Part shown: in pieces, positions 1 through 64,000 of the stretch
Position numbering within the stretch: position 1 is the first letter of the stretch
Layout: the number at the start of each line of letters is the position of its first letter
DNA from: Pontibacter cellulosilyticus
GTDB taxonomy: Bacteria > Bacteroidota > Bacteroidia > Cytophagales > Hymenobacteraceae
Length of the DNA stretch: 64,000 nt
Reading direction: 5' to 3'
Assembly (NCBI RefSeq): GCF_014306105.1
Contig: NZ_JACRVF010000001.1
Span: 760,413 to 824,412, forward strand
Position numbers and translations under genes: made by a program
The notes under the pieces: model-generated
The model's input: the letters and a program-made list of their open reading frames with translations, nothing else
Databases searched by the model: none
What the model was told of the DNA's origin: nothing

Positions 1-1086
1 ACCGGAAACAGGTAACTGAGATGCGTGGTGAAAATCAGAGAACCAAGAAGGACTTGTTAAGAAGACAAAAATTGCGAGGCAGGTAAAAGCTATCCATCCC
101 CATCCCATTACTACTTTAAATGACTCTATGCTGACCGTTATCACCTGTAACGCCCGGCTCGAAAACCCAAAGGTTTGTTGTACTTGCGGAACAACAATAG
201 GCGTATCCTTTAAAATGTGGAAACCCTCCGGAGTCGTGGGAAATTTAGAAAAACGTCCCCCCTTGCCCATTTTATTGCTTATGGCAGTAGGTTCTCTCCT
301 GAAACGGAGATAGGTAAGAACAAGAAGACTAAGAGCGATTAAGCACCAAATAAGTCGGTTTAAAAGCGTCCATGTTTGCGTCCCCGCCATAAGGGTGTTT
401 TTCTCTACCGGAGACCATAAAGTTTTAAGTTCCTGAATTAAACTGATTCCCAATGGATCAGTGAGCTTTGCAAGTTTCCAATTCCCCTCATTAACAGCTA
501 TCAACTGCCAGCTTGCGAAAGCAATGAAAAATATAAGTATTGCCACAAGAAAACTCGCAATGCCTCGGCGACTCAAAGTAGCCACAGCAAACATGAATGC
601 CATTGCGACAAAGGTGTTTGGCAGCACGAACAAAAAATAAGCATTTAAGTAAGCGGCTGGAATTATTGGTGCTGTAAGAAGTACATGTTCGCCAGGAAAA
701 AGGGAAGCACCCAAAATGCCTGCGGGAATGGCGGTCATCAATATCGCTCCAAGAGTAAGGGCGGCAAGAAAACGGCCTCCAAGGTAAACAAACTTACTAA
801 TAGGTGCAGTGTAAAGTAGAGGGTACATTCTTGTTTCAATATCCCTTGTTGCTGCATTGCCTGGAATCGGAGCCAGGATCAGAATTCCCACTATATATGC
901 TATTACGCTTACCTTTGCTATATAATAAGGTGCAAATAGGGAGTAGCCTCCTACAACCGGTTCGTCAATAAATACTTCACTGGCTAAAAGGTATGTAATT
1001 ATTAAAAGGAACAGAAAAAAAACCCAGATCGACACGTTTCTCACCTGATAAACAACCTCATATCGGAAAGTTTCCCAAAGTTTCAT
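1..1086 (-). CDS. ABC-2 type permease, N-terminal part (runs off the window edge; probable permease/M1 aminopeptidase fusion)
   Basis: Reading the minus strand from the ATG at 1086-1084 gives 362 codons with no stop down to base 1, so the gene is cut by the window edge. It starts MKLWETFRYEVVYQ and has about six hydrophobic stretches (near residues 20-37, 55-72, 100-120, 145-170, 175-195, 250-265), then a longer soluble segment and another membrane helix near the edge. This matches the N-terminal half of large Bacteroidota permeases that often carry a C-terminal M1 peptidase domain; that second half lies outside the window. The ATG overlaps the stop of the upstream ATPase gene in an ATGA arrangement, so the two are translationally coupled and form one transporter. 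The substrate is not evident. Confidence 0.8.
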   Translation of the reverse strand, partial: MKLWETFRYEVVYQVRNVSIWVFFLFLLIITYLLASEVFIDEPVVGGYSLFAPYYIAKVSVIAYIVGILILAPIPGNAATRDIETRMYPLLYTAPISKFVYLGGRFLAALTLGAILMTAIPAGILGASLFPGEHVLLTAPIIPAAYLNAYFLFVLPNTFVAMAFMFAVATLSRRGIASFLVAILIFFIAFASWQLIAVNEGNWKLAKLTDPLGISLIQELKTLWSPVEKNTLMAGTQTWTLLNRLIWCLIALSLLVLTYLRFRREPTAISNKMGKGGRFSKFPTTPEGFHILKDTPIVVPQVQQTFGFSSRALQVITVSIESFKVVMGWGWIAFTCLAIFVFLTSPSWFSDFHHASQLPVSG

Positions 1087-2006
1087 ACTAGCACCTCCTT
1101 AACTTCCTGTTCAAGGTTCTTTCTGAAATCCTGTGCGATCACAGTGAAATAGACATCTTCCAAATCCGGAGATGTGAGCTCGAAATCATTCCCTGGAGAG
1201 GTTTCGCTAAAGATGTGCACGACAGTCCGGCCACCAAGAAGTTTGGTTGAAATGATAACATGCTCTAGCTCCAACCTTGGTAATGCATTCTTTTCTATCA
1301 CTCGTCGCCACACTTTCCCATTTAAGTTTTCGATCGCCTTGTGGGGTTCAGTTTCTAGTAATATTTGTCCTTTGTTGATCACCGCCATACGCGTACACAG
1401 TTCGGACACATCTTCTACAATATGCGTAGAGAGAATCACTACGCTGTTCTCTCCCATTTCACTCAACAGGTTTAGATACCGTACCCGCTCTGCCGGGTCA
1501 AGCCCGGCTGTTGGTTCGTCTACAATAATCAACTTTGGGTTTCCCAACATCGCAATAGCCACTCCAAACCGCTGTCGCATCCCTCCTGAGAAGCCTCCAA
1601 GCTTCTGATGGCGAACATCCCACAAGTTAGTTTGCTTAAGTAGTGCTTCTACCACTTCTCTCCTCGCCTTATTATCCTTTATCCCCTTAAGCACAGCAAA
1701 ATAGTTTAGCAACTCTTCTGTTCTTGCATTAGGATGTAGCCCAAAATCTTGTGGAAGATAACCTAAGGTTTGTCGTACCTCCTCCTTTTGCCTGAGTACA
1801 TCAATGTTTCCAAAGTAAATTGTTCCTTCATCCGGCTCCTGCAATGTTGCCAGGATACGCATAAGAGTTGATTTACCGGCACCATTTGGACCCAGCAGAC
1901 CGTACATGCCGGGCGGTATAGTAAGGGAAATGTTTTGAAGCGCCTTTACTCCATTAGGATAGGATTTAGAGACATTCTGTATTCCTAAAGCAATTTGATC
2001 TTTCAT
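1083..2006 (-). CDS. ABC transporter ATP-binding protein
   Basis: A 307-residue cytoplasmic ATPase that powers the permease encoded immediately downstream. The nucleotide-binding domain fills residues 1-220: Walker A GPNGAGKST near residue 40, Q-loop near 85, signature FSGGMRQRFG near 140, Walker B LIIVDEPTAGLDP near 160 and switch histidine in STHIVED near 195. The last 80 residues are the variable C-terminal extension common in ABC-2 export ATPases. The stop codon overlaps the start of the permease by four bases. A degenerate copy of its first ~45 codons lies 4 kb away at 5938-6075, showing that a related cassette was once duplicated here. Confidence 0.93.
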   Translation of the reverse strand: MKDQIALGIQNVSKSYPNGVKALQNISLTIPPGMYGLLGPNGAGKSTLMRILATLQEPDEGTIYFGNIDVLRQKEEVRQTLGYLPQDFGLHPNARTEELLNYFAVLKGIKDNKARREVVEALLKQTNLWDVRHQKLGGFSGGMRQRFGVAIAMLGNPKLIIVDEPTAGLDPAERVRYLNLLSEMGENSVVILSTHIVEDVSELCTRMAVINKGQILLETEPHKAIENLNGKVWRRVIEKNALPRLELEHVIISTKLLGGRTVVHIFSETSPGNDFELTSPDLEDVYFTVIAQDFRKNLEQEVKEVLV

Positions 2007-2103
2007 AATTTTAAGTATTTTGCTTATTATTATCTGTCGGAGCTTTCATCGAAATAAAGGCTAATGCCTGTAAGAATATATTTAATATTTCATAAATCAC
2101 ATT

Positions 2104-4635
2104 TTATTGCATCGAGTTTTCCTCCCCTTCCTTGGCATCTTCGTTGGTCACTTTCTTTACCTTGCGCGGTTTGGCTTTGGCGTCCTGCTTGCCGAACTGA
2201 TAGTTAAAGCTTAGTTTTACCTGTCGCAACTTAATACTCATACCGTTGGTCTGATCAAGCACAAGTAGATTTTCGGAATTGTAGGTTTTCATGATTTTTT
2301 CCCTTGTCACATATTTCTGGAAGGGAGTGGTAACCCCTAGTGTAATGTTTCCTTTTTTGTTCAGCACTTCTTTTCTTACTGCAAAGTTATAGACTGCAAA
2401 TGGCAACATTTTACCCTGCAGCGTTACCTGTGAGGAATTGTATGTGCCAGCCATTTGTGCACTGAAGCCTTTGTTAAAGTTGTAGGATACATTCAAGTTG
2501 GTATTGTAAACAATGCCGGATCTGTTTAGCTGCTGGCTACCACTCTGAATAGAAGCATGGAACAGGTTCACGTTGCTGCCGATCTTTCCCTTCTCTAGAA
2601 ACTTTGTACTGCCAGACAGGCTAAGACCGGAGAAACTCTCTTTCCCCACGTTACCGAAAGTAGTTGTCACCCTACCTACAGAGTCCGGGTTTGTTCCGCT
2701 GTAAGGTATTATGAGCGTCTGGATGGCATTGTTTGTCTGGCGCCAGTACAGGGATGCATTAACCGATGCTCCAGACTTAGAGAATGCACTAAACCCCAGT
2801 TCATAGGAATCTGATAGTTCAGCTTCTAGGTTAGGGTTACCGCGCATTACATAGTTAGGGTTGCTCACGTTCTCGTATGGGTTTAGCAGAGACAGCTGCG
2901 GCCGCTGAACACGCCTGGAGTAGTTGAACTTGATCGTTTGATTCTGCTTCAGGTTTCTGGAAACAGATAGGTTCGGGAAAAGATTATGATACTCCTGCTC
3001 TACAGTTGTGCCATTAGAGATAAAATCCCCTTCAACCTGAGTATACTCATACCTTAAGCCCATCTTCAGGTTATACTTGTTCAGCTTCATACCATACATC
3101 GCATAGGAAGAGAGCACATCTTGGTTATAGGTAAACATATCCGTCCTTTCTGGCAGTAGTACAAAGGGCGATGAAGCCGGACTTGCCAACAGGAAGCGGT
3201 AGTCGCTTTCGGCATAGCGCCAGATCGCTTTCGTGCCTACCTCTAAGCTTTGGGCTTTACCTATCGGATGCGTATAATCCGCTTGGGCGGTTATCTCTTC
3301 GTTGTAGGCATCGTTGATGTTCTGCTCTTGTTGCGTTAGCTGGTTGTTCTGATACAGGTCCATAAAGTTTTCGTTGTTGCGGGTGTTTCTGCTTACCAGC
3401 CCCAGCACCGAAAGTTCCTGCCCTGGCTTTTTGTAAGACTTGGTATAGTCTAGGTTGATATCATAGTTGATTCCATCAAACCCGTTGCTGCCTACTCGGG
3501 TATTCCTGCTATATGAAGCATCACTGAAAGTATTGGTAGTTAGCTGTGTTGTTTTAAACGAAACATCCGGAATTGTCATGCGAATACCTGCCGCTAAATA
3601 GCTGGACTTACTAAGACCATAGTCTGCACCAAACTGCAATAACCTTGAAGAAGCCACACGGTTCATAGCTATCTGCTGTGAGCTACTGGAGATGGATGAG
3701 CTCGGGCCAAAATCTGACACGATGATATTTTTGCCATGCATGTCGCTTACTGCGTAGCCTAGAGTAGTGTTTAAACCGACTTTGCCTTTCCGGTAGTTCA
3801 GGCCCACATTGGCATTGCTGTTGAGATTGCCCACATTGGCAGAAATGTTTCCGGTTAGCCCCTGTACGCTGCTGTCTTTCTTCAGAATGATGTTGATGAT
3901 ACCTGCCGTTCCTTCCGCATCATACTTTGCCGATGGGCTGGTGATCACCTCCACGGACTTGATCTGGTCAGCCGGGATCTGCTGCAGGGCATCGGCCACG
4001 CTGCTGGCAACTACAGCTGACGGTTTGTTATTGATAAGTACACGGATGTTGGAGCTGCCGCGCAGCTGCACATTCCCTTCCAGGTCCACGCTCAGACCGG
4101 GCACTTTCGCCATCACATCAGCCGCCGTTGCCCCAGGGCTAATATCTTTCTCGGCATTATACACCATTCGATCTATCTTGTCTTCTATTAAAGGCTTCTC
4201 ACCTACAACGGACACTTCGCTTAATGTTTTTGCACTTGTCTTTAATGAGATCACGCCTATGTTAATCTCATCTTTTCCGTCACCCACTATTACATTGTCA
4301 ACAGCCTGGGCAACGTAGCCCAGAAAGTTTACGGTTACCCGATAAGTTGCAGGTGCTATTCCGGTTATAGTAAACCTGCCATTGTCGTCTGTCATAGAGC
4401 CATCCACGATTTTACCGGTAGCCTTATTTACAAGTGCAACAGATGCAAACTCTACAGGAGCTTTGGTTATATCATCCTGAATGGTACCGGTTATTTTCCC
4501 GCCGCCTCTCGGTACAGGCTGTGTTACAGCTGGTGCTACTGCACCGGAATTAGCAGGCTTTGCGCCAGAATTTTGGGCAAAAGGAGCCTGTGCAGCGAGT
4601 AAGCCCGCTACGGCCAAAAGTATAGTCTTTTTCAT
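2104..4635 (-). CDS. TonB-dependent receptor-like outer-membrane beta-barrel protein
   Basis: An 843-residue outer-membrane protein. A signal peptide covers about residues 1-20. A carboxypeptidase-regulatory-like beta-sandwich follows (about 48-135, starting GGKITGTIQD), then a plug domain (about 140-255, with VPGLSVDLEGNVQLRGSSN and VEVITSPSAKYDAEGTAG), then a barrel typical of the outer-membrane beta-barrel family seen with Bacteroidota TonB receptors. Such proteins import or bind ligands too large for porins, or serve in envelope homeostasis; no substrate can be read from the sequence. It sits between thioredoxin-fold lipoproteins and the ABC genes on the same strand, with a 97-bp gap to the ATPase gene, so co-transcription is plausible. 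Confidence 0.92.
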   Translation of the reverse strand: MKKTILLAVAGLLAAQAPFAQNSGAKPANSGAVAPAVTQPVPRGGGKITGTIQDDITKAPVEFASVALVNKATGKIVDGSMTDDNGRFTITGIAPATYRVTVNFLGYVAQAVDNVIVGDGKDEINIGVISLKTSAKTLSEVSVVGEKPLIEDKIDRMVYNAEKDISPGATAADVMAKVPGLSVDLEGNVQLRGSSNIRVLINNKPSAVVASSVADALQQIPADQIKSVEVITSPSAKYDAEGTAGIINIILKKDSSVQGLTGNISANVGNLNSNANVGLNYRKGKVGLNTTLGYAVSDMHGKNIIVSDFGPSSSISSSSQQIAMNRVASSRLLQFGADYGLSKSSYLAAGIRMTIPDVSFKTTQLTTNTFSDASYSRNTRVGSNGFDGINYDINLDYTKSYKKPGQELSVLGLVSRNTRNNENFMDLYQNNQLTQQEQNINDAYNEEITAQADYTHPIGKAQSLEVGTKAIWRYAESDYRFLLASPASSPFVLLPERTDMFTYNQDVLSSYAMYGMKLNKYNLKMGLRYEYTQVEGDFISNGTTVEQEYHNLFPNLSVSRNLKQNQTIKFNYSRRVQRPQLSLLNPYENVSNPNYVMRGNPNLEAELSDSYELGFSAFSKSGASVNASLYWRQTNNAIQTLIIPYSGTNPDSVGRVTTTFGNVGKESFSGLSLSGSTKFLEKGKIGSNVNLFHASIQSGSQQLNRSGIVYNTNLNVSYNFNKGFSAQMAGTYNSSQVTLQGKMLPFAVYNFAVRKEVLNKKGNITLGVTTPFQKYVTREKIMKTYNSENLLVLDQTNGMSIKLRQVKLSFNYQFGKQDAKAKPRKVKKVTNEDAKEGEENSMQ

Positions 4636-4689
4636 AAGTATAGTTTAGATAGTAATGGTTATAGGTTTCGGTATGGGTGTTCTTTTATA

Positions 4690-5343
4690 TTATTCCAACA
4701 GGCCTCCAAATGACCTTTTCACTGAACAACCTATTGCTTTTGTAGAAGCTACCTTTATTTCCTCACCGGAATCTAAAGCTGCAATGGCATCTTCAACATA
4801 TAAAGCCCTCTCTAGCTCTGGATTTTTACCCCATGCGTCATTGTCTAGCGCACCAGTGTAGACTACCTTATATTTAGACTCTTCTTTTTTCAGCAGAAAA
4901 ATATGTGGAGTTGCCCTCGCTCCGTACTGATTTGTCACTATTTGCCCTTTATCAAACAGGTAAGGAAAACTAAAACCCTTTGTTTTTGCTTTCTTCTGCA
5001 TCTTACTAAATGTCTCACCTGAAAAGACCAGAAAAGGGCTTGGCGGATTGGGGTTAATAGCTATAACCGGATAGCCTTTGGAATTATACTTTTTACCCAA
5101 AGCTATGAGTCGATCTTCGTACTCGATTGCATTGGGACAGGTATTGCATGTAAAAACCACAATGAAACCTTTGGCATCTGGATAGTCTTCAGGAGAGATC
5201 ATTTTCCCGTCGACATTTTTTAAATTGAAACTCGGAGCATTATCTCCCGGTACAAGTGTTTTGATCTGAGCACTGGCAGTTTCATTAGGGCTTCCGCAGG
5301 CTAAAAAAACAAAACAACTAAGGATGGTGAAAATCTTTTTCAT
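4690..5343 (-). CDS. Thioredoxin-fold (redoxin/AhpC-TSA-like) lipoprotein
   Basis: A 217-residue exported protein. Its N-terminus MKKIFTILSCFVFLACG carries a lipobox (LACG), so it should be lipid-anchored in the envelope. The rest is a peroxiredoxin-like/thioredoxin fold: the GDNAPSFNLKNVDG start typical of redoxins, an active-site region FTCNTCPNA with a CxxC pair, and the conserved cis-proline loop ARATPHIFLL. Family members act in thiol redox or as atypical thioredoxins of unknown partner. Its signal peptide is nearly the same as that of the next gene upstream (5350-5841), although the mature domains differ. The gap between the two genes is 6 bp, so they form one transcription unit. Confidence 0.88.
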   Translation of the reverse strand: MKKIFTILSCFVFLACGSPNETASAQIKTLVPGDNAPSFNLKNVDGKMISPEDYPDAKGFIVVFTCNTCPNAIEYEDRLIALGKKYNSKGYPVIAINPNPPSPFLVFSGETFSKMQKKAKTKGFSFPYLFDKGQIVTNQYGARATPHIFLLKKEESKYKVVYTGALDNDAWGKNPELERALYVEDAIAALDSGEEIKVASTKAIGCSVKRSFGGLLE

Positions 5344-5349
5344 AGGATA

Positions 5350-5841
5350 TTATTTGAATTGTTGATATTCTTTTAAAAGGGTTCGGTATGTGAATTCTTT
5401 TTCTAAAAACTTTCTTTTATCGCCTTTTACAAAAAGGGTTGCGGGAATGGCACCGCTCCATGTTTTGTCTATTCTGTCAATAAATACCTGCTGATCGGTT
5501 TCATCAAGAAGAAAAACTTCATTTTTTAGCTCACGCTGCTTCACAAATGGAATCACCGATTTCTCCAATCTGTCATTATTATCCAGGCTTACCAGAAGTA
5601 CTTTAAGTTTATCGGCTTTTTTCTCCTGCTGCAGTTTTTCAAAATGCGGGATCTCTTTTATACAGGGGGCACACCAAGTAGCCCAAAAGTTGACAATATA
5701 TGTAGTATCCTTCCCCTGCTTTATCCTCTCGTTTAGGCGGTCTACTGTAAGTAACTCTACCTTCTGTGTTCTGACAGTTTCATTGTTGTTTCCACAGGCC
5801 AACAAAATAAAACAACTAAGAAAGGTGAAATTTTTTTTCAT
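5350..5841 (-). CDS. TlpA/ResA-like thioredoxin lipoprotein
   Basis: The open frame extends to 6075, but the real start is taken as the internal ATG at 5841. From there the protein begins MKKNFTFLSCFILLACG, a lipoprotein signal with lipobox LACG; the upstream 78 codons are an ABC-ATPase fragment plus junk and would bury the signal. The mature domain shows the thioredoxin active site NFWATWCAPC (CxxC) and the conserved Pro in SGAIPATLFV, like TlpA/ResA envelope thiol reductases. Length from this start is 163 residues, normal for the family. It lies 6 bp upstream of a second thioredoxin-fold lipoprotein with a near-identical signal peptide. Confidence 0.85.
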   Translation of the reverse strand: MKKNFTFLSCFILLACGNNNETVRTQKVELLTVDRLNERIKQGKDTTYIVNFWATWCAPCIKEIPHFEKLQQEKKADKLKVLLVSLDNNDRLEKSVIPFVKQRELKNEVFLLDETDQQVFIDRIDKTWSGAIPATLFVKGDKRKFLEKEFTYRTLLKEYQQFK

Positions 5842-5937
5842 AGGGATGAGAAGATAATTGCCTACTTTGAATTTACTGTTTAGATTCTGCTTATTGTAGT
5901 TGTCGAAAGCCAACTGTATAACCTGCACATCAGCATA

Positions 5938-6075
5938 TTCACCGGCTCTGTCAGGACCGGGCTTGCTGTACATACTTGTCAAGATGCTCAGCAAAATGTT
6001 TTTTAATGCCTGCACTCCATTAGTGTAAATTTTGGATAGATTCCGAACAGAAAAACTTCCCTGCTGAGTTTTCAT
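5938..6075 (-). pseudogene. Remnant of an ABC transporter ATPase N-terminus
   Basis: The first ~46 codons of the open frame starting at 6075 resemble the start of the ABC ATPase encoded at 1083-2006. SVRNLSKIYTNGVQALKN aligns with GIQNVSKSYPNGVKALQN, and MYSKPGPDRAGE aligns with the Walker A region MYGLLGPNGAGK. The P-loop is destroyed (Asn to Asp-Arg, Lys to Glu), and after it the similarity is lost. No ATPase body follows, so this is a 5' relic, now read in frame into the thioredoxin lipoprotein gene. It implies an earlier tandem copy of the transporter, lost by deletion. Confidence 0.75.
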
Positions 6076-6202
6076 TTTTACTCTTCTTTTAGTTTATCTT
6101 GTTGCTAGGAAAGACAGAGAGTCACTTACCTTTCTAGCTGATTTCCAGAATAAAAGAACAGGTACCGATGCAGAATTCAAAAAGCGATATACTAATGTTA
6201 AT

Positions 6203-6243
6203 ACCAATCGACCAATGACCCTTTTGCTTCTACAAATATTGGT
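6203..6243. promoter_or_regulatory. Possible operator: ACCAAT direct repeats with inverted ATTGGT
   Basis: In the 237-bp divergent region before the histidine-kinase gene, ACCAAT occurs at 6203-6208 and 6211-6216 (8-bp period) and its complement ATTGGT at 6238-6243. Such clustered half-sites could bind the LytTR regulator encoded at 7316-8047, but they do not clearly match the published LytTR direct-repeat consensus. This is a weak suggestion. Confidence 0.2.
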
Positions 6244-6300
6244 TTCGTAGATTGTTTGGGGCGTTCGTCGAGTTGACTAAAAGGGAATGGCAGGAAAAAA

Positions 6301-6308
6301 TATCTTTG
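6301..6308 (+). promoter_or_regulatory. Bacteroidota -7 promoter element TATCTTTG for the LytS gene
   Basis: TATCTTTG is a perfect match to the Bacteroidota TAnnTTTG -7 element. It ends only 4 bases before the ATG at 6313, so the transcript would start at or next to the start codon (leaderless or nearly so). A TTG at 6273-6275 could be the -33 element, but the 25-base spacing is longer than the usual 19-21. Confidence 0.5.
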
Positions 6309-6312
6309 TATT

Positions 6313-7347
6313 ATGAATAGAATTAATAAAATATTAGCACTTATTCATATCATACCGTGGGCAGTTGCTCTGGTGATTCTTTTTGGGTGTGTGTTGATTG
6401 AGGATGAGCCCTTTAGGCCTAAAGCATATTTGATCGGGCTATATGTTTTTTATGCGCATTTATTCATATTTAAGAAATACCTGAATAAAAGAAAGTATAA
6501 ACCCTATTTTTTGTATCTGATCGGAATCTTCTTGACAGGCTCCTTTCCCTTTCTAATTTTTGCATACTTTATCAAGCAAGAAATCAGAGTATGGGTGGAT
6601 TTGCTGGTTTACTATGGTGATAGTATACCGATTGTTTTTACTTTTATTATTTTTAGCTCTTTAGTTGTAATCCTTCAGAACCTTATCATTAATACTTTTA
6701 AAAAAGAGCAATTGGAGAAACAGGTCATTAATACTGAACTTGTTTATCTGAAGTCACAAATCAACCCGCATTTCCTGTTCAATACCCTCAATAATATCCA
6801 TACATTAGTATATACTCAGGATCCCGCAGCACCTGAGGCAATGATGCGTTTGTCCTCGTTGATGCGCTATATGATATATGAATCTAATGCTTTAACTGTT
6901 CCACTTTCCATAGAGATCAATTATTTACAGGACTATATTAGCCTGCAGCAGCTCCGATATAAAGCAACACCTATTGTAGACTATCAGGTGGAGGGAAATA
7001 CAGAGACCTGCCATATAGCACCACTGTTATTTATTCATCTTCTCGAGAATGCTTATAAACATAGTCCTTCCCGATTAAGACCAGGTTCTATAAAGGTGAG
7101 TGTGGCAGTAAAAGGAAATCAACTTATTGCGATTTTTCAAAACCCAATAGGGAATAGAAGGGCTAACATACTGGAGGAACCAGGTGGCATTGGTTTATTG
7201 AATGTTCAAAAACGTCTGCAATTACTTTACCCAGATCGGCATAGATTAGACATCAATAAAACTGATGAAGTTTTCACAGTGGAATTAAAAATCGCTAATT
7301 TTCAGAAACAAGTAAATGAGAAAAAACCTCAGCTGCTATATAATTGA
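6313..7347 (+). CDS. LytS-type sensor histidine kinase
   Basis: A 344-residue membrane kinase. Four hydrophobic segments (about residues 9-27, 36-53, 64-90, 100-123) are followed by a short coiled linker and the His_kinase domain: the phospho-acceptor region LKSQINPHFLFNTLNNIHTL near 150, an N-box HLLENAYKHSP near 245 and a G-box GGIGLLNVQKRL near 292. This is the LytS/YehU layout, with no periplasmic sensor domain beyond the helices. It would autophosphorylate and pass the phosphate to the LytTR regulator, whose start overlaps its 3' end by 32 bp. The pair faces away from the TonB receptor/ABC/thioredoxin block, a likely target. Confidence 0.93.
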   Translation: MNRINKILALIHIIPWAVALVILFGCVLIEDEPFRPKAYLIGLYVFYAHLFIFKKYLNKRKYKPYFLYLIGIFLTGSFPFLIFAYFIKQEIRVWVDLLVYYGDSIPIVFTFIIFSSLVVILQNLIINTFKKEQLEKQVINTELVYLKSQINPHFLFNTLNNIHTLVYTQDPAAPEAMMRLSSLMRYMIYESNALTVPLSIEINYLQDYISLQQLRYKATPIVDYQVEGNTETCHIAPLLFIHLLENAYKHSPSRLRPGSIKVSVAVKGNQLIAIFQNPIGNRRANILEEPGGIGLLNVQKRLQLLYPDRHRLDINKTDEVFTVELKIANFQKQVNEKKPQLLYN

Positions 7348-8047
7348 TGATGAGCACCTGGCTCAGAAAATACTGGAAAAATATATCGCAAAAGTTTCCT
7401 TTCTGGAGCTCAAAGGTAGTTTTGATAGTCCTCTGGAGGCAGTTGCACAAATGAGCGAAGACAAGCCCGACCTGCTGTTTCTAGATATAAATATGCCTGA
7501 CCTTGACGGATTGAGCTTTATTCCGATGCTGAACCCGAAGCCGATGATCATCCTCACCACAGCCTATGATCAATATGCGCTTAAGGCGTTCGACCTTGAA
7601 GTAAAAGATTACCTTTTAAAGCCAATTTCTTTTGAACGATTTTACAAAGGAGTACTACGCCTTTACCAGGAATTTAACCCTCAGCATCAACCGGAACAGA
7701 TAGAAGTGAACGTTATGCCGAAAACCGAGCAGGAATATATTTTTATAAAAGCTGGTTTTAACTTACAAAAAATAGCTATCTGCGATATTTTGTTTATTGA
7801 AGGAATGAAAGACTATCTGCGAATCCATACCTCTAAAGAAAAGGTTATGACTTTATTGACTTTTGCGAAGTTAGAGGAACTGCTACCTGACAATAAATTT
7901 GTACGAGTTCATCGTTCCTTTATGGTGGCTTTAGAAAAAATCGACCACGTGGAAAAAAACAGAATTAGAATGGCTGATAAGATTATTCCTATCGGTGATA
8001 CTTATGCAGAGATTTTTTTTAAAATGTTGAGAGATTTCAATGAATAG
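7316..8047 (+). CDS. LytTR-family response regulator
   Basis: A 243-residue transcription regulator. The receiver domain covers residues 1-120, with acidic pair DDE at 11-13, phospho-Asp in LLFLDINMPD near 57, switch Thr in ILTTAYD near 82 and Lys in YLLKPIS near 103. The LytTR DNA-binding domain covers about 140-240, with FIKAGFNLQKI, FIEGMKDYLRIHT and VRVHRSFMVAL as hallmarks. It is the cognate partner of the overlapping LytS kinase. LytTR proteins bind paired short direct repeats; candidate sites are the ACCAAT repeats upstream of the kinase gene. Confidence 0.94.
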   Translation: MRKNLSCYIIDDEHLAQKILEKYIAKVSFLELKGSFDSPLEAVAQMSEDKPDLLFLDINMPDLDGLSFIPMLNPKPMIILTTAYDQYALKAFDLEVKDYLLKPISFERFYKGVLRLYQEFNPQHQPEQIEVNVMPKTEQEYIFIKAGFNLQKIAICDILFIEGMKDYLRIHTSKEKVMTLLTFAKLEELLPDNKFVRVHRSFMVALEKIDHVEKNRIRMADKIIPIGDTYAEIFFKMLRDFNE

Positions 8048-8722
8048 TATTTATAGAAGGCTGAAAGAATAGCTAAACAATTGTTTGCTATCTATTAAGC
8101 CACTGCTACTATGGGCTTATATTTAGAATATTAGCAAAACGGGATAAATAATGAATCCTGTCTTAAACATTAAAGATGTTTTACACATTTTAAACTAATA
8201 TTATCTTTATAACTTCCCAAAAATACCGGGCCGTTGTAAAGTAGAGGAAACGAATAAAGTGTTTCTAAATAAAGAAACAGTTATTTTTTATAACATGGTT
8301 AATTTAAGTAAGCATCTTATTTTGAGTACTTGAGTAACTACTTTAAATATTGAAACTTATTTATTTCCATTTTCCTGGTCCTAGATCATCTCTTCCTAAT
8401 GCGCTGCCTCTCCTGCTTTATATGTCTTCATTTTCCCAAGATAAATAATGACTTATTAGCCTGTAAGAAAAGGATAAGGGCGTGTCAGCATAGCAATATT
8501 TCAAAGACCTGACGGTATTAAGGTGGTATGGTGGAAACTAGCCAGCATGTGGGCCATATTGGTTACAACGGGATTTCCTGGATGTCTCACCTCATCGGCG
8601 CATGGAAAGATGAGAAGTCTCTACAAATAGTTTTTGATTTGGTGACCTTAGGAAAGTTACATAACAAGTAAACTCAACTCCGATTTATTTAAACAGTATC
8701 CTATTTAAACGAAATTAGTATT

Positions 8723-8860
8723 ATGTTGGCTGCATTAACTGCTAGGCAAGCTGCGGATATTATGGCTATTAACTGCATCTTTGGACACAGTGATAGAGAC
8801 GTTCTTGGCATTATTGCTGCCACTCCGGAGAAGCTCTCGAACTGCATAGTCACTATCTGA
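8723..8860 (+). CDS. Small open frame of unknown status (45 aa)
   Basis: ATG to TGA, 45 residues, starting MLAALTARQAADIM, with a codon pattern that looks coding. I do not recognise a family and there is no ribosome-binding site close to the start. It lies inside the decay zone, so it may be a fragment of a lost gene rather than a functional small protein. Confidence 0.2.
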   Translation: MLAALTARQAADIMAINCIFGHSDRDVLGIIAATPEKLSNCIVTI

Positions 8861-9014
8861 TAATAACTTTCATATCATAAATAGGCAATCATTTGCAATT
8901 GTAGAAAAGAATATTTATTGGCCTATCCCATCTGCAGATACTTATCCACAGCTGCCAAATCCCGGTGGAAATGGTTCGATAATTCCATCCTTGTCTACTG
9001 AAAGGGAAAAGTGA
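8850..9014 (+). pseudogene. 3' end of a lost gene, possibly SusD-like
   Basis: An open run of 54 codons without a start ends at TGA 9012-9014. Its sequence includes NIYWPIPSADTYPQLPNPGG, which faintly recalls the WPIP...NPGY ending of RagB/SusD lipoproteins. The stop codon falls at the left arm of a clear terminator hairpin (9001-9037), as expected for a genuine gene end. The family assignment is tentative. Confidence 0.25.
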
Positions 9015-9037
9015 CTATCACAGTTGCTTTTCCCTTT
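9001..9037 (+). terminator. Rho-independent terminator-like hairpin (orphan)
   Basis: AAAGGGAAAAG (9001-9011) pairs perfectly with CTTTTCCCTTT (9027-9037) across a 15-base loop and is followed by a T-rich run. No intact gene lies upstream; it probably terminated the lost gene whose stop is at 9012-9014. Confidence 0.6.
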
Positions 9038-9894
9038 TTCTTTCCCACTCAAAAATGTTATATCTGGCTGAAAAGGCAGAAAATCAATTTACCCTTGTAG
9101 TTCAATAACTTCTTTTTCCGTTTATAGTCTACTCCATCCGAAAGCTCCTAATATCACTTACTGAGGTCAATTCAGGATAATGGGAAAAATTAGAAACCAC
9201 TCTAGCTGAATTTTCACTAACCTAAACTATACTTGAACCATGTCTTTAGCCAAAAAAGATGCGTACCCTGCGAAGGGGCGTGCCCATTATTAAAGTCGGA
9301 GTAATAGAGAATAATACTCCCCAACTGCAGAGTAGGTGAATCGTTGTAGACGGGAAGAAAATCTCCGGACTTCATAGCCGCAATGCCTTTGCCAACAAAG
9401 TGGACGAGATTTCAGAGTGAGAACAGTACACTGCGACCTCCATATTTATTTTGAAAGGGTTACTGTAAAACTTTGGACACACGCCGCAATTGATCTGTTT
9501 GAAAATAACTTTATAATGGCCGCTACAATAGATAAGATTTTAGTGTAAGCTTTTAAAGCTCTTTTTTATAAATCTGTATAGTCTCATAATTAAACCCGCT
9601 CCATTAAAAGAACAGGAGCGCATCTTCTTTTGGCAGAAAACACCTTTGCTGCTCAATTATAAACACCTGCTTTCAGCCATAGGATTTGTCTTCTTCACGA
9701 CAAAACGTAAGTTTTCTGTCTGCAAGGTATTTCATCTTTTGCAGCGGCAATAGTGCACTCTATGCGCTGATTCTTGATTTACAAACTTCCTATTAAAAAA
9801 CATAAAACGCTATAAATAAATCACTTGCACAACAACAGCGTAACTAAGGCGTAAACTATTAAGTGTATCGTAACAGAACACAAGCATGAATAAC

Positions 9895-9912
9895 ATGGCA
9901 CTTACATGCCAT
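9895..9912. promoter_or_regulatory. Inverted repeat ATGGCA-N6-TGCCAT upstream of a lipoprotein gene
   Basis: Perfect 6-bp arms separated by 6 bases, ending 14 bases before the ATG at 9927. The position fits an operator or a small leader hairpin; nothing else supports a function. Confidence 0.25.
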
Positions 9913-9926
9913 AAACTACAAGAACT

Positions 9927-10622
9927 ATGAAAAAACTACTGAACATTCTTTTGGCAGGAATTACCGGTACTGCTATTATAATGGCCTGTACCAACGGCAC
10001 CTCCACCACTGCCAACACAACAGAGGCCACTGCAGTGACAACGGAGGCCGTGCAGACAACTCAGGCAAACCAGAACCAGGATGCCAGGGCCATGGTAAAG
10101 GACTGGCCTGAAACTGCAAAAATGGCTGCCAACAATATGATTGACAAGTATGGGCAGCCGCACGGCATCACACCTCACATGCTAATTTGGCATGATACTG
10201 GGCCCTTTAAACGAACTATTGTCTATAAAGAGGAAGTACAACACGACTTCCCTATGCCGCACAAGGACGTGCTGGAGCAATTTGTCAACTACCAGGTACC
10301 GGCCGATAAATTTGATGAACTGGCCATGTATGACGGCAGCGTAATCGCTGAGCGAACAAAAGGGGAGCTTTCGGCACGCTGCGACAAAGAAGGAGCCAAC
10401 ATCCTCGCTCTTAATTTAGCTGATGACATCATAAAAGGCAAGCGCACGGTGGATGAGGCGCGACAACTCTACGCAGACGCTATAATGCAGATGCTTCAAG
10501 GTCAGAAGCCTGCATACATGCAGAGCCTGCAGTTCAGTCCTCCTGCACAGAACGTGGGCTTTACCGATAAAACCGTTATGGATATGTCTAAGGTAAAGCA
10601 GTTGAAGCAGGATAAACAATAG
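9927..10622 (+). CDS. Conserved hypothetical lipoprotein
   Basis: A 231-residue protein with a lipoprotein signal (MKKLLNILLAGITG, lipobox IMAC), then a Thr/Ala/Glu-rich linker (about residues 24-52) and a globular domain from about 55 to 215. The domain begins with WPETAKMAANNMIDKYGQP, which suggests helices that pack on a conserved core. I recognise no enzymatic motif. It should be anchored in the envelope facing the periplasm or surface. A strong terminator follows 40 bases after the stop, so it appears to be a single-gene transcript, and an inverted repeat lies just upstream of the start. Confidence 0.75.
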   Translation: MKKLLNILLAGITGTAIIMACTNGTSTTANTTEATAVTTEAVQTTQANQNQDARAMVKDWPETAKMAANNMIDKYGQPHGITPHMLIWHDTGPFKRTIVYKEEVQHDFPMPHKDVLEQFVNYQVPADKFDELAMYDGSVIAERTKGELSARCDKEGANILALNLADDIIKGKRTVDEARQLYADAIMQMLQGQKPAYMQSLQFSPPAQNVGFTDKTVMDMSKVKQLKQDKQ

Positions 10623-10660
10623 ACAGTCAATCACCTTTTAAATGAGATATTAATCAAACA

Positions 10661-10692
10661 AAAGCCTGTAGAGCAGAAGTTCTACAGGCTTT
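10661..10692 (+). terminator. Rho-independent terminator
   Basis: AAAGCCTGTAGA (10661-10672) pairs perfectly with TCTACAGGCTTT (10681-10692) over an 8-base loop, followed by T-rich sequence. It ends the lipoprotein gene at 9927-10622. Confidence 0.85.
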
Positions 10693-10853
10693 TGTTAATG
10701 CCTCTTATTCATTTCAGACTGAAGTAAGTGAAGCATCAGATCAGACAAAAGCTAACCTTTATGAGACCAAATAGTACCTAACAATTGAACACATGCTAAT
10801 TCTACTTGTTGCTACTACCTATAGCATTACTCAAGTCAATTATTGAATAAACT

Positions 10854-11378
10854 ATGAAAAACAGAAACCAACAGACTGACCACAGACTAGAAGATGTACA
10901 AGCTGATATTGCCCGCGTAGCAACTGGAATAGGCATTGGCATAGTGGCCGGCTTGGTAGGAACCGCCGTGATGACAGCTGCCCAAATGATAGAGATGAAG
11001 TTTAGCGGCCGTAAATCCAGTGATACCCCCTATAAGGCGGTAAAGAAAACATTCGGTGTGGAGGCACAATCTAAAGAAGACAAGGAGCTGATAACAAATG
11101 CCGCTCATATCGCTTACGGTACTACCTGGGGGGTGCCAAGAGGTTTGATGGCGGTCTTCGGAGCAGATGGAGCTGTAGCTACAACGACACATTTCGGTGC
11201 CGTGTGGGGCACAGAGCTGAGCCTGCTGCCGGCAATGGATGTCATGGAGCCTGTCACCACCTGGAAACCCAAGGCCATCGCGGAGGATGCCATGTTCCAT
11301 GGTGTTTATGCCATCGCAACGGGCATTACGGCAGACATCTTAGCCAAATGGCTCAAGGAGGCAGAAGGGAATAATTAA
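10854..11378 (+). CDS. Hypothetical membrane protein (YagU/DUF1440-like)
   Basis: A 174-residue protein. A charged N-terminus is followed by a glycine-rich helix (TGIGIGIVAGLVGTAVMTAA, about residues 23-43), then a soluble stretch and three weaker hydrophobic segments (about 83-100, 105-125, 148-165) with HIAYGTTWG and FHGVYAIATGITAD. The layout, a GxxxG-rich first helix and His-containing later helices, recalls the YagU/DUF1440 inner-membrane family. The role is unknown. It is followed after 38 bases by an outer-membrane barrel gene on the same strand, so the two may be co-expressed. Confidence 0.65.
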   Translation: MKNRNQQTDHRLEDVQADIARVATGIGIGIVAGLVGTAVMTAAQMIEMKFSGRKSSDTPYKAVKKTFGVEAQSKEDKELITNAAHIAYGTTWGVPRGLMAVFGADGAVATTTHFGAVWGTELSLLPAMDVMEPVTTWKPKAIAEDAMFHGVYAIATGITADILAKWLKEAEGNN

Positions 11379-11416
11379 TTTGATCTATTCTATTACAAGC
11401 TAAAACAATTAATACT

Positions 11417-12166
11417 ATGAAAAACAAACTTTTACTTATAACAGTGCTGTTCCTGGCAGCTTTACTTCCTCAACAGCTGCTGGCGCAGGGGCAGGTTGCT
11501 AGCAGGCTGATCAGGGGATCTAATTTCCAGATAGGAGTAGGTTATGAATACCAACGGGTTGACCTGGAAAACCTGAATCGGACGATTACGTCCTCTGGCT
11601 TTCCTGAGCTCTCTGAGAGCATACATTCAGTGAGCTTTCTGGCTCAGAACATATCAGATGACTGGATGCTGACGCTGAGGACTTCCTACTCCTTAGAGAA
11701 TGAAGAGAGCTTTGGGAGTAAAGAGATAGCGTACCGTAACCAGCAGTTCTCCCTTGGCTTGGGGTACAATGTGCTTTCCTCCGATAAAGCCCGTTTACTG
11801 CCCAGCGCCACGGCCACACTAGCCAGAAACATCCTGCTTATTCAGGACAAGGCCAATACATCTGCCAGCTTTCAGAACCTCCTACAAAACCCTGCCCAGG
11901 AGGCGGACCTGCGCAACTTTGCGTACTTAGCGGATGTGGGATTGGCTTATCACTACCAGTTCTACAGAAGGGACCGGGACAACGAAACAGGTAAAAGGTC
12001 CACCTGGGTGCCTGTCATCCTCAAAGCAGGCTATAAATTCCAGCTTGGTGAGAGTGAGTTCAATTTTGACGGCGACGATGTAGCCGGCGTACCGGAAATA
12101 TCCCTGGGAGGTTTTTACGCCTCTGTTCACATTGGCCTCGGCACAAGGTTACTACCTATAAAGTAA
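11417..12166 (+). CDS. Hypothetical outer-membrane beta-barrel protein
   Basis: A 249-residue secreted protein with a clear signal peptide (MKNKLLLITVLFLAALLPQQLLAQ split by the cleavage site after residue 23). The mature part alternates polar and aromatic residues in short amphipathic strands (FQIGVGYEYQRVDL, FSLGLGYNVLS, LADVGLAYHYQFYRR, ISLGGFYASVHIGLG) and ends in a strand near the C-terminus, as in eight- to ten-stranded outer-membrane barrels. No ligand can be proposed. It lies 16 bp upstream of a truncated cyanophycinase gene. Confidence 0.7.
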   Translation: MKNKLLLITVLFLAALLPQQLLAQGQVASRLIRGSNFQIGVGYEYQRVDLENLNRTITSSGFPELSESIHSVSFLAQNISDDWMLTLRTSYSLENEESFGSKEIAYRNQQFSLGLGYNVLSSDKARLLPSATATLARNILLIQDKANTSASFQNLLQNPAQEADLRNFAYLADVGLAYHYQFYRRDRDNETGKRSTWVPVILKAGYKFQLGESEFNFDGDDVAGVPEISLGGFYASVHIGLGTRLLPIK

Positions 12167-12182
12167 AGTACGTAGGTATGGT

Positions 12183-12686
12183 ATGGTTCCCAAGGGCAAG
12201 ATAGTGGCGATAGGCGGCAACGAGGACAAAGGCAGCTATCCGCTCCCACTCACCGAGGACCGCTCCCAGCGCATCCTGTTCTTTGAGCAAGGGATCTTGA
12301 AGCGCATCCATGATGAGCTCTATGGTATCGGCACGCGCATAGAAGTGATCATGACTGCCACCAGCATTCCGGAAGAACTGTACCAGGCCTACCTGCAAGG
12401 ATTTATGATGTTGGGGTGCGACAACGTAGGCCATCTGGCTTTAGCTGACAGAGAACAGGCCGATAGTCCTGCAACACTGCAACGCCTGCGCAAAGCCGAT
12501 GCCGTCATGTTTACCGGAGGCGATCAATTACGGATTACAGCAGCATTCAGAGACACGGCCGCACTGCAACTGTTAAAGCAGCGCTACCTGCACGAGGATA
12601 AGTTTCTGGTAGCCGGAACAAGTGCCGGCGCCATGGGCCTGTGTCAGGTTTTAAGAAGTCTTATAAAAAATTACCACCACATTTGA
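12183..12686 (+). pseudogene. cphB: Truncated cyanophycinase
   Basis: The 167-residue frame begins MVPKGKIVAIGGNEDKG and keeps the cyanophycinase N-terminal half, including FTGGDQLRIT near residue 110 and the nucleophile elbow AGTSAGAM with Ser147. Three residues later the similarity stops and the frame ends with QVLRSLIKNYHHI. Cyanophycinases are about 270-290 residues long, and the missing half holds the catalytic His and other substrate-binding residues. The product cannot be an active peptidase of the S51 type. The other half is not found in the next 100 bp, so a deletion or rearrangement removed it. Cyanophycin synthetase is intact at 27237. Confidence 0.8.
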
Positions 12687-12764
12687 TGGCACAGATTTAA
12701 AAAGACTTTTATTCAAGAAGAGTCACTGTCTCCTACTATATTTACATTCCCAACTTTACAAACG

Positions 12765-13196
12765 ATGAAACAAGTACTTTTAGTCCTTGCGCTTGTGTTT
12801 AGCGCCTACATTTCTTTTGCCCAGCAAGCCCCGGCAGCCGATGATCCCTGCCACCAGCCGATACTGGAACTATATGACGACAACCGACGAAAGCTGCCAG
12901 AGGGAGCCATGCCCCGCGGTAAAGCGACCCTGATCGTGCGAAACAACCCGGCCTGCGATAAGCCGCAAATCTTCTCTGTGAAAAGCGCTAGATATTATCA
13001 CGTAAGGGGGGCCATCCCCTTGAACACAGTGACTTTCTCTGGCCCGACGACGGACTTCACTGGACTTGCGAAAGTGTATAAACCGGGCGACCGTCTCCTT
13101 TTCGAGGTGTTAGAAATTATCTGCTATAACAAGAAAGGCGAGGAGACAGGCAAGTTCCCTGGCGGAGTGGTAAAGAGTTGGCCGCTTAACAGATAA
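12765..13196 (+). CDS. Small secreted protein of unknown function
   Basis: A 143-residue protein with a Sec signal (MKQVLLVLALVFSAYISFAQ) and a mature beta-rich domain of about 120 residues. It contains two to three cysteines (DDPCHQP, NPACDKP, LEIICYN) that could form a disulfide. The segment KVYKPGDRLLFEVLEIICYN resembles the PGDRL-containing strand of GldM-type C-terminal domains, but this is only a local likeness. It stands alone; a terminator hairpin lies at 13351-13380. Confidence 0.6.
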   Translation: MKQVLLVLALVFSAYISFAQQAPAADDPCHQPILELYDDNRRKLPEGAMPRGKATLIVRNNPACDKPQIFSVKSARYYHVRGAIPLNTVTFSGPTTDFTGLAKVYKPGDRLLFEVLEIICYNKKGEETGKFPGGVVKSWPLNR

Positions 13197-13350
13197 TTTC
13201 CTCAACAGAGAATATGAATTTCTTCTGGTTTACAAGCTTACATGTACAGAGCTTTTGGACCTTGTCACTTACCCCAACTTGAATTAAGGCGCCTTCAAGG
13301 ATTGTTTAATCCTTATGTAAATAATTCGATAATTCAATCTTTTGCACTAC

Positions 13351-13380
13351 AAAAGCCTTCAGTTAACGCTGGAGGCCTTT
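13351..13380 (+). terminator. Rho-independent terminator
   Basis: AAAAGCCTTCAG (13351-13362) pairs with CTGGAGGCCTTT (13369-13380) with one mismatch and one G-U pair over a 6-base loop, followed by T-rich sequence. It lies 155 bases after the secreted-protein gene, the nearest upstream gene on this strand. Confidence 0.65.
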
Positions 13381-13541
13381 ATATTTCAATTTGGATACTA
13401 TTCGGATACCACGGCAGTCATCTAACTCAAGGTTTTTACACATCCTACTTCTGAAAAGGCCTCGTTCATTTGGAGTCTGAAGTGTTAGCGAAGGTTGAGG
13501 CAAAAATTTGTAAGCAACTCTTTTTATCTACATTGTCAATA

Positions 13542-15125
13542 TTACTCCTTCATCCCTGGTTGTAAGATTTTATAGCCTGTCTTTTCTTTCTCATCTGCCA
13601 CCATTTTAGCCACATCTTTTAACAGGGCTTTTGCGTCGTAAATTATGCCGTCTTTGATAGTATATTTCACACCTCCAACACGAATAACATCATTGTTTTC
13701 TGTAAGTTTTATAGCACCTGTACCATACAGCACTTTCAGGTTTGCGAGTGGGTTTTCCTCTACAATCACAAAGTCAGCCAACTTACCGATCTCTACCGAA
13801 CCAATTTTATCATCCATACCCAAGGCTTCTGCGCCGTTGAGTGTAGCAGCCCGTATTACTTCCAAAGGATGAAAGCCCGCTTCACGCAGAAGCTCCAATT
13901 CCCTGATATAGGCAAAGCCATACAACTGAAAAATGAAACCAGAGTCAGATCCTGTTGTAACCCGACCTCCCCTGTTTTTATATTCGTTGACAAACGTCAT
14001 CCAAAGAGTATAGTTCTTCTTCCAATCTACTTCCTGCTCAGTACCCCAGTAATGCCAATATGAGCCATGCGATACTTTGCTGGGCTGGTAAAAATCCCAT
14101 AAGGATGGCAAAGTATAAGTTTCGTGCCATTCAGCACGGGTAGCACGCATCAGGTCGCGGCTTGCTTCATAGATGTTAAAAGTAGGGTCGATGGTGAAAT
14201 CCAGGGATAGTAATTCATTCATCACTTGATTCCATTTTTCTGAATAAGGCGGAGCAGCCTGTTGCCATAACTTTCCAGCCTCACCAAAGCGGTCCTGTTC
14301 ATTATTGTAATTATAGTCAGCTGGATAATGTTGAATGGTGCGGTCTGTAAAAAGTGCTTCAGGTAAGCCATACCAATGTTCCATAGAGGTAAGGCCAGCT
14401 TTTGCGGAATGCAATACGTTCCAGCGGGCCACATCCATTTGTGCATGGTGTCCGGCAGATCGAAGGCCAGCTTTCTTATTTTCTTCCAAAGCGGCGGACA
14501 TGATTTTAGGACTAGCTGCAAAGAACTTAATACCGTCTGCCCCCTTAGAGGCATTGTCCTTTACCCATTTTCGTGCCATTTCAGGTGTGCTGATAGGCTC
14601 CTTGCTTCCCTGCCCGAAAGCTGTATAAGCTAGTATACGTGGTGCTGTAATCTCATTTTTAGCACTCTTTCTTTTATGGTCCAGCACCCAATCCAGCCCA
14701 TTACCAGCAGAGGGGTCTCTTACAGTAGTAATACCATGAGCAAGCCACAGCTTAAATACATATTCTGCATCTGTACCTTGTGCCTTACCTCCTATGTGGC
14801 CGTGCATGTCCACAAACCCAGGTAGCAGGTACATACCAGTTGCATCAAGCTCCTTGCCACCCTCTTTCAATTGTGGTCTGTCAGCCGGAACAATTTTTAC
14901 CCCCGGATAACCAACAGTTTTAATATTGACAATCTTGTTATTTTCTACTACAATATCTACTGGCCCGGTTGGAGGCGCACCATTGCCATTAATTAACGTA
15001 ACACCACGAATAATAAGCTGTGGCCATGGACCTTCACCTTCCTGCCTTGGAGGCGCTTTTTTTATCTGAGCCAGCGATATGAAGTATATGGAACAGAATA
15101 AAATAGTGAGTAGATGTCTATTCAT
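13542..15125 (-). CDS. Secreted amidohydrolase (imidazolonepropionase/prolidase-like)
   Basis: A 527-residue protein with a signal peptide (about residues 1-19) and an amidohydrolase-superfamily TIM barrel. Metal-binding hallmarks are the HxH in FVDMHGHIGG near residue 108, a histidine in AGHHAQMD near 225, a histidine in TSMEHWYG near 247 and the conserved Asp in VTTGSDSGF near 393. The composite beta-sandwich (VTLINGNG... and ADFVIVEENP) frames the barrel. Relatives hydrolyse C-N bonds in cyclic amides or dipeptides; the substrate here is unknown. It shares strand with an M20 peptidase gene 155 bp upstream, suggesting a role in peptide use. Confidence 0.9.
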   Translation of the reverse strand: MNRHLLTILFCSIYFISLAQIKKAPPRQEGEGPWPQLIIRGVTLINGNGAPPTGPVDIVVENNKIVNIKTVGYPGVKIVPADRPQLKEGGKELDATGMYLLPGFVDMHGHIGGKAQGTDAEYVFKLWLAHGITTVRDPSAGNGLDWVLDHKRKSAKNEITAPRILAYTAFGQGSKEPISTPEMARKWVKDNASKGADGIKFFAASPKIMSAALEENKKAGLRSAGHHAQMDVARWNVLHSAKAGLTSMEHWYGLPEALFTDRTIQHYPADYNYNNEQDRFGEAGKLWQQAAPPYSEKWNQVMNELLSLDFTIDPTFNIYEASRDLMRATRAEWHETYTLPSLWDFYQPSKVSHGSYWHYWGTEQEVDWKKNYTLWMTFVNEYKNRGGRVTTGSDSGFIFQLYGFAYIRELELLREAGFHPLEVIRAATLNGAEALGMDDKIGSVEIGKLADFVIVEENPLANLKVLYGTGAIKLTENNDVIRVGGVKYTIKDGIIYDAKALLKDVAKMVADEKEKTGYKILQPGMKE

Positions 15126-15280
15126 TAAACTTGACTTTGATTAGGTTATTCTAATGTATAAAATACTTCGAGCCTAAAACATCACTTATATATGATCAAC
15201 TAGAGTGGACTAGAGAACTAGCTTAGCTATAATAAGTTGAAAATTAGACTAGGCAAAATTTCTGGAGCTACCCTGTAGCT

Positions 15281-16810
15281 CTACCTGATCTGCATGATTG
15301 CGGCAATCGTTTCTATGCCTTCCCACAGGTAATTGATCTTTACGTTTTCATTTTCAGCGTGCTGGTTATTATCATAGTTCACGATTGGCACCGCTATCAC
15401 CTTTGACCCTAATATTTCTTCGAACAGGTATAAAGGCAAGCTTCCTCCCATTGAAGGAATAAGTACTAAAGGTTCCTTAGTAGTGGACTGCACTGCAGTT
15501 TGTATGCTTTGCGCAATAGGCAGGTCCATGGGAGTGCGCTGTGCATTGTAGCCATGTTTCAACTCTATCCTGATCAGGTTCGGGTATTTGCTTCGCTCCT
15601 CTTCTGTAGGCTCTCCATTTATAACATGGTACCCTTCGCCCTTGATGTGCGCTATGACTTTCTCAGCCTGGTTTTTGTAGTCGTTGCCCTTTACCAGGCG
15701 CAAGTCAAGCATAGCTTCTGCCTTGGTAGGGATCACATTGCTGGCAAGTGGACCTACATTAGCACTCTGCATGCCATTGATGTTTAGCGTGGGTAACATG
15801 ATTCCTTCAATAAGGGATCTATCAGGACTCTCAGGGGTATGAACGCCAAGCTCCTTCTTCAATAACGCATCCTGATCCGGTATTTGTGACAGCGCTTTTT
15901 TCTCAGATGCTGTAAGCGGTATTATGTCATCATAGAAACCATTGATTAGCACCTTTCCATTTTCATCTTTCATGGAAGAAAGCAAGTGTGCCAGTTTTAA
16001 GGCAGGATTAGGAGCCCAGTTACCGTAGTTACCGCTATGGAGCGGTCGCTTAGCACCATAAACTGTAAGCGCCATATTTACGTCTCCGCGCACCCCATAC
16101 ACAATAGTCTTCCTTCCGGAAACGTGCCGGGGTCCATCTATAATTACCCAACAGTCAGCCTGTAGCTTTTGCTTGTTTCTCTTAAAAATCTCATCAAGGT
16201 GAATAGAGCCTACCTCTTCTTCCCCTTCAAACAAAAACTTAATGTTAACATTTAATTTCCGACCTGTTTTTACAAGTGCATCGTAGGCATTTAAAATTGC
16301 CATTACACCCGCTTTGTCATCGGCTGCTCCCCTTCCCGAAATGCGCCACTCCTGATTAATTTCACCACCTTTTTTGTAAGGCCCTATTATTTTGCCGCCG
16401 TTCTCAAGTGGCGCGGTTATCAGCACAGGTTCAAAGGGTTTCAACCCCTCATGCCATTGCTTTGGATTAACCGGCTGTCCGTCGTAGTGTGCATAAAATC
16501 CGATACTCTTGGTAGCACCGGGTGTTTTAATTTCTCCGAAAACGGCTGGAGTTACACCGGCTGTAATACCCGAGAGCAGTTCTGCTTCTATACCTTTGCG
16601 CTTCATCATCTCAACAATGAAATCTGCATTCCTACGGATGTTAACTGTGTCGGTAGACACATTGGGAATAGCCAAAAACTGAACGTATTCTTCAAGCAGC
16701 TGCTTATCGTTACTTTTCAAATGCTTTGCTACAGTTTGAGCCTGTAGAGATCCGCTGACACACGACACAAATAGTAAGAGAGCAAGGCCTTTAAAAATAT
16801 CTTTTGTCAT
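15281..16810 (-). CDS. Secreted M20-family metallopeptidase (dipeptidase-like)
   Basis: A 509-residue exported di-zinc peptidase. The signal peptide spans about residues 1-25. The M20 catalytic features are the first metal ligand and catalytic Asp in FYAHYDGQP near 107, the bridging Asp in GRGAADDKAG near 163 and the Glu pair in FEGEEEVGS near 197, with a lid domain in the middle. Family members remove amino acids from short peptides. The neighbouring amidohydrolase downstream is also exported, so both may process peptides in the periplasm. Confidence 0.92.
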   Translation of the reverse strand: MTKDIFKGLALLLFVSCVSGSLQAQTVAKHLKSNDKQLLEEYVQFLAIPNVSTDTVNIRRNADFIVEMMKRKGIEAELLSGITAGVTPAVFGEIKTPGATKSIGFYAHYDGQPVNPKQWHEGLKPFEPVLITAPLENGGKIIGPYKKGGEINQEWRISGRGAADDKAGVMAILNAYDALVKTGRKLNVNIKFLFEGEEEVGSIHLDEIFKRNKQKLQADCWVIIDGPRHVSGRKTIVYGVRGDVNMALTVYGAKRPLHSGNYGNWAPNPALKLAHLLSSMKDENGKVLINGFYDDIIPLTASEKKALSQIPDQDALLKKELGVHTPESPDRSLIEGIMLPTLNINGMQSANVGPLASNVIPTKAEAMLDLRLVKGNDYKNQAEKVIAHIKGEGYHVINGEPTEEERSKYPNLIRIELKHGYNAQRTPMDLPIAQSIQTAVQSTTKEPLVLIPSMGGSLPLYLFEEILGSKVIAVPIVNYDNNQHAENENVKINYLWEGIETIAAIMQIR

Positions 16811-17310
16811 AAGGGCTACACAGTTATACTTTTGAAAGTTAGTGCGATTGTTATTGCTCAGGTAATATAAGCAACTATCTCAAGAATAAGATATACTTTA
16901 TGATTGATTGCAAAAGTGAAATACCGCCAAGCAAAGAATTTCCTATTTCTTACCACCAGATAAACTACTTCGAAGTAAAATAATTATGCTAATGCCTTTA
17001 GTTGTGAGATGCTTATAATTAAACGTTCTGCACAAGACTTTATATCTCTATCCAACGCCTCTATTTGCATTAGTTGTACATATACTATAACACTTATCTA
17101 AGTGATTTATGGCTTGCTTTAACATTACTAAAAGAGTTAAGTTACTAATGCTAGTTTTCAATAAAAGCTTAAGAGTAATGGTAAAGAGGCCGAGGATACA
17201 TTAAGCTACCATTTCAGCTTATGGTATAATGAACAAAAGGAAAGTTACAGCCTTATAGGTATGAAGATTTGACCATAGCTACTAACTAAAAGTATTTAAT
17301 ATTTAAGCTG
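16811..17310. other. 500 bp AT-rich intergenic region
   Basis: No gene, RNA or convincing repeat is visible. It lies between the starts of two divergent genes and contains only two AAGTATA-type heptamers (near 16824 and 16890). Confidence 0.5.
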
Positions 17311-17593
17311 ATGGAAACAAGCCCAATCATCTTAACACTTACGCTTGATGAGCAAGCGGCTTCATCTTTTACTGCCCAACGGGAAAAGCTTTTTCCACGC
17401 GAACGAAACTTCCTGAAAGCGCACTTAACACTTTTTCACCGGCTCCCACAGCAAGAAACACTCATCACTGAAACTCTGTTCGAGGTGTGTGCCAAGCAGA
17501 ATCAGATGCGCCTGCACGTCGCAGCCCCTATAAGCATAGTAAACACTTCTGCTACAGCTAAGGATAAATCCTCTGCCTGCTGTTATATGTCAA
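17311..17593 (+). pseudogene. Truncated 2'-5' RNA ligase / 2H phosphoesterase family gene
   Basis: The frame starts METSPIILTLTLDEQAA and shows the first HxT motif of the 2H phosphoesterase fold in LKAHLTLFHRLP near residue 42. The second HxT motif, required for catalysis and normally about 80 residues later, is missing. Family likeness ends near 17540, and the open frame then runs on into the 3' end of the convergent gene at 17594-18043 before stopping at 17676. The normal protein is about 170-180 residues, so this is a 5' fragment. Confidence 0.7.
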
Positions 17594-18043
17594 TTAATTC
17601 AATGGTAATCCAATCTGGCGAGCCAGTGAAGCACTATCTCTTGTGCCCCACCTTTGTTGAATTTTCCCATCCCTGATTATAAACCACTCCATAGCTGCAA
17701 CTTCAAAAGATTTACCAGTTGGCTCATGTCCCATAAAAGAACCTTTAAAGATTCCTCTCTCTGTATACCTGACAGCGACATCATCACCTTCCGCTATCAT
17801 GCCTTCTATAGTTAGTTGTATTCCCAGGCCTGTGATAAGCTGCCGCCAAACTTCAGTAGCCCTTTCCATATTAGCTTTCCCTAAAACACCTTGTATCTCT
17901 GCATCGGATGCGAACAGTGCTACCAAAGCATCTAAATCACCCTTATTGAAAGCGTCGGCATATTGTTGCACAATTTTCATATTCTGCTCCTGTTGTTTAG
18001 TTTCGAGAGTTTTTACTTCTAGTTCCATAGTTTTATTAATCAT
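17594..18043 (-). CDS. SnoaL-like / NTF2-fold protein
   Basis: A 149-residue cytoplasmic protein. After a charged helix rich in Lys, Glu and Gln (residues 1-25) comes a single alpha+beta NTF2-like domain: QYADAFNKGDLDALVALFA, then RYTERGIFKG and the final strands VAAMEWFIIRDGKIQQRWG. Members of the SnoaL ester-cyclase or SgcJ/EcaC groups share this pattern. The enzymatic role is uncertain. It lies upstream of nothing on its own strand and is preceded by wrbA, 119 bp away, so an operon is possible. Confidence 0.8.
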   Translation of the reverse strand: MINKTMELEVKTLETKQQEQNMKIVQQYADAFNKGDLDALVALFASDAEIQGVLGKANMERATEVWRQLITGLGIQLTIEGMIAEGDDVAVRYTERGIFKGSFMGHEPTGKSFEVAAMEWFIIRDGKIQQRWGTRDSASLARQIGLPLN

Positions 18044-18162
18044 AATTTGTTTTGATTTATTGATTTCTAAGGCAAATTTTTAGCGACCCTTCTCTTATTT
18101 GCAGCCTGCCTGCATGAGTTATTTCAGCAGCTGGCATAAAACGCTAAGCAGGATGCTGCGCT

Positions 18163-18801
18163 TTATGCTTCCTGAAGTGCTTGGTGGCTGCTTATCTTCA
18201 GCCCATATTGCACGCCGAGGGCCACCGTTATAGTTCTTCTCACCTGATGCATTACCGCTAGGCGGGTTTCTTCTTTTAGCTCTACTCCTGCTGTTACACT
18301 GGTGCCGTAAGGATTGCCTCCCGCCGCAAAAACAGCTGGATCTGTATAACCTGGTGCAGCAATGATAGCACCCCAGTGAAACATAGTGGTATATAGTCCC
18401 AGTATGGTTGTCTCCTGACCTCCATGCGGATTGCTAGCACTGACCATGGCGCTTACCACCTTGTTTGCAAGTTTTCCTGTAAACCACAGGCCGCCGGTAG
18501 TATCCAGGAACTGCTTTACCTGCGACGGCATGTTTCCATAGCGGGTAGGAATGCTGAAAACATAAGCGTCTGCCCACACCAGGTCATCCAAACTCACAAC
18601 TGGTACATCCTCAGTTGCCTTCAGGTGTGCTTTCCAGGCTGGGTTGGCATCAATAGCGGATTGCGCGGCAAGTTCAGGGACTTTGCAAATTCTTACCTCA
18701 GCGCCCATCTCCCTGGCACCCTTTGCAGCCCACTGGGCCAGTTGGTAATTGGTGCCGGTCGCGCTGTAATAAATTACAGCCAGTTTAACGTTTGTCATCA
18801 T
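18163..18801 (-). CDS. wrbA: NAD(P)H:quinone oxidoreductase WrbA
   Basis: A 212-residue flavodoxin-fold enzyme that reduces quinones by two electrons using FMN and NAD(P)H. The FMN phosphate loop is YYSATGTNYQLA near residue 12, the tetramer/FMN region is FSIPTRYGNMPSQVKQFLDTTGGLW near 85 (given here by its ends, FSIPTRYG and TTGGLW), and the C-terminal half has SNPHGGQETT and YGTSVTAG. Length fits WrbA. Two ATGs in a row are possible starts. The neighbours (NAT, SnoaL-like protein) suggest handling of aromatic or quinone compounds, which is inference. Confidence 0.93.
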   Translation of the reverse strand: MMTNVKLAVIYYSATGTNYQLAQWAAKGAREMGAEVRICKVPELAAQSAIDANPAWKAHLKATEDVPVVSLDDLVWADAYVFSIPTRYGNMPSQVKQFLDTTGGLWFTGKLANKVVSAMVSASNPHGGQETTILGLYTTMFHWGAIIAAPGYTDPAVFAAGGNPYGTSVTAGVELKEETRLAVMHQVRRTITVALGVQYGLKISSHQALQEA

Positions 18802-18918
18802 ATGTAATGAATTTTTTGTTTTAAAAAGAATTCTTGAAAGCCTCTAACAAATTAAAATTAGAAACAACAGGCACCTTTACGGCGATGCCTAAAATACAGT
18901 GTGCTAACAAGATCTGGT

Positions 18919-19716
18919 TTAAGCAATGGAGGACTCACCAAGGCTGGTATAGGCAATCTGAAGCCTTATGTTGAAATGCTGCGCCAAGAACTCATCGAAG
19001 GCAGTTGCAGTCGGAACAGCAGTCTCCTGTTTTTCTTTCCCTTCCCTTACAACCAGTTTATCAGCTGTTAGAGTTATTCTGCCTTTTATTGTTGGGCGGG
19101 TACAGAGTGCTTGTTTGTTGAAAGGCGCCTGTGGGGCATGCTGATGAAACTCACACAAGGCCGAGAACTCCTCTAGTTGTCTCGGTACAAGGGCAAATTT
19201 GAACATTTGCTGATACAGCACATCATCTTCGGATTTTTCCAGCAACACTTCTCCTGCAGGTAATTGGCTGAGACGGTAATAGGTCCCATACTGGTTTTGC
19301 GCCTTGCCATACTGCAGTTTCAGGGGCTCTATAAAGGCATCGCCAAAACCCACATCTATAAGGTACTGCTCCTCTCCTATTGTAGTGATCAGAGCGATGT
19401 GGCCAAAATCCGCGCCGTAGATACCTATGTGGGGCACATATACGTTGCAAGAGATAAAGTAAGATTCGAACCCGATGCCATCGAGCAGCTGCTTAAAGGC
19501 GCCGTTCAGCTCGTAGCAAATGCCCCCACGACCGTTGTCCACTATTTTACGATAGAAGCGTTCTTGGTCGAGAACAATAGGGGTTTTACCCACCACATCC
19601 AGGTTTTCGAAAGGAACGTTTAGCGTGTGGGCTTTGTGCAGTGCAAACAGTGTTTCTTCAGTTACTGTAAGCCCCTGATTGAAACCGATTCGATGAAGAT
19701 AAGAAAGTAAATTCAT
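18919..19716 (-). CDS. Arylamine N-acetyltransferase
   Basis: A 265-residue NAT-family enzyme that transfers acetyl from acetyl-CoA to aromatic amines or hydrazines. The catalytic triad is visible: Cys in NGRGGICYELNGAF near residue 67, His in GADFGHIALIT near 107 and Asp in YLIDVGFGD near 122. The conserved start VPFENLDV near residue 35 is also present. It lies on the minus strand between an AraC regulator and wrbA. A detoxification role fits both neighbours but is not proved by the sequence. Confidence 0.93.
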   Translation of the reverse strand: MNLLSYLHRIGFNQGLTVTEETLFALHKAHTLNVPFENLDVVGKTPIVLDQERFYRKIVDNGRGGICYELNGAFKQLLDGIGFESYFISCNVYVPHIGIYGADFGHIALITTIGEEQYLIDVGFGDAFIEPLKLQYGKAQNQYGTYYRLSQLPAGEVLLEKSEDDVLYQQMFKFALVPRQLEEFSALCEFHQHAPQAPFNKQALCTRPTIKGRITLTADKLVVREGKEKQETAVPTATAFDEFLAQHFNIRLQIAYTSLGESSIA

Positions 19717-19836
19717 GGAAAATTGATTAAAGTTTATTATTGATTTTATATTAATATTTCACTTTAGACATGGAGTTTCCTGTCCACTTTTTTTTGGCGG
19801 ATTGGTTACTGGGAGAATGGTTATCTTAAGGGTAGT

Positions 19837-20652
19837 CTATTGAACAGGCAGCAGCCAGTCAATTAGTAGGTTGTCGAGACTCCTCCCGTCCGGAAGGCTA
19901 TGATATTTAAAATATGAGACATCATCCCGGTGTTGGAAGCCTGATTGTTCAGAGAGATGCTTTCCTATCAACAGACAGCTGTTCTTCATTTCTTCGAAGG
20001 GACAGCAAAAAGTATAACTGACAAACTTACCTCCAGACAACTGACTCTGAAAAAACTTGTTTTTGGGTAATGTTACACTAGGCTTTGCAAGAATCGCTGC
20101 ATCATATCGGTTCGAACCAGGATTTACCGTTTGGCAACCATACAAGATACCATAGTATTCAAAATCATCTTCCTTTAATCCGCTCACTTGCAGGTACTCT
20201 TTCACCTCTTTCCAGACCTTGTAGGTATCAGGGGAAAAATAATTACCTAAGCTTGGGAAAAGAAGAGCCTGCGGATGAGAGAGCACCACTGTTTTTGCCT
20301 TTAGGGAAAGATATCCCTCTAGAGCAGCAATGCTGTTCTTAAATTGGTTGTTCTCCCGGTAAGCCTTAGGAGAACAGCTCATGATGTCTTTGAAGGCTCT
20401 AGAAAAAGCACTGTTGTTGTTGTAACCAACCAGAAACTTTATTTCAGATACCGGCACCCGGGTAAGTGCTAGCAGATAAGCCGCCGTTCCTACACGTTGA
20501 CGCTTTATGTAGTTGCCTATGGGTTCATTCAGCTCGTCTTTCAGCATTCGATGAAGGTGAAAAGGCGAATACCCACTCAACCGGGCAAGCTTTTCAAGCG
20601 AGATCTCCTCATCGAGGTGATGCGTGATATGGTGCAGTACTTCCCTAATCAT
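19837..20652 (-). CDS. AraC-family regulator with GyrI-like effector domain
   Basis: A 271-residue transcription factor. The AraC double helix-turn-helix fills residues 1-105 (ISLEKLARLSGYSPFHLHRM and VGYNNNSAFSRAFKDIM as the two recognition units), and a GyrI-like small-molecule-binding domain fills about 115-270. This is the Rob/SoxS-like layout used for drug or redox sensing. A perfect TATCTTTG element lies at 20680-20687, 28 bases before the start. The adjacent NAT and wrbA genes on the same strand are likely targets. Confidence 0.9.
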   Translation of the reverse strand: MIREVLHHITHHLDEEISLEKLARLSGYSPFHLHRMLKDELNEPIGNYIKRQRVGTAAYLLALTRVPVSEIKFLVGYNNNSAFSRAFKDIMSCSPKAYRENNQFKNSIAALEGYLSLKAKTVVLSHPQALLFPSLGNYFSPDTYKVWKEVKEYLQVSGLKEDDFEYYGILYGCQTVNPGSNRYDAAILAKPSVTLPKNKFFQSQLSGGKFVSYTFCCPFEEMKNSCLLIGKHLSEQSGFQHRDDVSYFKYHSLPDGRSLDNLLIDWLLPVQ

Positions 20653-20679
20653 AGCTTTGATTACTTTAAATGAACATTA

Positions 20680-20687
20680 CAAAGATA
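20680..20687 (-). promoter_or_regulatory. Bacteroidota -7 element TATCTTTG for the AraC gene
   Basis: On the minus strand TATCTTTG matches TAnnTTTG exactly and sits 28 bases upstream of the ATG at 20652. No TTG is seen at the ideal -33 distance, so the promoter may be activator-dependent. Confidence 0.5.
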
Positions 20688-21077
20688 CAACACCGTAATC
20701 TAGATAAGTGTGCAGATCTTGCTACTTCACAAAAGTTCTTGAACAGAGACAATATTTAAAAAAACTGTTGAAAATATAACAAAACTCTTAGCCTCAATTA
20801 ATCTGATCACCTAAAAGGGAAGCCTAAAATTATCTTCACCATCGGCTTATAGTGATCCTATAACAGACCTGGAAAGCAACTAACTTACACCCAGTATATA
20901 ATCTAAGAACTGAATAGAACAACAGTTTAGAGTACAATTGATAGAATAAAAGAGTATTTCGTAGTTACGCTATATTATACTTTACAAGTCCATCAAGCAT
21001 ACTTTACTCAGTTGTGAACATTGCTAAAAGCATACGTTGCTGTAAACCCAATGATGTTCAATGATGTTGAGATGATT
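20688..21077. other. 390 bp intergenic region, no feature seen
   Basis: AT-rich DNA between the AraC gene start and the end of the TRIC-type channel gene. It holds AAGTATA-related motifs near 20890 and 20975 but no terminator or RNA that I can support. Confidence 0.4.
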
Positions 21078-21725
21078 TTATTCATTCCTGTCTTCTTTTG
21101 TCTTGTCTAAGTTCAGGATTGGTAACTGGATATGATATTTCACGGCAATCAGTCTAATAAAGATCACAGTTGCAGCAGCTAATATCTCCACTACAGGAAA
21201 TAAAATATCGAACTGATAGCAAACGAAAAATACCAAACCACCTGCGATGCAGGCCAACGCATAAATATCTTTCCGGAACAGCAAGGGCACTTCGTTAATA
21301 AGGACATCGCGAATTACGCCACCTACTGTGCCTGTTATAGCCCCCATCATTATACATACCCAGAACGGCAACCCAGCATCAAAACTTTTGGATATGCCTA
21401 CTGTAGTAAATAATCCAAGTCCGACGGTATCAAATATAAACAGCGTATTCCCTAGCCTTAGCAGCTTCTCCTTAAAGATAATGGCTACCAGTAAGGCAAT
21501 ACCTGTAATAAGCAGATAAGTGGCATCTAACATCCAAAAAGGCTTCACATCCAACAGCAGGTCCCTAATAGTACCGCCACCGATGGCAGTAACTAAGCCA
21601 ATAACGTAAGCACCAAACCAATCAATGTTCTTGCCTGAGGCTAATCTTATACCGCTTACAGCAAAAGCAAATGTCCCAAATAGGTCCAAAATCTTTATAA
21701 AACTAAACTCTGCTAATAAGTCCAT
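21078..21725 (-). CDS. TRIC-family (UPF0126/YicG-like) cation channel protein
   Basis: A 215-residue inner-membrane protein with about seven hydrophobic segments arranged as two related three-helix units. The signature TAIGGGTIRDLLL near residue 50 and its repeat ITGTVGGVIRDVLINEVP near 130 show the pseudo-duplication of prokaryotic TRIC channels, which form trimers permeable to K+ or Na+. A charged tail (DKTKEDRNE) ends the protein. It appears to be transcribed alone. Confidence 0.92.
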   Translation of the reverse strand: MDLLAEFSFIKILDLFGTFAFAVSGIRLASGKNIDWFGAYVIGLVTAIGGGTIRDLLLDVKPFWMLDATYLLITGIALLVAIIFKEKLLRLGNTLFIFDTVGLGLFTTVGISKSFDAGLPFWVCIMMGAITGTVGGVIRDVLINEVPLLFRKDIYALACIAGGLVFFVCYQFDILFPVVEILAAATVIFIRLIAVKYHIQLPILNLDKTKEDRNE

Positions 21726-22029
21726 TATATGTTTACCAAAAGTTTTGCCATATGCATTAGTGGCATCAAGTAGGGGGACAAGATACTAAATCAGAATTTA
21801 TCTGTTGGGGAAGTTATAGATGAAGTAAGCAGTTCTTCATGAATTATAACATCATTCTCATTAGCTTACGCATAATTTGTAGAATGATAGCCATACTTTC
21901 GTTACAGCTAATATCTATTACAGTATAACCATCACTAGCTGCCACTTAACCCATATCCTGAACATTGCAGTAAATCGTTACCAAAAGTTTAAGAAAAGGA
22001 AGTATAAATATCATGTTCCCTGATGCACA
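21726..22029. other. Divergent intergenic region upstream of purL
   Basis: About 300 bp between the TRIC-type gene and the purL promoter. Apart from AGTATA-type motifs near 21925 and 22000, nothing is seen; no purine riboswitch-like structure is evident. Confidence 0.4.
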
Positions 22030-22062
22030 TTGCCCATTTTTAAAATATTAACGGTAACTTTA
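22030..22062 (+). promoter_or_regulatory. Probable purL promoter
   Basis: TTG at 22030-22032 and TAACTTTA at 22055-22062 (one mismatch to TAnnTTTG) are 22 bases apart. Transcription would start near 22067, which supports translation from the ATG at 22082 rather than the TTG at 22067. Confidence 0.4.
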
Positions 22063-22081
22063 TGACTTGAAAAAAATAAGC

Positions 22082-25000
22082 ATGCTTCACTTCTTTTTTA
22101 ATCAACCAGATACAGTTTACGCCCTGCAAAAAGAGGGAAAACTGACCCCGACCGACATTCAAAAGCTTGAATGGTTATTCGGCAACGCCACTCTAAAACA
22201 GGAAACTGTGCTGAGTGGCTTTTTTGTTGGCCCTCGTGCTGCCATGATCACCCCATGGAGTACCAATGCCGTGGAAATCACACAGAACATGGGTATTGAG
22301 GGAATCACCCGGATCGAAGAGTTTAAAATAGTAGCAGAAGATTTCACGGACTTTGACCCGATGCTTTCTCAAAAGTATAAGGGTCTTGATCAGGACATCT
22401 ACGACATACATATACAGCCGGAGCCTGTACTGCCAGTTACAGACATCTCAGCCTATAACAAGCAGGAAGGACTGTCGCTTAGTGATGAAGAAGTTGATTA
22501 TCTAAACAAACTCTCTGAAAGATTAGGCAGACCGCTTACAGACTCTGAAGTGTTCGGGTTTTCTCAGGTTAATTCGGAACATTGCCGCCACAAAATCTTC
22601 AATGGCAAGTTTGTGATTGATGGAGAAGAGAAACCGACTTCGCTTTTCAAACTAATCCGTAAAACATCCGAAGCCAACCCTAACGATATAGTTTCGGCTT
22701 ATAAAGATAACGTGGCTTTTGTGAAGGGGCCGATGGTACAGCAGTTTGCACCTAAACGTGCCGATATACCTGACTTTTACCAAATAAGTGATTTCGAATC
22801 GGTTATCTCGATTAAAGCAGAAACGCACAATTTCCCGACTACTGTAGAACCATTTAATGGTGCCGCCACAGGTTCTGGGGGTGAGATCAGAGACAGACTA
22901 GCTGGTGGCCAGGGAGCGCTTCCGTTGGCAGGTACGGCTGTTTACATGACGGCTTTATCTCGACTGGAAAAAGACCGCCCATGGGAAAAGGCAACGCAGG
23001 AAAGAAAGTGGCTGTACCAAACGCCGATGGACATCCTGATCAAAGCCTCTAACGGTGCTACGGATTTCGGTAACAAGTTTGGTCAGCCTTTGATTACCGG
23101 TTCTGTTCTAACCTTCGAACACGACGAAAAAACAGAAGAGGTAGAGACACCTAGAAAACTGGGCTACGACAAAGTAATTATGCTGGCTGGTGGCGTTGGC
23201 TACGGCAAAGCAAGCCAGGCACAAAAAGGACATCCAAAAACCGGTGATAAGATTGTTATACTTGGCGGTGAGAACTATCGCATTGGTATGGGCGGAGCAG
23301 CCGTATCTTCTGCCGACACAGGTGAGCACGGAACAGGCATTGAATTGAATGCTATCCAGCGCTCCAACCCTGAGATGCAGAAACGTGCCGCCAATGCCAT
23401 ACGTGGCTTAGTGGAGAGCGAGCATAACCCGATAGTTTCGATACACGACCACGGTGCCGGCGGCCACTTAAACTGCCTATCTGAGTTAGTAGAAGAAACT
23501 GGGGGTAATATTGATTTGGATAAATTGCCTGTTGGCGACCCTACCCTATCTGCAAAAGAACTTATCGGCAACGAGTCGCAGGAGCGTATGGGATTGGTGA
23601 TTGGCGAAAAAGACATTGATACCCTACAAAAAATCGCTGAACGAGAGCGTGCTCCGATGTACACCGTGGGTGACGTTACCGGTGATCATCGCTTTACCTT
23701 CCAGTCAGCATCAACGGGTGCAAAACCAATGGACCTGGAGCTAAGCGACATGTTCGGAAGCTCGCCAAAAGTGGTGATGAACGACAAGTCCGTTTCCAGA
23801 AATTACCAGGAAGTAACCTACGATAAAAATCAGCTTCATACTTACCTGGAGCAAGTGTTGCAGTTAGAAGCCGTAGCTTGTAAAGACTGGTTAACAAACA
23901 AAGTTGACCGTTGCGTGGGTGGCCGTGTAGCGAAGCAACAGTGTGCCGGTCCGTTGCAATTACCGCTAAACAACTGCGGTGTGATGGCCCTTGATTTCCA
24001 GGGCAAAGAAGGGGTGGCTACTTCAATAGGCCACGCTCCTATCTCGGCCCTGATCGATCCGGCGGCAGGTAGCCGTAATGCTATTGGCGAGTCGCTGTCT
24101 AATATTGTTTGGGCACCGCTTAAAGATGGTTTAAAGAGTGTATCGCTTTCTGCTAACTGGATGTGGGCATCTAAGAATGAAGGCGAAGACGCCCGACTTT
24201 ACAAAGCGGTAGAAGCCTGTTCAGATTTCGCTATTGCCTTGGGTATTAACATCCCGACCGGTAAAGACTCGCTTTCGATGAAGCAGAAGTATCAAGACGA
24301 AGATGTTATCGCACCGGGTACAGTTATCATATCAGCAGCAGGAAATTGCAGTAATGTTCGCCAGGTAGTGGAGCCAGTATTACAGCGCGATGGCGGTAAT
24401 ATTTACTACATCAACCTGTCTAATGATGCTTACAAATTAGGTGGTTCTTCGTTTGCGCAGATCGTTAATAAAATAGGTAACGAAACACCGGATATCAACG
24501 ATGCTTCGCTGTTCAAGAACGCCTTCAACACGCTGCAAGGCTTGATCAAAGAAGGCAAAATAGAAGCAGGTCATGACATCGGAAGCGGCGGTTTAATTAC
24601 AACCCTGCTAGAGATGTGCTTTGCCGACAACAACCTGGGTGCAAGTATAGACCTGACTTCGCTAGGTGAGGAAGATAGCATTAAAGTACTGTTCTCTGAG
24701 AACATCGGCGTAGTATTCCAGGCATCTGCAGATGCAGAAGAAACCTTAAAAGCGAACCAAGTACCATTCTATAAAATAGGTACCGCTACATCTTCTGCAA
24801 CGCTTGAATTGAAAAATGGAGAAGACTCTTATAGCTTCGACATTGCTCAACTTCGTGACACCTGGTTTAAAACCTCATACCTGCTGGACATCAAGCAAAG
24901 CGGCCCAGTAAGTGCAAAAGAACGTTTCGACAATTACAAAAATCACGAATTAAAGTATAAATTCCCGGAAGGATTCGACGGTAAGAAGCCTGTTATCAAC

Positions 25001-25768
25001 AGCTCTAATCCAAGAATAAAGGCTGCTATCATCCGCGAAAAAGGAAGTAACTCGGAGCGTGAAATGGCCAATGCCATGTACCTGGCAGGTTTCGATGTGA
25101 AAGACGTGCACATGACGGACCTTATCTCAGGAAGAGAAACTCTGGAGGATATCCGTTTCATTGGCGCTGTGGGTGGCTTCTCTAACTCCGATGTACTAGG
25201 TTCGGCCAAAGGCTGGGCAGGAGCCTTTATGTACAACGAGAAAGCCAAAACAGCCCTTGAGAATTTCTTTAGCCGCGAAGACACGCTCTCGGTGGGCATT
25301 TGCAACGGCTGTCAATTGTTTGTAGAGTTAGGCCTCATAACTAAAGGTCATGAGGAGCCAGCGAAAATGCTGCATAATGTGAGCCAAAAGCACGAAAGCA
25401 TTTTCACGTCTTTAACTATCCGTGAAAACAAATCGGTAATGCTTTCAAGCCTGGCCGGCAGTACATTAGGGGTTTGGGTATCGCATGGAGAAGGCCGCTT
25501 CTGCTTACCACACTTAGAAGATAAATACCAGATTGTTGGCAAGTATGGCTATGAGACCTATCCAGCCTGCCCGAACGGTTCTGACTACAACACTGCCATG
25601 ATCTGCGACGAAACTGGTCGCCACCTGGTGATGATGCCGCACATTGAGCGTTCGCTTCTACAATGGCAATGGGCGCATTATCCGAAAGGCCGCCACGATG
25701 AAGTATCGCCATGGATGGAAGCTTTCGTGAATGCCAGAAAGTGGTTAGAGTCTAACGGAAATAATTAA
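22082..25768 (+). CDS. purL: Phosphoribosylformylglycinamidine synthase (large type)
   Basis: A single-chain FGAM synthase of about 1228 residues, which converts FGAR, glutamine and ATP to FGAM in purine synthesis. In order: PurS-like N-domain (about 1-150), linker with FSQVNSEHCRHKIFNG near 165, two AIR-synthase-type domains (with KAETHNFPTTVEPFNGAATG near 255 and a degenerate second half), and a glutaminase domain from about 960. The last shows the nucleophile Cys in GICNGCQL and the His/Glu of the triad in MMPHIERS. The frame extends to a TTG at 22067, but the ATG at 22082 (MLHFFFNQPD) fits homologues and the promoter. A strong terminator follows. Confidence 0.97.
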   Translation: MLHFFFNQPDTVYALQKEGKLTPTDIQKLEWLFGNATLKQETVLSGFFVGPRAAMITPWSTNAVEITQNMGIEGITRIEEFKIVAEDFTDFDPMLSQKYKGLDQDIYDIHIQPEPVLPVTDISAYNKQEGLSLSDEEVDYLNKLSERLGRPLTDSEVFGFSQVNSEHCRHKIFNGKFVIDGEEKPTSLFKLIRKTSEANPNDIVSAYKDNVAFVKGPMVQQFAPKRADIPDFYQISDFESVISIKAETHNFPTTVEPFNGAATGSGGEIRDRLAGGQGALPLAGTAVYMTALSRLEKDRPWEKATQERKWLYQTPMDILIKASNGATDFGNKFGQPLITGSVLTFEHDEKTEEVETPRKLGYDKVIMLAGGVGYGKASQAQKGHPKTGDKIVILGGENYRIGMGGAAVSSADTGEHGTGIELNAIQRSNPEMQKRAANAIRGLVESEHNPIVSIHDHGAGGHLNCLSELVEETGGNIDLDKLPVGDPTLSAKELIGNESQERMGLVIGEKDIDTLQKIAERERAPMYTVGDVTGDHRFTFQSASTGAKPMDLELSDMFGSSPKVVMNDKSVSRNYQEVTYDKNQLHTYLEQVLQLEAVACKDWLTNKVDRCVGGRVAKQQCAGPLQLPLNNCGVMALDFQGKEGVATSIGHAPISALIDPAAGSRNAIGESLSNIVWAPLKDGLKSVSLSANWMWASKNEGEDARLYKAVEACSDFAIALGINIPTGKDSLSMKQKYQDEDVIAPGTVIISAAGNCSNVRQVVEPVLQRDGGNIYYINLSNDAYKLGGSSFAQIVNKIGNETPDINDASLFKNAFNTLQGLIKEGKIEAGHDIGSGGLITTLLEMCFADNNLGASIDLTSLGEEDSIKVLFSENIGVVFQASADAEETLKANQVPFYKIGTATSSATLELKNGEDSYSFDIAQLRDTWFKTSYLLDIKQSGPVSAKERFDNYKNHELKYKFPEGFDGKKPVINSSNPRIKAAIIREKGSNSEREMANAMYLAGFDVKDVHMTDLISGRETLEDIRFIGAVGGFSNSDVLGSAKGWAGAFMYNEKAKTALENFFSREDTLSVGICNGCQLFVELGLITKGHEEPAKMLHNVSQKHESIFTSLTIRENKSVMLSSLAGSTLGVWVSHGEGRFCLPHLEDKYQIVGKYGYETYPACPNGSDYNTAMICDETGRHLVMMPHIERSLLQWQWAHYPKGRHDEVSPWMEAFVNARKWLESNGNN

Positions 25769-25800
25769 ATACTCCTTTTCATTCTTTAGAGTATAACTGA

Positions 25801-25835
25801 AAACAGCTGCTTTTTGTCTAAAGAAGCAGCTGTTT
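25801..25835 (+). terminator. Rho-independent terminator of purL
   Basis: AAACAGCTGCTT (25801-25812) pairs perfectly with AAGCAGCTGTTT (25824-25835) over an 11-base loop and is followed by T-rich sequence, 33 bases after the purL stop. Confidence 0.88.
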
Positions 25836-26001
25836 TATTTGTGTCTGATTATTCAATTCAGATTTAATTCTCATATAAAATTCCTACTCCCATAGCACCA
25901 TAGCTACTGTAGTATAACTCAATAAACACTATTCTTGTAAATGCTTTAGGTAATTTTGTGAGGTAAGTATGACTGCTGTCCATATACATTGATAGGCAGA
26001 A

Positions 26002-26220
26002 TACATGCTCTATAGCTTATTTAATTAGATGTGATGTATTCTTAGCTAAGGTCTTCTTTAAAATATTTTGGCGGTATGTTTCAATTATACACTTTATAGT
26101 TCATAGAATATCGGCAATTTCAGTATTTGTGTATCCGTCAGTTATAAACCTTTCCGGTAGCAATTAGAGCTCCTGTCGCAAAAGCGCATGATCATTATCT
26201 ATTACAATTTTGATCTGCTT
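26002..26220 (-). pseudogene. Decayed NarL/LuxR-type response regulator
   Basis: One minus-strand frame reads, through three stop codons, as the two ends of a NarL-type regulator. The receiver start is IKIVIDNDHALLRQEL (compare the usual DDHxLxRxGL), then TAA. About 130 codons are missing, and the frame continues with PERFITDGYTNTEIADIL, then TGA, then TIKCIIETYRQNILKKTLAK, which is the LuxR helix-turn-helix (GYTNKEIAD, TVETHRxNIL, KTGAKN). It ends NTSHLIK, TAA, AIEHV, like the KYAIEHGL tail of these proteins. The in-frame deletion plus three nonsense codons make it a clear pseudogene. No kinase remnant was found beside it. Confidence 0.8.
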
Positions 26221-26372
26221 GTGACGTTACTTGGAGGACTAATTTGCATATCCACTTGCTGTAAACTAGTAAGCAGATTTAGATATGATTGAACAAAAGG
26301 GCAAAATGTACATTCATAACTTTAAACGATCATTAAATTCAATCAATATTTCTAAAGAGGAAAAGTATTTTT

Positions 26373-26411
26373 AAACAGAAAGGCCAGCTTTTAAAACTGG
26401 CCCCTCTGTTT
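26373..26411. terminator. Bidirectional-type terminator hairpin
   Basis: AAACAGAAAGGCCAG (26373-26387) pairs with CTGGCCCCTCTGTTT (26397-26411) with two central mismatches over a 9-base loop, flanked by A- and T-rich runs. It terminates the small minus-strand gene at 26439-26714. Confidence 0.8.
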
Positions 26412-26438
26412 GTTATTTACAATGAAAGCTTCTTTGAT

Positions 26439-26714
26439 CTAATTATCTAAGCCACGCTGCGATGTGTATTGTCGTTGGTCTATATTACCATAATTATGGG
26501 AGATGAAGTTGCTGTAGCCATTTCTACTGCGTTTCTCCTCTAACTCATACACACCGGCTGAGGCACTGCCGTTATTCGAGTAACTATCGTTACCTCGCAT
26601 ACAGCCACTGCACATCCTGATCTCTTCCGGGCCTTGCTCCTCATGCCCTGCATACTGCAATCCAGTATAAACCATTGTTCCAGGGGTTTCATCCCTCCAG
26701 TTACTTGCTGCCAT
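26439..26714 (-). CDS. Small cytoplasmic CxxC protein of unknown function
   Basis: A 91-residue protein. The frame extends upstream to a TTG at 26783, but the ATG at 26714 has a textbook GGAGG ribosome-binding site about six bases ahead, so that start is chosen. The protein has no signal peptide or membrane helix. It starts MAASNWRDETPGTMVYTG, has one CSGC motif near residue 35 that could bind metal with a partner or act in redox chemistry, and a C-terminal half rich in Ser, Asn, Gly, Tyr and Arg that looks disordered. I do not recognise a family. It is divergent from the cyanophycin synthetase gene, 522 bp apart, and has its own terminator. Confidence 0.65.
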   Translation of the reverse strand: MAASNWRDETPGTMVYTGLQYAGHEEQGPEEIRMCSGCMRGNDSYSNNGSASAGVYELEEKRSRNGYSNFISHNYGNIDQRQYTSQRGLDN

Positions 26715-27236
26715 ATTTATCCTCCAATGTTGGTTTTTCAAGCAAAGAACGTCCGTTATCGTTCCGCAGAGTTGTGCTAGCAATTCCTACTCTCTTTCTT
26801 AGTACCCAAATTGACATCAGCTACTTTTATAACTCATTCAACCACAAGCATTAAGCATGAGCGTGTGTAAAATGCCACATAACGCTGCCTCTACTTATTT
26901 AACGTTCTGTAAATCTGGCAGTTGCTGCTATACTTACATTTAGTAGGCTTTAACAAAATAATACTGATAAATACGGAAGACATAAGTATAAATACCAGCC
27001 AAACGCAGCCAAAACCTGGTACTATAGTAGCTAATCTGGTAAAATCTAATTTATTCTCACAGCAATGATTAACACTTTAGATTAGCGTACAATCTCTATG
27101 GATGAGCATAAGATTTTGGCAGACGGGAGTTGCCGACGTTACAGATTATATCTCGTATACATTCAAAATCACACACCTATATCAAAGCTTTTACCTTGCT
27201 GATTCGCACCAGTAGCAGACCTAAGATTCTGGAACT
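26715..27236. other. 522 bp divergent region between the CxxC-protein gene and cphA
   Basis: Contains the ribosome-binding site of the minus-strand gene and two AAGTATA-type heptamers (near 26930 and 26985). No further gene, RNA or promoter could be supported. Confidence 0.4.
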
Positions 27237-29870
27237 ATGAAAATAATTGAGCTGAAAACAATGCGGGGGCCAAACTACTGGTCGATAAAACACCATAAAA
27301 TTATCGTACTTAAGCTGGACCAGGAGGAGCTACGGGATGTGCATACCAATGAAGTTGAGAACCTGGCTAAGCGCCTGGAAAGGCTGATGCCTGGCATTTA
27401 CACACATCGGTCATCTGAAGGTATGGAAGGCGGCTTTCTGAGGCTGGTAAACATAGGCACCACTTTTAGCAAAGTAGTGCAGCACGTAGCCCTGGAGTTG
27501 CAGACCATGAGCGGTATGGAAAGCGGCTACGGCAGGTGCTATGCCTCCAACACCGAAGGGGTAGATTATGTTGTTTTCTCTTACCAGGAGGAACGTGCAG
27601 GTGAATATGCGGCACACGCTGCCGTACGCATTACAGAAGCGCTAGCCAGGGGTGAAAAAGTAAGTATAGTGCAGGATATCGCAAAGCTGCATAAAATAAG
27701 GGAGGATGAGTATTTCGGCCCGAGTACAGAAGCAATTGTATGGGAAGCTGTTAATCGCAACATTCCATACATACAAAACAAACCTGCCGAACTGATACAG
27801 CTGGGCTATGGCATCCACCAGAAACAGATACAGGCTGCCATGAGCAGCAATACCTCCTGCTTTGCCGTTGAAAATGCCGGAGATAAGAATAAAACAAAAC
27901 TCATACTTGAAGAGGCAGGCATTCCGGTGCCAAGAGGCAGAATAATACGCAATAACCGTGAACTGGAAGAGGCCATTGACCACCTGGATTATCCTGTTGT
28001 AATTAAACCGCTCTACGGCAACCAGGGCAAAGGTGCCAGCATCAATATCGACAACTGGAAAGATGCGGTCAAGGGAATGGCCGAGGCGCAACGGCACTCG
28101 GAAGAGGTAATTGTTGAACAGTACATTGAGGGATACGACTACAGAATATTGGTGATAGCCGGAAAATTTACAGCCGCAGCTAAGCGAACACCTGCACTCG
28201 TAACCGGAGACGGTACCGCCACGATCAGGCAACTTATTAATCAGGTAAACAAAGACCCTAGGCGTGGCGTGGGCCACGAAAAAGCGCTCACTCACATTAA
28301 AGTGGACAAAATAACACGTGCAATCCTGCGAGAAAAAGGATTGACGCTACAGTCTGTGCTGCCGGAAGGCGAAACGCTCTTTCTTAAACGAACTGCAAAC
28401 CTGAGCACAGGTGGTACCGCCACCGACGTTACAGACCTGGTGCACCCCTACAATGTGCTGATGGCAGAGCGTATAGCAGGTATTATTGGCCTTGATATTT
28501 GTGGCATAGACGTGATGACTACAGACATTGCTATTCCGCTTCCAGAAACACGCGGTGCTGTTATAGAAGTAAACGCAGCCCCAGGCCTGAGAATGCACAT
28601 CTCTCCCACCGAGGGATTACCTCGTAACGTGGCTGACCCAATCATAAGTATGCTGTTTCCGCACAACAGCCCGTCACGTATTCCGATTGCGGCTATTACA
28701 GGTACCAATGGCAAAACCACCACAACACGTCTGATAGCCCACCTCATGAAATTCACGGGTAAGAAAGTAGGCTACACAACAACAGACGGCATTTACATAC
28801 AGGATAAGAAAATCATTAAAGGTGATACCACCGGCTCTTTCAGCAGCGAGTTTGTACTGAAAGACCCTACCGTAGATTTTGCCGTGCTGGAGTGTGCTCG
28901 TGGTGGTATGCTGCGATCAGGATTGGCTTTCAGTCAATGCGATATTGGCGTGGTGATGAACGTATCAGAAGACCATCTGGGTTTAGGCGATATTCATACG
29001 GTAGAGGATATGGCACGCGTTAAATCCATTATTCCCAGAACAGTGTGCTCAGAGGGCTACGCCATTTTGAACGCTGACGACGACCTGGTTTACGACATGG
29101 CCAACGGACTACATTGTAAAGTGGCTTTTTTTAGTTTAGATGAGGCCAATCCCCGCATCACCGAGCACATTTCTAAGGGTGGATTGGCAGCTGTTTATGA
29201 AGATGGTTATGTCTCCATATTCAAAAATACGTACAAAATCAGGGTAGATCGGGTGGCAGATATTCCGCTCACGTTTGGAGGAAAGGCTAAGTTTAACATC
29301 TACAATGTATTGGCGGCAACGCTGGCTGGTTATGTATCACACATGGAGATAAATGAGATCAAAACAGCCTTGCGCACCTTCATTCCATCACCTGAAACAA
29401 CACCTGGCCGAATGAACCTGTTTAAACTGCCGCACTATGAGGTGTTGATAGATTACGCCCACAATATTGCAAGTATGGAGGCGATCAGCGACTTCATCAA
29501 CAACACAGAAGCCTCACACAAAATAGGCATCATAGCAGGTATCGGTGACAGGCGCGACGAAGACACTATTGAAATTGGCAGGCTGGCCGCAGAGGTGTTC
29601 GATGAGATCATCATTCGGCAGGACAAGGACCTGCGTGGCCGAAGTGGACATGAGCTGAATAACCTTATCAAGGAAGGTATTTTTACGGTAAAGCCAGAAA
29701 TGGAGCCTAAAGAGATAAAACAGGAAACCAGGGCGTTGGCACATGCATTGGAGTATGCACCAGAGGGTTCTTTTATCGCACTTTTCTCTGAAGATATTCC
29801 GGAGGCTATTAAGTTGGTGGAGAGCTTTAGAGTTATCCAGCACCGAAATAAGACTTCCGATTCTGCTTGA
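27237..29870 (+). CDS. cphA: Cyanophycin synthetase
   Basis: An 877-residue enzyme that builds the storage polymer multi-L-arginyl-poly-L-aspartate, using ATP to add Asp to the backbone and Arg to its side chains. The N-terminal domain (about 1-165) starts with the conserved MRGPNYWS at residues 9-16. The ATP-grasp domain (about 215-475) includes YPVVIKPLYGNQGKG near 252 and IEVNAAPGLRMH near 443. The Mur-ligase-like domain (about 483-870) has the P-loop ITGTNGKTTTT near 487 and later LIDYAHN. Length and all motifs fit CphA1. No intact cyanophycinase is in the window, only the fragment at 12183. Confidence 0.96.
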   Translation: MKIIELKTMRGPNYWSIKHHKIIVLKLDQEELRDVHTNEVENLAKRLERLMPGIYTHRSSEGMEGGFLRLVNIGTTFSKVVQHVALELQTMSGMESGYGRCYASNTEGVDYVVFSYQEERAGEYAAHAAVRITEALARGEKVSIVQDIAKLHKIREDEYFGPSTEAIVWEAVNRNIPYIQNKPAELIQLGYGIHQKQIQAAMSSNTSCFAVENAGDKNKTKLILEEAGIPVPRGRIIRNNRELEEAIDHLDYPVVIKPLYGNQGKGASINIDNWKDAVKGMAEAQRHSEEVIVEQYIEGYDYRILVIAGKFTAAAKRTPALVTGDGTATIRQLINQVNKDPRRGVGHEKALTHIKVDKITRAILREKGLTLQSVLPEGETLFLKRTANLSTGGTATDVTDLVHPYNVLMAERIAGIIGLDICGIDVMTTDIAIPLPETRGAVIEVNAAPGLRMHISPTEGLPRNVADPIISMLFPHNSPSRIPIAAITGTNGKTTTTRLIAHLMKFTGKKVGYTTTDGIYIQDKKIIKGDTTGSFSSEFVLKDPTVDFAVLECARGGMLRSGLAFSQCDIGVVMNVSEDHLGLGDIHTVEDMARVKSIIPRTVCSEGYAILNADDDLVYDMANGLHCKVAFFSLDEANPRITEHISKGGLAAVYEDGYVSIFKNTYKIRVDRVADIPLTFGGKAKFNIYNVLAATLAGYVSHMEINEIKTALRTFIPSPETTPGRMNLFKLPHYEVLIDYAHNIASMEAISDFINNTEASHKIGIIAGIGDRRDEDTIEIGRLAAEVFDEIIIRQDKDLRGRSGHELNNLIKEGIFTVKPEMEPKEIKQETRALAHALEYAPEGSFIALFSEDIPEAIKLVESFRVIQHRNKTSDSA

Positions 29871-30099
29871 AAGCATCCTTTAAAAGGTTAGCCCAGAATA
29901 GCAATACCCTCCTTCACCTAATACTCCGGATTTATTCAGACTTATAGTTGCCTGATGCATTTACAACACCTCTATTGGCATTATTAAATACGAAAGCAGT
30001 ATTACTAAATTATTTGCCCCACCACAACACTGGTGCTCCCAATTTATAACCAGAAAAGGGTTCTGGAAGTAAAGTATAAACTCACGGAGGCATTAAGGC

Positions 30100-30951
30100 A
30101 TGAAAAAAAAGAAGTTGATATGGGTAGGTTCAGCATTGGCATTTGTAGGTGCAGCTCTTTTTGTTGATGCACTGATCCTTGAAAAATACTTTTTTGATGT
30201 CAGGACTTTCCGTATTGGAAAAAACAACAGTGAAAGAAGTATAAAGATAGTATTGATAACAGACCTCCATTTTAAAGATAGGCTACTGCCCCATTACAAA
30301 AGGTTAGCCAGGAAGCTAAACCAACTACAGCTAGACCTACTCCTGATCACCGGTGACACCATCGACTCTACGGGTAAGCTAGAACCTGTTATTGGTTTCT
30401 TTAAGCTGCTTAACCAGCAGATGCGAAAAGTGGCTATTCCGGGCAACAACGACTATAAAGCTAGTACAAGTATAGATGACCTAGAGAAAGCCCTGGAAAA
30501 GTGTGGCTGTGATTTTCTGAGGAATGAGTCTAAAGCTTATATTATAGAGGGTGAAAGGATAATGGTTACAGGCCTTGATGATATGATTGAAGGAGAAAGC
30601 TCTTTCAGGGATGCAGTTAAAGAAATTGGAAGTGAAGAAAATCACATCCTGCTACTACACAGCCCACTTCAGCAGGAAAAAATAAAAGCTGAAATTAGCA
30701 GCATTAATAAAGAAAGAGACAACAGCAACAAATTAAACATCCGGTACATCTTTGCAGGCCATACCCATGGTGGACAAGTACGCTTGCCAGGCTACGTTCC
30801 GGTGCTTCCCGGGCAGTCCGGTAACTATGTGAACGGCTGGTACAACAGCAGCGCGCCATACTTGTATGTGTCAAAAGGCTTCGGCACCTCTACTATACCT
30901 TTCCGGTTCTTTGCCAGATCAGAAGTAACCGTTTTTCATTACTTTTTATAA
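30100..30951 (+). CDS. Membrane-anchored metallophosphoesterase (YkuE-like)
   Basis: A 283-residue protein with an N-terminal membrane anchor (about residues 6-27) and a calcineurin-like phosphoesterase domain. Metal ligands are visible in ITDLHF near 53, ITGDT near 83, LLLHSP near 186 and AGHTHGG near 223. The GNHD box reads GNND (near 116), so the usual histidine is replaced by asparagine. Relatives hydrolyse phosphodiesters or lipid-linked pyrophosphates at the membrane. Translation starts at an ATG with GGAGG nine bases upstream. The next small gene begins 11 bp after its stop, indicating an operon. Confidence 0.9.
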   Translation: MKKKKLIWVGSALAFVGAALFVDALILEKYFFDVRTFRIGKNNSERSIKIVLITDLHFKDRLLPHYKRLARKLNQLQLDLLLITGDTIDSTGKLEPVIGFFKLLNQQMRKVAIPGNNDYKASTSIDDLEKALEKCGCDFLRNESKAYIIEGERIMVTGLDDMIEGESSFRDAVKEIGSEENHILLLHSPLQQEKIKAEISSINKERDNSNKLNIRYIFAGHTHGGQVRLPGYVPVLPGQSGNYVNGWYNSSAPYLYVSKGFGTSTIPFRFFARSEVTVFHYFL

Positions 30952-30962
30952 AAATAGATTCT

Positions 30963-31220
30963 ATGCCACTAGGTCCGAAACTAGAGAAACTACTGAGCAA
31001 AGTATATGCCCCACAGGAAAGAACTGACACCAAATTTATGGGCAAGGACATTACCTATGTTACAAACGAACACGGGGAGCCTGTTACACTTTTTATTGGC
31101 AAGCGCCGAGATGATGGAAGTATAACCGGTGAACGCTATGTACGCAGGATAGTCCGGAAACCAGGAACGGATGAAATTCTGAAGAGCCATTGGGAGCTAA
31201 GGGGAAAGGTGGGCAGCTAA
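30963..31220 (+). CDS. Small protein of unknown function (85 aa)
   Basis: A compact, charged 85-residue cytoplasmic protein without cysteine or membrane helix. It begins MPLGPKLEKLLSKVYAPQ and is beta-rich in the middle (ITYVTNEHGEPVTLFIGKRR and SITGERYVRRIVR). I do not recognise the family. The 11-bp spacing after the metallophosphoesterase gene suggests joint expression. Its stop codon lies one base before the end of the convergent P-type ATPase gene. Confidence 0.7.
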   Translation: MPLGPKLEKLLSKVYAPQERTDTKFMGKDITYVTNEHGEPVTLFIGKRRDDGSITGERYVRRIVRKPGTDEILKSHWELRGKVGS

Positions 31221-31221
31221 C

Positions 31222-33924
31222 CTATTTCCCATACTTATACCTGATAGCCTTTTCTAAAGAAACAATGGCAAAAAGAACTGCTCCGGCACCAAGAATTCTC
31301 ATCCAGGACATCAAATCTATCGGGCTGGAGTGGAACAACTTGTTCATAAAAGGAGTGTAAATGAACAAAAGCTGAAAAAAAAGCATCGCTGCAATACCAT
31401 AGTAAATCCACATGTTACTGAACCAACCAATCTCGCGCACAGGTCTTACCAGCGAACGGCAGTTTAACAGGTAAACAGCTTCAAGCACTACAAACACCGT
31501 TGTTGCAACGGTCTGGCCTTCAGAGACTGTTGACCCTAATACCCGGCGCTCATATAAGTATAAACCAAAAGCAGCAATAAGTAAAAGCGTACCTACCAAC
31601 AAGGTTCGCATGATAAGCGGGTATGTAAGTATAGGTTCATTGGCCGGACGGGGCGGCCTGTCCATTATTCCGGGTTCTTTAGGCTCAAAGGCAAGCATAA
31701 GTCCAAGCATAACAGCTGTTGTCATGTTTATCCAAAGTATCTGCACTGGCTGTACAGGCAATTGGGTGCCTAATACGATTGCCGCAAGTATAACAAGCCC
31801 TTCCCCGAGGTTGGTAGGCAGTGTCCAGACAATAAACTTGGTCAGGTTATCAAATACACCTCTACCCTCTTCCACGGCACCTTCTATGGAAGAAAAATTA
31901 TCATCCGTGAGTACCATATCAGCAGCATCTTTTGCAACTTCGGTACCTGTTATACCCATGGCAATACCAATGTTTGCCTGTTTTAAAGCTGGTCCGTCGT
32001 TCACACCGTCACCGGTCATAGCCACTATTTTACCCCTGGCCTGTAGTGCTTTTACAAGCCGCAGTTTCTGGTCTGGAGCAACCCTTGCAAAAACAGAGGT
32101 AGTTTGTACAACGTTCTCCAGTTCCTCATCATCAATCGTTTGTAACTCACGGCCTGCTATTGCTACTAGCTTTCCATTTTCATGTCTGCCTTTAAGGCCA
32201 ATTTGTCCGGCAATTGTGGAAGCAGTTATGGCGTGGTCACCAGTAATCATTTTAACGTCTATGCCTGCCATCTGGCAAAGCCTCACAGCTTCAATAGCTT
32301 CCTGCCGCGGTGGATCGATCATACCCTGTAGCCCAACAAAGGTCATACCCCTGCTTACTGTTTCATGTTCGATATGTTCCAGATCTGGAGATGCTTCTGC
32401 CATGGCAAATGCTAGTACTCGCAGTCCTTTGTCGGCCATGCGGTGAACCTCACTTTGTACCTGCCCCCGATCTATAGGTGCAACTTCTCCGTCGGCAGTT
32501 ATCCATGTGTCACACCTATCCATAATAGCCTCTACTGAGCCCTTCATGAATATGCTGTTTTTTGAGCCTCCATGCAAGGTTGCCATGTACTGATACTCCG
32601 ACTCAAAAGGTATGCTATCCAGGCGAGGATACTCCTGTTCAAGTGATTCCTCAGTAAGACCTGCTTTACGTCCAGAAACTATTAAGGCGCCTTCTGTAGG
32701 GTCTCCTTCTACTATCCAGCGATCATCCACCTGCTTTAAGGCACTATCATTACACAGCATACCTGCTTTCAGACAGTATTGCAGTGGTGCATTATCGTCG
32801 GCTACACCAAAACCAGATGCTGTTGCTATTTCTCCGTCGGGGCGGTATCCTAAACCAGACACTGTATAAGCCTTGTTGCCGGCAACTATTTCCTGCACAG
32901 TCATCTGGTTTTCGGTGAGGGTACCCGTTTTATCAGAGCATATCACGTTGGTGCTGCCCAGTGTCTCAACGGCTACTAATTTCCTGGTGATGGCTCTTCT
33001 TTTTGCCATCTTAGACACACCTATGGCCAGCATAATGGTAACTGCTACAGGCAAACCTTCTGGTATGGTACCTACAGCCATGGCTACTGCAACCATAAAC
33101 ATTTCTGCGGCGCTTTCGCCTCGCCACAGGCCTACACCAAAAACAACAGCGGCCAGCAAAAGTATAACCCACAACAGCAGTTGGCTGAAACGTTTAATCT
33201 TTTTAGTAAGTGGTGTCTGCAACTCTTCGGCACTAGCTATAGACTGCTGTATCTTACCAACTTCGGTATCATCGCCGGTTGCTATTACAATACCCCTGCC
33301 CTGCCCGTAGGTAACGGTGGTTGAGCTAAAACCGAGGCAAAAACGGTCACCAAGCACAACATCCGCCGCTACAGGTTCGGTGTTCTTTTCTACTGCAACA
33401 GATTCTCCCGTTAATGCCGACTCATCTACTTTCAGGTCCCTTGCCTGCACCAGGCGAAGGTCTGCCGGAAACTTATCGCCAGACTGTATCAGCACCACAT
33501 CACCGGGCACTAACTCACGTGCATCAATGGTTTGCTTGTTACTTTCTCTAACTACAGTGGCGTGCAAAGCCATACTTTTAGAAAGCGCATCAATGGCTTT
33601 TAAGGCTTTAGACTCCTGAATGTATCCTATAATAGCATTAATGAAAACTACGGCAAAAATCACCACAGCATCCAGGTACTCTCCCAAAATAACTGTAACA
33701 ACTGTTGCTATTAAAAGGATATAAATAAGTGGCTGGTGAAATTGCAGCAGAAAGCGTAGAAATGCATTTTGCTGCTGTTTTGGTGTGAGTATATTCTGGC
33801 CAAACTTCTCCAGCCTTTGCTGCACCTCCTCACTGCTCAGACCTTTCCTAAAAGACACGCTAAGCTTTTCTTCAGCCTCAGCAATGCTCAGGCTGTGCCA
33901 GTTATGTTGATTGACTTGCTTCAT
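31222..33924 (-). CDS. P-type cation-transporting ATPase (type II, Ca2+-ATPase-like)
   Basis: A 900-residue pump. The N-terminal cation-ATPase domain (about 8-75) precedes ten predicted helices. Diagnostic motifs are the actuator loop LTGES at 171-175, the helix-4 ion site IPEGLP at 287-292, the phosphorylation site SDKTGTLT with Asp331, and the hinge MTGDGVNDGPALKQA. PEGLP and NMTT in the C-terminal helices place it with the type II group that exports Ca2+ (or Na+/Mn2+) rather than heavy metals. It has no metal-binding Cys motif. It is divergent from the RND efflux operon across 213 bp. Confidence 0.93.
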   Translation of the reverse strand: MKQVNQHNWHSLSIAEAEEKLSVSFRKGLSSEEVQQRLEKFGQNILTPKQQQNAFLRFLLQFHQPLIYILLIATVVTVILGEYLDAVVIFAVVFINAIIGYIQESKALKAIDALSKSMALHATVVRESNKQTIDARELVPGDVVLIQSGDKFPADLRLVQARDLKVDESALTGESVAVEKNTEPVAADVVLGDRFCLGFSSTTVTYGQGRGIVIATGDDTEVGKIQQSIASAEELQTPLTKKIKRFSQLLLWVILLLAAVVFGVGLWRGESAAEMFMVAVAMAVGTIPEGLPVAVTIMLAIGVSKMAKRRAITRKLVAVETLGSTNVICSDKTGTLTENQMTVQEIVAGNKAYTVSGLGYRPDGEIATASGFGVADDNAPLQYCLKAGMLCNDSALKQVDDRWIVEGDPTEGALIVSGRKAGLTEESLEQEYPRLDSIPFESEYQYMATLHGGSKNSIFMKGSVEAIMDRCDTWITADGEVAPIDRGQVQSEVHRMADKGLRVLAFAMAEASPDLEHIEHETVSRGMTFVGLQGMIDPPRQEAIEAVRLCQMAGIDVKMITGDHAITASTIAGQIGLKGRHENGKLVAIAGRELQTIDDEELENVVQTTSVFARVAPDQKLRLVKALQARGKIVAMTGDGVNDGPALKQANIGIAMGITGTEVAKDAADMVLTDDNFSSIEGAVEEGRGVFDNLTKFIVWTLPTNLGEGLVILAAIVLGTQLPVQPVQILWINMTTAVMLGLMLAFEPKEPGIMDRPPRPANEPILTYPLIMRTLLVGTLLLIAAFGLYLYERRVLGSTVSEGQTVATTVFVVLEAVYLLNCRSLVRPVREIGWFSNMWIYYGIAAMLFFQLLFIYTPFMNKLFHSSPIDLMSWMRILGAGAVLFAIVSLEKAIRYKYGK

Positions 33925-34137
33925 AAGGAAGAGTAGTATGACTTAAAAGAGCAAAGCTTATTATACTTAAAGAGAATTCTATCTTATACCTCCTATAAAA
34001 ATTTACTTATTAAAAGATAAACTTGTTTCTTAGGCTTATACTTTACGTGAGTGACACATATCATCTTTTACTACTATATGTGCAGATTTTACATGAAAAG
34101 TCTTTAACAATCAAGGCCTTAAACCGTTTTATCTTGT

Positions 34138-35250
34138 ATGAAGCGCAGGCAAATCTATATTGTAGCTGGTGTACTGGTTCTGGTGCTGGCAATTTTTCTC
34201 TCGTCCAGGCTCGGCGAAGAAGAGCAGGAAGAAGCGCCACCACGTGAGGAAAAAGTATACGTGGAAGTGCTGCAGGTAAAGCCGGACACTGTGCAGAGTT
34301 ATGTTACGCTTACAGGCAGGGTTATACCAAGAGACCGGATTGAAATTTTTGCCGAGGTAGGCGGCATTTTTATCGACAGGGGCACTCCATTTAAAGTTGG
34401 CTACGATTACCGACAAGGTGAAGTGCTGGTGCAAATAGATTCTGAAGAGGCTAGGCAGCGTATGGTTAGCAGCAAAAGTGCTTATATGAACGTGCTGGCC
34501 CAGGTTGTGCCAGACCTGAAAATAGACTTCCCGGAGATTTACGAACCCTGGCGCGATTACCTGGTCAACTTTAATGTAAATGGTTCCTTAAAGCCGCTGC
34601 CCAAAGTAAACTCAGAACGGCAGCAACTCTTTCTGACAGGCCGCAACGTGTACAGCCAGTATTATGCGCTAAAAGAACAGGAAACGCAGCTAGGCAACTA
34701 CATCATCCGCGCCCCTTTTGCCGGCACCCTCACTGAAGTTCTCATAAATGAAGGAACGCTGGTACGAGTAGGCCAGAAGCTGGGGGAATACATTAAAACG
34801 GATGTTTACGAGTTAGAGGCAGCCATCAGCCCTTCAGAGTTGCAGTACCTGTCTAAAGGCGACCAAGTGCAGCTGCAGGTGCCGAATTCAACAGCTAGGT
34901 ATACCGGTAAAATTAGCCGAATTAACGCCAGCATCGATAATGAAACACAAACTGTGCTGGTATACATTCAGGTAAGCGACCCAAAACTTAAAGCAGGTAT
35001 GTACTTAACCGGAAAGGTAAAGGCGCAGCAGTTTGAGCAGGCTGTGCGGCTGCCGCGCGATGTGCTGGTAAACGGTAAAAGCATTTATGTTGTGCAAGAC
35101 AGCACAGCTAAACTTCAGCCGGCTCAGGTATTAAAGTTTACTTCTGATGAAGTTATACTTGGAGGCTTACCTGAAGGTGCGCTGGTAATGGAGACAAGTG
35201 AGAATGCTGCATTTGAAGGAACAAAAGTGACGTACCAGTTAAAGAGATAG
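34138..35250 (+). CDS. RND efflux periplasmic adaptor (HlyD/MFP family)
   Basis: A 370-residue adaptor linking the inner-membrane RND pump to the outer-membrane channel. An N-terminal anchor helix (about 7-23) is followed by a Glu-rich linker, a lipoyl half (IEIFAEVGGIF), a short alpha-hairpin with about 80 residues, the second lipoyl half (NYIIRAPFAGTLTEVLINEG), a beta-barrel domain and a membrane-proximal domain near 300-365. The next gene starts 3 bp after its stop, so adaptor, pump and channel form one operon. The substrate is unknown. Confidence 0.93.
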   Translation: MKRRQIYIVAGVLVLVLAIFLSSRLGEEEQEEAPPREEKVYVEVLQVKPDTVQSYVTLTGRVIPRDRIEIFAEVGGIFIDRGTPFKVGYDYRQGEVLVQIDSEEARQRMVSSKSAYMNVLAQVVPDLKIDFPEIYEPWRDYLVNFNVNGSLKPLPKVNSERQQLFLTGRNVYSQYYALKEQETQLGNYIIRAPFAGTLTEVLINEGTLVRVGQKLGEYIKTDVYELEAAISPSELQYLSKGDQVQLQVPNSTARYTGKISRINASIDNETQTVLVYIQVSDPKLKAGMYLTGKVKAQQFEQAVRLPRDVLVNGKSIYVVQDSTAKLQPAQVLKFTSDEVILGGLPEGALVMETSENAAFEGTKVTYQLKR

Positions 35251-35253
35251 ACA

Positions 35254-38200
35254 ATGCGCCGAATCATTGCTTTTTTCATACGAAATGTAGTTTTGATCAA
35301 CCTGACGATCCTGCTTATCACGATCTTCGGGTACCTGAGCGCAACTAACCTCACTTCTTCTTTTTTCCCCAAACAAAAAACAAAATTCATCATCGTTGAG
35401 GCGGTTTACCCTGGTGCATCTCCTGAGGAGGTAGAAGAAGGCATCACCCTAAAAATTGAAGAAAACCTGCAGGGGGTGAGCGGCATAGACAGGGTAACCT
35501 CCACCTCATCCGAGAATGCTGCCAACATACAGGTAGAGTTGCTTTCTACTGCCGATGCAGACATTGTACTGCAAGACGTGAAAAATGCCGTGGACCAGAT
35601 CAGTTCTTTTCCGCAGGGTATGGAGCGGGTGGTAGTGTATAAGCAGGAGATTTTAAACTTTACCGCCAAATTGGCCCTGAGCGGTGATGTGCCGCTGGAA
35701 GACCTGAAGGAAAAGGCACAGCAAGTAGAAGACGAACTGCGTGCGTCTGAAGAAATATCAAAAATCATCCTGACTGGCTATACACCTGAAGAAATTGAAG
35801 TATCTGCCCGCGAAAACCTGCTACGTAGCTACGGCCTCACCTTCGAAGACCTGGCTAACGCCGTTCGCGCAGCTAACATAGAAGTGACAGGCGGTACCAT
35901 TAAAGGAGCGGAAAAAGACGTCATCATCCGGGTTGACAATAAAGAGTACTATGCACAGAAACTGGAAGACATTGTTGTAAAAGGACTACCGGATGGCAGG
36001 TTAGTACGTCTTCGGGACGTTGCCGAAGTAAAAGACAAATTTGAAGAGACAACCAATAGAGCCTTCTTCAATGGAAAGCCTGCTGTACTCCTCACCATCA
36101 ACACCCTGAACGAAGAAGACATACTTGGAGCAGCAGCCTTTGTGCGCAACTACATAGATAAGTTTAACAAGCAAAACCAACAGATAAAAGCCACATTAGT
36201 AGACGATGCCACTGTAAACCTCCGCGAGCGTATCGGATTACTCGAGAAAAACGGTTTAATAGGTGGTTTACTGGTAGTTTTGCTATTGGGCATGTTTCTG
36301 CGCATTCGGCTTGCTTTTTGGGTAGCCATCGGTATTCCTATTTCCTTCCTGGGTATGATTATTCTGGCCAACCTGGCCGGCATTACCATTAATGTGCTTT
36401 CGCTATTCGGGATGATCCTGGTGATCGGTATTCTGGTAGACGATGGCATTGTAGTTGGCGAAAACATTTTCCAGCACTACGAGGATGGAGAGCCACCACT
36501 GCAGGCTGCCGTAAACGGAACACTCGAAGTTTTGCCGTCTATCATCTCTGCCCTCACCACCACTTCTATCGGCTTTGCCTTTTTCTTTTTTATAGAAGGC
36601 CAGTTAGGCGAGTATTTTTCTGATGTGTCTTTTGTAGTGATCTGTGCGTTGGGAGTTTCTTTAGTAGAAGTGATGCTGTTCCTGCCGGCCCACCTGGCGC
36701 ACAGCAAAGACCTGGACCGGAACTATACTCCGAACGCGCTAAAAGAAAAGGTAGCTAATGTAATGTTCTGGGTGCGCGATAACGGCTACAAGCCACTGCT
36801 GGCTTTTATCCTCCGGCACAAAATCTTTTACTTTTTAATCATACTAAGCGTTTTCGTCATCACCATTGGGGCAGTACGCTCTAAGGTGGTGCGTACGGTT
36901 TTCTTCCCTAACATCGAGACAAACTCTATAAATGTAGTGCTGGAACTGCCTGCTGGCACGAACGATACGATTACCGAAAATACCATCAAAAGAATAGCCG
37001 CTTCGGCCCGAGCCCTAAACCAGGACTACCGCCAGCAGTTAAGCCAGAAAGAAGATGCCGAGGTAAAAGATGTAATAGAAGACATAGAAATTACCGTTGG
37101 CCCCACCCGCAACACGGCCTCTGCTATTGTATACTTGGCACGCGCAGAGAACAGAACCATCCGAAGCTTTAAAATTGCCAGCGACCTGCGCGAAAAAGTA
37201 GGCCCTGTTCCAAATGCCCGCAAGCTTGCCTACGAAACCACATCTGCCTTTGGTAAACCCATCTCTATCTCCCTCTCATCAAGCAACTACAAAGAACTGC
37301 AGCTGGCATCGGATGAGTTAAAAACGGAGCTGCGCGACATGCCAACCGTGAAGGACGTAGTAGATAACTTTCAGGAGAGCCAGCCAGAGGTAGGTATCAC
37401 TTTAAATGAGCAGGCAAAACTACTGGGGCTAAATCCGCTGCAGGTTATTTCGCAGGTGCGCAACGGATTTTTCGGCCAAGAGGCACAACGGCTACAACGT
37501 GGCGATGACGAAGTAAAGGTATGGGTGCGGTATCATTTAGAAGACCGTGGTAACCGGGAACAGCTACGGGAAATGCGTATCCGAACACCCGATGGAAGGT
37601 CTCTCCCACTGGAGCAACTCGTTAATATAGAAGAACAACAAGGGCCAATTGCTATTAACCACCGTGACGGCCGCCGGGAGATACGTGTTGATGCAGACGT
37701 GGCCAGCCTGGAGGTGTCGTCGGTGGATGTGATTTCGAATATCACCAGTGATGTGATGCCAAGTATACTTTCCAGACACCCAAGTATAGATTATACTTTG
37801 GAAGGACAGGTACGCGAAACGGCAAAACTGGGGAGTTCTGCTGCTCTGGTTGGTCCTCCTATCCTGTTGCTGATGCTGGCCATGCTGATATTTACATTTA
37901 AGTCCTATAGTCAGGCTATTTCGCTTATCCTGATGCTGCCTTTCGGGCTAATCGGCGCGATCTGGGGACATTACATCCATGGACTGCCCATCAGCGTGCT
38001 TTCTATACTTGGTTTTGTGGCTTTGATTGGCATTTTGCTAAATGATGGGCTGGTGTTCACCAATACCCTTAACGATAAGCTAAGAGCCGGAACAAAGTAT
38101 GAACAGGCTCTGAAAGAAACTGGCTTGTCCAGGTTCAGGCCCTTGGTGCTGACGACTATAACCACCGCTGCTGGCTTAGGTCCTCTGATTTTTGAAACAA

Positions 38201-38421
38201 GTTTTCAGGCGCAGTTCCTGATTCCTATGGCGGCTACTGTAGCTTATGGGCTTGTGGTGGGATCCTTTTTTATAGCTACCCTGCTGCCTGTTTTCCTGAT
38301 CGCTGCTAACCGGCTAAAAGTATATTATACCTATTTGTGGACAGGAGAAAAGCCAGAACCGGAAGCAGTGGAGCGCGCTGTGAAAGACAAAAGAAATAAG
38401 GAGAAGTATGAAAAGGCTTGA
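35254..38421 (+). CDS. RND-family efflux pump, inner-membrane subunit
   Basis: A 1055-residue proton-driven transporter of the AcrB/CzcA superfamily with 12 helices and two large periplasmic loops. The N-terminal helix is at about 7-27. The helix-4 proton-relay acid pair appears in GILVDDGIVVGENIF near 395, and the repeat in the second half is GILLNDGLVFTNTL near 930. The first porter domain starts VEAVYPGASPEEVEEGITLK near 48, typical of the HAE1-like group that exports hydrophobic or amphiphilic compounds. The missing DE pair of heavy-metal pumps argues against CzcA-type metal export. It overlaps the TolC gene by 14 bp. Confidence 0.93.
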   Translation: MRRIIAFFIRNVVLINLTILLITIFGYLSATNLTSSFFPKQKTKFIIVEAVYPGASPEEVEEGITLKIEENLQGVSGIDRVTSTSSENAANIQVELLSTADADIVLQDVKNAVDQISSFPQGMERVVVYKQEILNFTAKLALSGDVPLEDLKEKAQQVEDELRASEEISKIILTGYTPEEIEVSARENLLRSYGLTFEDLANAVRAANIEVTGGTIKGAEKDVIIRVDNKEYYAQKLEDIVVKGLPDGRLVRLRDVAEVKDKFEETTNRAFFNGKPAVLLTINTLNEEDILGAAAFVRNYIDKFNKQNQQIKATLVDDATVNLRERIGLLEKNGLIGGLLVVLLLGMFLRIRLAFWVAIGIPISFLGMIILANLAGITINVLSLFGMILVIGILVDDGIVVGENIFQHYEDGEPPLQAAVNGTLEVLPSIISALTTTSIGFAFFFFIEGQLGEYFSDVSFVVICALGVSLVEVMLFLPAHLAHSKDLDRNYTPNALKEKVANVMFWVRDNGYKPLLAFILRHKIFYFLIILSVFVITIGAVRSKVVRTVFFPNIETNSINVVLELPAGTNDTITENTIKRIAASARALNQDYRQQLSQKEDAEVKDVIEDIEITVGPTRNTASAIVYLARAENRTIRSFKIASDLREKVGPVPNARKLAYETTSAFGKPISISLSSSNYKELQLASDELKTELRDMPTVKDVVDNFQESQPEVGITLNEQAKLLGLNPLQVISQVRNGFFGQEAQRLQRGDDEVKVWVRYHLEDRGNREQLREMRIRTPDGRSLPLEQLVNIEEQQGPIAINHRDGRREIRVDADVASLEVSSVDVISNITSDVMPSILSRHPSIDYTLEGQVRETAKLGSSAALVGPPILLLMLAMLIFTFKSYSQAISLILMLPFGLIGAIWGHYIHGLPISVLSILGFVALIGILLNDGLVFTNTLNDKLRAGTKYEQALKETGLSRFRPLVLTTITTAAGLGPLIFETSFQAQFLIPMAATVAYGLVVGSFFIATLLPVFLIAANRLKVYYTYLWTGEKPEPEAVERAVKDKRNKEKYEKA

Positions 38422-39748
38422 CGTGTTTATCGGGTTTATACTTTTGCTGGTAAACACCTCCGCTTTCTCGCAGGTGCGTGACACCCTGCAAGTGTTAACG
38501 CTGGAAGAAGCCATACTTGAAGCCCTAGCACAAAACCATAACATCCGTATTTCGCGCATCGAAGCGGCCATTAGCGAGAATAACGTTACATTGGGGAATG
38601 CTGGTTTGCTACCATCGCTCTTTCTGGAGGGTAGTTATACCAAGAGCATCCGCGATGTAAAGACTTCCTTTATCAATCCGCAGATAGAATCCATTAACAG
38701 GCAAAATGCAGCATCCTCTACAGTAAACGGAGCAGCTGTACTTTCCTACAATATTTTTAACGGACTAGGAAGTTACTACCAGTTTAACTCGCTCCAGAAC
38801 CTGAGCCGGATTGGGGATGTGCAGGCGCGGCTTACCATCGAGAACACCCTGTTACAGGCGGTGATACAATACCTGGAGGCGGCAAGACTGCAGGAGCTGC
38901 TGGAGATAAACCGCGAAGCCATGGAAATCAGCCGGGAACGGTATGACAGGGTGAATGTGAAGTATGAATTCGGCACTATTACCAAACTGGATGTACTCAA
39001 CGCTAAAGTAGACCTGAACGCAGACAGCACCATTTACCTCAGCACCATGGCCGACTATAGCAATGCGCTCCGCAACCTGAACCTGCTGCTGGGCCGCGAC
39101 CCTATGGCAAGTATGGTAGTGGAAGAAGACTATGACCTTAACCGGGACCTGCAGCTGGATATACTGCTGGCGGAGGCACTTGCTGTTAACAGTAATTTAC
39201 TGCTGGCTCAATACCTGCGGCAGGATGCCAGGCTTAACCTTAAAATTGCAAGGTCTGGCTACTACCCACGGGTGGATGTGAATGCGGCCTACAACTATAA
39301 CCGAATAAAAGACGAAGCCAGTTTTTTAAATCTTTCACGCACCGATGGCTTTTCAGGTACCATTACATTAAGCTATAACCTCTTCAATGGCTTTCAGCAA
39401 CGCACACAGGTAGAGAATGCACGTATGTCACTGGCAGCATCAGACGAAAATCTGGAGTTGGCAGCAGACCAGGTAAAGCGGGATGTACGTAATGCCTACG
39501 AAATTTACCGAACCAACTTATACCTGTTGCAACTGGCGCAGGATGATCTTACTACCTCTCGCCTCAACTTTGAACGCAGCCAGGAAGCCTACGCCACAGG
39601 CCTGATCAACAGCACCGATCTACGGACTGCTCAACTTAACCTGATCAACTCCCAGAACCGGATAAATAATTTGCGCATCCAGGCGAAAAGCTCAGAAATA
39701 GAACTTTACCGCTTGTCAGGTAGATTAATCGTGGAGGCAAGAAAGTAA
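38408..39748 (+). CDS. TolC-family outer-membrane efflux channel
   Basis: A 446-residue outer-membrane protein with a signal peptide (about residues 1-21). It shows the internal duplication of TolC: two long coiled-coil segments with Gln/Asn/Ala-rich heptads (LTLEEAILEALAQNHNIRIS near 30 and AEALAVNSNLLLAQYL near 250), each with a strand pair (LSYNIFNG, LSYNLFNG). It should complete the efflux complex with the adaptor and pump genes just upstream, whose reading frame it overlaps by 14 bp. Confidence 0.93.
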   Translation: MKRLDVFIGFILLLVNTSAFSQVRDTLQVLTLEEAILEALAQNHNIRISRIEAAISENNVTLGNAGLLPSLFLEGSYTKSIRDVKTSFINPQIESINRQNAASSTVNGAAVLSYNIFNGLGSYYQFNSLQNLSRIGDVQARLTIENTLLQAVIQYLEAARLQELLEINREAMEISRERYDRVNVKYEFGTITKLDVLNAKVDLNADSTIYLSTMADYSNALRNLNLLLGRDPMASMVVEEDYDLNRDLQLDILLAEALAVNSNLLLAQYLRQDARLNLKIARSGYYPRVDVNAAYNYNRIKDEASFLNLSRTDGFSGTITLSYNLFNGFQQRTQVENARMSLAASDENLELAADQVKRDVRNAYEIYRTNLYLLQLAQDDLTTSRLNFERSQEAYATGLINSTDLRTAQLNLINSQNRINNLRIQAKSSEIELYRLSGRLIVEARK

Positions 39749-40132
39749 GGCAAGAATTCTACAGCCATACAAACTGTTTAGCCATACTTCCTCTGATCGT
39801 GTTGTTTTGCTGCCTCTGCAGGATGGCAGATATGCCCTCATTTAAAATTTATTTAGAGTCAGGATTTTATTAACTACCTTGAACTCAAAGTGATAACAAA
39901 TAGTTAAGTAGCAGTATTATTCATAATGGATTATATAAACTTGATATATTATAAATTATACTACAGTAGAAATTCCTTAGCCTTCTATTTACTTTTATTG
40001 AAGTAGATTATGATGGGGATAATGCTGATCATGCTTGTGTTTCGATAATTTATACATAACGCCCTACAAACTAAAGATAAGCCTTTAAAAGCTTGAAGCT
40101 TACAATAGAAAACAACTTAAAACATTTCATTT
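39749..40132. other. 384 bp AT-rich intergenic region
   Basis: Separates the efflux operon from the duplicated-domain gene at 40133. The middle (39930-39970) is very AT-rich. I see no gene, terminator of clear quality or RNA. Confidence 0.4.
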
Positions 40133-41092
40133 ATGATGAGCGAAAACTTCCTGACCCTAAGTTTTAGCCCTAAAACAAATTTTATTACTGCACAATGGCT
40201 AAGGCCAGTTAGCAGCCAGGAGTACCGGCATGGTATCCGCATTATTGCAGTCTGCATCACTACACTTAAAGCACAATTCGCCCTCTCTGATTTTAGTAAA
40301 ATCGATACACCTCCTATCGATGATCAGTACTGTACTGCAAACTTTCTTAAAACAGCACTGCAAGGCACTTCACTTAAGCGTTGCGCACGGGTGCTTTCTG
40401 GCAGTGCATCTCAATTGGAGGCATACCAGCGTGTGATGGCGGAAGCGACGAACCTACCCTACCAGACCAATGGATTCAATTCTGTAGAAGAGGCAAAAAG
40501 GTGGCTTTTGGAGAGCGAACAAAACTGTGAAACGGAACACGTTTGTGATGTAAACATGGCTACAAGTTCACAGATTTTGCGCAAAACATTGCAGCAATAT
40601 GCAGGTAAGGCAGGCTTAAACTACACCAAGCTTGCACCGGATAATGGCGCACAAGTGATTGATACAGGCTTGGAGGTTTTGTGCAACACTGATTTCCTGA
40701 AAATAAGTATGGACAACTGTAATAGTTTAGTAGCCATGCGCTGGCTGCAGCCGGTGCAAAGCCTGGACTACAGGCATGGCATACAGACCATGTGCCATAC
40801 TTTATCGCAGCATCAACCGGAGAAGCTAATTATCTTTAACCAACGGTTAGGTGTCATATCGCTGCCAGACCAAATGTGGTTTTCTAATAGGTTTGTAGAA
40901 GTAGTATCTGCCAACCGAACAAGGCGTATAGCTGTAGTTACTTCACAAGATTCGCTGCAGTTGCTTGTGCACGAGGCAATCGATAAAAACATAAAAAGTA
41001 AGAACCAGCTGTATGATCCGGGCTATTTCTTTTCGGAGGATGAAGCTATGGAATGGCTGATGCTGAAAGAACACTATAAGCACCAGAACTAA
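40133..41092 (+). CDS. Internally duplicated protein of unknown function (two STAS/SpoIIAA-like repeats)
   Basis: A 319-residue soluble protein made of two related domains of about 130 residues (about 5-130 and 186-314). The repeats share an opening strand plus WLRPVSSQEYRHGIR in copy 1 and WLQPVQSLDYRHGIQ in copy 2, a central strand/helix ending in TANFLK or FSNRFVE, a strand with RRIAVV in copy 2, and a final helix VEEAKRWLLE or EDEAMEWLM. The fold pattern (alternating strand and helix, closing EAxxWL helix) is like the SpoIIAA/STAS-like proteins found in Cytophagales; this is inference. No signal peptide or catalytic motif is seen. It is transcribed alone, convergent with the D-lactate dehydrogenase gene. 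Confidence 0.75.
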   Translation: MMSENFLTLSFSPKTNFITAQWLRPVSSQEYRHGIRIIAVCITTLKAQFALSDFSKIDTPPIDDQYCTANFLKTALQGTSLKRCARVLSGSASQLEAYQRVMAEATNLPYQTNGFNSVEEAKRWLLESEQNCETEHVCDVNMATSSQILRKTLQQYAGKAGLNYTKLAPDNGAQVIDTGLEVLCNTDFLKISMDNCNSLVAMRWLQPVQSLDYRHGIQTMCHTLSQHQPEKLIIFNQRLGVISLPDQMWFSNRFVEVVSANRTRRIAVVTSQDSLQLLVHEAIDKNIKSKNQLYDPGYFFSEDEAMEWLMLKEHYKHQN

Positions 41093-41156
41093 GTATAGCT
41101 ATACAAAAGCACCTGCTAAAATTGATTAGAAAAGTTGAAGGTCTGCCTGCGAACTA

Positions 41157-42149
41157 TTATGGTAACACCTCATTTTCCAATTTTTTGCCGGCTTCAAAAT
41201 CAGTTAAATTTTGAAGCGTAATGCGTGCTATACTTTGCATGGCATCCACAGTTAAAAAAGCCTGGTGGCCGGTGATGAGCACATTATTAAACGAGAGCAA
41301 GCGCATAAACACATCATCCTTGATCACTTTGTTGGATAGGTCCTCAAAAAAAAGGTCGCCTTCCTCTTCGTATACATCCAGGCCAAGGTAGCTTATCTTT
41401 TCACTTTTAAGCCCTTTTATTACGGCCTTAGTGTCTATTATGGCGCCACGACTTGTATTGATCAGCATCACACCGTCCTTCATCTTCGCAATTGTATCTT
41501 CATTGATCAGATGGTGCGTTTGGGGTGTGAGCGGGCAATGCAGCGAGATAATGTCAGATATTTGTAGAAGGTTGTCTAGTTCTGTTGTCTCAACTCCTAG
41601 CTCCTGTGCTTCTTTTACCTCAGCAATATCGTAGCCTAATACGCTACAGCCAAAGCCTTTTAAGATACGAGCCGTAACAAGACCTATTCTGCCTAAGCCA
41701 ATTAGCCCTACCGTTCTCCCATGCAGATCAAAACCGATTAACCCGTTCAGTGCAAAATTTCCTTCTTTTACCCGGTTATAGGCACGGTGGGTTTTGCGAT
41801 TAAGTGTAAGTATAAGAGCCAGTGTATGCTCGGCCACAGCGTAGGGTGAGTATGCAGGAACACGTACTACTTTTATACCTACCGCGGCAGCTGCTTTAAG
41901 ATCCACGTTATTGTAACCGGCGCAACGCAAGGCAACCAGTCTTACATCATACTTGGCAAATATCTTTAACACGCTTTCATCCACCACATCGTTAACAAAT
42001 ACGCACACTGCATCTCCTGCCTTAGCCAGCACAGCAGTATGATGATTCAGTGGAACATCCAGAAAATTGAGTTGATGGTTGTGATGCTGATTTGCCTGCG
42101 TAAAGAACTCTTTGTCGTACTGTTTTGTGCTGAAGAAAATGATGTTCAT
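41157..42149 (-). CDS. ldhA: D-lactate dehydrogenase (2-hydroxyacid dehydrogenase)
   Basis: A 330-residue NAD-dependent enzyme that reduces pyruvate to D-lactate. The Rossmann NAD loop is [19 protein letters not shown] near residue 145. The catalytic residues of the D-2-hydroxyacid family are in place: Arg in [10 protein letters not shown] near 235, Glu in [11 protein letters not shown] near 263 and His in ITGHQAFLT near 296. Length and the start [12 protein letters not shown] match fermentative LdhA. It indicates that the cell can regenerate NAD+ by fermentation when oxygen is low, in line with other stress and starvation genes nearby. Confidence 0.94.
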
Positions 42150-42261
42150 GCTTCTGTTTAATTAGAACAGAACCGGCCAGTAGTATAAAAAAGCTGCTCC
42201 TACCAGCGTACCTGATGCAACACCGATAGGCTATATTACAGGAAAACAGCAGCAGGTAAAC

Positions 42262-42342
42262 TTATTTTTTTACGTACATATAATATAGCGTGTAGCCAAT
42301 TCCATATAAGGCCAGAACGGTTATTATTACAAGCGATTCCAT
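42262..42342 (-). CDS. Very small membrane protein (26 aa)
   Basis: ATG at 42342-42340 to TAA at 42264-42262 encodes 26 residues, starting MESLVIITVLALYGIG and ending YYMYVKK. This is one hydrophobic helix with an acidic start and a Lys-Lys end, the classic form of single-pass small proteins. No clear ribosome-binding site precedes it, which is common in Bacteroidota. It stands alone between ldhA and the hsp20 terminator. It could be a chance frame. Confidence 0.4.
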   Translation of the reverse strand: MESLVIITVLALYGIGYTLYYMYVKK

Positions 42343-42450
42343 GTTAGTATTACATTTATGTGCACCACGTACACGTTTACTACACTCTTGTGCCGCAAAA
42401 TCTTTTAGTGTTCGTTTAAACGGCAACTACAATATACTAAAAGTAAAAAC

Positions 42451-42480
42451 AAAGCCGTAGCCATAGGATGCCACGGCTTT
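42451..42480. terminator. Terminator hairpin of hsp20
   Basis: AAAGCCGT (42451-42458) pairs with ACGGCTTT (42473-42480) over a 14-base loop; A-rich DNA on its left gives a T-run on the minus strand. It lies 9 bases beyond the hsp20 stop. Confidence 0.7.
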
Positions 42481-42489
42481 GCCCAGCTA

Positions 42490-42957
42490 TTAATCAATGT
42501 TTATTTTCTTTTTGGCTTTAGCCTGCTCCTGTTTCTTTGGTACGGTAAGCTTCAGTACACCATCTTCATAGCGTGCTTTGATGTCTTCAGGCTGCACGTT
42601 TTCAGGTAAACTAAAGGATCGGCTGAATGAGCTGTAGTTATACTCCCGTCTCTTATAATTCTCTTTGTCTTCAGTCTTTTCCTCCTCTTTCTGGCTGCTG
42701 ATGGTTAGCATGCCTTCTTCCATGTCTATGTTAAAATCTTCTTTCTTCATACCTGGGGCAGCCACCTCAATCAAATACTCTTTTCCTTTGTCTTTGATGT
42801 TAACTGCTGGTACACTACCCTGAAACTGTCTGCCAACCTGCATTGGCATCAGGAAGAAATCCTTATCAAAAAAGCGATCTACATCAGAAAAGAAGTCTGA
42901 GAAAATGGAACGTGAGGGCGAGGATGCTCCTCCGTTTCTTCTTGTTAAATTTGCCAT
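42490..42957 (-). CDS. Hsp20/alpha-crystallin small heat-shock protein
   Basis: A 155-residue ATP-independent chaperone that holds unfolding proteins. After a short N-terminal arm (residues 1-45, with SIFSDFFSDVDRFFD) comes the alpha-crystallin domain (about 46-140): VPAVNIKDKGKEYLIEVAAPG at its start (core PAVNIKDKGKEYLIEVAAPG), and the signature ARYEDGVLKLTVPKK at its end. The tail is short and lysine-rich. It is transcribed alone between ldhA and a CapA gene and has its own terminator. Confidence 0.95.
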   Translation of the reverse strand: MANLTRRNGGASSPSRSIFSDFFSDVDRFFDKDFFLMPMQVGRQFQGSVPAVNIKDKGKEYLIEVAAPGMKKEDFNIDMEEGMLTISSQKEEEKTEDKENYKRREYNYSSFSRSFSLPENVQPEDIKARYEDGVLKLTVPKKQEQAKAKKKINID

Positions 42958-43218
42958 AGCTAAAAACTTTAGTTGTTAAAGTAAAAGTCAGTCTCTAAAC
43001 ACAGCATTGGTAACTTTATACCAAATCAACACTTCCTTCTATTCTACGAATTCAATTTTGTTCTGTTAAAGTACCAGGTATTTGTTTTAAAAAACATGAC
43101 ATCAATCAGTTATGATTAATTTACCGGAAATTAAGTGATACTAGAGGTGCTATGGCTGCAGAAAGAGAAAAGGATCAAATTATACGTGCTCTTCTTGACT
43201 GAACAAGGTAAAGCTGCA

Positions 43219-44433
43219 TTACCAGCTGAGAGAGAAAGAGCCATCTTGATTTAAATTTATACTTGTACCGAGCTTGTGGCACTCTCTATTTAAGGTACTG
43301 AGCAGCCATTTGGTGTCTGGTGCAGTGGCATAGTTCAGCTTAAACCTGCGCACCTGCATCGGCACCATTTTCATAGAATGCAGTTGGCCGGTAACAGGAT
43401 CAATTTTAGGAAAATACATCAGCGTTAGGTCGCCACGGTACATCTCGTGCCCTCCTATTCCTTCGTAGTCGGTTATAAAGTCGCCGGCACCGTATATTAT
43501 CAGTTTCCCTTTGTATACTTCCATGCCCATGGGGTGGTGCGACGAATGGCCGTGCACCAGGTCCACGCCTGCCTTGTCTATCAGCTGCCGGGCAAAGTTT
43601 TGATGGTTTGGTGGCACATCATAGCCCCAGTTGCCTCCCCAGTGCACTGAAAACACCACCAGGTCGCCTCGCTGCTTTACTTCCTTTACCTGCTGCTGTA
43701 TCAATGTAACTGTTGCCTCACTCATATCTGGCAAAAGGTTAATGCCCGGCAGATCACGCCCTGTAGCCCATTCAGCAGGAATGCCGCTTGTATGAGAGCC
43801 ATAAGCAAACACAATCACTCTGCCATTCCTTGTCTTGAACATAGCCGGCTTACTGGCCTGGTTTACATCCATACCTGCGCCGGCAAAAGGTACTCCTGCA
43901 TCAGACAAGGTCTTTATCGTCTGTACAAGGCCGGGCCTGCCCCAGTCCAGGGTGTGGTTGTTTGCCAGCGAGCAAAAATCTATGCCAGCGGCTGTTAGCA
44001 CCTGCACATTGGCAGGGTGCATCCTGTACTGTATTCCTTTTCCGGGCCAGGGGGTATCGTGGGTGGTTATACTTGTTTCGAGGTTGATGAGCTTGAGGTC
44101 CGGTGACTCGTTGCGCCATACTTCCAAGGCATCTCCCCAGATGTAGTCGTAAGACACCTGTTTTGGAATAGGTCCATTCTCGCGTTCTGCCAGCCGTACA
44201 TAATCCCTGGCATCTTTTACATAGGGCTCGTAAATGCCGGGATCAACGGAGTGCGGCAGCACCTGGTCAATTCCCCTACCTATCATCACGTCGCCGCACA
44301 AAAATAAGGTAATGGCAGCTGTTGTGTCTGGTGGTGCCGTATCGAATGCATCTTTCATGAATTTGGTATTCATGTGCTGGTTAACAGCTAGCAAAGCAAA
44401 GGCTATACTTAATATAATCGACTTGCTTATCAT
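43219..44433 (-). CDS. CapA-family protein (metallophosphatase-like, poly-gamma-glutamate type)
   Basis: A 404-residue exported protein; the N-terminal hydrophobic stretch (about 4-18) acts as signal or anchor. The CapA domain begins FLCGDVMIGRGIDQVL near residue 45 and shows INLETSIT near 115, SLANNHTLDWG near 155, VFSVHWGGNWG near 265 and VHGHSSHHPMG near 293, the metal-binding pattern of the calcineurin-like CapA fold. CapA proteins are linked to poly-gamma-glutamate capsule, but no capBC genes are present here, so a general envelope phosphatase role is as likely. Confidence 0.92.
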   Translation of the reverse strand: MISKSIILSIAFALLAVNQHMNTKFMKDAFDTAPPDTTAAITLFLCGDVMIGRGIDQVLPHSVDPGIYEPYVKDARDYVRLAERENGPIPKQVSYDYIWGDALEVWRNESPDLKLINLETSITTHDTPWPGKGIQYRMHPANVQVLTAAGIDFCSLANNHTLDWGRPGLVQTIKTLSDAGVPFAGAGMDVNQASKPAMFKTRNGRVIVFAYGSHTSGIPAEWATGRDLPGINLLPDMSEATVTLIQQQVKEVKQRGDLVVFSVHWGGNWGYDVPPNHQNFARQLIDKAGVDLVHGHSSHHPMGMEVYKGKLIIYGAGDFITDYEGIGGHEMYRGDLTLMYFPKIDPVTGQLHSMKMVPMQVRRFKLNYATAPDTKWLLSTLNRECHKLGTSINLNQDGSFSLSW

Positions 44434-44510
44434 TATGCTTCCAGAAATTAGTTTCTCCGCACCTCCACATTTACTCCTGCCCTGCAGCTAACATACTGCC
44501 TACCCTATTT

Positions 44511-45998
44511 CTAAGCGCCCAGTGGTATACTAAACACAAAACCAGCCCCATCAGGTGTTATGCCCACCACCCTAACCATATTGCTGCGCGAGGCGGCAAT
44601 GGCTTTGTCCATGTCTGACGTGCTGTTTACAGGCATGCCGTTTATACTTGTGATGATGGTTCCTTCTGGTATGCCAGCCACATCAAAGAAGCCTCCCCGT
44701 TGCACTCCTGTTACATACACACCCGACCGCAGGCGGTACTGTTGTTTGATGCGATCCGGTACAGGAGCAAAAGAGGCTCCCAGCTTTGCCTGCAGGCTGC
44801 TTTCAGCAGATGCGTCACGTGTGCCTCTTGCTTCTTCCTCGCCTTTTAGCACTACATCTGCACTGCGTGAACGGCCATCGCGCAGGAAGGAGAGCTGTAC
44901 TTTATCGCCGGGGTTATACCTGGCAATGCGTTCCGAAAGCTCAGAAGAAGAAATTACCCGAACCCCGTCTATACTTTGTATGATATCACCCTCTTTCAGG
45001 CCGGCTGCTGCGGCTCCGCTTCCTGGCTGTATGCCCATAATGTACACCCCTTTTACAGAGGCAGGATTTACCCCGCGCTGTCGCAGCACTTCATCCTCAA
45101 CGGCAGGAGAAGGAAAGTTTACACCCAGGTAGCCGCGCCGCACCTCCCCATACTTCCTGAAGTCGTTTACAATTTTGCGCATAAGGTTTACGGGTATGGC
45201 AAAACCATACCCAGCATAACTTCCTGTCTGCGAGGCAATAGCAGCGTTTATGCCTATTAGTTTACCATCTGAGTTAACCAATGCCCCACCACTGTTACCG
45301 GGGTTAATGGCTGCATCCGTCTGAATAAATGATTCTATCGCCGTGTTGAAGCCTGGCTGTGTCGGATCGGAGTAATATTCCTGGCTCTGGCGATTAAGGA
45401 TACCTATACTTCGGCCTTTGGCACTGATGATACCCGCTGTTACAGTAGAGTTAAGCGAGAAAGGATACCCCACAGCCAACACCCACTCTCCCACCTGCAC
45501 ACTATCTGAGTTACCCAGCGGCACTACCGGCAGATCACTGCTTTCCACTTTTAACAGGGCAAGGTCTGTGTCGGGGTCGCGGCCTATGAGTTTAGCCTTA
45601 AATGTTCTTTTGTCGGGCAATACAACTTCAATGGCAGAGGCGTTTTCTATAACATGATTATTTGTGACTACATACCCTTCCGGAGAGATGATCACACCAG
45701 AACCAGATCCGCGTGCAGGAACAGCCTGGTTGCCAAAAAACGGATTGCCTGATGCTACGCTGGCAGTGTACTGGGTATTGATATGCACTACCGCAGGCGT
45801 TACTTTTGCTGCCGCTCTTACAAAATCCGGGTTACCTGCCGAGGAAACAGCAGCTGATGGACGGCTGGTTAAATCCAGGGTACGGTCTTCCTCACCGGTA
45901 AAAACTATACTTTGCCTGTTATCGAAAAACCTATATCCTGCTATCGCTAAGGCTGCCGAGAGCAAAGCGATCAATATTACTAGTCCTGCACTTTTCAT
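44511..45998 (-). CDS. degP: Periplasmic serine protease HtrA/DegP (Do family)
   Basis: A 495-residue envelope protease/chaperone. An N-terminal hydrophobic segment (about 4-22) is a signal peptide or anchor. The trypsin-like domain spans about 75-280 with the triad His in [10 protein letters not shown] near 115, Asp in [11 protein letters not shown] near 146 and Ser in [12 protein letters not shown] near 232. Two PDZ domains follow (about 290-385, starting RRGYLGVNF, and 400-495, with [14 protein letters not shown]). It degrades misfolded envelope proteins under stress. It is divergent from the SDR gene. Confidence 0.95.
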
Positions 45999-46525
45999 GC
46001 GTCTGTCTGTAGTTAAAGTGTTGCCGTCAATAAATTTGATGTTACACCGCTACCGATGCCCCGTAGAACCTGCGTTTGAAATATGTGTAACCGTAGCTGC
46101 TGTACTTTTGCCAACTTCTATAAAGTTTAGCGGAGTTTAACAAACGAAGGTTGCGGGAATGTGTTCAAAGACCATAACTTATGAATAAGCAACCTTGATC
46201 TAATAATCTGAGAACATTAAAGATGTGAAGTGAAGAGAGGCAGCGAAGTTTTGAGTTTAACTTCAGGATGAATTGTTTTATACTTCACCAGCGCCATACT
46301 TTAACTAAAAGAGTATCTGTTGCAGTAAATTAAACCTTTCTTTTTGCAGCCAAGCTTACAAAGCAATCGTATTTTTAAAGGCACTATAAGTTGAACAAAT
46401 CTCATATGACATTATACTTAACAACTAAGTATAATCTGTTCCTCACCCTGTTACTTACATAATTTACCAGTTGCTCTTTTACTTAAAATTAAGCCGAAAA
46501 GGAGAACATAACATAATTATATACT
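45999..46525. other. 527 bp divergent region between degP and the SDR gene
   Basis: No gene is supported. It carries at least four copies of the AAGTATA/TATACTT heptamer or core (near 46275, 46410, 46429 and 46515), denser than most gaps. AAGGAG near 46500 is too far (about 20 bases) from the SDR start to be its ribosome-binding site. Confidence 0.4.
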
Positions 46526-47281
46526 ATGGAAAAGCAGTTTCAGGGGAAGGTGGCCATTGTAACCGGGGCAAGCTTTGGTATAGGCAATGCAACAGCAATT
46601 ATGTTTGCTGCGCGAGGCGCCAAAGTAGCCGTTGTAGATTGGAAAGAAGACGATGCAACAATAAATGCCATTAAGTCTGCCGGCGGAGAGGCTATTTTTA
46701 TAAAGTGTGATGTATCTAGTGACAGCGAGGTGCAGGCCATGGTAGCGCAAACCGTCAGTGCTTTCGGCAGACTGGATTATGCTTTTAACAATGCGGGCAT
46801 AGAAGGCGAGTCGGCCCCTACTCATGAGGTGACTCAGGAAAACTTCGACAGGGTGATAGGCATTAACGTGAAAGGCGTTTGGCAATGCATGAAGCACCAA
46901 ATCCCGCACATGCTTCAACAAGGAAAAGGCGCCATCGTAAACTGCTCCTCCATTGCCGGGGTAATTGGGTTTCCGGGGATACCCATTTATACCGCTTCAA
47001 AACATGCTGTCATCGGCCTCACAAAAGCCGCAGCGCTGGAGTATGCCCAATCCGGTATACGGGTGAATGCGGTGTGCCCTGGAACCATACAAACCGCCAT
47101 GATCGACAGGTTTATAGAAAAAAACAAACTAACAAAAGATGCCATGGTAAGCGGCGTGCCGATCGGCCGGTTCGGGGAACCTGGTGAAATTGCCGAAGCA
47201 GCTATCTGGCTTTGCTCCGACGCCTCCTCGTTTACAAACGGGCATGCCCTTGTAGTGGATGGCGGCTGGGTGGCGCGCTAA
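46526..47281 (+). CDS. Short-chain dehydrogenase/reductase (classical SDR)
   Basis: A 251-residue NAD(P)-dependent oxidoreductase. The cofactor loop is VTGASFGIGNA near residue 14, the structural motif NNAG is near 88, and the catalytic Ser-Tyr-Lys are in NCSSIAG near 140 and YTASKHAV near 154. The Asp after the second strand (VVDWKEDD) favours NAD(H). The substrate is unknown; related proteins include glucose dehydrogenase and 3-oxoacyl reductases. Its stop codon lies inside the 14-bp palindrome CTAAGTATACTTAG. Confidence 0.93.
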   Translation: MEKQFQGKVAIVTGASFGIGNATAIMFAARGAKVAVVDWKEDDATINAIKSAGGEAIFIKCDVSSDSEVQAMVAQTVSAFGRLDYAFNNAGIEGESAPTHEVTQENFDRVIGINVKGVWQCMKHQIPHMLQQGKGAIVNCSSIAGVIGFPGIPIYTASKHAVIGLTKAAALEYAQSGIRVNAVCPGTIQTAMIDRFIEKNKLTKDAMVSGVPIGRFGEPGEIAEAAIWLCSDASSFTNGHALVVDGGWVAR

Positions 47282-47291
47282 GTATACTTAG
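47278..47291. repeat. 14-bp perfect palindrome containing AAGTATACTT
   Basis: CTAAGTATACTTAG covers the SDR stop codon. It is the longest perfect version seen of the dispersed AAGTATA/TATACTT family. AAGTATACTT also occurs at 37761-37770 and 59598-59607. Confidence 0.9.
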
Positions 47292-47350
47292 CTTAGCTAA
47301 GATACAGACTAGTGCAGGCTTATACTTTGTTCTCCATCAAATCTTCCAAC

Positions 47351-48175
47351 ATGAATTCTTATACTTTGCTTCTGAGTAAACTGGCTGCTTTTGTCCTGCT
47401 ACTGCTTACGGCTGGGTGCAAGGCTCCTGAAACGGCACAGCAAATGCCCACGGATACCCCAACTACTACGGCAGAACTGGTGATCAGCCAGGCTACGAGT
47501 ATGGAAGGTGCTTGGCGATTGGAAGATGACGCAGCGGGTGGCAAAGCAGATGTTACTGCTGTTAAGATCGTCCAGGACGGCTATTTTACAGTAACCGTGT
47601 ATGACCAGCAGGCCAGAAAGTTTATAGGTACTTACGGCGGCACTTTTTCGAATATAAATGGCCGCCTTACAGGAAAGTATGAGTTCAACACCTTCGACTC
47701 TACCTTGGTAGGAAAATCGGTATCAGGAACATCAGCTTTACAAAACGGTAAATGGCGCACCACCGGGCTGGGCAGAAGCGGAGATGTGGCAGAAACTTGG
47801 GTGAAGATAGATGAACAACGCAGTAGTTCTCCCCTTGCCGGCACCTGGCGCATATCCGGCCGTGAGCGCAACGGGCAAATGAGTACCATGCAGCCCGGAC
47901 CGCGCAAAACATTGAAGATACTCTCGGACTCACGCTTTCAGTGGATAGCCTTTAACTCAGAAACAGGGGAATTTTCCGGAACCGGCGGTGGGACTTACAC
48001 TGCGCAGAATGGAAAGTATACGGAGAACATCGAATTCTTTTCACGCGACCAGGAGAGAGTGGGCATGCAGCTGACCTTTGATTATGAGGCAAAGGACGGC
48101 AAGTGGCACCATTCCGGCAAGAGCAGCACAGGCAATAAAATAAACGAGATCTGGGAGCGGATTTCTTCAAAATAA
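47351..48175 (+). CDS. Lipoprotein with two lipocalin-like repeats
   Basis: A 274-residue envelope lipoprotein. The ATG at 47351 is chosen over a GTG at 47312 because it places a proper lipoprotein signal at the start (MNSYTLLLSKLAAF, lipobox LTAGC). The mature part has two similar beta-rich domains of about 105 residues: the first starts GAWRLEDDAAGG and ends AETWVKI, the second starts GTWRISGRERNG and ends NEIWERI. The G-x-W opening and W-x-I closing match lipocalin-like domains that bind small hydrophobic molecules. No ligand can be proposed. It lies 69 bp after the SDR gene. Confidence 0.75.
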   Translation: MNSYTLLLSKLAAFVLLLLTAGCKAPETAQQMPTDTPTTTAELVISQATSMEGAWRLEDDAAGGKADVTAVKIVQDGYFTVTVYDQQARKFIGTYGGTFSNINGRLTGKYEFNTFDSTLVGKSVSGTSALQNGKWRTTGLGRSGDVAETWVKIDEQRSSSPLAGTWRISGRERNGQMSTMQPGPRKTLKILSDSRFQWIAFNSETGEFSGTGGGTYTAQNGKYTENIEFFSRDQERVGMQLTFDYEAKDGKWHHSGKSSTGNKINEIWERISSK

Positions 48176-48282
48176 AGCACCCAAAGTATAACTGGTTTCT
48201 GTTGTAAAGATGCCTCCTATTGCTAAACTTGGGTAAGCAGCGAATGAGGTTTACGCTGCAGCAGCAAACACAAAATATCCCT

Positions 48283-49131
48283 ATGGCTGAAACCATCGAA
48301 CAACTGATCGTGACAAAGGCATCCGGCGAAAAAGTTTTGTTTTCGGTTGGTAAACTGGAGTTATCCCTGCGCAAGGCAGGAGCCAGCGAAGAAATAACGC
48401 AGGCTGTACTCTGCAAACTTGAGCCGAGGCTTTACGAGGGTATCTCCACCAGAAAGATCTACAAGATCGCCTTCTCCATACTTAACAAGCTTTCCAGGTC
48501 CACGGCAGCCAAGTATAGCCTGAAACAGGGAATCATGGAGCTTGGGCCGTCCGGGTTTCCGTTTGAAAAATTTGTGGCAGAGCTGCTCCGGGTACAAGGT
48601 TTTGCGACAGACATAGGTGTTTTTGTTGATGGGCAGTGCGTTCGGCACGAGATAGATGTAGTTGCTGTGAAAGACGGAAAGCGCTACATGATCGAATGTA
48701 AGTACCACAATCTGCACCACAACAAATCTGATGTAAAGATACCCATGTACATACAATCCAGGTTTAAGGATGTAGAGAAAGTATGGCCATCAGAGCAGGA
48801 GTATGAAATTCGTTTCCACCAGGCCTGGGTCGTAACCAACACCCGCTTCACCGACGATGCCATCCGCTACGCCTCCTGCGTAAACCTGCACCTTGTCGGC
48901 TGGGACTATCCTTACAAGGGCGGAATAAAAGACATGGTAGATTCCTTTGCGCTTTACCCGCTTACCTGCCTTACCACCCTTACACGCGCCGAAAAACAAA
49001 CACTGCTGGATATGAAAGTGGTGCTTTGCAAGGAACTGCACCACAACGAGGCCCTGCTGCACAAAGCAGGAGTCCGGGATAAACGCATACAGGAGGTACT
49101 GCAGGAAATAGCTAAACTTTGTGGCGACTGA
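48283..49131 (+). CDS. ATP-cone domain fused to a PD-(D/E)xK (Mrr-like) nuclease domain
   Basis: A protein of 282 residues from the ATG at 48283 (ATG 48244 and TTG 48220 are alternatives). Residues 5-90 form an ATP-cone (IVTKASGEKVLFSVGKLE, then GISTRKIYKIAF), the nucleotide-sensing module of ribonucleotide reductase and NrdR. Residues 90-215 are a restriction-endonuclease-like domain: FEKFVAELLRVQGF, HEIDVVAV with Asp125 and YMIECKYH with Glu138 and Lys140, the PD-(D/E)xK core. The C-terminal tail AGVRDKRIQEVLQEI may be a helix-hairpin-helix. Its stop lies one base before the next gene's ATG. A nuclease gated by ATP/dATP is inferred; no homologue function is known to me. Confidence 0.85.
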   Translation: MAETIEQLIVTKASGEKVLFSVGKLELSLRKAGASEEITQAVLCKLEPRLYEGISTRKIYKIAFSILNKLSRSTAAKYSLKQGIMELGPSGFPFEKFVAELLRVQGFATDIGVFVDGQCVRHEIDVVAVKDGKRYMIECKYHNLHHNKSDVKIPMYIQSRFKDVEKVWPSEQEYEIRFHQAWVVTNTRFTDDAIRYASCVNLHLVGWDYPYKGGIKDMVDSFALYPLTCLTTLTRAEKQTLLDMKVVLCKELHHNEALLHKAGVRDKRIQEVLQEIAKLCGD

Positions 49132-49132
49132 T

Positions 49133-50644
49133 ATGAAGGAAAATAACAGCAACATCCTGCGCCTGCGCAGACTGGGCATTGACACGCACACAGAGCATAT
49201 CATTTTCATGCGGGCAGATTCCCCTATTTGCCGCTCCGAAGGTTTTACTGCGAACACCAGAGTGGCGGTAAACTATGGCGGGCGCAGCATCACAGCTACT
49301 TTAAATGTGATAACCTCCGGGTTAATTGGTGATGGAGAGGCAGCACTCTCAGAAGAGGCTTTTGCGAAACTAAACGTGCAGGAAGGCGACCTGATTACGG
49401 TTACTCATTTGCAGCCTATACTTTCTTTTAGTGAGGTGCGGGCCAAAATGTTTGGTAAAAAACTTAACGATACTGTCATTCAACGTATCATTTCGGACAT
49501 AACCCGGGGGCTGTACTCTAAAATTGAGATAGCTGCTTTTGTTACCGTCTGCTCAGGAGACAACCTGGCTCTCGATGAAGTGATTTATCTTACCAAAGCC
49601 ATGATCAACTCCGGTTCCAGACTAGAGTGGGATGAGCCCATGATCGTAGACAAGCACTGTGTGGGAGGTTTGCCCGGTAACCGCACCACTCCCATTGTAG
49701 TACCCATTGTGGCTGCAGCTGGCCTGCTCATACCCAAAACTTCCTCCAGGGCTATCACCTCCCCGGCCGGTACCGCCGACGTGATCGAAACCATGACGCC
49801 AGTAAACCTGGGCCTGGAGCAGATAAAGCATGTAGTACGACAGGAAGGCGGATGTATGGCCTGGGGTGGTGCGGTAAAACTAAGCCCCGTGGACGATGTG
49901 ATCATCTCAGTAGAAAAGGCTCTGGACGTTGACAGTGCCGGCCAGATGATTGCCTCTGTTCTGTCTAAAAAAGCCGCTGCCGGATCTACGCACGTAGTCA
50001 TCGACATACCTGTAGGCGATACGGCAAAAGTACGGTCTAAAGAGGAGGCTTTTTTGCTGGAGTATTACCTCAGGGCTGTTGGCCTTTCGATAGGCATGGG
50101 TGTTGAAGTGATGATAACCGATGGCTCACAACCTGTGGGCCGTGGCATTGGTCCTGCACTGGAGGCAATCGATGTTCTGTCGGTTTTACGAAACGAGCCC
50201 GATGCCCCCGAAGACCTGAAAAGCCGTAGTGTGCAATTAGCTGGCCTCATGCTCGAAAAGGCCGGTGCCGCCCCGGATGGCAAAGGTGCTGCCCGTGCGC
50301 TGGAGATTCTGGAAAGCGGACAGGCGCTGGATAAATTTTACCGCATCTGTGAAGCACAGGGAGGTTTTAAAGAGCCTGTAACTGCTGGGCTGCGGCATGA
50401 TGTGCTGGCAATGACAAATGGTGTGGTGCGATCTGTAGACAACAGGAAACTGGCAAAAGTCGGTAAACTGGCCGGAGCCCCTAAGTCTCCGGGAGCCGGT
50501 ATATACTTTAACGCACCCATCGGGAAGCATATACAAAAAGGAGACACACTATTCACGATCTATGCCGCCTCGCAGGGCGAGCTGAATTATGCCCTTACTT
50601 ACCTTCATGGCTCTTCACACATTGTAGAACTGGCTGCTATATGA
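49133..50644 (+). CDS. Thymidine/AMP-phosphorylase family enzyme (archaeal-type)
   Basis: About 503 residues from the ATG at 49133 (a GTG at 49121 overlaps the upstream gene). The N-terminal extension (about 1-85) is the small domain found in archaeal AMP phosphorylase (DeoA-like) enzymes. The core carries IVDKHCVGGLPGNRTTPI near 175 and TSSRAITSPAGTADVIET near 203, the phosphate- and nucleoside-binding regions, and a C-terminal alpha/beta domain. Relatives split AMP or other NMPs with phosphate to give ribose 1,5-bisphosphate and base, or act on thymidine. Start and stop overlap with neighbours, so it is translationally coupled to a nuclease and a PRPP-synthetase homologue. Confidence 0.9.
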   Translation: MKENNSNILRLRRLGIDTHTEHIIFMRADSPICRSEGFTANTRVAVNYGGRSITATLNVITSGLIGDGEAALSEEAFAKLNVQEGDLITVTHLQPILSFSEVRAKMFGKKLNDTVIQRIISDITRGLYSKIEIAAFVTVCSGDNLALDEVIYLTKAMINSGSRLEWDEPMIVDKHCVGGLPGNRTTPIVVPIVAAAGLLIPKTSSRAITSPAGTADVIETMTPVNLGLEQIKHVVRQEGGCMAWGGAVKLSPVDDVIISVEKALDVDSAGQMIASVLSKKAAAGSTHVVIDIPVGDTAKVRSKEEAFLLEYYLRAVGLSIGMGVEVMITDGSQPVGRGIGPALEAIDVLSVLRNEPDAPEDLKSRSVQLAGLMLEKAGAAPDGKGAARALEILESGQALDKFYRICEAQGGFKEPVTAGLRHDVLAMTNGVVRSVDNRKLAKVGKLAGAPKSPGAGIYFNAPIGKHIQKGDTLFTIYAASQGELNYALTYLHGSSHIVELAAI

Positions 50645-51534
50645 GTATGATCTTTTTCGCTTTGCCCGGGAACGAACAGCTGGCAACTTCACTGGCTAGT
50701 ATACTTCAGGCCGAAGTTGGCGAGGCTGTAATACGAAATTTTCCGGATGGTGAGACCTATGTGCGCCTACTGTCGGATGTACAGCATAAGCAGGTGGTTC
50801 TGGTATGCACCCTGCACCAACCGGATGAAAAGCTGCTGCCCCTGTACTTCGTCTCCAGCGCAGCCCGCGACCTGGGTGCTGCCAGCGTTTGCCTGGTTGC
50901 GCCATACTTGGCCTACATGCGCCAGGACAAGCAGTTTAATCCCGGCGAGGCAATTACCTCCCGCCACTTTGCCAACCTGTTATCCGGCACCGTAGACAGC
51001 CTGCTAACAATAGACCCGCACCTGCATCGCTTCCACCACATGCACGAGTTGTACACCATACCTGCCACCGCCCTACACGCAGCACCTATCCTGGCTAACT
51101 GGATTGGAGAAAATATTCAGAAGCCATTGCTGATCGGCCCGGATGAGGAAAGTATGCAGTGGGTGAAAGAAGTGGCTGAACTGGCAAATGCCCCTTATTT
51201 AGTGCTTCACAAAACCAGGCTGGGCGACCGTGAAGTACAGGTATCGCAGCCAGAAATGCACGAATATTTATCACATACTCCTGTGCTTGTTGATGACATT
51301 ATCTCTACAGCCAAAACCATGATTGAAACAGTACATCATCTTAAAATGCTTACTCCACAACCTCCGGTTTGTATTGGGGTACATGCTGTTTTTGCTCCCG
51401 GCGCATATGAGGCACTCTTAGAAGCCGGTGCGGCACAAGTCATTACGAGCAACACTATTCCCCATCAGTCTAACCAGATTAGAATAGACCAGCTGTTAGC
51501 AGAAGTACTGCAGTATAACCTAACTCCCCGATAG
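50641..51534 (+). CDS. Ribose-phosphate diphosphokinase (PRPP synthetase) homologue
   Basis: A 297-residue protein with the two phosphoribosyltransferase-type domains of PRPP synthetase. The N-half has RNFPDGETYVRL near 35 and YLAYMRQDKQF near 95; the metal/ATP region DPHLHRFHHMHEL near 125 replaces the usual DLHAxQIQGFF; the PRPP/ribose-5-P loop is VDDIISTAKTM near 217. The divergence at the ATP loop suggests a class apart from housekeeping Prs. Its ATG overlaps the upstream phosphorylase stop (ATGA). It could supply PRPP for base salvage after NMP phosphorolysis, which is inference. Confidence 0.88.
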   Translation: MSMIFFALPGNEQLATSLASILQAEVGEAVIRNFPDGETYVRLLSDVQHKQVVLVCTLHQPDEKLLPLYFVSSAARDLGAASVCLVAPYLAYMRQDKQFNPGEAITSRHFANLLSGTVDSLLTIDPHLHRFHHMHELYTIPATALHAAPILANWIGENIQKPLLIGPDEESMQWVKEVAELANAPYLVLHKTRLGDREVQVSQPEMHEYLSHTPVLVDDIISTAKTMIETVHHLKMLTPQPPVCIGVHAVFAPGAYEALLEAGAAQVITSNTIPHQSNQIRIDQLLAEVLQYNLTPR

Positions 51535-51566
51535 CCTTTACTTATACTTCCTCGGCATACAGCAGT

Positions 51567-53987
51567 TTATACTTTAGACGGCGCTGTGTTTCTCTCTTTC
51601 TCTGCCTGCAGCATGTTATTCAACCCCCTGAAAAATGCATCCGGGTTAAAGGAAATGCTATCAATGCCATGCTCTACCAGGAAAGCCGCATACTCCGGGT
51701 AATCGCTTGGGGCCTGTCCGCAAAGTCCTACTTTGGTGCCGGTCTTCTTCGCCTTTTCCAACGTCATCACAATCAGTTGCTGAACTGCCTCATCGAATGG
51801 GGAAAAGATATCGCTTAATAAACCAGAGTCCCGGTCTGCTCCCAAAGTAAGTTGTGTCAGGTCGTTGGAGCCGATAGAAAACCCATCAAATATTTCTGCA
51901 AACTGTTCTGCCAAAAGTGCGTTGCTCGGTATCTCCACCATCACGTATACTTCCAGGCCGTTGTCTCCCCGTTTCAGGCCATAGTTCGCCATCAGGTCTA
52001 TCACTTTCTTGCCTTCGTCCACGGTTCTACAGAACGGGATCATGAGCTTGATATTTGTGAGTCCTATCTCATCGCGCACCTTTTTCATGGCACGGCACTC
52101 CAGCTCAAAGCCCTCCTGGTATAACGGGTGATAATAACGGGAGGCGCCGCGCAAACCGATCATCGGGTTCGATTCTTCGGGCTCAAATTTTCTGCCGCCA
52201 ATCAGGTTGGCATATTCATTTGACTTAAAATCACTCATGCGCACGATCACATCCTTGGGGTAAAACGCAGCCGCTACAACAGCTGTGGCCTCAGCCAGTT
52301 TATCTACAAAATAGTTTTCTTTGTTTGCATAATGATGAGTCAGCTGCTCGATCTTCTCACGGGCTTCCTGGTCTTCTACCTTTTCAAAACGCTTCAGCGC
52401 CATCGGATGTATTTGGATGGCATTGTTAATGATAAATTCCATGCGCATAAGTCCTACGCCATCGTTCGGCAGGAATGAATATTTAAATGCCTGCTCCGGG
52501 TCGCCAAGTATAAGCATGGCTTTTGTATCGGGCTTTTCGAGTTTGCTCATGTCAGTTTTGGTTTCCTCCCACTCCAGCTCTCCCTCGTATACATAGCCCG
52601 TTTCGCCGCCAGCCGTAGACACGGTCACCTGCTGCCCGTCCTGTATCTTTTTTGTAGCATCGTTTGTACCCAGAACGGCAACGGCTCCTACTTCGCGCGC
52701 CACGATAGCAGCATGGCTGGTGCGTCCGCCTTGCTCTGTTACAATGGCGACTGCTTTCTTCAGAATAGGGTCCCAGTCAGGGTCAGTTTTTCGGGTTACC
52801 AGCACCTCTCCTTCCTGCAGTTTATCTATCTCTTTTGGCGAATGAAGTATACGCGCCACCCCAGACACAATGCGATTACTCAGGCCAATGCCGGAAGTAA
52901 GTATGGTACCCTCGTCTTTTAAAGTATACTCCGTAAAAAATGCCTGGTCTTTATGCTGACTCTGCACTGTCTCCGGTCTTGCCTGCACAATAAACAATTC
53001 CCCGGATTCCCCGTCTTTAGCCCACTCTATATCCATTGCCTGCTTGTAGTGTTCTTCTATGCGTTTGCCCCATTTTGCTAGTTGCACTACCTCCTCATCC
53101 TGCAGCACGAAAACCTCCTGCTTTTCGGGGGGAGTGTCTATGTTGAGGATGGCATCTGTTGGATTTTGCAATTCGCCTTCCTGCTTTTCAGCGTAAACCA
53201 TGGTTTTAGCCTTACTCCCTAATTTTCGCGAAATAATGGGTTGCTTTGCATTGCCAAGCATCGGCTCAAACACGACAAACTCATCGGTATTTACTGCTCC
53301 CTGCACAATATTTTCGCCCAAACCCCAGGAACCTGATATCACGATCACCTTCTCGAAGCCGGTATCCGGATCGAGGGTGAACATAACACCGGAGCAGGCT
53401 TTATCGGAACGCACCATCACCTGCACCCCCACCGACAAAGCTACCTGCATATGTTCGAAGTTATTATCTACCCTGTACTTGATGGCCCGGTCTGTGAACA
53501 GAGATGCGTAGCTATGATGGCAGGCTTTGTACAGGTTATTAAGTCCGCTTACGTTCAGGTATGTCTCCAGCTGCCCGGCAAAACTGGCAGTAGGCAGGTC
53601 TTCGGCAGTGGCGCTGCTTCTTACCGCCAGCGAAATTTTATCTCCGTATTCTGATTGCAGGTAAGTATAGCCTTCCTCAATCTGCTGCCGTATTTCCTCC
53701 GGAAAATCTACAGAAAGTATAAGCTCTCTTGCCTGCTTCCCTACCTCCGACAGGTTCTTGAACTGCTCTGTGTCCAAGCGGCCAAGTATAGTTTTTAACT
53801 GTTCTTTCAGGTTGTTATGCTCCAGGAAGTGCCAATATGCATCGGACGTTGTGGCGTAACCGTCAGGTACTTTTATACCTTCAGGATTAAGCTGGTTATA
53901 CATCTCTCCCAGCGACGCGTTTTTGCCGCCTACCTTGCTCAGGTCTTGGTAGCTGATGTCTTTGAAAAGTTTGATGAAAGGGGCCAT
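51567..53987 (-). CDS. ppsA: Phosphoenolpyruvate synthase
   Basis: An 806-residue enzyme that converts pyruvate, ATP and water to PEP, AMP and phosphate for gluconeogenesis. It has the N-terminal ATP-grasp domain (about 1-350, starting VGGKNASLGEM near 20), the swivelling phosphohistidine domain with GGRTSHAAIVAREVG near 420 and the C-terminal PEP/pyruvate barrel (about 480-795) with SIGSNDLTQLTLG near 730 and GLCGQAPSDYP near 765. Length matches PpsA (about 790). It converges with the PRPP-synthetase operon 32 bp away. Together with D-LDH and the glycosidase it points to carbon handling under energy limitation. Confidence 0.96.
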   Translation of the reverse strand: MAPFIKLFKDISYQDLSKVGGKNASLGEMYNQLNPEGIKVPDGYATTSDAYWHFLEHNNLKEQLKTILGRLDTEQFKNLSEVGKQARELILSVDFPEEIRQQIEEGYTYLQSEYGDKISLAVRSSATAEDLPTASFAGQLETYLNVSGLNNLYKACHHSYASLFTDRAIKYRVDNNFEHMQVALSVGVQVMVRSDKACSGVMFTLDPDTGFEKVIVISGSWGLGENIVQGAVNTDEFVVFEPMLGNAKQPIISRKLGSKAKTMVYAEKQEGELQNPTDAILNIDTPPEKQEVFVLQDEEVVQLAKWGKRIEEHYKQAMDIEWAKDGESGELFIVQARPETVQSQHKDQAFFTEYTLKDEGTILTSGIGLSNRIVSGVARILHSPKEIDKLQEGEVLVTRKTDPDWDPILKKAVAIVTEQGGRTSHAAIVAREVGAVAVLGTNDATKKIQDGQQVTVSTAGGETGYVYEGELEWEETKTDMSKLEKPDTKAMLILGDPEQAFKYSFLPNDGVGLMRMEFIINNAIQIHPMALKRFEKVEDQEAREKIEQLTHHYANKENYFVDKLAEATAVVAAAFYPKDVIVRMSDFKSNEYANLIGGRKFEPEESNPMIGLRGASRYYHPLYQEGFELECRAMKKVRDEIGLTNIKLMIPFCRTVDEGKKVIDLMANYGLKRGDNGLEVYVMVEIPSNALLAEQFAEIFDGFSIGSNDLTQLTLGADRDSGLLSDIFSPFDEAVQQLIVMTLEKAKKTGTKVGLCGQAPSDYPEYAAFLVEHGIDSISFNPDAFFRGLNNMLQAEKERNTAPSKV

Positions 53988-54308
53988 GGATTGATCATTA
54001 AAAGCAATCTGAAAAATGGAGGGTGAACGGGTAAAATATAACCTAAAAGGTGTTTACAGGGGCAAGGATGATTGTACGGTGTGTATCGCTTCTCAAAATT
54101 CCAACTGTCAGAAACACATTCACCTGGTATACATATTTTAATAACGGATATTGCATTAACCAGTTTAAATTGTTTATCAAGAGAATGTTAGTATAAATAG
54201 AGCGCAAAATATAGTCTACGACCTATCAATATAAAGGAGACTTGCATCCAAGTACTCAAAACAAGAAGGCGGATTTGTAGCTGCACCTTCACGAATTAAA
54301 CTATACTT
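53988..54308. other. 321 bp intergenic region upstream of ppsA
   Basis: Holds the presumed ppsA promoter on the minus strand; no matching -7/-33 pair stands out. AAGTATA-type motifs occur near 54190 and 54300. Confidence 0.4.
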
Positions 54309-55640
54309 CTAATCTTGCTTTAGTGGCTTGTCCTCCTGTTCCTGCTGCCTTTTGATCATGTCTACAACAAGTCCTGACCAGGTAAAGTCCTGTGCCCCGT
54401 TGCCTTCGCCGGTGAAGGGGTTGTAGTACTCCCTGAACCCGCTTTTGCTGATGAGCTGTTTTATACTTTGCAGCAGTTTGGAAGCTTCTTCCGTGTAATC
54501 TTTCTCCAGCAGATGCGCCTGTATAAACCAATTGAACAACACCCAGGTAGGGCCACGCCAGATATAGACTGACTCATCAGGATTAAATGCCGGCTCGTTT
54601 GTGGCCAGCGAAGGAACAGGAAAAGGCACATGAAAGCCATCTTTATGCAGCAGATGCCGATCCAGCACCTGCTGGCATATTTCCTTTGGCACACTTTTAA
54701 GCACAACCGGGAAAAAGATGGTTCCGGTGCGCACTTTCAGCTTCTTATAATGGTGGCCATACAGATCATAAAAGGCAGCATCCTGCTTATCATACATAAA
54801 CTGCAGGATACTATTTTCAGTTAAACCAGCCTGCTCCTTAAAGTGACGTTCCTCCGAATCAGCAACTACAGCGCACAGTTCTGACAGTGCCACCAGGTTC
54901 TGTGCATATATGGTGTTAAACCCGACATCTTTCACAATAAATCTGTTGCTATTATAGATCTTTGGGAGGTTGTAGTTTTTAGAAAAGTTAAAAGCATCTA
55001 CCTGTAGTACTTTCCAGAACAGCAGCGGGCCTGCTTTCCCTTTGTAGCCTAGCACCGGATCATAGCTTGCTTTCCAGTCCATGCCCGATTCGAAAGGTGA
55101 GATAATGGACAGCAGCCCCTTCCCTTCAAAGTCCCTGTTTGCAGCCAGCCATTTGTAGTACTTCTTCAGCTTGGGCAACATCTCCTTTACAAATGCTATG
55201 TCTTTGTCTGCTTTGTATATGCACCACACAGCCTGCGCAGCCAGGGGTGGCTGTACCAGTGCCGACATGTGCGGCTTGTACAAATGCAGGATGTCTTTTG
55301 GTCTTAGCTGAAGCAAGTCGGTTACCCGGCCTGGCCATAGCCGCTTCCAGTAGTTCATGTGCCCAACAAAGCCATCGTGGAGTTGCATCTCAAACAGGCT
55401 CTGCATGTGTTTTTTAGCCATGTCTACCTCGCCCAGCGCTACTAGCGTGAACACATGGAAACAGGTATCCCAGAAATACTGGAAAGGGTACGTTTCGGGA
55501 GACGGTTTGGTGAAGTGGTAGTTGAAGCCTGCACGTTCTCCGCTTATCATGTTGCGGTGCAGCAGATCACGTGCCTGCTCTATCAGCTCTTCATCCGAAA
55601 GCACTTCCTGCTGCTGTTTGGTTTTACTTGATGTACTCAT
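54309..55640 (-). CDS. MGH1-like (GH63/GH37-related) glycoside hydrolase
   Basis: About 443 residues from the ATG at 55640 (an ATG at 55652 is also possible). The fold is an (alpha/alpha)6 barrel as in glucosidases and trehalases: YFWDTCFHVFTLVALGEVD near 60, SPFESGMDWKASYDP near 165 with a candidate catalytic Asp, DVGFNTIYAQNLVAL near 235, and YIWRGPTWVLFNWF near 370, followed by GFREYYNPFTGEGNGAQDF with the candidate second acid. It has no signal peptide, so it acts on cytoplasmic alpha-glucosides such as trehalose or a related glycoside. It overlaps the upstream membrane-protein gene, so both are one operon. Confidence 0.87.
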   Translation of the reverse strand: MSTSSKTKQQQEVLSDEELIEQARDLLHRNMISGERAGFNYHFTKPSPETYPFQYFWDTCFHVFTLVALGEVDMAKKHMQSLFEMQLHDGFVGHMNYWKRLWPGRVTDLLQLRPKDILHLYKPHMSALVQPPLAAQAVWCIYKADKDIAFVKEMLPKLKKYYKWLAANRDFEGKGLLSIISPFESGMDWKASYDPVLGYKGKAGPLLFWKVLQVDAFNFSKNYNLPKIYNSNRFIVKDVGFNTIYAQNLVALSELCAVVADSEERHFKEQAGLTENSILQFMYDKQDAAFYDLYGHHYKKLKVRTGTIFFPVVLKSVPKEICQQVLDRHLLHKDGFHVPFPVPSLATNEPAFNPDESVYIWRGPTWVLFNWFIQAHLLEKDYTEEASKLLQSIKQLISKSGFREYYNPFTGEGNGAQDFTWSGLVVDMIKRQQEQEDKPLKQD

Positions 55641-57198
55641 CCCAACCGGCATAGCTTTGTGTTTTCGGCCCTAACGGTATGGCGAGTGCAGCCACAGCCA
55701 AGCCTAGTACAAGACCAGTGATGTTTAGCGCCGTTGGCCCATCCAGAAACCACGGAACACCAGCCGCCACCAAGCCTAGCAGCACGTTCAGGTAACGCCC
55801 TAAACGCATAGGTTCTCCCATACATATCACCGACACCACTACTACCAAAGAACCCGCCAGGTGCAGTACATCCGCTACGGTGTCTTGAATGGGTACACCA
55901 AATACACCCGGTGCAAATACCATGGCAACACCCAGCAAAGTGGCTACTACCAGCGTCCAAGGAAAGCTCATGCCCCAAATAGAGGCTGCGTACACTTTAC
56001 CTGGCTCTTCCGGGAATTTCATCAACTCAGGAGCTTTTTCTTCTTTCTCGCCACCCTCAATAGTGCCGCCTTTCCAGAACAGTTTCCAGAACTTCTCACC
56101 TTTCTTCATCTTCTTTTTCACGAACTGTATCATAGCAATTACCTCATCTACCTCCAGCGGTATCATGGGTAGCATAATGGCAGCAGCCAATAGACAGAAC
56201 GTACACCATGCACCCACTACAATAGGCTGCGAGATAACCAGGAAAATATGCACCAGCCCAAGCGGAATTACCAGTATACCAAATATAGCCACCATCCAAG
56301 GCATGGTTCGCCAACGGGCAGGGCTACCCATCCAACCCATCAGAAACTCAAAAGTATAAGCAATGGCGCCCAAACCAGCATCAGAAATTGGCAGGGAGTG
56401 GGACATGTTAGAATTCAGTACCTGCTCGCTTTGGTTACCGAAGAATGGGTCCCAGACGGAGTCGATGTAGCCAAGTTGGAAAGCAGCCAGGTAGCGTGAA
56501 ACTACCCAACCAAAAAAGCCAAGCACCATCATGATCCAGCGCTGTGGCCAGCTACTGGGGTTGTAACTCCATCCCGGTGGTACCTTTGGGCCCATCTCCA
56601 TATACATGAGCATATTGGGCATGCCAGGTATGAGTATCGTAAGCGCTATGATCAGGGCACCCACCATGGTATCGTTGAGGTAAGCAACCGCAGAAGGCGA
56701 CCAGAAAAGTATAGGAGCCATGGTAAGCCAAATGCCCACAAAACAGCAGATCCATAGGCTGACTGGCCGGTTAGGTGTAAGGCCGCGCCACCCGAAGAAG
56801 ATGAGCAGAGCGCCGCTGATGATATCGCTCCACTTCATGAACGCGATACGTTGATCCAGGTCAAGCCACACGCTTCTGCCTCCTGATGGCTGCACCGTAC
56901 CGATGTTATAGTCAAAGGTAAGCGGAGAAAGCAGCACCCAAAACCCAAGTATAATGATCATCCAATACACCCACAGTGTTTGCATGTGGTGCATGTGCAG
57001 CATCTTCTTGCGCATCTCAGGGTCCATTTTCATGTCATGGTCTTTGCCCTTTCCGTTATTGTCATCATCTCCGCCATGCATTTCTTTATTGTGCTCACGC
57101 ATCTGCTTCTCCGCCATAGGCCGAGTTACGCCACGCATGCCCATGCCACCCTGCTGGTGTTGGTTGTCTTTGCTCTGCTCTTGCTGGTCTTTTTCCAT
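55624..57198 (-). CDS. VKOR-family / SPW-repeat multi-pass membrane protein with Met/His-rich N-terminus
   Basis: A 524-residue inner-membrane protein. Residues 1-75 are polar and rich in Met and His (HMHHM near 70, HDMKMDPEMRKKM before it), likely metal-binding. Next come SPW-repeat helices (WSDIISGALLIFFGWRGL near 125 and WLTMAPILFW near 160). The middle region contains a vitamin K epoxide reductase-like helix with the redox pair in GAWCTFCLL near 328. The remaining helices end in another SPW unit. The extra loop cysteines of classical VKOR are not obvious, so disulfide-generating activity is uncertain. It is divergent from the DUF2231 gene. Confidence 0.82.
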   Translation of the reverse strand: MEKDQQEQSKDNQHQQGGMGMRGVTRPMAEKQMREHNKEMHGGDDDNNGKGKDHDMKMDPEMRKKMLHMHHMQTLWVYWMIIILGFWVLLSPLTFDYNIGTVQPSGGRSVWLDLDQRIAFMKWSDIISGALLIFFGWRGLTPNRPVSLWICCFVGIWLTMAPILFWSPSAVAYLNDTMVGALIIALTILIPGMPNMLMYMEMGPKVPPGWSYNPSSWPQRWIMMVLGFFGWVVSRYLAAFQLGYIDSVWDPFFGNQSEQVLNSNMSHSLPISDAGLGAIAYTFEFLMGWMGSPARWRTMPWMVAIFGILVIPLGLVHIFLVISQPIVVGAWCTFCLLAAAIMLPMIPLEVDEVIAMIQFVKKKMKKGEKFWKLFWKGGTIEGGEKEEKAPELMKFPEEPGKVYAASIWGMSFPWTLVVATLLGVAMVFAPGVFGVPIQDTVADVLHLAGSLVVVVSVICMGEPMRLGRYLNVLLGLVAAGVPWFLDGPTALNITGLVLGLAVAALAIPLGPKTQSYAGWDEYIK

Positions 57199-57448
57199 AG
57201 TATAGGTAGGTTTAATACAGCGTTCTTAAATCTTAAGTAGAGGGATGATTTCTGCAAACTAAATTCAATCGACACTTCCTTATATTTGTATTTTTACCAC
57301 CAGTTAGCGGTATAAGTTTTAAAGATGCACTTTGAGTGACTATACTTTCTTATACAACCACTCCTACAAGGGTATGCTAATCGGTAACCAGTAACCATAG
57401 AAACGACCCAAAAAGTATAGCAGGTTCAACACCTGAATTTCTCTTCTC

Positions 57449-58150
57449 ATGATCCGAAGAATTAACAAATACATTGCTTTAAGTACACTGCTATTAAGTA
57501 TTGCCCTGCTTAACCCAACCGCCTCCTTTGCGCACGGCGGCGAGAAACATGACAAAAAAACAAAGAAGGAAGAGGAGGTATCGTCAGATACAGCTGCTGC
57601 GGCGCAGGATACAATTATACTTGAACAAGCAGAAATAACAGCTGCGGAACATGCACAGCACGAAAAGTCACCAGCAACCGTACATGCCTCACTTGATGAT
57701 TTTCCCAACCGGCACCCGTTGTTTGTGCACTTCCCAATCGTGCTGCTGCTGGTGGCTGCTGCGATACAACTGGCCAACGTTATTTTTCTGCGAAAAGAAC
57801 TCGATTGGATCACAACCCTTACGGTATTGGTCGGGTTTACGCTTGCTTTTTATGTTACTTACTTGGATCATCCGCATACCACCGGATTAACGGCCCATGC
57901 TGAGCTGGTACTCGAGCAGCATGATTTTTACGCTGATTGGACCATCTACCTTGCTGGCGCAGCCTTAATGGCACAATTGCTCAGCCAATTCCTTTTTAAA
58001 AGCAGGCGCTGGAGCGTTGCCTTGGTAGCAGTTGTGTTGGCAGGTGCTGCTTATACGGTTTCCATGGCAGGACACTACGGTGCCCAGCTTGTATACTTAG
58101 AGGGTATTGGACCAAAGGGGCAGTACCTCGAAACAGGCCATGCACACTAA
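57449..58150 (+). CDS. DUF2231 membrane protein
   Basis: A 233-residue protein with a signal-like N-terminus (about 1-28, ending SFAHGGEKHD), a Lys/Glu-rich, then Thr/Ala/His-containing linker, and four membrane helices from residue 90. The domain starts with NRHPLFVHFPIVLLLVAAA, the HPxxVHFPI signature of DUF2231, and keeps histidines in YLDHPHTTG and AGHYGAQLV that suggest heme or metal binding. DUF2231 proteins often accompany copper and cytochrome genes. It is followed by a strong terminator before the copper-ATPase gene. Confidence 0.88.
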   Translation: MIRRINKYIALSTLLLSIALLNPTASFAHGGEKHDKKTKKEEEVSSDTAAAAQDTIILEQAEITAAEHAQHEKSPATVHASLDDFPNRHPLFVHFPIVLLLVAAAIQLANVIFLRKELDWITTLTVLVGFTLAFYVTYLDHPHTTGLTAHAELVLEQHDFYADWTIYLAGAALMAQLLSQFLFKSRRWSVALVAVVLAGAAYTVSMAGHYGAQLVYLEGIGPKGQYLETGHAH

Positions 58151-58170
58151 AGTATAGCTTTGGATGCTCT

Positions 58171-58205
58171 AAAAGCTGCGCAGTAATCTTTACTGCGCAG
58201 CTTTT
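58171..58205 (+). terminator. Rho-independent terminator
   Basis: A 16-bp perfect stem: AAAAGCTGCGCAGTAA (58171-58186) pairs with TTACTGCGCAGCTTTT (58190-58205) over a 3-base loop. It ends the DUF2231 gene. Confidence 0.9.
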
Positions 58206-58275
58206 CGTTTAGAGGTATAGAACTAAGAGACAAGTAGCGGAAGCAGTCCGGCCATACTCCTTATCTAAGCACACC

Positions 58276-60288
58276 ATGGAGCACAAGCACAAGCACAGTC
58301 ACCATGACCACAGCCCCAAAGGAAAAGCAGAAGCAAAAGCTGACCAGGTAGAGGAACGGCTGGAAGAGAAAGCCTTACACGGCCACTCAGAAGCAATGCA
58401 CCACGACACCAGCGGCCGCCCACCTCACCAGGAGCACGGCCACGACCATCACCGCATGATGATCGAAGACTTTAAGAAGCGCTTCTGGATCTCGCTTGCA
58501 TTATCCATTCCGGTCATCATCATCAGCCCGATGGTGCAGCACATCCTGGGCTACTCCCTTGCCATACCCTATAACATGTTCATTGCCTTTGTCCTATCCA
58601 GCGTCATCTACTTTTATGGAGGATGGCCATTCCTGACAGGGCTGTTGGAAGAAGTGAAAAAAGGAACGCCGGGGATGATGACACTGATCGGTGTTGCCAT
58701 TACAGTAGCCTACCTTTATAGTTCTGCCGTAGCATTCGGGTTGCCGGGCATGGACTTTTTCTGGGAGCTGGCTACCCTGATCGTGATCATGCTGCTGGGC
58801 CATTGGATCGAGATGCGCTCGGTGCTTGGAGCCTCCAAAGCTTTGGAGTTGCTGGTAAGTATGATGCCGGCAGTAGCACTGCTGATAAAGGATGGAGAAG
58901 CTGTACCTGTACGAATTGAAGAGCTGCAAAAAAACGACCTGATCCTGGTAAAACCCGGGGAGAAAGTACCCGCCGATGGCACTGTGGAAGATGGCGAGAG
59001 CCACCTGAACGAAAGTATGCTAACCGGTGAGAGCAAACCAGTAAAGAAACTGAAAGGCGATAGTGTGATTGGCGGCTCAATTAATGGCAACGGTTCACTT
59101 AGGGTACGGGTGGAGCATACCGGCAAAGAGAGCTACCTGAACAAGGTGATCAACCTGGTGCAGGAGGCGCAGAAGACAAAATCTGAAACGCAGCGCCTGG
59201 CAGACCGGGCTGCCAAATGGCTGACGTACATAGCTCTTACCGCTGGTTTTGGCACCTTAGCTGTTTGGCTGCTGCTGGGCCAGGATTTTGCCTTTTCCTT
59301 GGAGCGCATGGTTACCGTTATGGTGATATCCTGTCCGCATGCCTTGGGCCTGGCTATTCCACTGGTAATAGCAATTTCCACGGCAGTTTCTGCAAATAAT
59401 GGCCTGCTGATCCGGAATAGAACCGCTTTTGAGAATTCACGCAAGATCACCACCATCATCTTCGACAAAACAGGGACGCTTACCCAGGGCTCTCATGAGA
59501 TAGCCGCTGTGGTTGCATTTGACGAAGCTATGGATGAACGGGAAATGCTGCGCCTTGCCGCCGGCGTGGAACAGAATTCAGAACACTTTATCTCGCAAAG
59601 TATACTTAGAAGAGTAAAAGAAGAAGGGATAACCATACCAACTTCAGAATCCTTTAATTACCTCCCCGGAAAAGGGCTGGAAGGTATGGTAGAGGGCAAA
59701 GATGTAAAGGTTGTAGGCCCGAACTTTATCAGGGAGTTTAACATAGCTGTGCCTTCCAGCGCAGCAGAAGAAGGCGTGGAAACAGTGGTTTACGCATTGA
59801 TAGAAGGAAAGCCAGTCGGGTACATTACCATGCGCGACCAGATACGGCCTGAATCGCCAGAAGCCATACGCGTGCTGAAGAAGAACGGCATCAAGAACCT
59901 GCTGCTGACAGGCGACAATGAACGTGTAGCCAAAAGTGTGAGCGACCAACTACAGATGGATGGCTACCTAGCTAATGTACTGCCGCACCAAAAACAGGAA
60001 AAGGTAAAGGAGCTGCAGGCACAGGATGAGTTTGTAGCCATGACAGGCGACGGCGTGAACGACGCCCCTGCCCTGGCCCAAGCCGATGTGGGCATTGCCG
60101 TTGGTTCTGGTACAGACGTGGCCGCCGAAACAGCCGATATTATACTTGTGAACAACAACCCACAGGACATTGCCTCACTTATACTTTTCGGCAAAGCTAC
60201 CTACAAAAAAATGATCCAGAACCTGGTATGGGCAACCGGCTATAACGTGATAGCCCTACCGCTGGCCGCAGGCGTTTTGTACCAGTAG
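58276..60288 (+). CDS. copB: CopB-type P1B copper/silver ATPase, shortened by an in-frame amber codon
   Basis: A 670-residue metal-export pump. Residues 1-62 are His-rich (HKHKHSHHDHS, HGHDHH), a metal-binding tail. The pump core has TGES at 250-253, the helix-6 metal site CPH at 353-355 (the CPH form marks the P1B-3/CopB subgroup), the phosphorylated Asp397 in DKTGTLT and the hinge MTGDGVNDAPALAQA. The HP dipeptide of the N domain reads HF (residues 437-438). Translation stops at TAG 60286-60288 within the last membrane pair. The same frame continues for 35 codons with the missing helix 8. Activity of the shortened form is doubtful unless the stop is read through. Confidence 0.88.
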   Translation: MEHKHKHSHHDHSPKGKAEAKADQVEERLEEKALHGHSEAMHHDTSGRPPHQEHGHDHHRMMIEDFKKRFWISLALSIPVIIISPMVQHILGYSLAIPYNMFIAFVLSSVIYFYGGWPFLTGLLEEVKKGTPGMMTLIGVAITVAYLYSSAVAFGLPGMDFFWELATLIVIMLLGHWIEMRSVLGASKALELLVSMMPAVALLIKDGEAVPVRIEELQKNDLILVKPGEKVPADGTVEDGESHLNESMLTGESKPVKKLKGDSVIGGSINGNGSLRVRVEHTGKESYLNKVINLVQEAQKTKSETQRLADRAAKWLTYIALTAGFGTLAVWLLLGQDFAFSLERMVTVMVISCPHALGLAIPLVIAISTAVSANNGLLIRNRTAFENSRKITTIIFDKTGTLTQGSHEIAAVVAFDEAMDEREMLRLAAGVEQNSEHFISQSILRRVKEEGITIPTSESFNYLPGKGLEGMVEGKDVKVVGPNFIREFNIAVPSSAAEEGVETVVYALIEGKPVGYITMRDQIRPESPEAIRVLKKNGIKNLLLTGDNERVAKSVSDQLQMDGYLANVLPHQKQEKVKELQAQDEFVAMTGDGVNDAPALAQADVGIAVGSGTDVAAETADIILVNNNPQDIASLILFGKATYKKMIQNLVWATGYNVIALPLAAGVLYQ

Positions 60289-60396
60289 GGCATCATGATC
60301 TCCCCTGCCGTAGGCGCTGCACTGATGAGCTTGAGTACCGTGATCGTGGCTATTAATGCCCAGCTGCTTCGAAGGGAAATCAAACAAACCTCGTAA
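60289..60396 (+). pseudogene. Detached C-terminal helix 8 of CopB
   Basis: Directly after the TAG, in the same frame, 35 codons read GIMISPAVGAALMSLST and VIVAINAQLLRRE before TAA at 60394-60396. This is the expected P1B ATPase ending, including the MSxST metal-coordinating motif of helix 8. Only one codon (TAG, one change from TGG or CAG) separates it from the rest. It is therefore either a nonsense mutation, a read-through site or a sequencing error. Confidence 0.88.
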
Positions 60397-60435
60397 AACT
60401 TTAAGGAAGCTATACTTTACCTAAACCAAATAACT

Positions 60436-60888
60436 ATGAAAAAGACAGTTCTTAATGTAACTATTATCCTGCTAACAGGCTTGCTGGCCTGCCAGGAAAG
60501 CGATGATGACGTTCAGGAAGTGCTCCAGAATGAAAGCGAACGCCAGGAGATGTATATGGCTATACTGGATAACGAGGAAATGCGCAACGAAATGATGGAA
60601 ATGATGCGTGAACGTAACATGAGCGGCCCCATGGGACGAGGCGGTATGATGCAGGGTGGAATGATGGGAGATACCATGCGTATGGGTGGTATGAACCGGC
60701 AACAGATGCAGGCACGTATGCAGGAAATGATGAAACTATGTGAAACAGACACAGCAGCCTGTAACACTATGGCACAAACGATGCTGCAGCATCAACCTAT
60801 GATGCGCAACATGATGCAACACATGCAACAGCAGGGCATGGTAGACGCAAACTGTCTGCAGCAGATGCAACGCAGGATGAACCGTTAA
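60436..60888 (+). CDS. Methionine-rich lipoprotein, probable copper binding
   Basis: A 150-residue lipoprotein: signal MKKTVLNVTIILLTGLLAC with lipobox LLAC, then an acidic segment and a long helical, Met-rich region. I count 31 Met in 150 residues, many in MM pairs and MxxM spacing (EMMEMMRERNM, GGMMQGGMMGDTM), plus three extra Cys in the C-terminal third (LCETDTAACNT, ANCLQQ). Met clusters of this kind bind Cu(I)/Ag(I) in envelope proteins such as CusF or PcoE-like carriers. It lies 39 bp after the CopB frame end and 60 bp before the barrel gene. Confidence 0.8.
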   Translation: MKKTVLNVTIILLTGLLACQESDDDVQEVLQNESERQEMYMAILDNEEMRNEMMEMMRERNMSGPMGRGGMMQGGMMGDTMRMGGMNRQQMQARMQEMMKLCETDTAACNTMAQTMLQHQPMMRNMMQHMQQQGMVDANCLQQMQRRMNR

Positions 60889-60948
60889 ACTGTTTTCCCG
60901 GATGTGGCAAACTGGTAAGCCTGAGGCTGCTCATTAATAATCTAAACT

Positions 60949-62313
60949 ATGAAGAAAAAGCTATACTTAGGGTTCGTGCTTATTTTACTGTGCGCAACTA
61001 CAGCTGCAGCGCAGCACGAACACCATCAAAAACAAAAGCAACCTCAGGATACCACCAAACATAAACAGCATAGCATGCAGCACGGCGATATGCATCATGG
61101 CTCCTCCCCCATGTCTCATGCATTCTCACGCAATCTGCCCATGAACCGGAATGCATCCGGCACCGGCTGGTTGCCAGACGAATCGCCGATGTACGGGAAC
61201 ATGTTCCACAGCGGTGATTGGATGTTTATGCTGCATTACAATATATTTGCCCGATATAACAACCAGGACATTTTTGAAAGCGGCAATCGTGGCGACAGCC
61301 AGTTTGATGTGCCCAATTGGTTCATGTTTATGGGGCAGCGCCTGGTCGGAGAACGTGGTCTTTTCCGGTTCAGCACCATGATTTCCTTAGACCCCATCAC
61401 TGTTGGTGGCAATGGCTATCCGCTCCTCTTCCAGACCGGCGAGACGTTCAATGATAAGCCTTTGATTGACCGCCAGCACCCACACGATCTTTTCAGTGAA
61501 CTATCGATTGGCTATACCCATATGCTTTCGGAAGATGCAGACGTATTTTTATACTTGGGTTACCCAGGCGAACCTGCTATCAGCAACGTAGCTTTTATGC
61601 ACCGGCCTTCGGCGCTCAACAATCCTGATTCCCCATTGGGCCACCACTGGCAGGATGCCACCCACATCACCTTTGGTGTGGCAACGCTTGGCTTCCGGTA
61701 CCACAACTTTAAACTTGAGGGCTCATCTTTTACCGGCCGTGAGCCTGATGAAGAACGCTATGACTTTGACAAGCCCCGTTTCGACTCCCGTGCCCTGCGG
61801 CTTACTTTTAATCCATCATCACAGTGGAGTTTGCAGGCATCAACGTCGTTTGTAAAAAGCCCGGAGGTAAATGAGCCAGACGAAGACGTGTACCGCTCCA
61901 CGGCTTCTGCGCTGTATGGAAAAAAACTGGCAGGTGACAACCGCTTCTTTACTGGTTCTGCAAACTGGGGCTTTAACTACGTGGATGCACACCACAAAGA
62001 ACATTCTTTTTTACTTGAGGCGAGTCTGCAAAACGACAGGTTTTCCGTATATAGCCGGTATGAGTTTATTCAAAAATCAGCAGAAGAACTAGGTTTTGAA
62101 GAAGAAGCTTTTGGCCATGATGAGGTGCTGGGTGTAAATGCCTTAACAGTTGGCGCAAACAGGCAGGTTTTTGAGATAGGTACTGTTAATTTTAACCTGG
62201 GAGCCCAGCTTAGCCTGTTCAGGCCCGACAGCCAATTACACCCATATTATGGCAAATTGCCATTAAGCGGACAGGTATACCTGCGGGTATTTCCTAAACT
62301 TATGGTGCCATAA
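60949..62313 (+). CDS. Outer-membrane barrel protein with His/Met-rich N-terminus
   Basis: A 454-residue secreted protein with a signal peptide (about residues 1-22), a His/Gln/Met-rich linker (EHHQKQKQPQ, MQHGDMHHGSSPM, about 23-60) and a long beta-strand-rich domain with amphipathic strands (FMLHYNIFARYN, GLFRFSTMISLD, ITFGVATLGFRYHNFKLEG) ending near a terminal aromatic-hydrophobic strand VYLRVFPKL. The pattern fits an outer-membrane barrel. The histidine cluster and its position behind copB and the Met-rich lipoprotein suggest a role in copper exit or binding, which is inference. A strong bidirectional terminator follows. Confidence 0.78.
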   Translation: MKKKLYLGFVLILLCATTAAAQHEHHQKQKQPQDTTKHKQHSMQHGDMHHGSSPMSHAFSRNLPMNRNASGTGWLPDESPMYGNMFHSGDWMFMLHYNIFARYNNQDIFESGNRGDSQFDVPNWFMFMGQRLVGERGLFRFSTMISLDPITVGGNGYPLLFQTGETFNDKPLIDRQHPHDLFSELSIGYTHMLSEDADVFLYLGYPGEPAISNVAFMHRPSALNNPDSPLGHHWQDATHITFGVATLGFRYHNFKLEGSSFTGREPDEERYDFDKPRFDSRALRLTFNPSSQWSLQASTSFVKSPEVNEPDEDVYRSTASALYGKKLAGDNRFFTGSANWGFNYVDAHHKEHSFLLEASLQNDRFSVYSRYEFIQKSAEELGFEEEAFGHDEVLGVNALTVGANRQVFEIGTVNFNLGAQLSLFRPDSQLHPYYGKLPLSGQVYLRVFPKLMVP

Positions 62314-62323
62314 TAACACACAT

Positions 62324-62366
62324 AAACAGGAAAGGCGGCCAGATTTACTGGCCGCCTTTCCTGTTT
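62324..62366. terminator. Bidirectional terminator
   Basis: A 19-bp perfect stem: 62324-62342 pairs with 62348-62366 over a 5-base loop (arms begin AAACAGGAAAGGCGG and end CCGCCTTTCCTGTTT). It separates the convergent barrel gene and the DUF2911 gene. Confidence 0.93.
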
Positions 62367-62379
62367 TTAACTTTATACT

Positions 62380-62994
62380 TTACTTCGTTTTAACAGGCAC
62401 TGTCACACCTTTTTTCTCCCATGAGATTTTAATAGCACCCTCATTTCCTTGCTGTTCCACCACCTCATACTTTAGCCGCTCCTGGTGCTGTGCCAGGTCC
62501 TCTGGTTTAACCTGTACCCTTAACACATCTTTTTGTTCTGTATACTTATCGGCCAGGTGCTGCTCCCAGTCTTTATTGATGATAACCGTCCACTCTGCCT
62601 CACCTGGAATGGTAAACAGCGCATACTTACCCGCTGGCAACTCTTTGCCGTCTACCAACAAGGCTTTATCTGTTTCAAGAGAGGTAGCCATATGCGCCCC
62701 CGTTACCCAAACCTGGTTGTAAGGAACAAGACCACCCCAGATGATACGTCCTTTCACGCCTGGTGCATGGTACTTTATATTCAGGTTGGCATCGCCTATA
62801 TTTCCTGTCGCCTCAGAAGGTATGCTGCCTTTGATCGTGTCCTGCTGTGCCACCTGTACCTCAGGTGCTTCTTCCTGTACTTCAGATGTAACCACCTCCT
62901 GCTGTTGCTCCTCCTGGCTGGTACTGGTGCAGGCTGCAAAGGTGCATAAGGCAACTGCTAAGGCAGCGCCTGCTATTCTTGTTCTTTTCATCAT
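62380..62994 (-). CDS. DUF2911 lipoprotein
   Basis: A 204-residue envelope lipoprotein. The signal MMKRTRIAGAALAVAL ends in lipobox FAAC; a Glu/Gln-rich linker (about 24-55) leads to the DUF2911 domain: LNIKYHAPGVKGRIIWGGLVPYNQVW near 75 (core YHAPGVKGRIIWG), TSLETDKALLVDGK, LPAGKYALFTIPGE near 120 and WTVIINKDW near 133. The function of DUF2911 is not known; the family is common in Bacteroidota. It shares strand with the PepSY gene 36 bp upstream, so they are likely co-transcribed. Confidence 0.9.
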   Translation of the reverse strand: MMKRTRIAGAALAVALCTFAACTSTSQEEQQQEVVTSEVQEEAPEVQVAQQDTIKGSIPSEATGNIGDANLNIKYHAPGVKGRIIWGGLVPYNQVWVTGAHMATSLETDKALLVDGKELPAGKYALFTIPGEAEWTVIINKDWEQHLADKYTEQKDVLRVQVKPEDLAQHQERLKYEVVEQQGNEGAIKISWEKKGVTVPVKTK

Positions 62995-63030
62995 GTATAT
63001 GTAAGTTCTAAATGGAGATTATGGGCTATT

Positions 63031-63837
63031 TTATACTTTCTGCACTCTCTTTCTCACCTTCCTCACCGAAGGAGACGAAACGTAGTATAGCACGAAACCC
63101 GAAAGTATGGTTAACAGGCCAAAGATAGAGAAAGCACGCAACAGTATATTCCCAAAATTGTCTCTGCCGGCATAATCCATGGTGTGTAGCATCCAGAAGA
63201 AATCAAACACACGCCACTGGTCATGACGAATTGCCTGGAAGGTGCCTAGATCTGCTGAAACATACACTGTACACTTATCCGGCTGACTAAAGGAAACAGC
63301 CCAGGCAGGCAACGGCTTTTCGCGGTACTCGTGGTGCGAACCAACCTCTGTCAGGTACTCCACCTTCTCTACTTTTATCGGATCTGCCATTTGCCGTTTA
63401 GCAACGGTTACAGCCATCTCTTCAGAGAGCGGTGAAACGAAATTTCCAGTCTCGGCATTTGCCAGCTGCACTTTTATATTGGAAGTATGGCCAGGCCTGT
63501 GCCCTCCTGCTGCATGCTCAGCATGATCTATGTCTCCGGAGAAATATCGCACCTGGTAAGTAGGCATACCATCGATCTCAATTAACTGCACCGACAGCAC
63601 AGAATCGACCTGGCCCTTTGCCTTTAGGTTATCCAGCACCACCTGTGGCGAAACCATGTTCAAAGATGCCGAGAAATTCCGCTTCTCTTTGCGAAGATGG
63701 TCCCCGTGTACTTCGTCAATATCGTTCCAGCTGAAGTATAATCCTCCAAGCGTCCAGAACAGGAACTGAACACCAAGTATAAGACCTAAATAACGGTGAG
63801 ATTTACGGATATAATACTGCTTACCTTTTAGCTTCAT
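63031..63837 (-). CDS. PepSY-domain membrane protein
   Basis: A 268-residue membrane protein. An N-terminal helix follows a basic segment (YYIRKSHRYLGLILGVQFLFWTLGG, here as ends YYIRKSHRYLG and FWTLGG, about residues 8-32), a periplasmic region of about 190 residues holds two PepSY-like units (with a His cluster DIDHAEHAAGGHRPGH near 105), and a second helix is at about 235-255 before a basic tail. PepSY-associated proteins often sit beside TonB receptors and reduce or bind metals or heme. The coding end of a probable receptor lies just upstream at the window edge. Confidence 0.88.
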   Translation of the reverse strand: MKLKGKQYYIRKSHRYLGLILGVQFLFWTLGGLYFSWNDIDEVHGDHLRKEKRNFSASLNMVSPQVVLDNLKAKGQVDSVLSVQLIEIDGMPTYQVRYFSGDIDHAEHAAGGHRPGHTSNIKVQLANAETGNFVSPLSEEMAVTVAKRQMADPIKVEKVEYLTEVGSHHEYREKPLPAWAVSFSQPDKCTVYVSADLGTFQAIRHDQWRVFDFFWMLHTMDYAGRDNFGNILLRAFSIFGLLTILSGFVLYYVSSPSVRKVRKRVQKV

Positions 63838-63953
63838 AGAGCTAAGATAGGAATAAAATAAAAATTGGATAGCAAAGCCAGGTGTTTCAGCTTACAGGCA
63901 ATACAATAGCATCAGCAAATATGAGTGTTTCATTTCTAACAATTCAAACCCAA

Positions 63954-63998
63954 TCATTTATAATGCACTATCACTGAAAAAGCTGTTCCTGGTTGCTC
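63954..63998 (-). CDS. C-terminus of a probable TonB-dependent receptor (partial)
   Basis: The last 14 codons of a minus-strand frame are visible: EQPGTAFSVIVHYK then TGA at 63956-63954. An alternating aromatic/aliphatic strand closing the protein is typical of outer-membrane receptors (final strand ending in an aromatic or Lys). The rest is outside the window, and the short length makes the call tentative. TonB receptors next to PepSY genes are common in Bacteroidota. Confidence 0.35.
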   Translation of the reverse strand, partial: EQPGTAFSVIVHYK

Positions 63999-64000
63999 CC

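Follow-up and report, generated by a model that had tools for sequence, protein, structure and literature searches.

Gene content of the locus

The window (i.e., the whole stretch of 64,000 nucleotides of Pontibacter cellulosilyticus that was analysed, G000:C1:760413-824412) contains three genes in tandem, called here NUC, AMPP and PRS (Table 1). The coordinates, strand and spacing that the initial annotation gave to this trio are correct: the gap between the stop of NUC (49131) and the ATG of AMPP (49133) is 1 nt, and the stop of AMPP overlaps the start of PRS in the ATGA at 50641. Genes of this kind are annotated today as ATP-cone protein, thymidine phosphorylase, ribose-phosphate pyrophosphokinase and MBL hydrolase. 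As judged from sequence (domains, order, intact active sites and conservation), the trio is a real three-gene set.

Table 1. Features of the trio locus and of a related operon (positions in the window, except where another locus is named).
Feature	Position	Strand	Description
NUC	48283..49131	+	ATG 48283, stop 49131; ATP-cone + Mrr/AF1548-type PD-(D/E)xK predicted nuclease + AF1548-like C-terminal domain; 282 aa
NUC ATP-cone, residues 2-80	48286..48522	+	K12, G15, K24 and T56 near-invariant
NUC nuclease core + C-terminal domain, residues 90-282	48550..49128	+	E95, H122, E123, D125, E138 and K140 invariant
AMPP	49133..50644	+	NMP-phosphorylase homologue (NF003338/PRK04350, archaeal DeoA-like); 503 aa
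PRS	50641..51534	+	PRPP-synthetase homologue, PRK07199/NF005537 subfamily; 297 aa
Phosphoenolpyruvate synthase (PPS)	51567..53987	-	Conserved convergent neighbour in Pontibacter; context, membership unproven
DUF4488 gene	47312..48175	+	Frequent upstream neighbour in Pontibacter; context only
ATP-cone-glucoamylase fusion (PF10091)	L080:1241-2776; L081:9317-10852; also L082, L083		One apparent operon with NUC

Beside the trio (window 54309-62313), there is a stress/metal-type island that includes genes for an MGH1-like glycoside hydrolase, a VKOR+SPW membrane protein, a DUF2231-like protein and a heavy-metal P-type ATPase. Further on (63031-63837), a membrane protein is encoded whose start resembles a gene adjoining four-gene clusters (quartets, see below) in L146 and L149; this suggests an island of the same kind as at those quartets. 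Near the trio, the matches of an FNR box scan are at chance level, and so are those of sigma-70 and terminator scans.

NUC: an ATP-cone and a predicted nuclease

The first protein had been described as an ATP-cone joined to a PD-(D/E)xK core (Asp125, Glu138, Lys140), and this is borne out by the Pfam matches of homologues, by fold superposition and by residue conservation. In Pfam, NUC itself is above the cut-off for Mrr_cat; its scores are 25.0 bits for the ATP-cone (cut-off 25.8, i.e., 0.8 below) and 23.1 bits for AF1548-like_C (cut-off 23.9). Among 23 homologues scored in the same manner (from Bacteroidota, Chlamydiota, one candidate-phylum bacterium and archaea), 23 match Mrr_cat, 20 AF1548-like_C and 19 the ATP-cone, the latter at E<=0.001 (best 1.3e-11).

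In the AlphaFold2 model of NUC (mean pLDDT 90.7), residues 2-80 have the ATP-cone fold and superpose on the ATP-cones of NrdA and NrdR (Z about 10, rmsd 1.8-2.1). Residues 90-282 correspond to AF1548 (PDB 1y88; E 7e-37, model Z 23.7, about 40% identity). The nuclease part also fits the AspBHI fold and is similar in fold to EndoMS/NucS-type enzymes (Z 9-11). It has both the PD-(D/E)xK fold and a D...E-x-K active site (D125/E138/K140). The assignment of the ATP-cone rests on the fold match, since a profile search with this domain alone ranked designed repeat proteins at the top. The nuclease core is kept in homologues: E95, H122, E123, D125, E138, K140, Y156, R160 and D163 are identical in 101/101 sequences, and K12, K24 and T56 of the ATP-cone in 98-100 of 101. 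NUC is thus an ATP-cone joined to an AF1548/Mrr-like PD-(D/E)xK predicted nuclease. A literature search combining ATP-cone, endonuclease and Mrr gave no match, and the papers returned for «AF1548» looked unrelated, as judged by title.

The initial annotation had considered a phage response. In PADLOC, the nuclease part of NUC does match defence families; the nuclease domain matches the CARF-PDDEXK and Card1 families, and the principle of the architecture, a sensor plus a PD-(D/E)xK nuclease, is shared with them. The trio could then be an anti-phage or abortive-infection module, where a nucleotide-sensing nuclease comparable to Card1/Can2 degrades nucleic acid upon a phage-induced change of ATP/dATP, AMPP and PRS removing or rebuilding nucleotides. 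This is most improbable: (i) the defence matches are limited to the nuclease half of NUC, and AMPP and PRS have none; (ii) most neighbouring genes are related to metabolism, metals or stress, not to defence; (iii) NUC is broadly present in flavobacterial and cytophagal genomes. It must be added that no CARF sensor domain is found in NUC, the N-terminus being the ATP-cone, and that the phage records and viral contigs scanned contain no NUC homologue, which limits a phage origin without excluding it. The phage link is not retained.

AMPP and PRS

The archaeal type attributed to the second protein is confirmed. AMPP scores over the cut-offs of NF003338 (662 bits) and TIGR02645 (597 bits), and its closest solved relative is the AMP phosphorylase of Thermococcus (4ga5, 1.6e-102). 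With TIGR03327, the curated AMP phosphorylase equivalog, AMPP reaches 499 bits for a cut-off of 535; it is therefore named an NMP-phosphorylase homologue only. The block KTSSRAITSPAGTADV, read by eye, is near-unchanged between AMPP and 4ga5 and differs in human thymidine phosphorylase. According to PMC8376864, the Thermococcus enzyme, which AMPP resembles, takes all NMPs and dNMPs as substrates. No match to the R15P isomerase (TIGR00511) is found in the source genome, while the control genomes match.

The third protein is indeed a PRPP-synthetase homologue (NF005537, 402 bits for a cut-off of 322); the altered ATP loop that had been attributed to it is not found. On alignment with the second PRS of the source genome (27% identical), FPDGE, RQD, H127, K191 and R193, i.e., the ATP-site and catalytic motifs, are retained and invariant or near-invariant. 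The differences concern the canonical PDxGG and the [AG]GT 5-phosphate loop, in place of which PRS has PDxESxQWV and [AG][RKH]T; both PDxESxQWV and the basic residue of this loop are particular to the family.

Linkage and distribution

Among 50 Pontibacter genomes, 18 carry full copies of AMPP (20 copies in all), and 17/20 of these copies are clustered with NUC, plasmid-type quartets counted (the exceptions are L152, L154 and L155); thus, the trio is not due to chance. The gene-neighbourhood survey also establishes its conservation outside the source genome, with the trio in 7 of the 13 Pontibacter contigs fetched by NUC. In L008 and L010, PPS comes directly after NUC, with no AMPP-PRS in between; at this site, AMPP-PRS is thus cassette-like in its behaviour. 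The trio-less Pontibacter genomes tested have no AMPP in 5/6 cases and an unlinked one in the sixth. At the scale of 395 Bacteroidota genomes, NUC is present in 73 and AMPP in 4, all 4 also carrying NUC. Since most NUC-bearing Bacteroidota and most of these trio-less Pontibacter are devoid of AMPP, AMPP-PRS is an optional add-on.

The fixed stoichiometry that had been deduced from the tight spacing must be rejected, because NUC usually occurs without the other two genes (13 of the 18 NUC-bearing genomes without the trio have no AMPP) and because the gap between NUC and AMPP in trios varies from -14 to +247 nt.

In one genome (G198), three copies of NUC are found: one in a quartet, one with the MBL gene described below and one alone (L096, L105, L110). 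In two Nitrososphaerota loci (L028, L029), the genes close to NUC look, by eye, like those of Hsp20 and chaperonins and do not include MBL; AMPP is elsewhere in the genome.

The MBL partner

MBL belongs to the beta-CASP/RMMBL proteins. Among solved structures, it is best matched by the RNase TTHA0252 (8e-75), reported to be a 5'-3' exoRNase with probably an endoRNase activity too (PMC4229858). MBL directly follows NUC in 30/61 genomes (14/31 genera), which is a commoner pairing than the trio or the quartet, and directly precedes it in 7 flavobacterial contigs; both orders thus occur. In the source genome (G000), the MBL homologue is unlinked (C1:391286, about 416 kb from the trio). The quartet NUC-MBL-AMPP-PRS is carried by plasmids of Pontibacter actiniarum and of Criblamydia sequanensis (Chlamydiota), the latter quartet being flanked by phosphoketolase, glucan phosphorylase and acetate kinase genes. 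It is also found in two Bacteroidota other than the source genome, in L085 (with an inserted SDR gene) and in L096. The set may be written NUC-(MBL)-AMPP-PRS, the trio being its variant without MBL.

On plasmids of Proteobacteria, MBL, AMPP and PRS occur as a group from which NUC is absent. On that of Legionella fallonii, MBL-AMPP-PRS-phosphoketolase are in tandem, and this phosphoketolase is 47% identical to the Criblamydia enzyme. In L169, the gene located between PRS and MBL-AMPP (2227-4596) carries the annotation xylulose 5-phosphate 3-epimerase and is distantly related to phosphoketolase (23% over 753 aa).

The genes could be adjacent without acting in a common pathway, NUC(-MBL) and AMPP-PRS being separate cargo of shuffling stress/metal-resistance islands, with NUC devoted to RNA/DNA turnover and AMPP-PRS to the adjustment of the nucleotide pool. 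NUC being mostly without AMPP-PRS, the direct succession of NUC and PPS, devoid of AMPP-PRS, in L008 and L010, and the recurrence of Cu-ATPase, efflux and stress genes around NUC and AMPP loci all agree with this. Nevertheless, the same order, NUC-(MBL)-AMPP-PRS, is conserved across two phyla, many of the junctions overlap or measure 1-12 nt, and the NUC-linked AMPPs form one clade in the tree (95/94), so the NUC/AMPP linkage has lasted. An absence of joint function is thus rather unlikely, though it keeps a substantial minority of the probability. The NUCs of quartets are scattered over at least three positions among their NUC-MBL relatives in the tree; this scatter may reflect repeated joining, or loss and transfer, between which the deep NUC branches do not decide.

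The nature of the partner also bears on a role of NUC in DNA repair or dNTP balance, in which a dATP-reading ATP-cone would gate an EndoMS/Mrr-like endonuclease and AMPP-PRS would recycle dNMPs. The EndoMS/NucS-like fold noted above points in this direction, as do the reading of dATP by the ATP-cones of RNR and NrdR (PMC5794259, PMC11226230) and the acceptance of dNMPs by the Thermococcus enzyme (PMC8376864). However, a fold likeness by itself shows no function, and the gene that usually accompanies NUC encodes a homologue of an RNase and not a DNA-repair protein; this role is improbable.

Regulation and stress context

A predicted operon with a FixK2-type site is formed in Bradyrhizobium by the genes bll3117-bll3116-bll3115, whose annotations are thymidine phosphorylase family, PRS and MBL. 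Their products respond to microoxia; in a fixK2 mutant, bll3115 and bll3117 are down, like the phosphoketolase-acetate kinase genes bll2518-bll2517 of the same regulon (PMC6515984, PMC9104804). The gene identities are those of the papers' annotation, and the operon belongs to another phylum and is without NUC. At the lxa locus of B. cenocepacia, an MBL-superfamily protein is up in patient isolates; the portion of the source text searched does not name the phosphorylase.

A number of NUC-MBL pairs have genes for universal stress proteins next to them. In four genomes (L080-L083), the genes after NUC encode first a glutaredoxin-like protein and then an ATP-cone fused to a glucoamylase (Table 1), which would link the ATP-cone to the breakdown of reserves. 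The scavenging or stress pathway put forward in the initial annotation fits the beta-CASP RNase gene present in the cluster elsewhere and the low-oxygen control of the Bradyrhizobium triad; its phage-response version is not supported, no homologue being found in the phage and viral collections scanned.

Proposed pathway

The most likely role of the trio would be to recycle nucleic acid in times of energy stress. The best explanation, to which about even chances are given, is a route coupled to stress that would lead from nucleic acid to NMPs, then to ribose-1,5-bisphosphate (R15P) and PRPP, and would be gated by adenine nucleotides. The trigger would be energy stress (low oxygen or low ATP). 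NUC, gated by adenine nucleotides through its ATP-cone, and the TTHA0252-like MBL RNase would degrade nucleic acid towards 5'-NMPs, this RNase coming from an unlinked gene in the source genome and from the next gene in other lineages. AMPP would then convert NMP + Pi into base + R15P, and the PRS relative would convert the pentose into PRPP or R5P. These products would serve for base salvage or, where phosphoketolase and acetate kinase are present, for the formation of ATP. The likeliest gating would be a restraint of NUC by ATP or dATP, the direction being a guess. The putative NUC/MBL and AMPP steps are derived from homology, those of PRS and gating from inference.

Phosphoketolase as an energy-yielding sink fits Criblamydia and Legionella. 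It was rejected for Pontibacter, where a search of 50 genomes (without positive control) gave no match; the sink there would be PRPP salvage or the pentose phosphate pathway. A Rubisco-type route was likewise rejected, the source genome having no match to R15P isomerase.

A broader and more speculative proposal, less probable than the route itself, is that of a bacterial self-digestion. ATP-cones would act as adenylate switches on catabolic hydrolases (the nuclease here, the glucoamylase in related operons); as ATP/dATP fall, nucleic acid would be turned into usable pentose phosphate, an emergency fuel, by a cassette mobile between phyla.

Comparison with known systems

If the proposed route is true, NMP phosphorolysis, characterised in archaea, would extend to a bacterial stress-linked module. 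Moreover, the ATP-cone, studied in RNR and in the repressor NrdR, would control the breakdown of nucleic acid and perhaps of glycogen.

The gene set shares with the archaeal pentose bisphosphate pathway (Thermococcus NMP phosphorylase, R15P isomerase, Rubisco) a homologous phosphorylase and the expected R15P product. It differs from it in that (i) R15P isomerase is not found in the source genome; (ii) the partners of the phosphorylase homologue are instead homologues of PRPP synthetase and of an RNase, together with the predicted ATP-cone nuclease; (iii) the set is bacterial and often plasmid-borne. The Bradyrhizobium microoxic operon has, by annotation, the thymidine-phosphorylase-family, PRS and MBL genes in common with the gene set, without a reported nuclease.

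As for NUC, residues 90-282 have the same fold as the AF1548 nuclease (function unknown), whose solved chain (1y88) comprises the nuclease and C-terminal parts only, whereas an ATP-cone precedes them in NUC. Card1/Can2 also combine an N-terminal nucleotide-sensing domain with a Mrr-like nuclease and may work alike, but NUC has an ATP-cone in place of CARF, and no CRISPR context is seen. Finally, RNR and NrdR have the ATP-cone fold in common with NUC, while the effector here is a predicted nuclease (a glucoamylase in other genomes) and not an RNR or a repressor.
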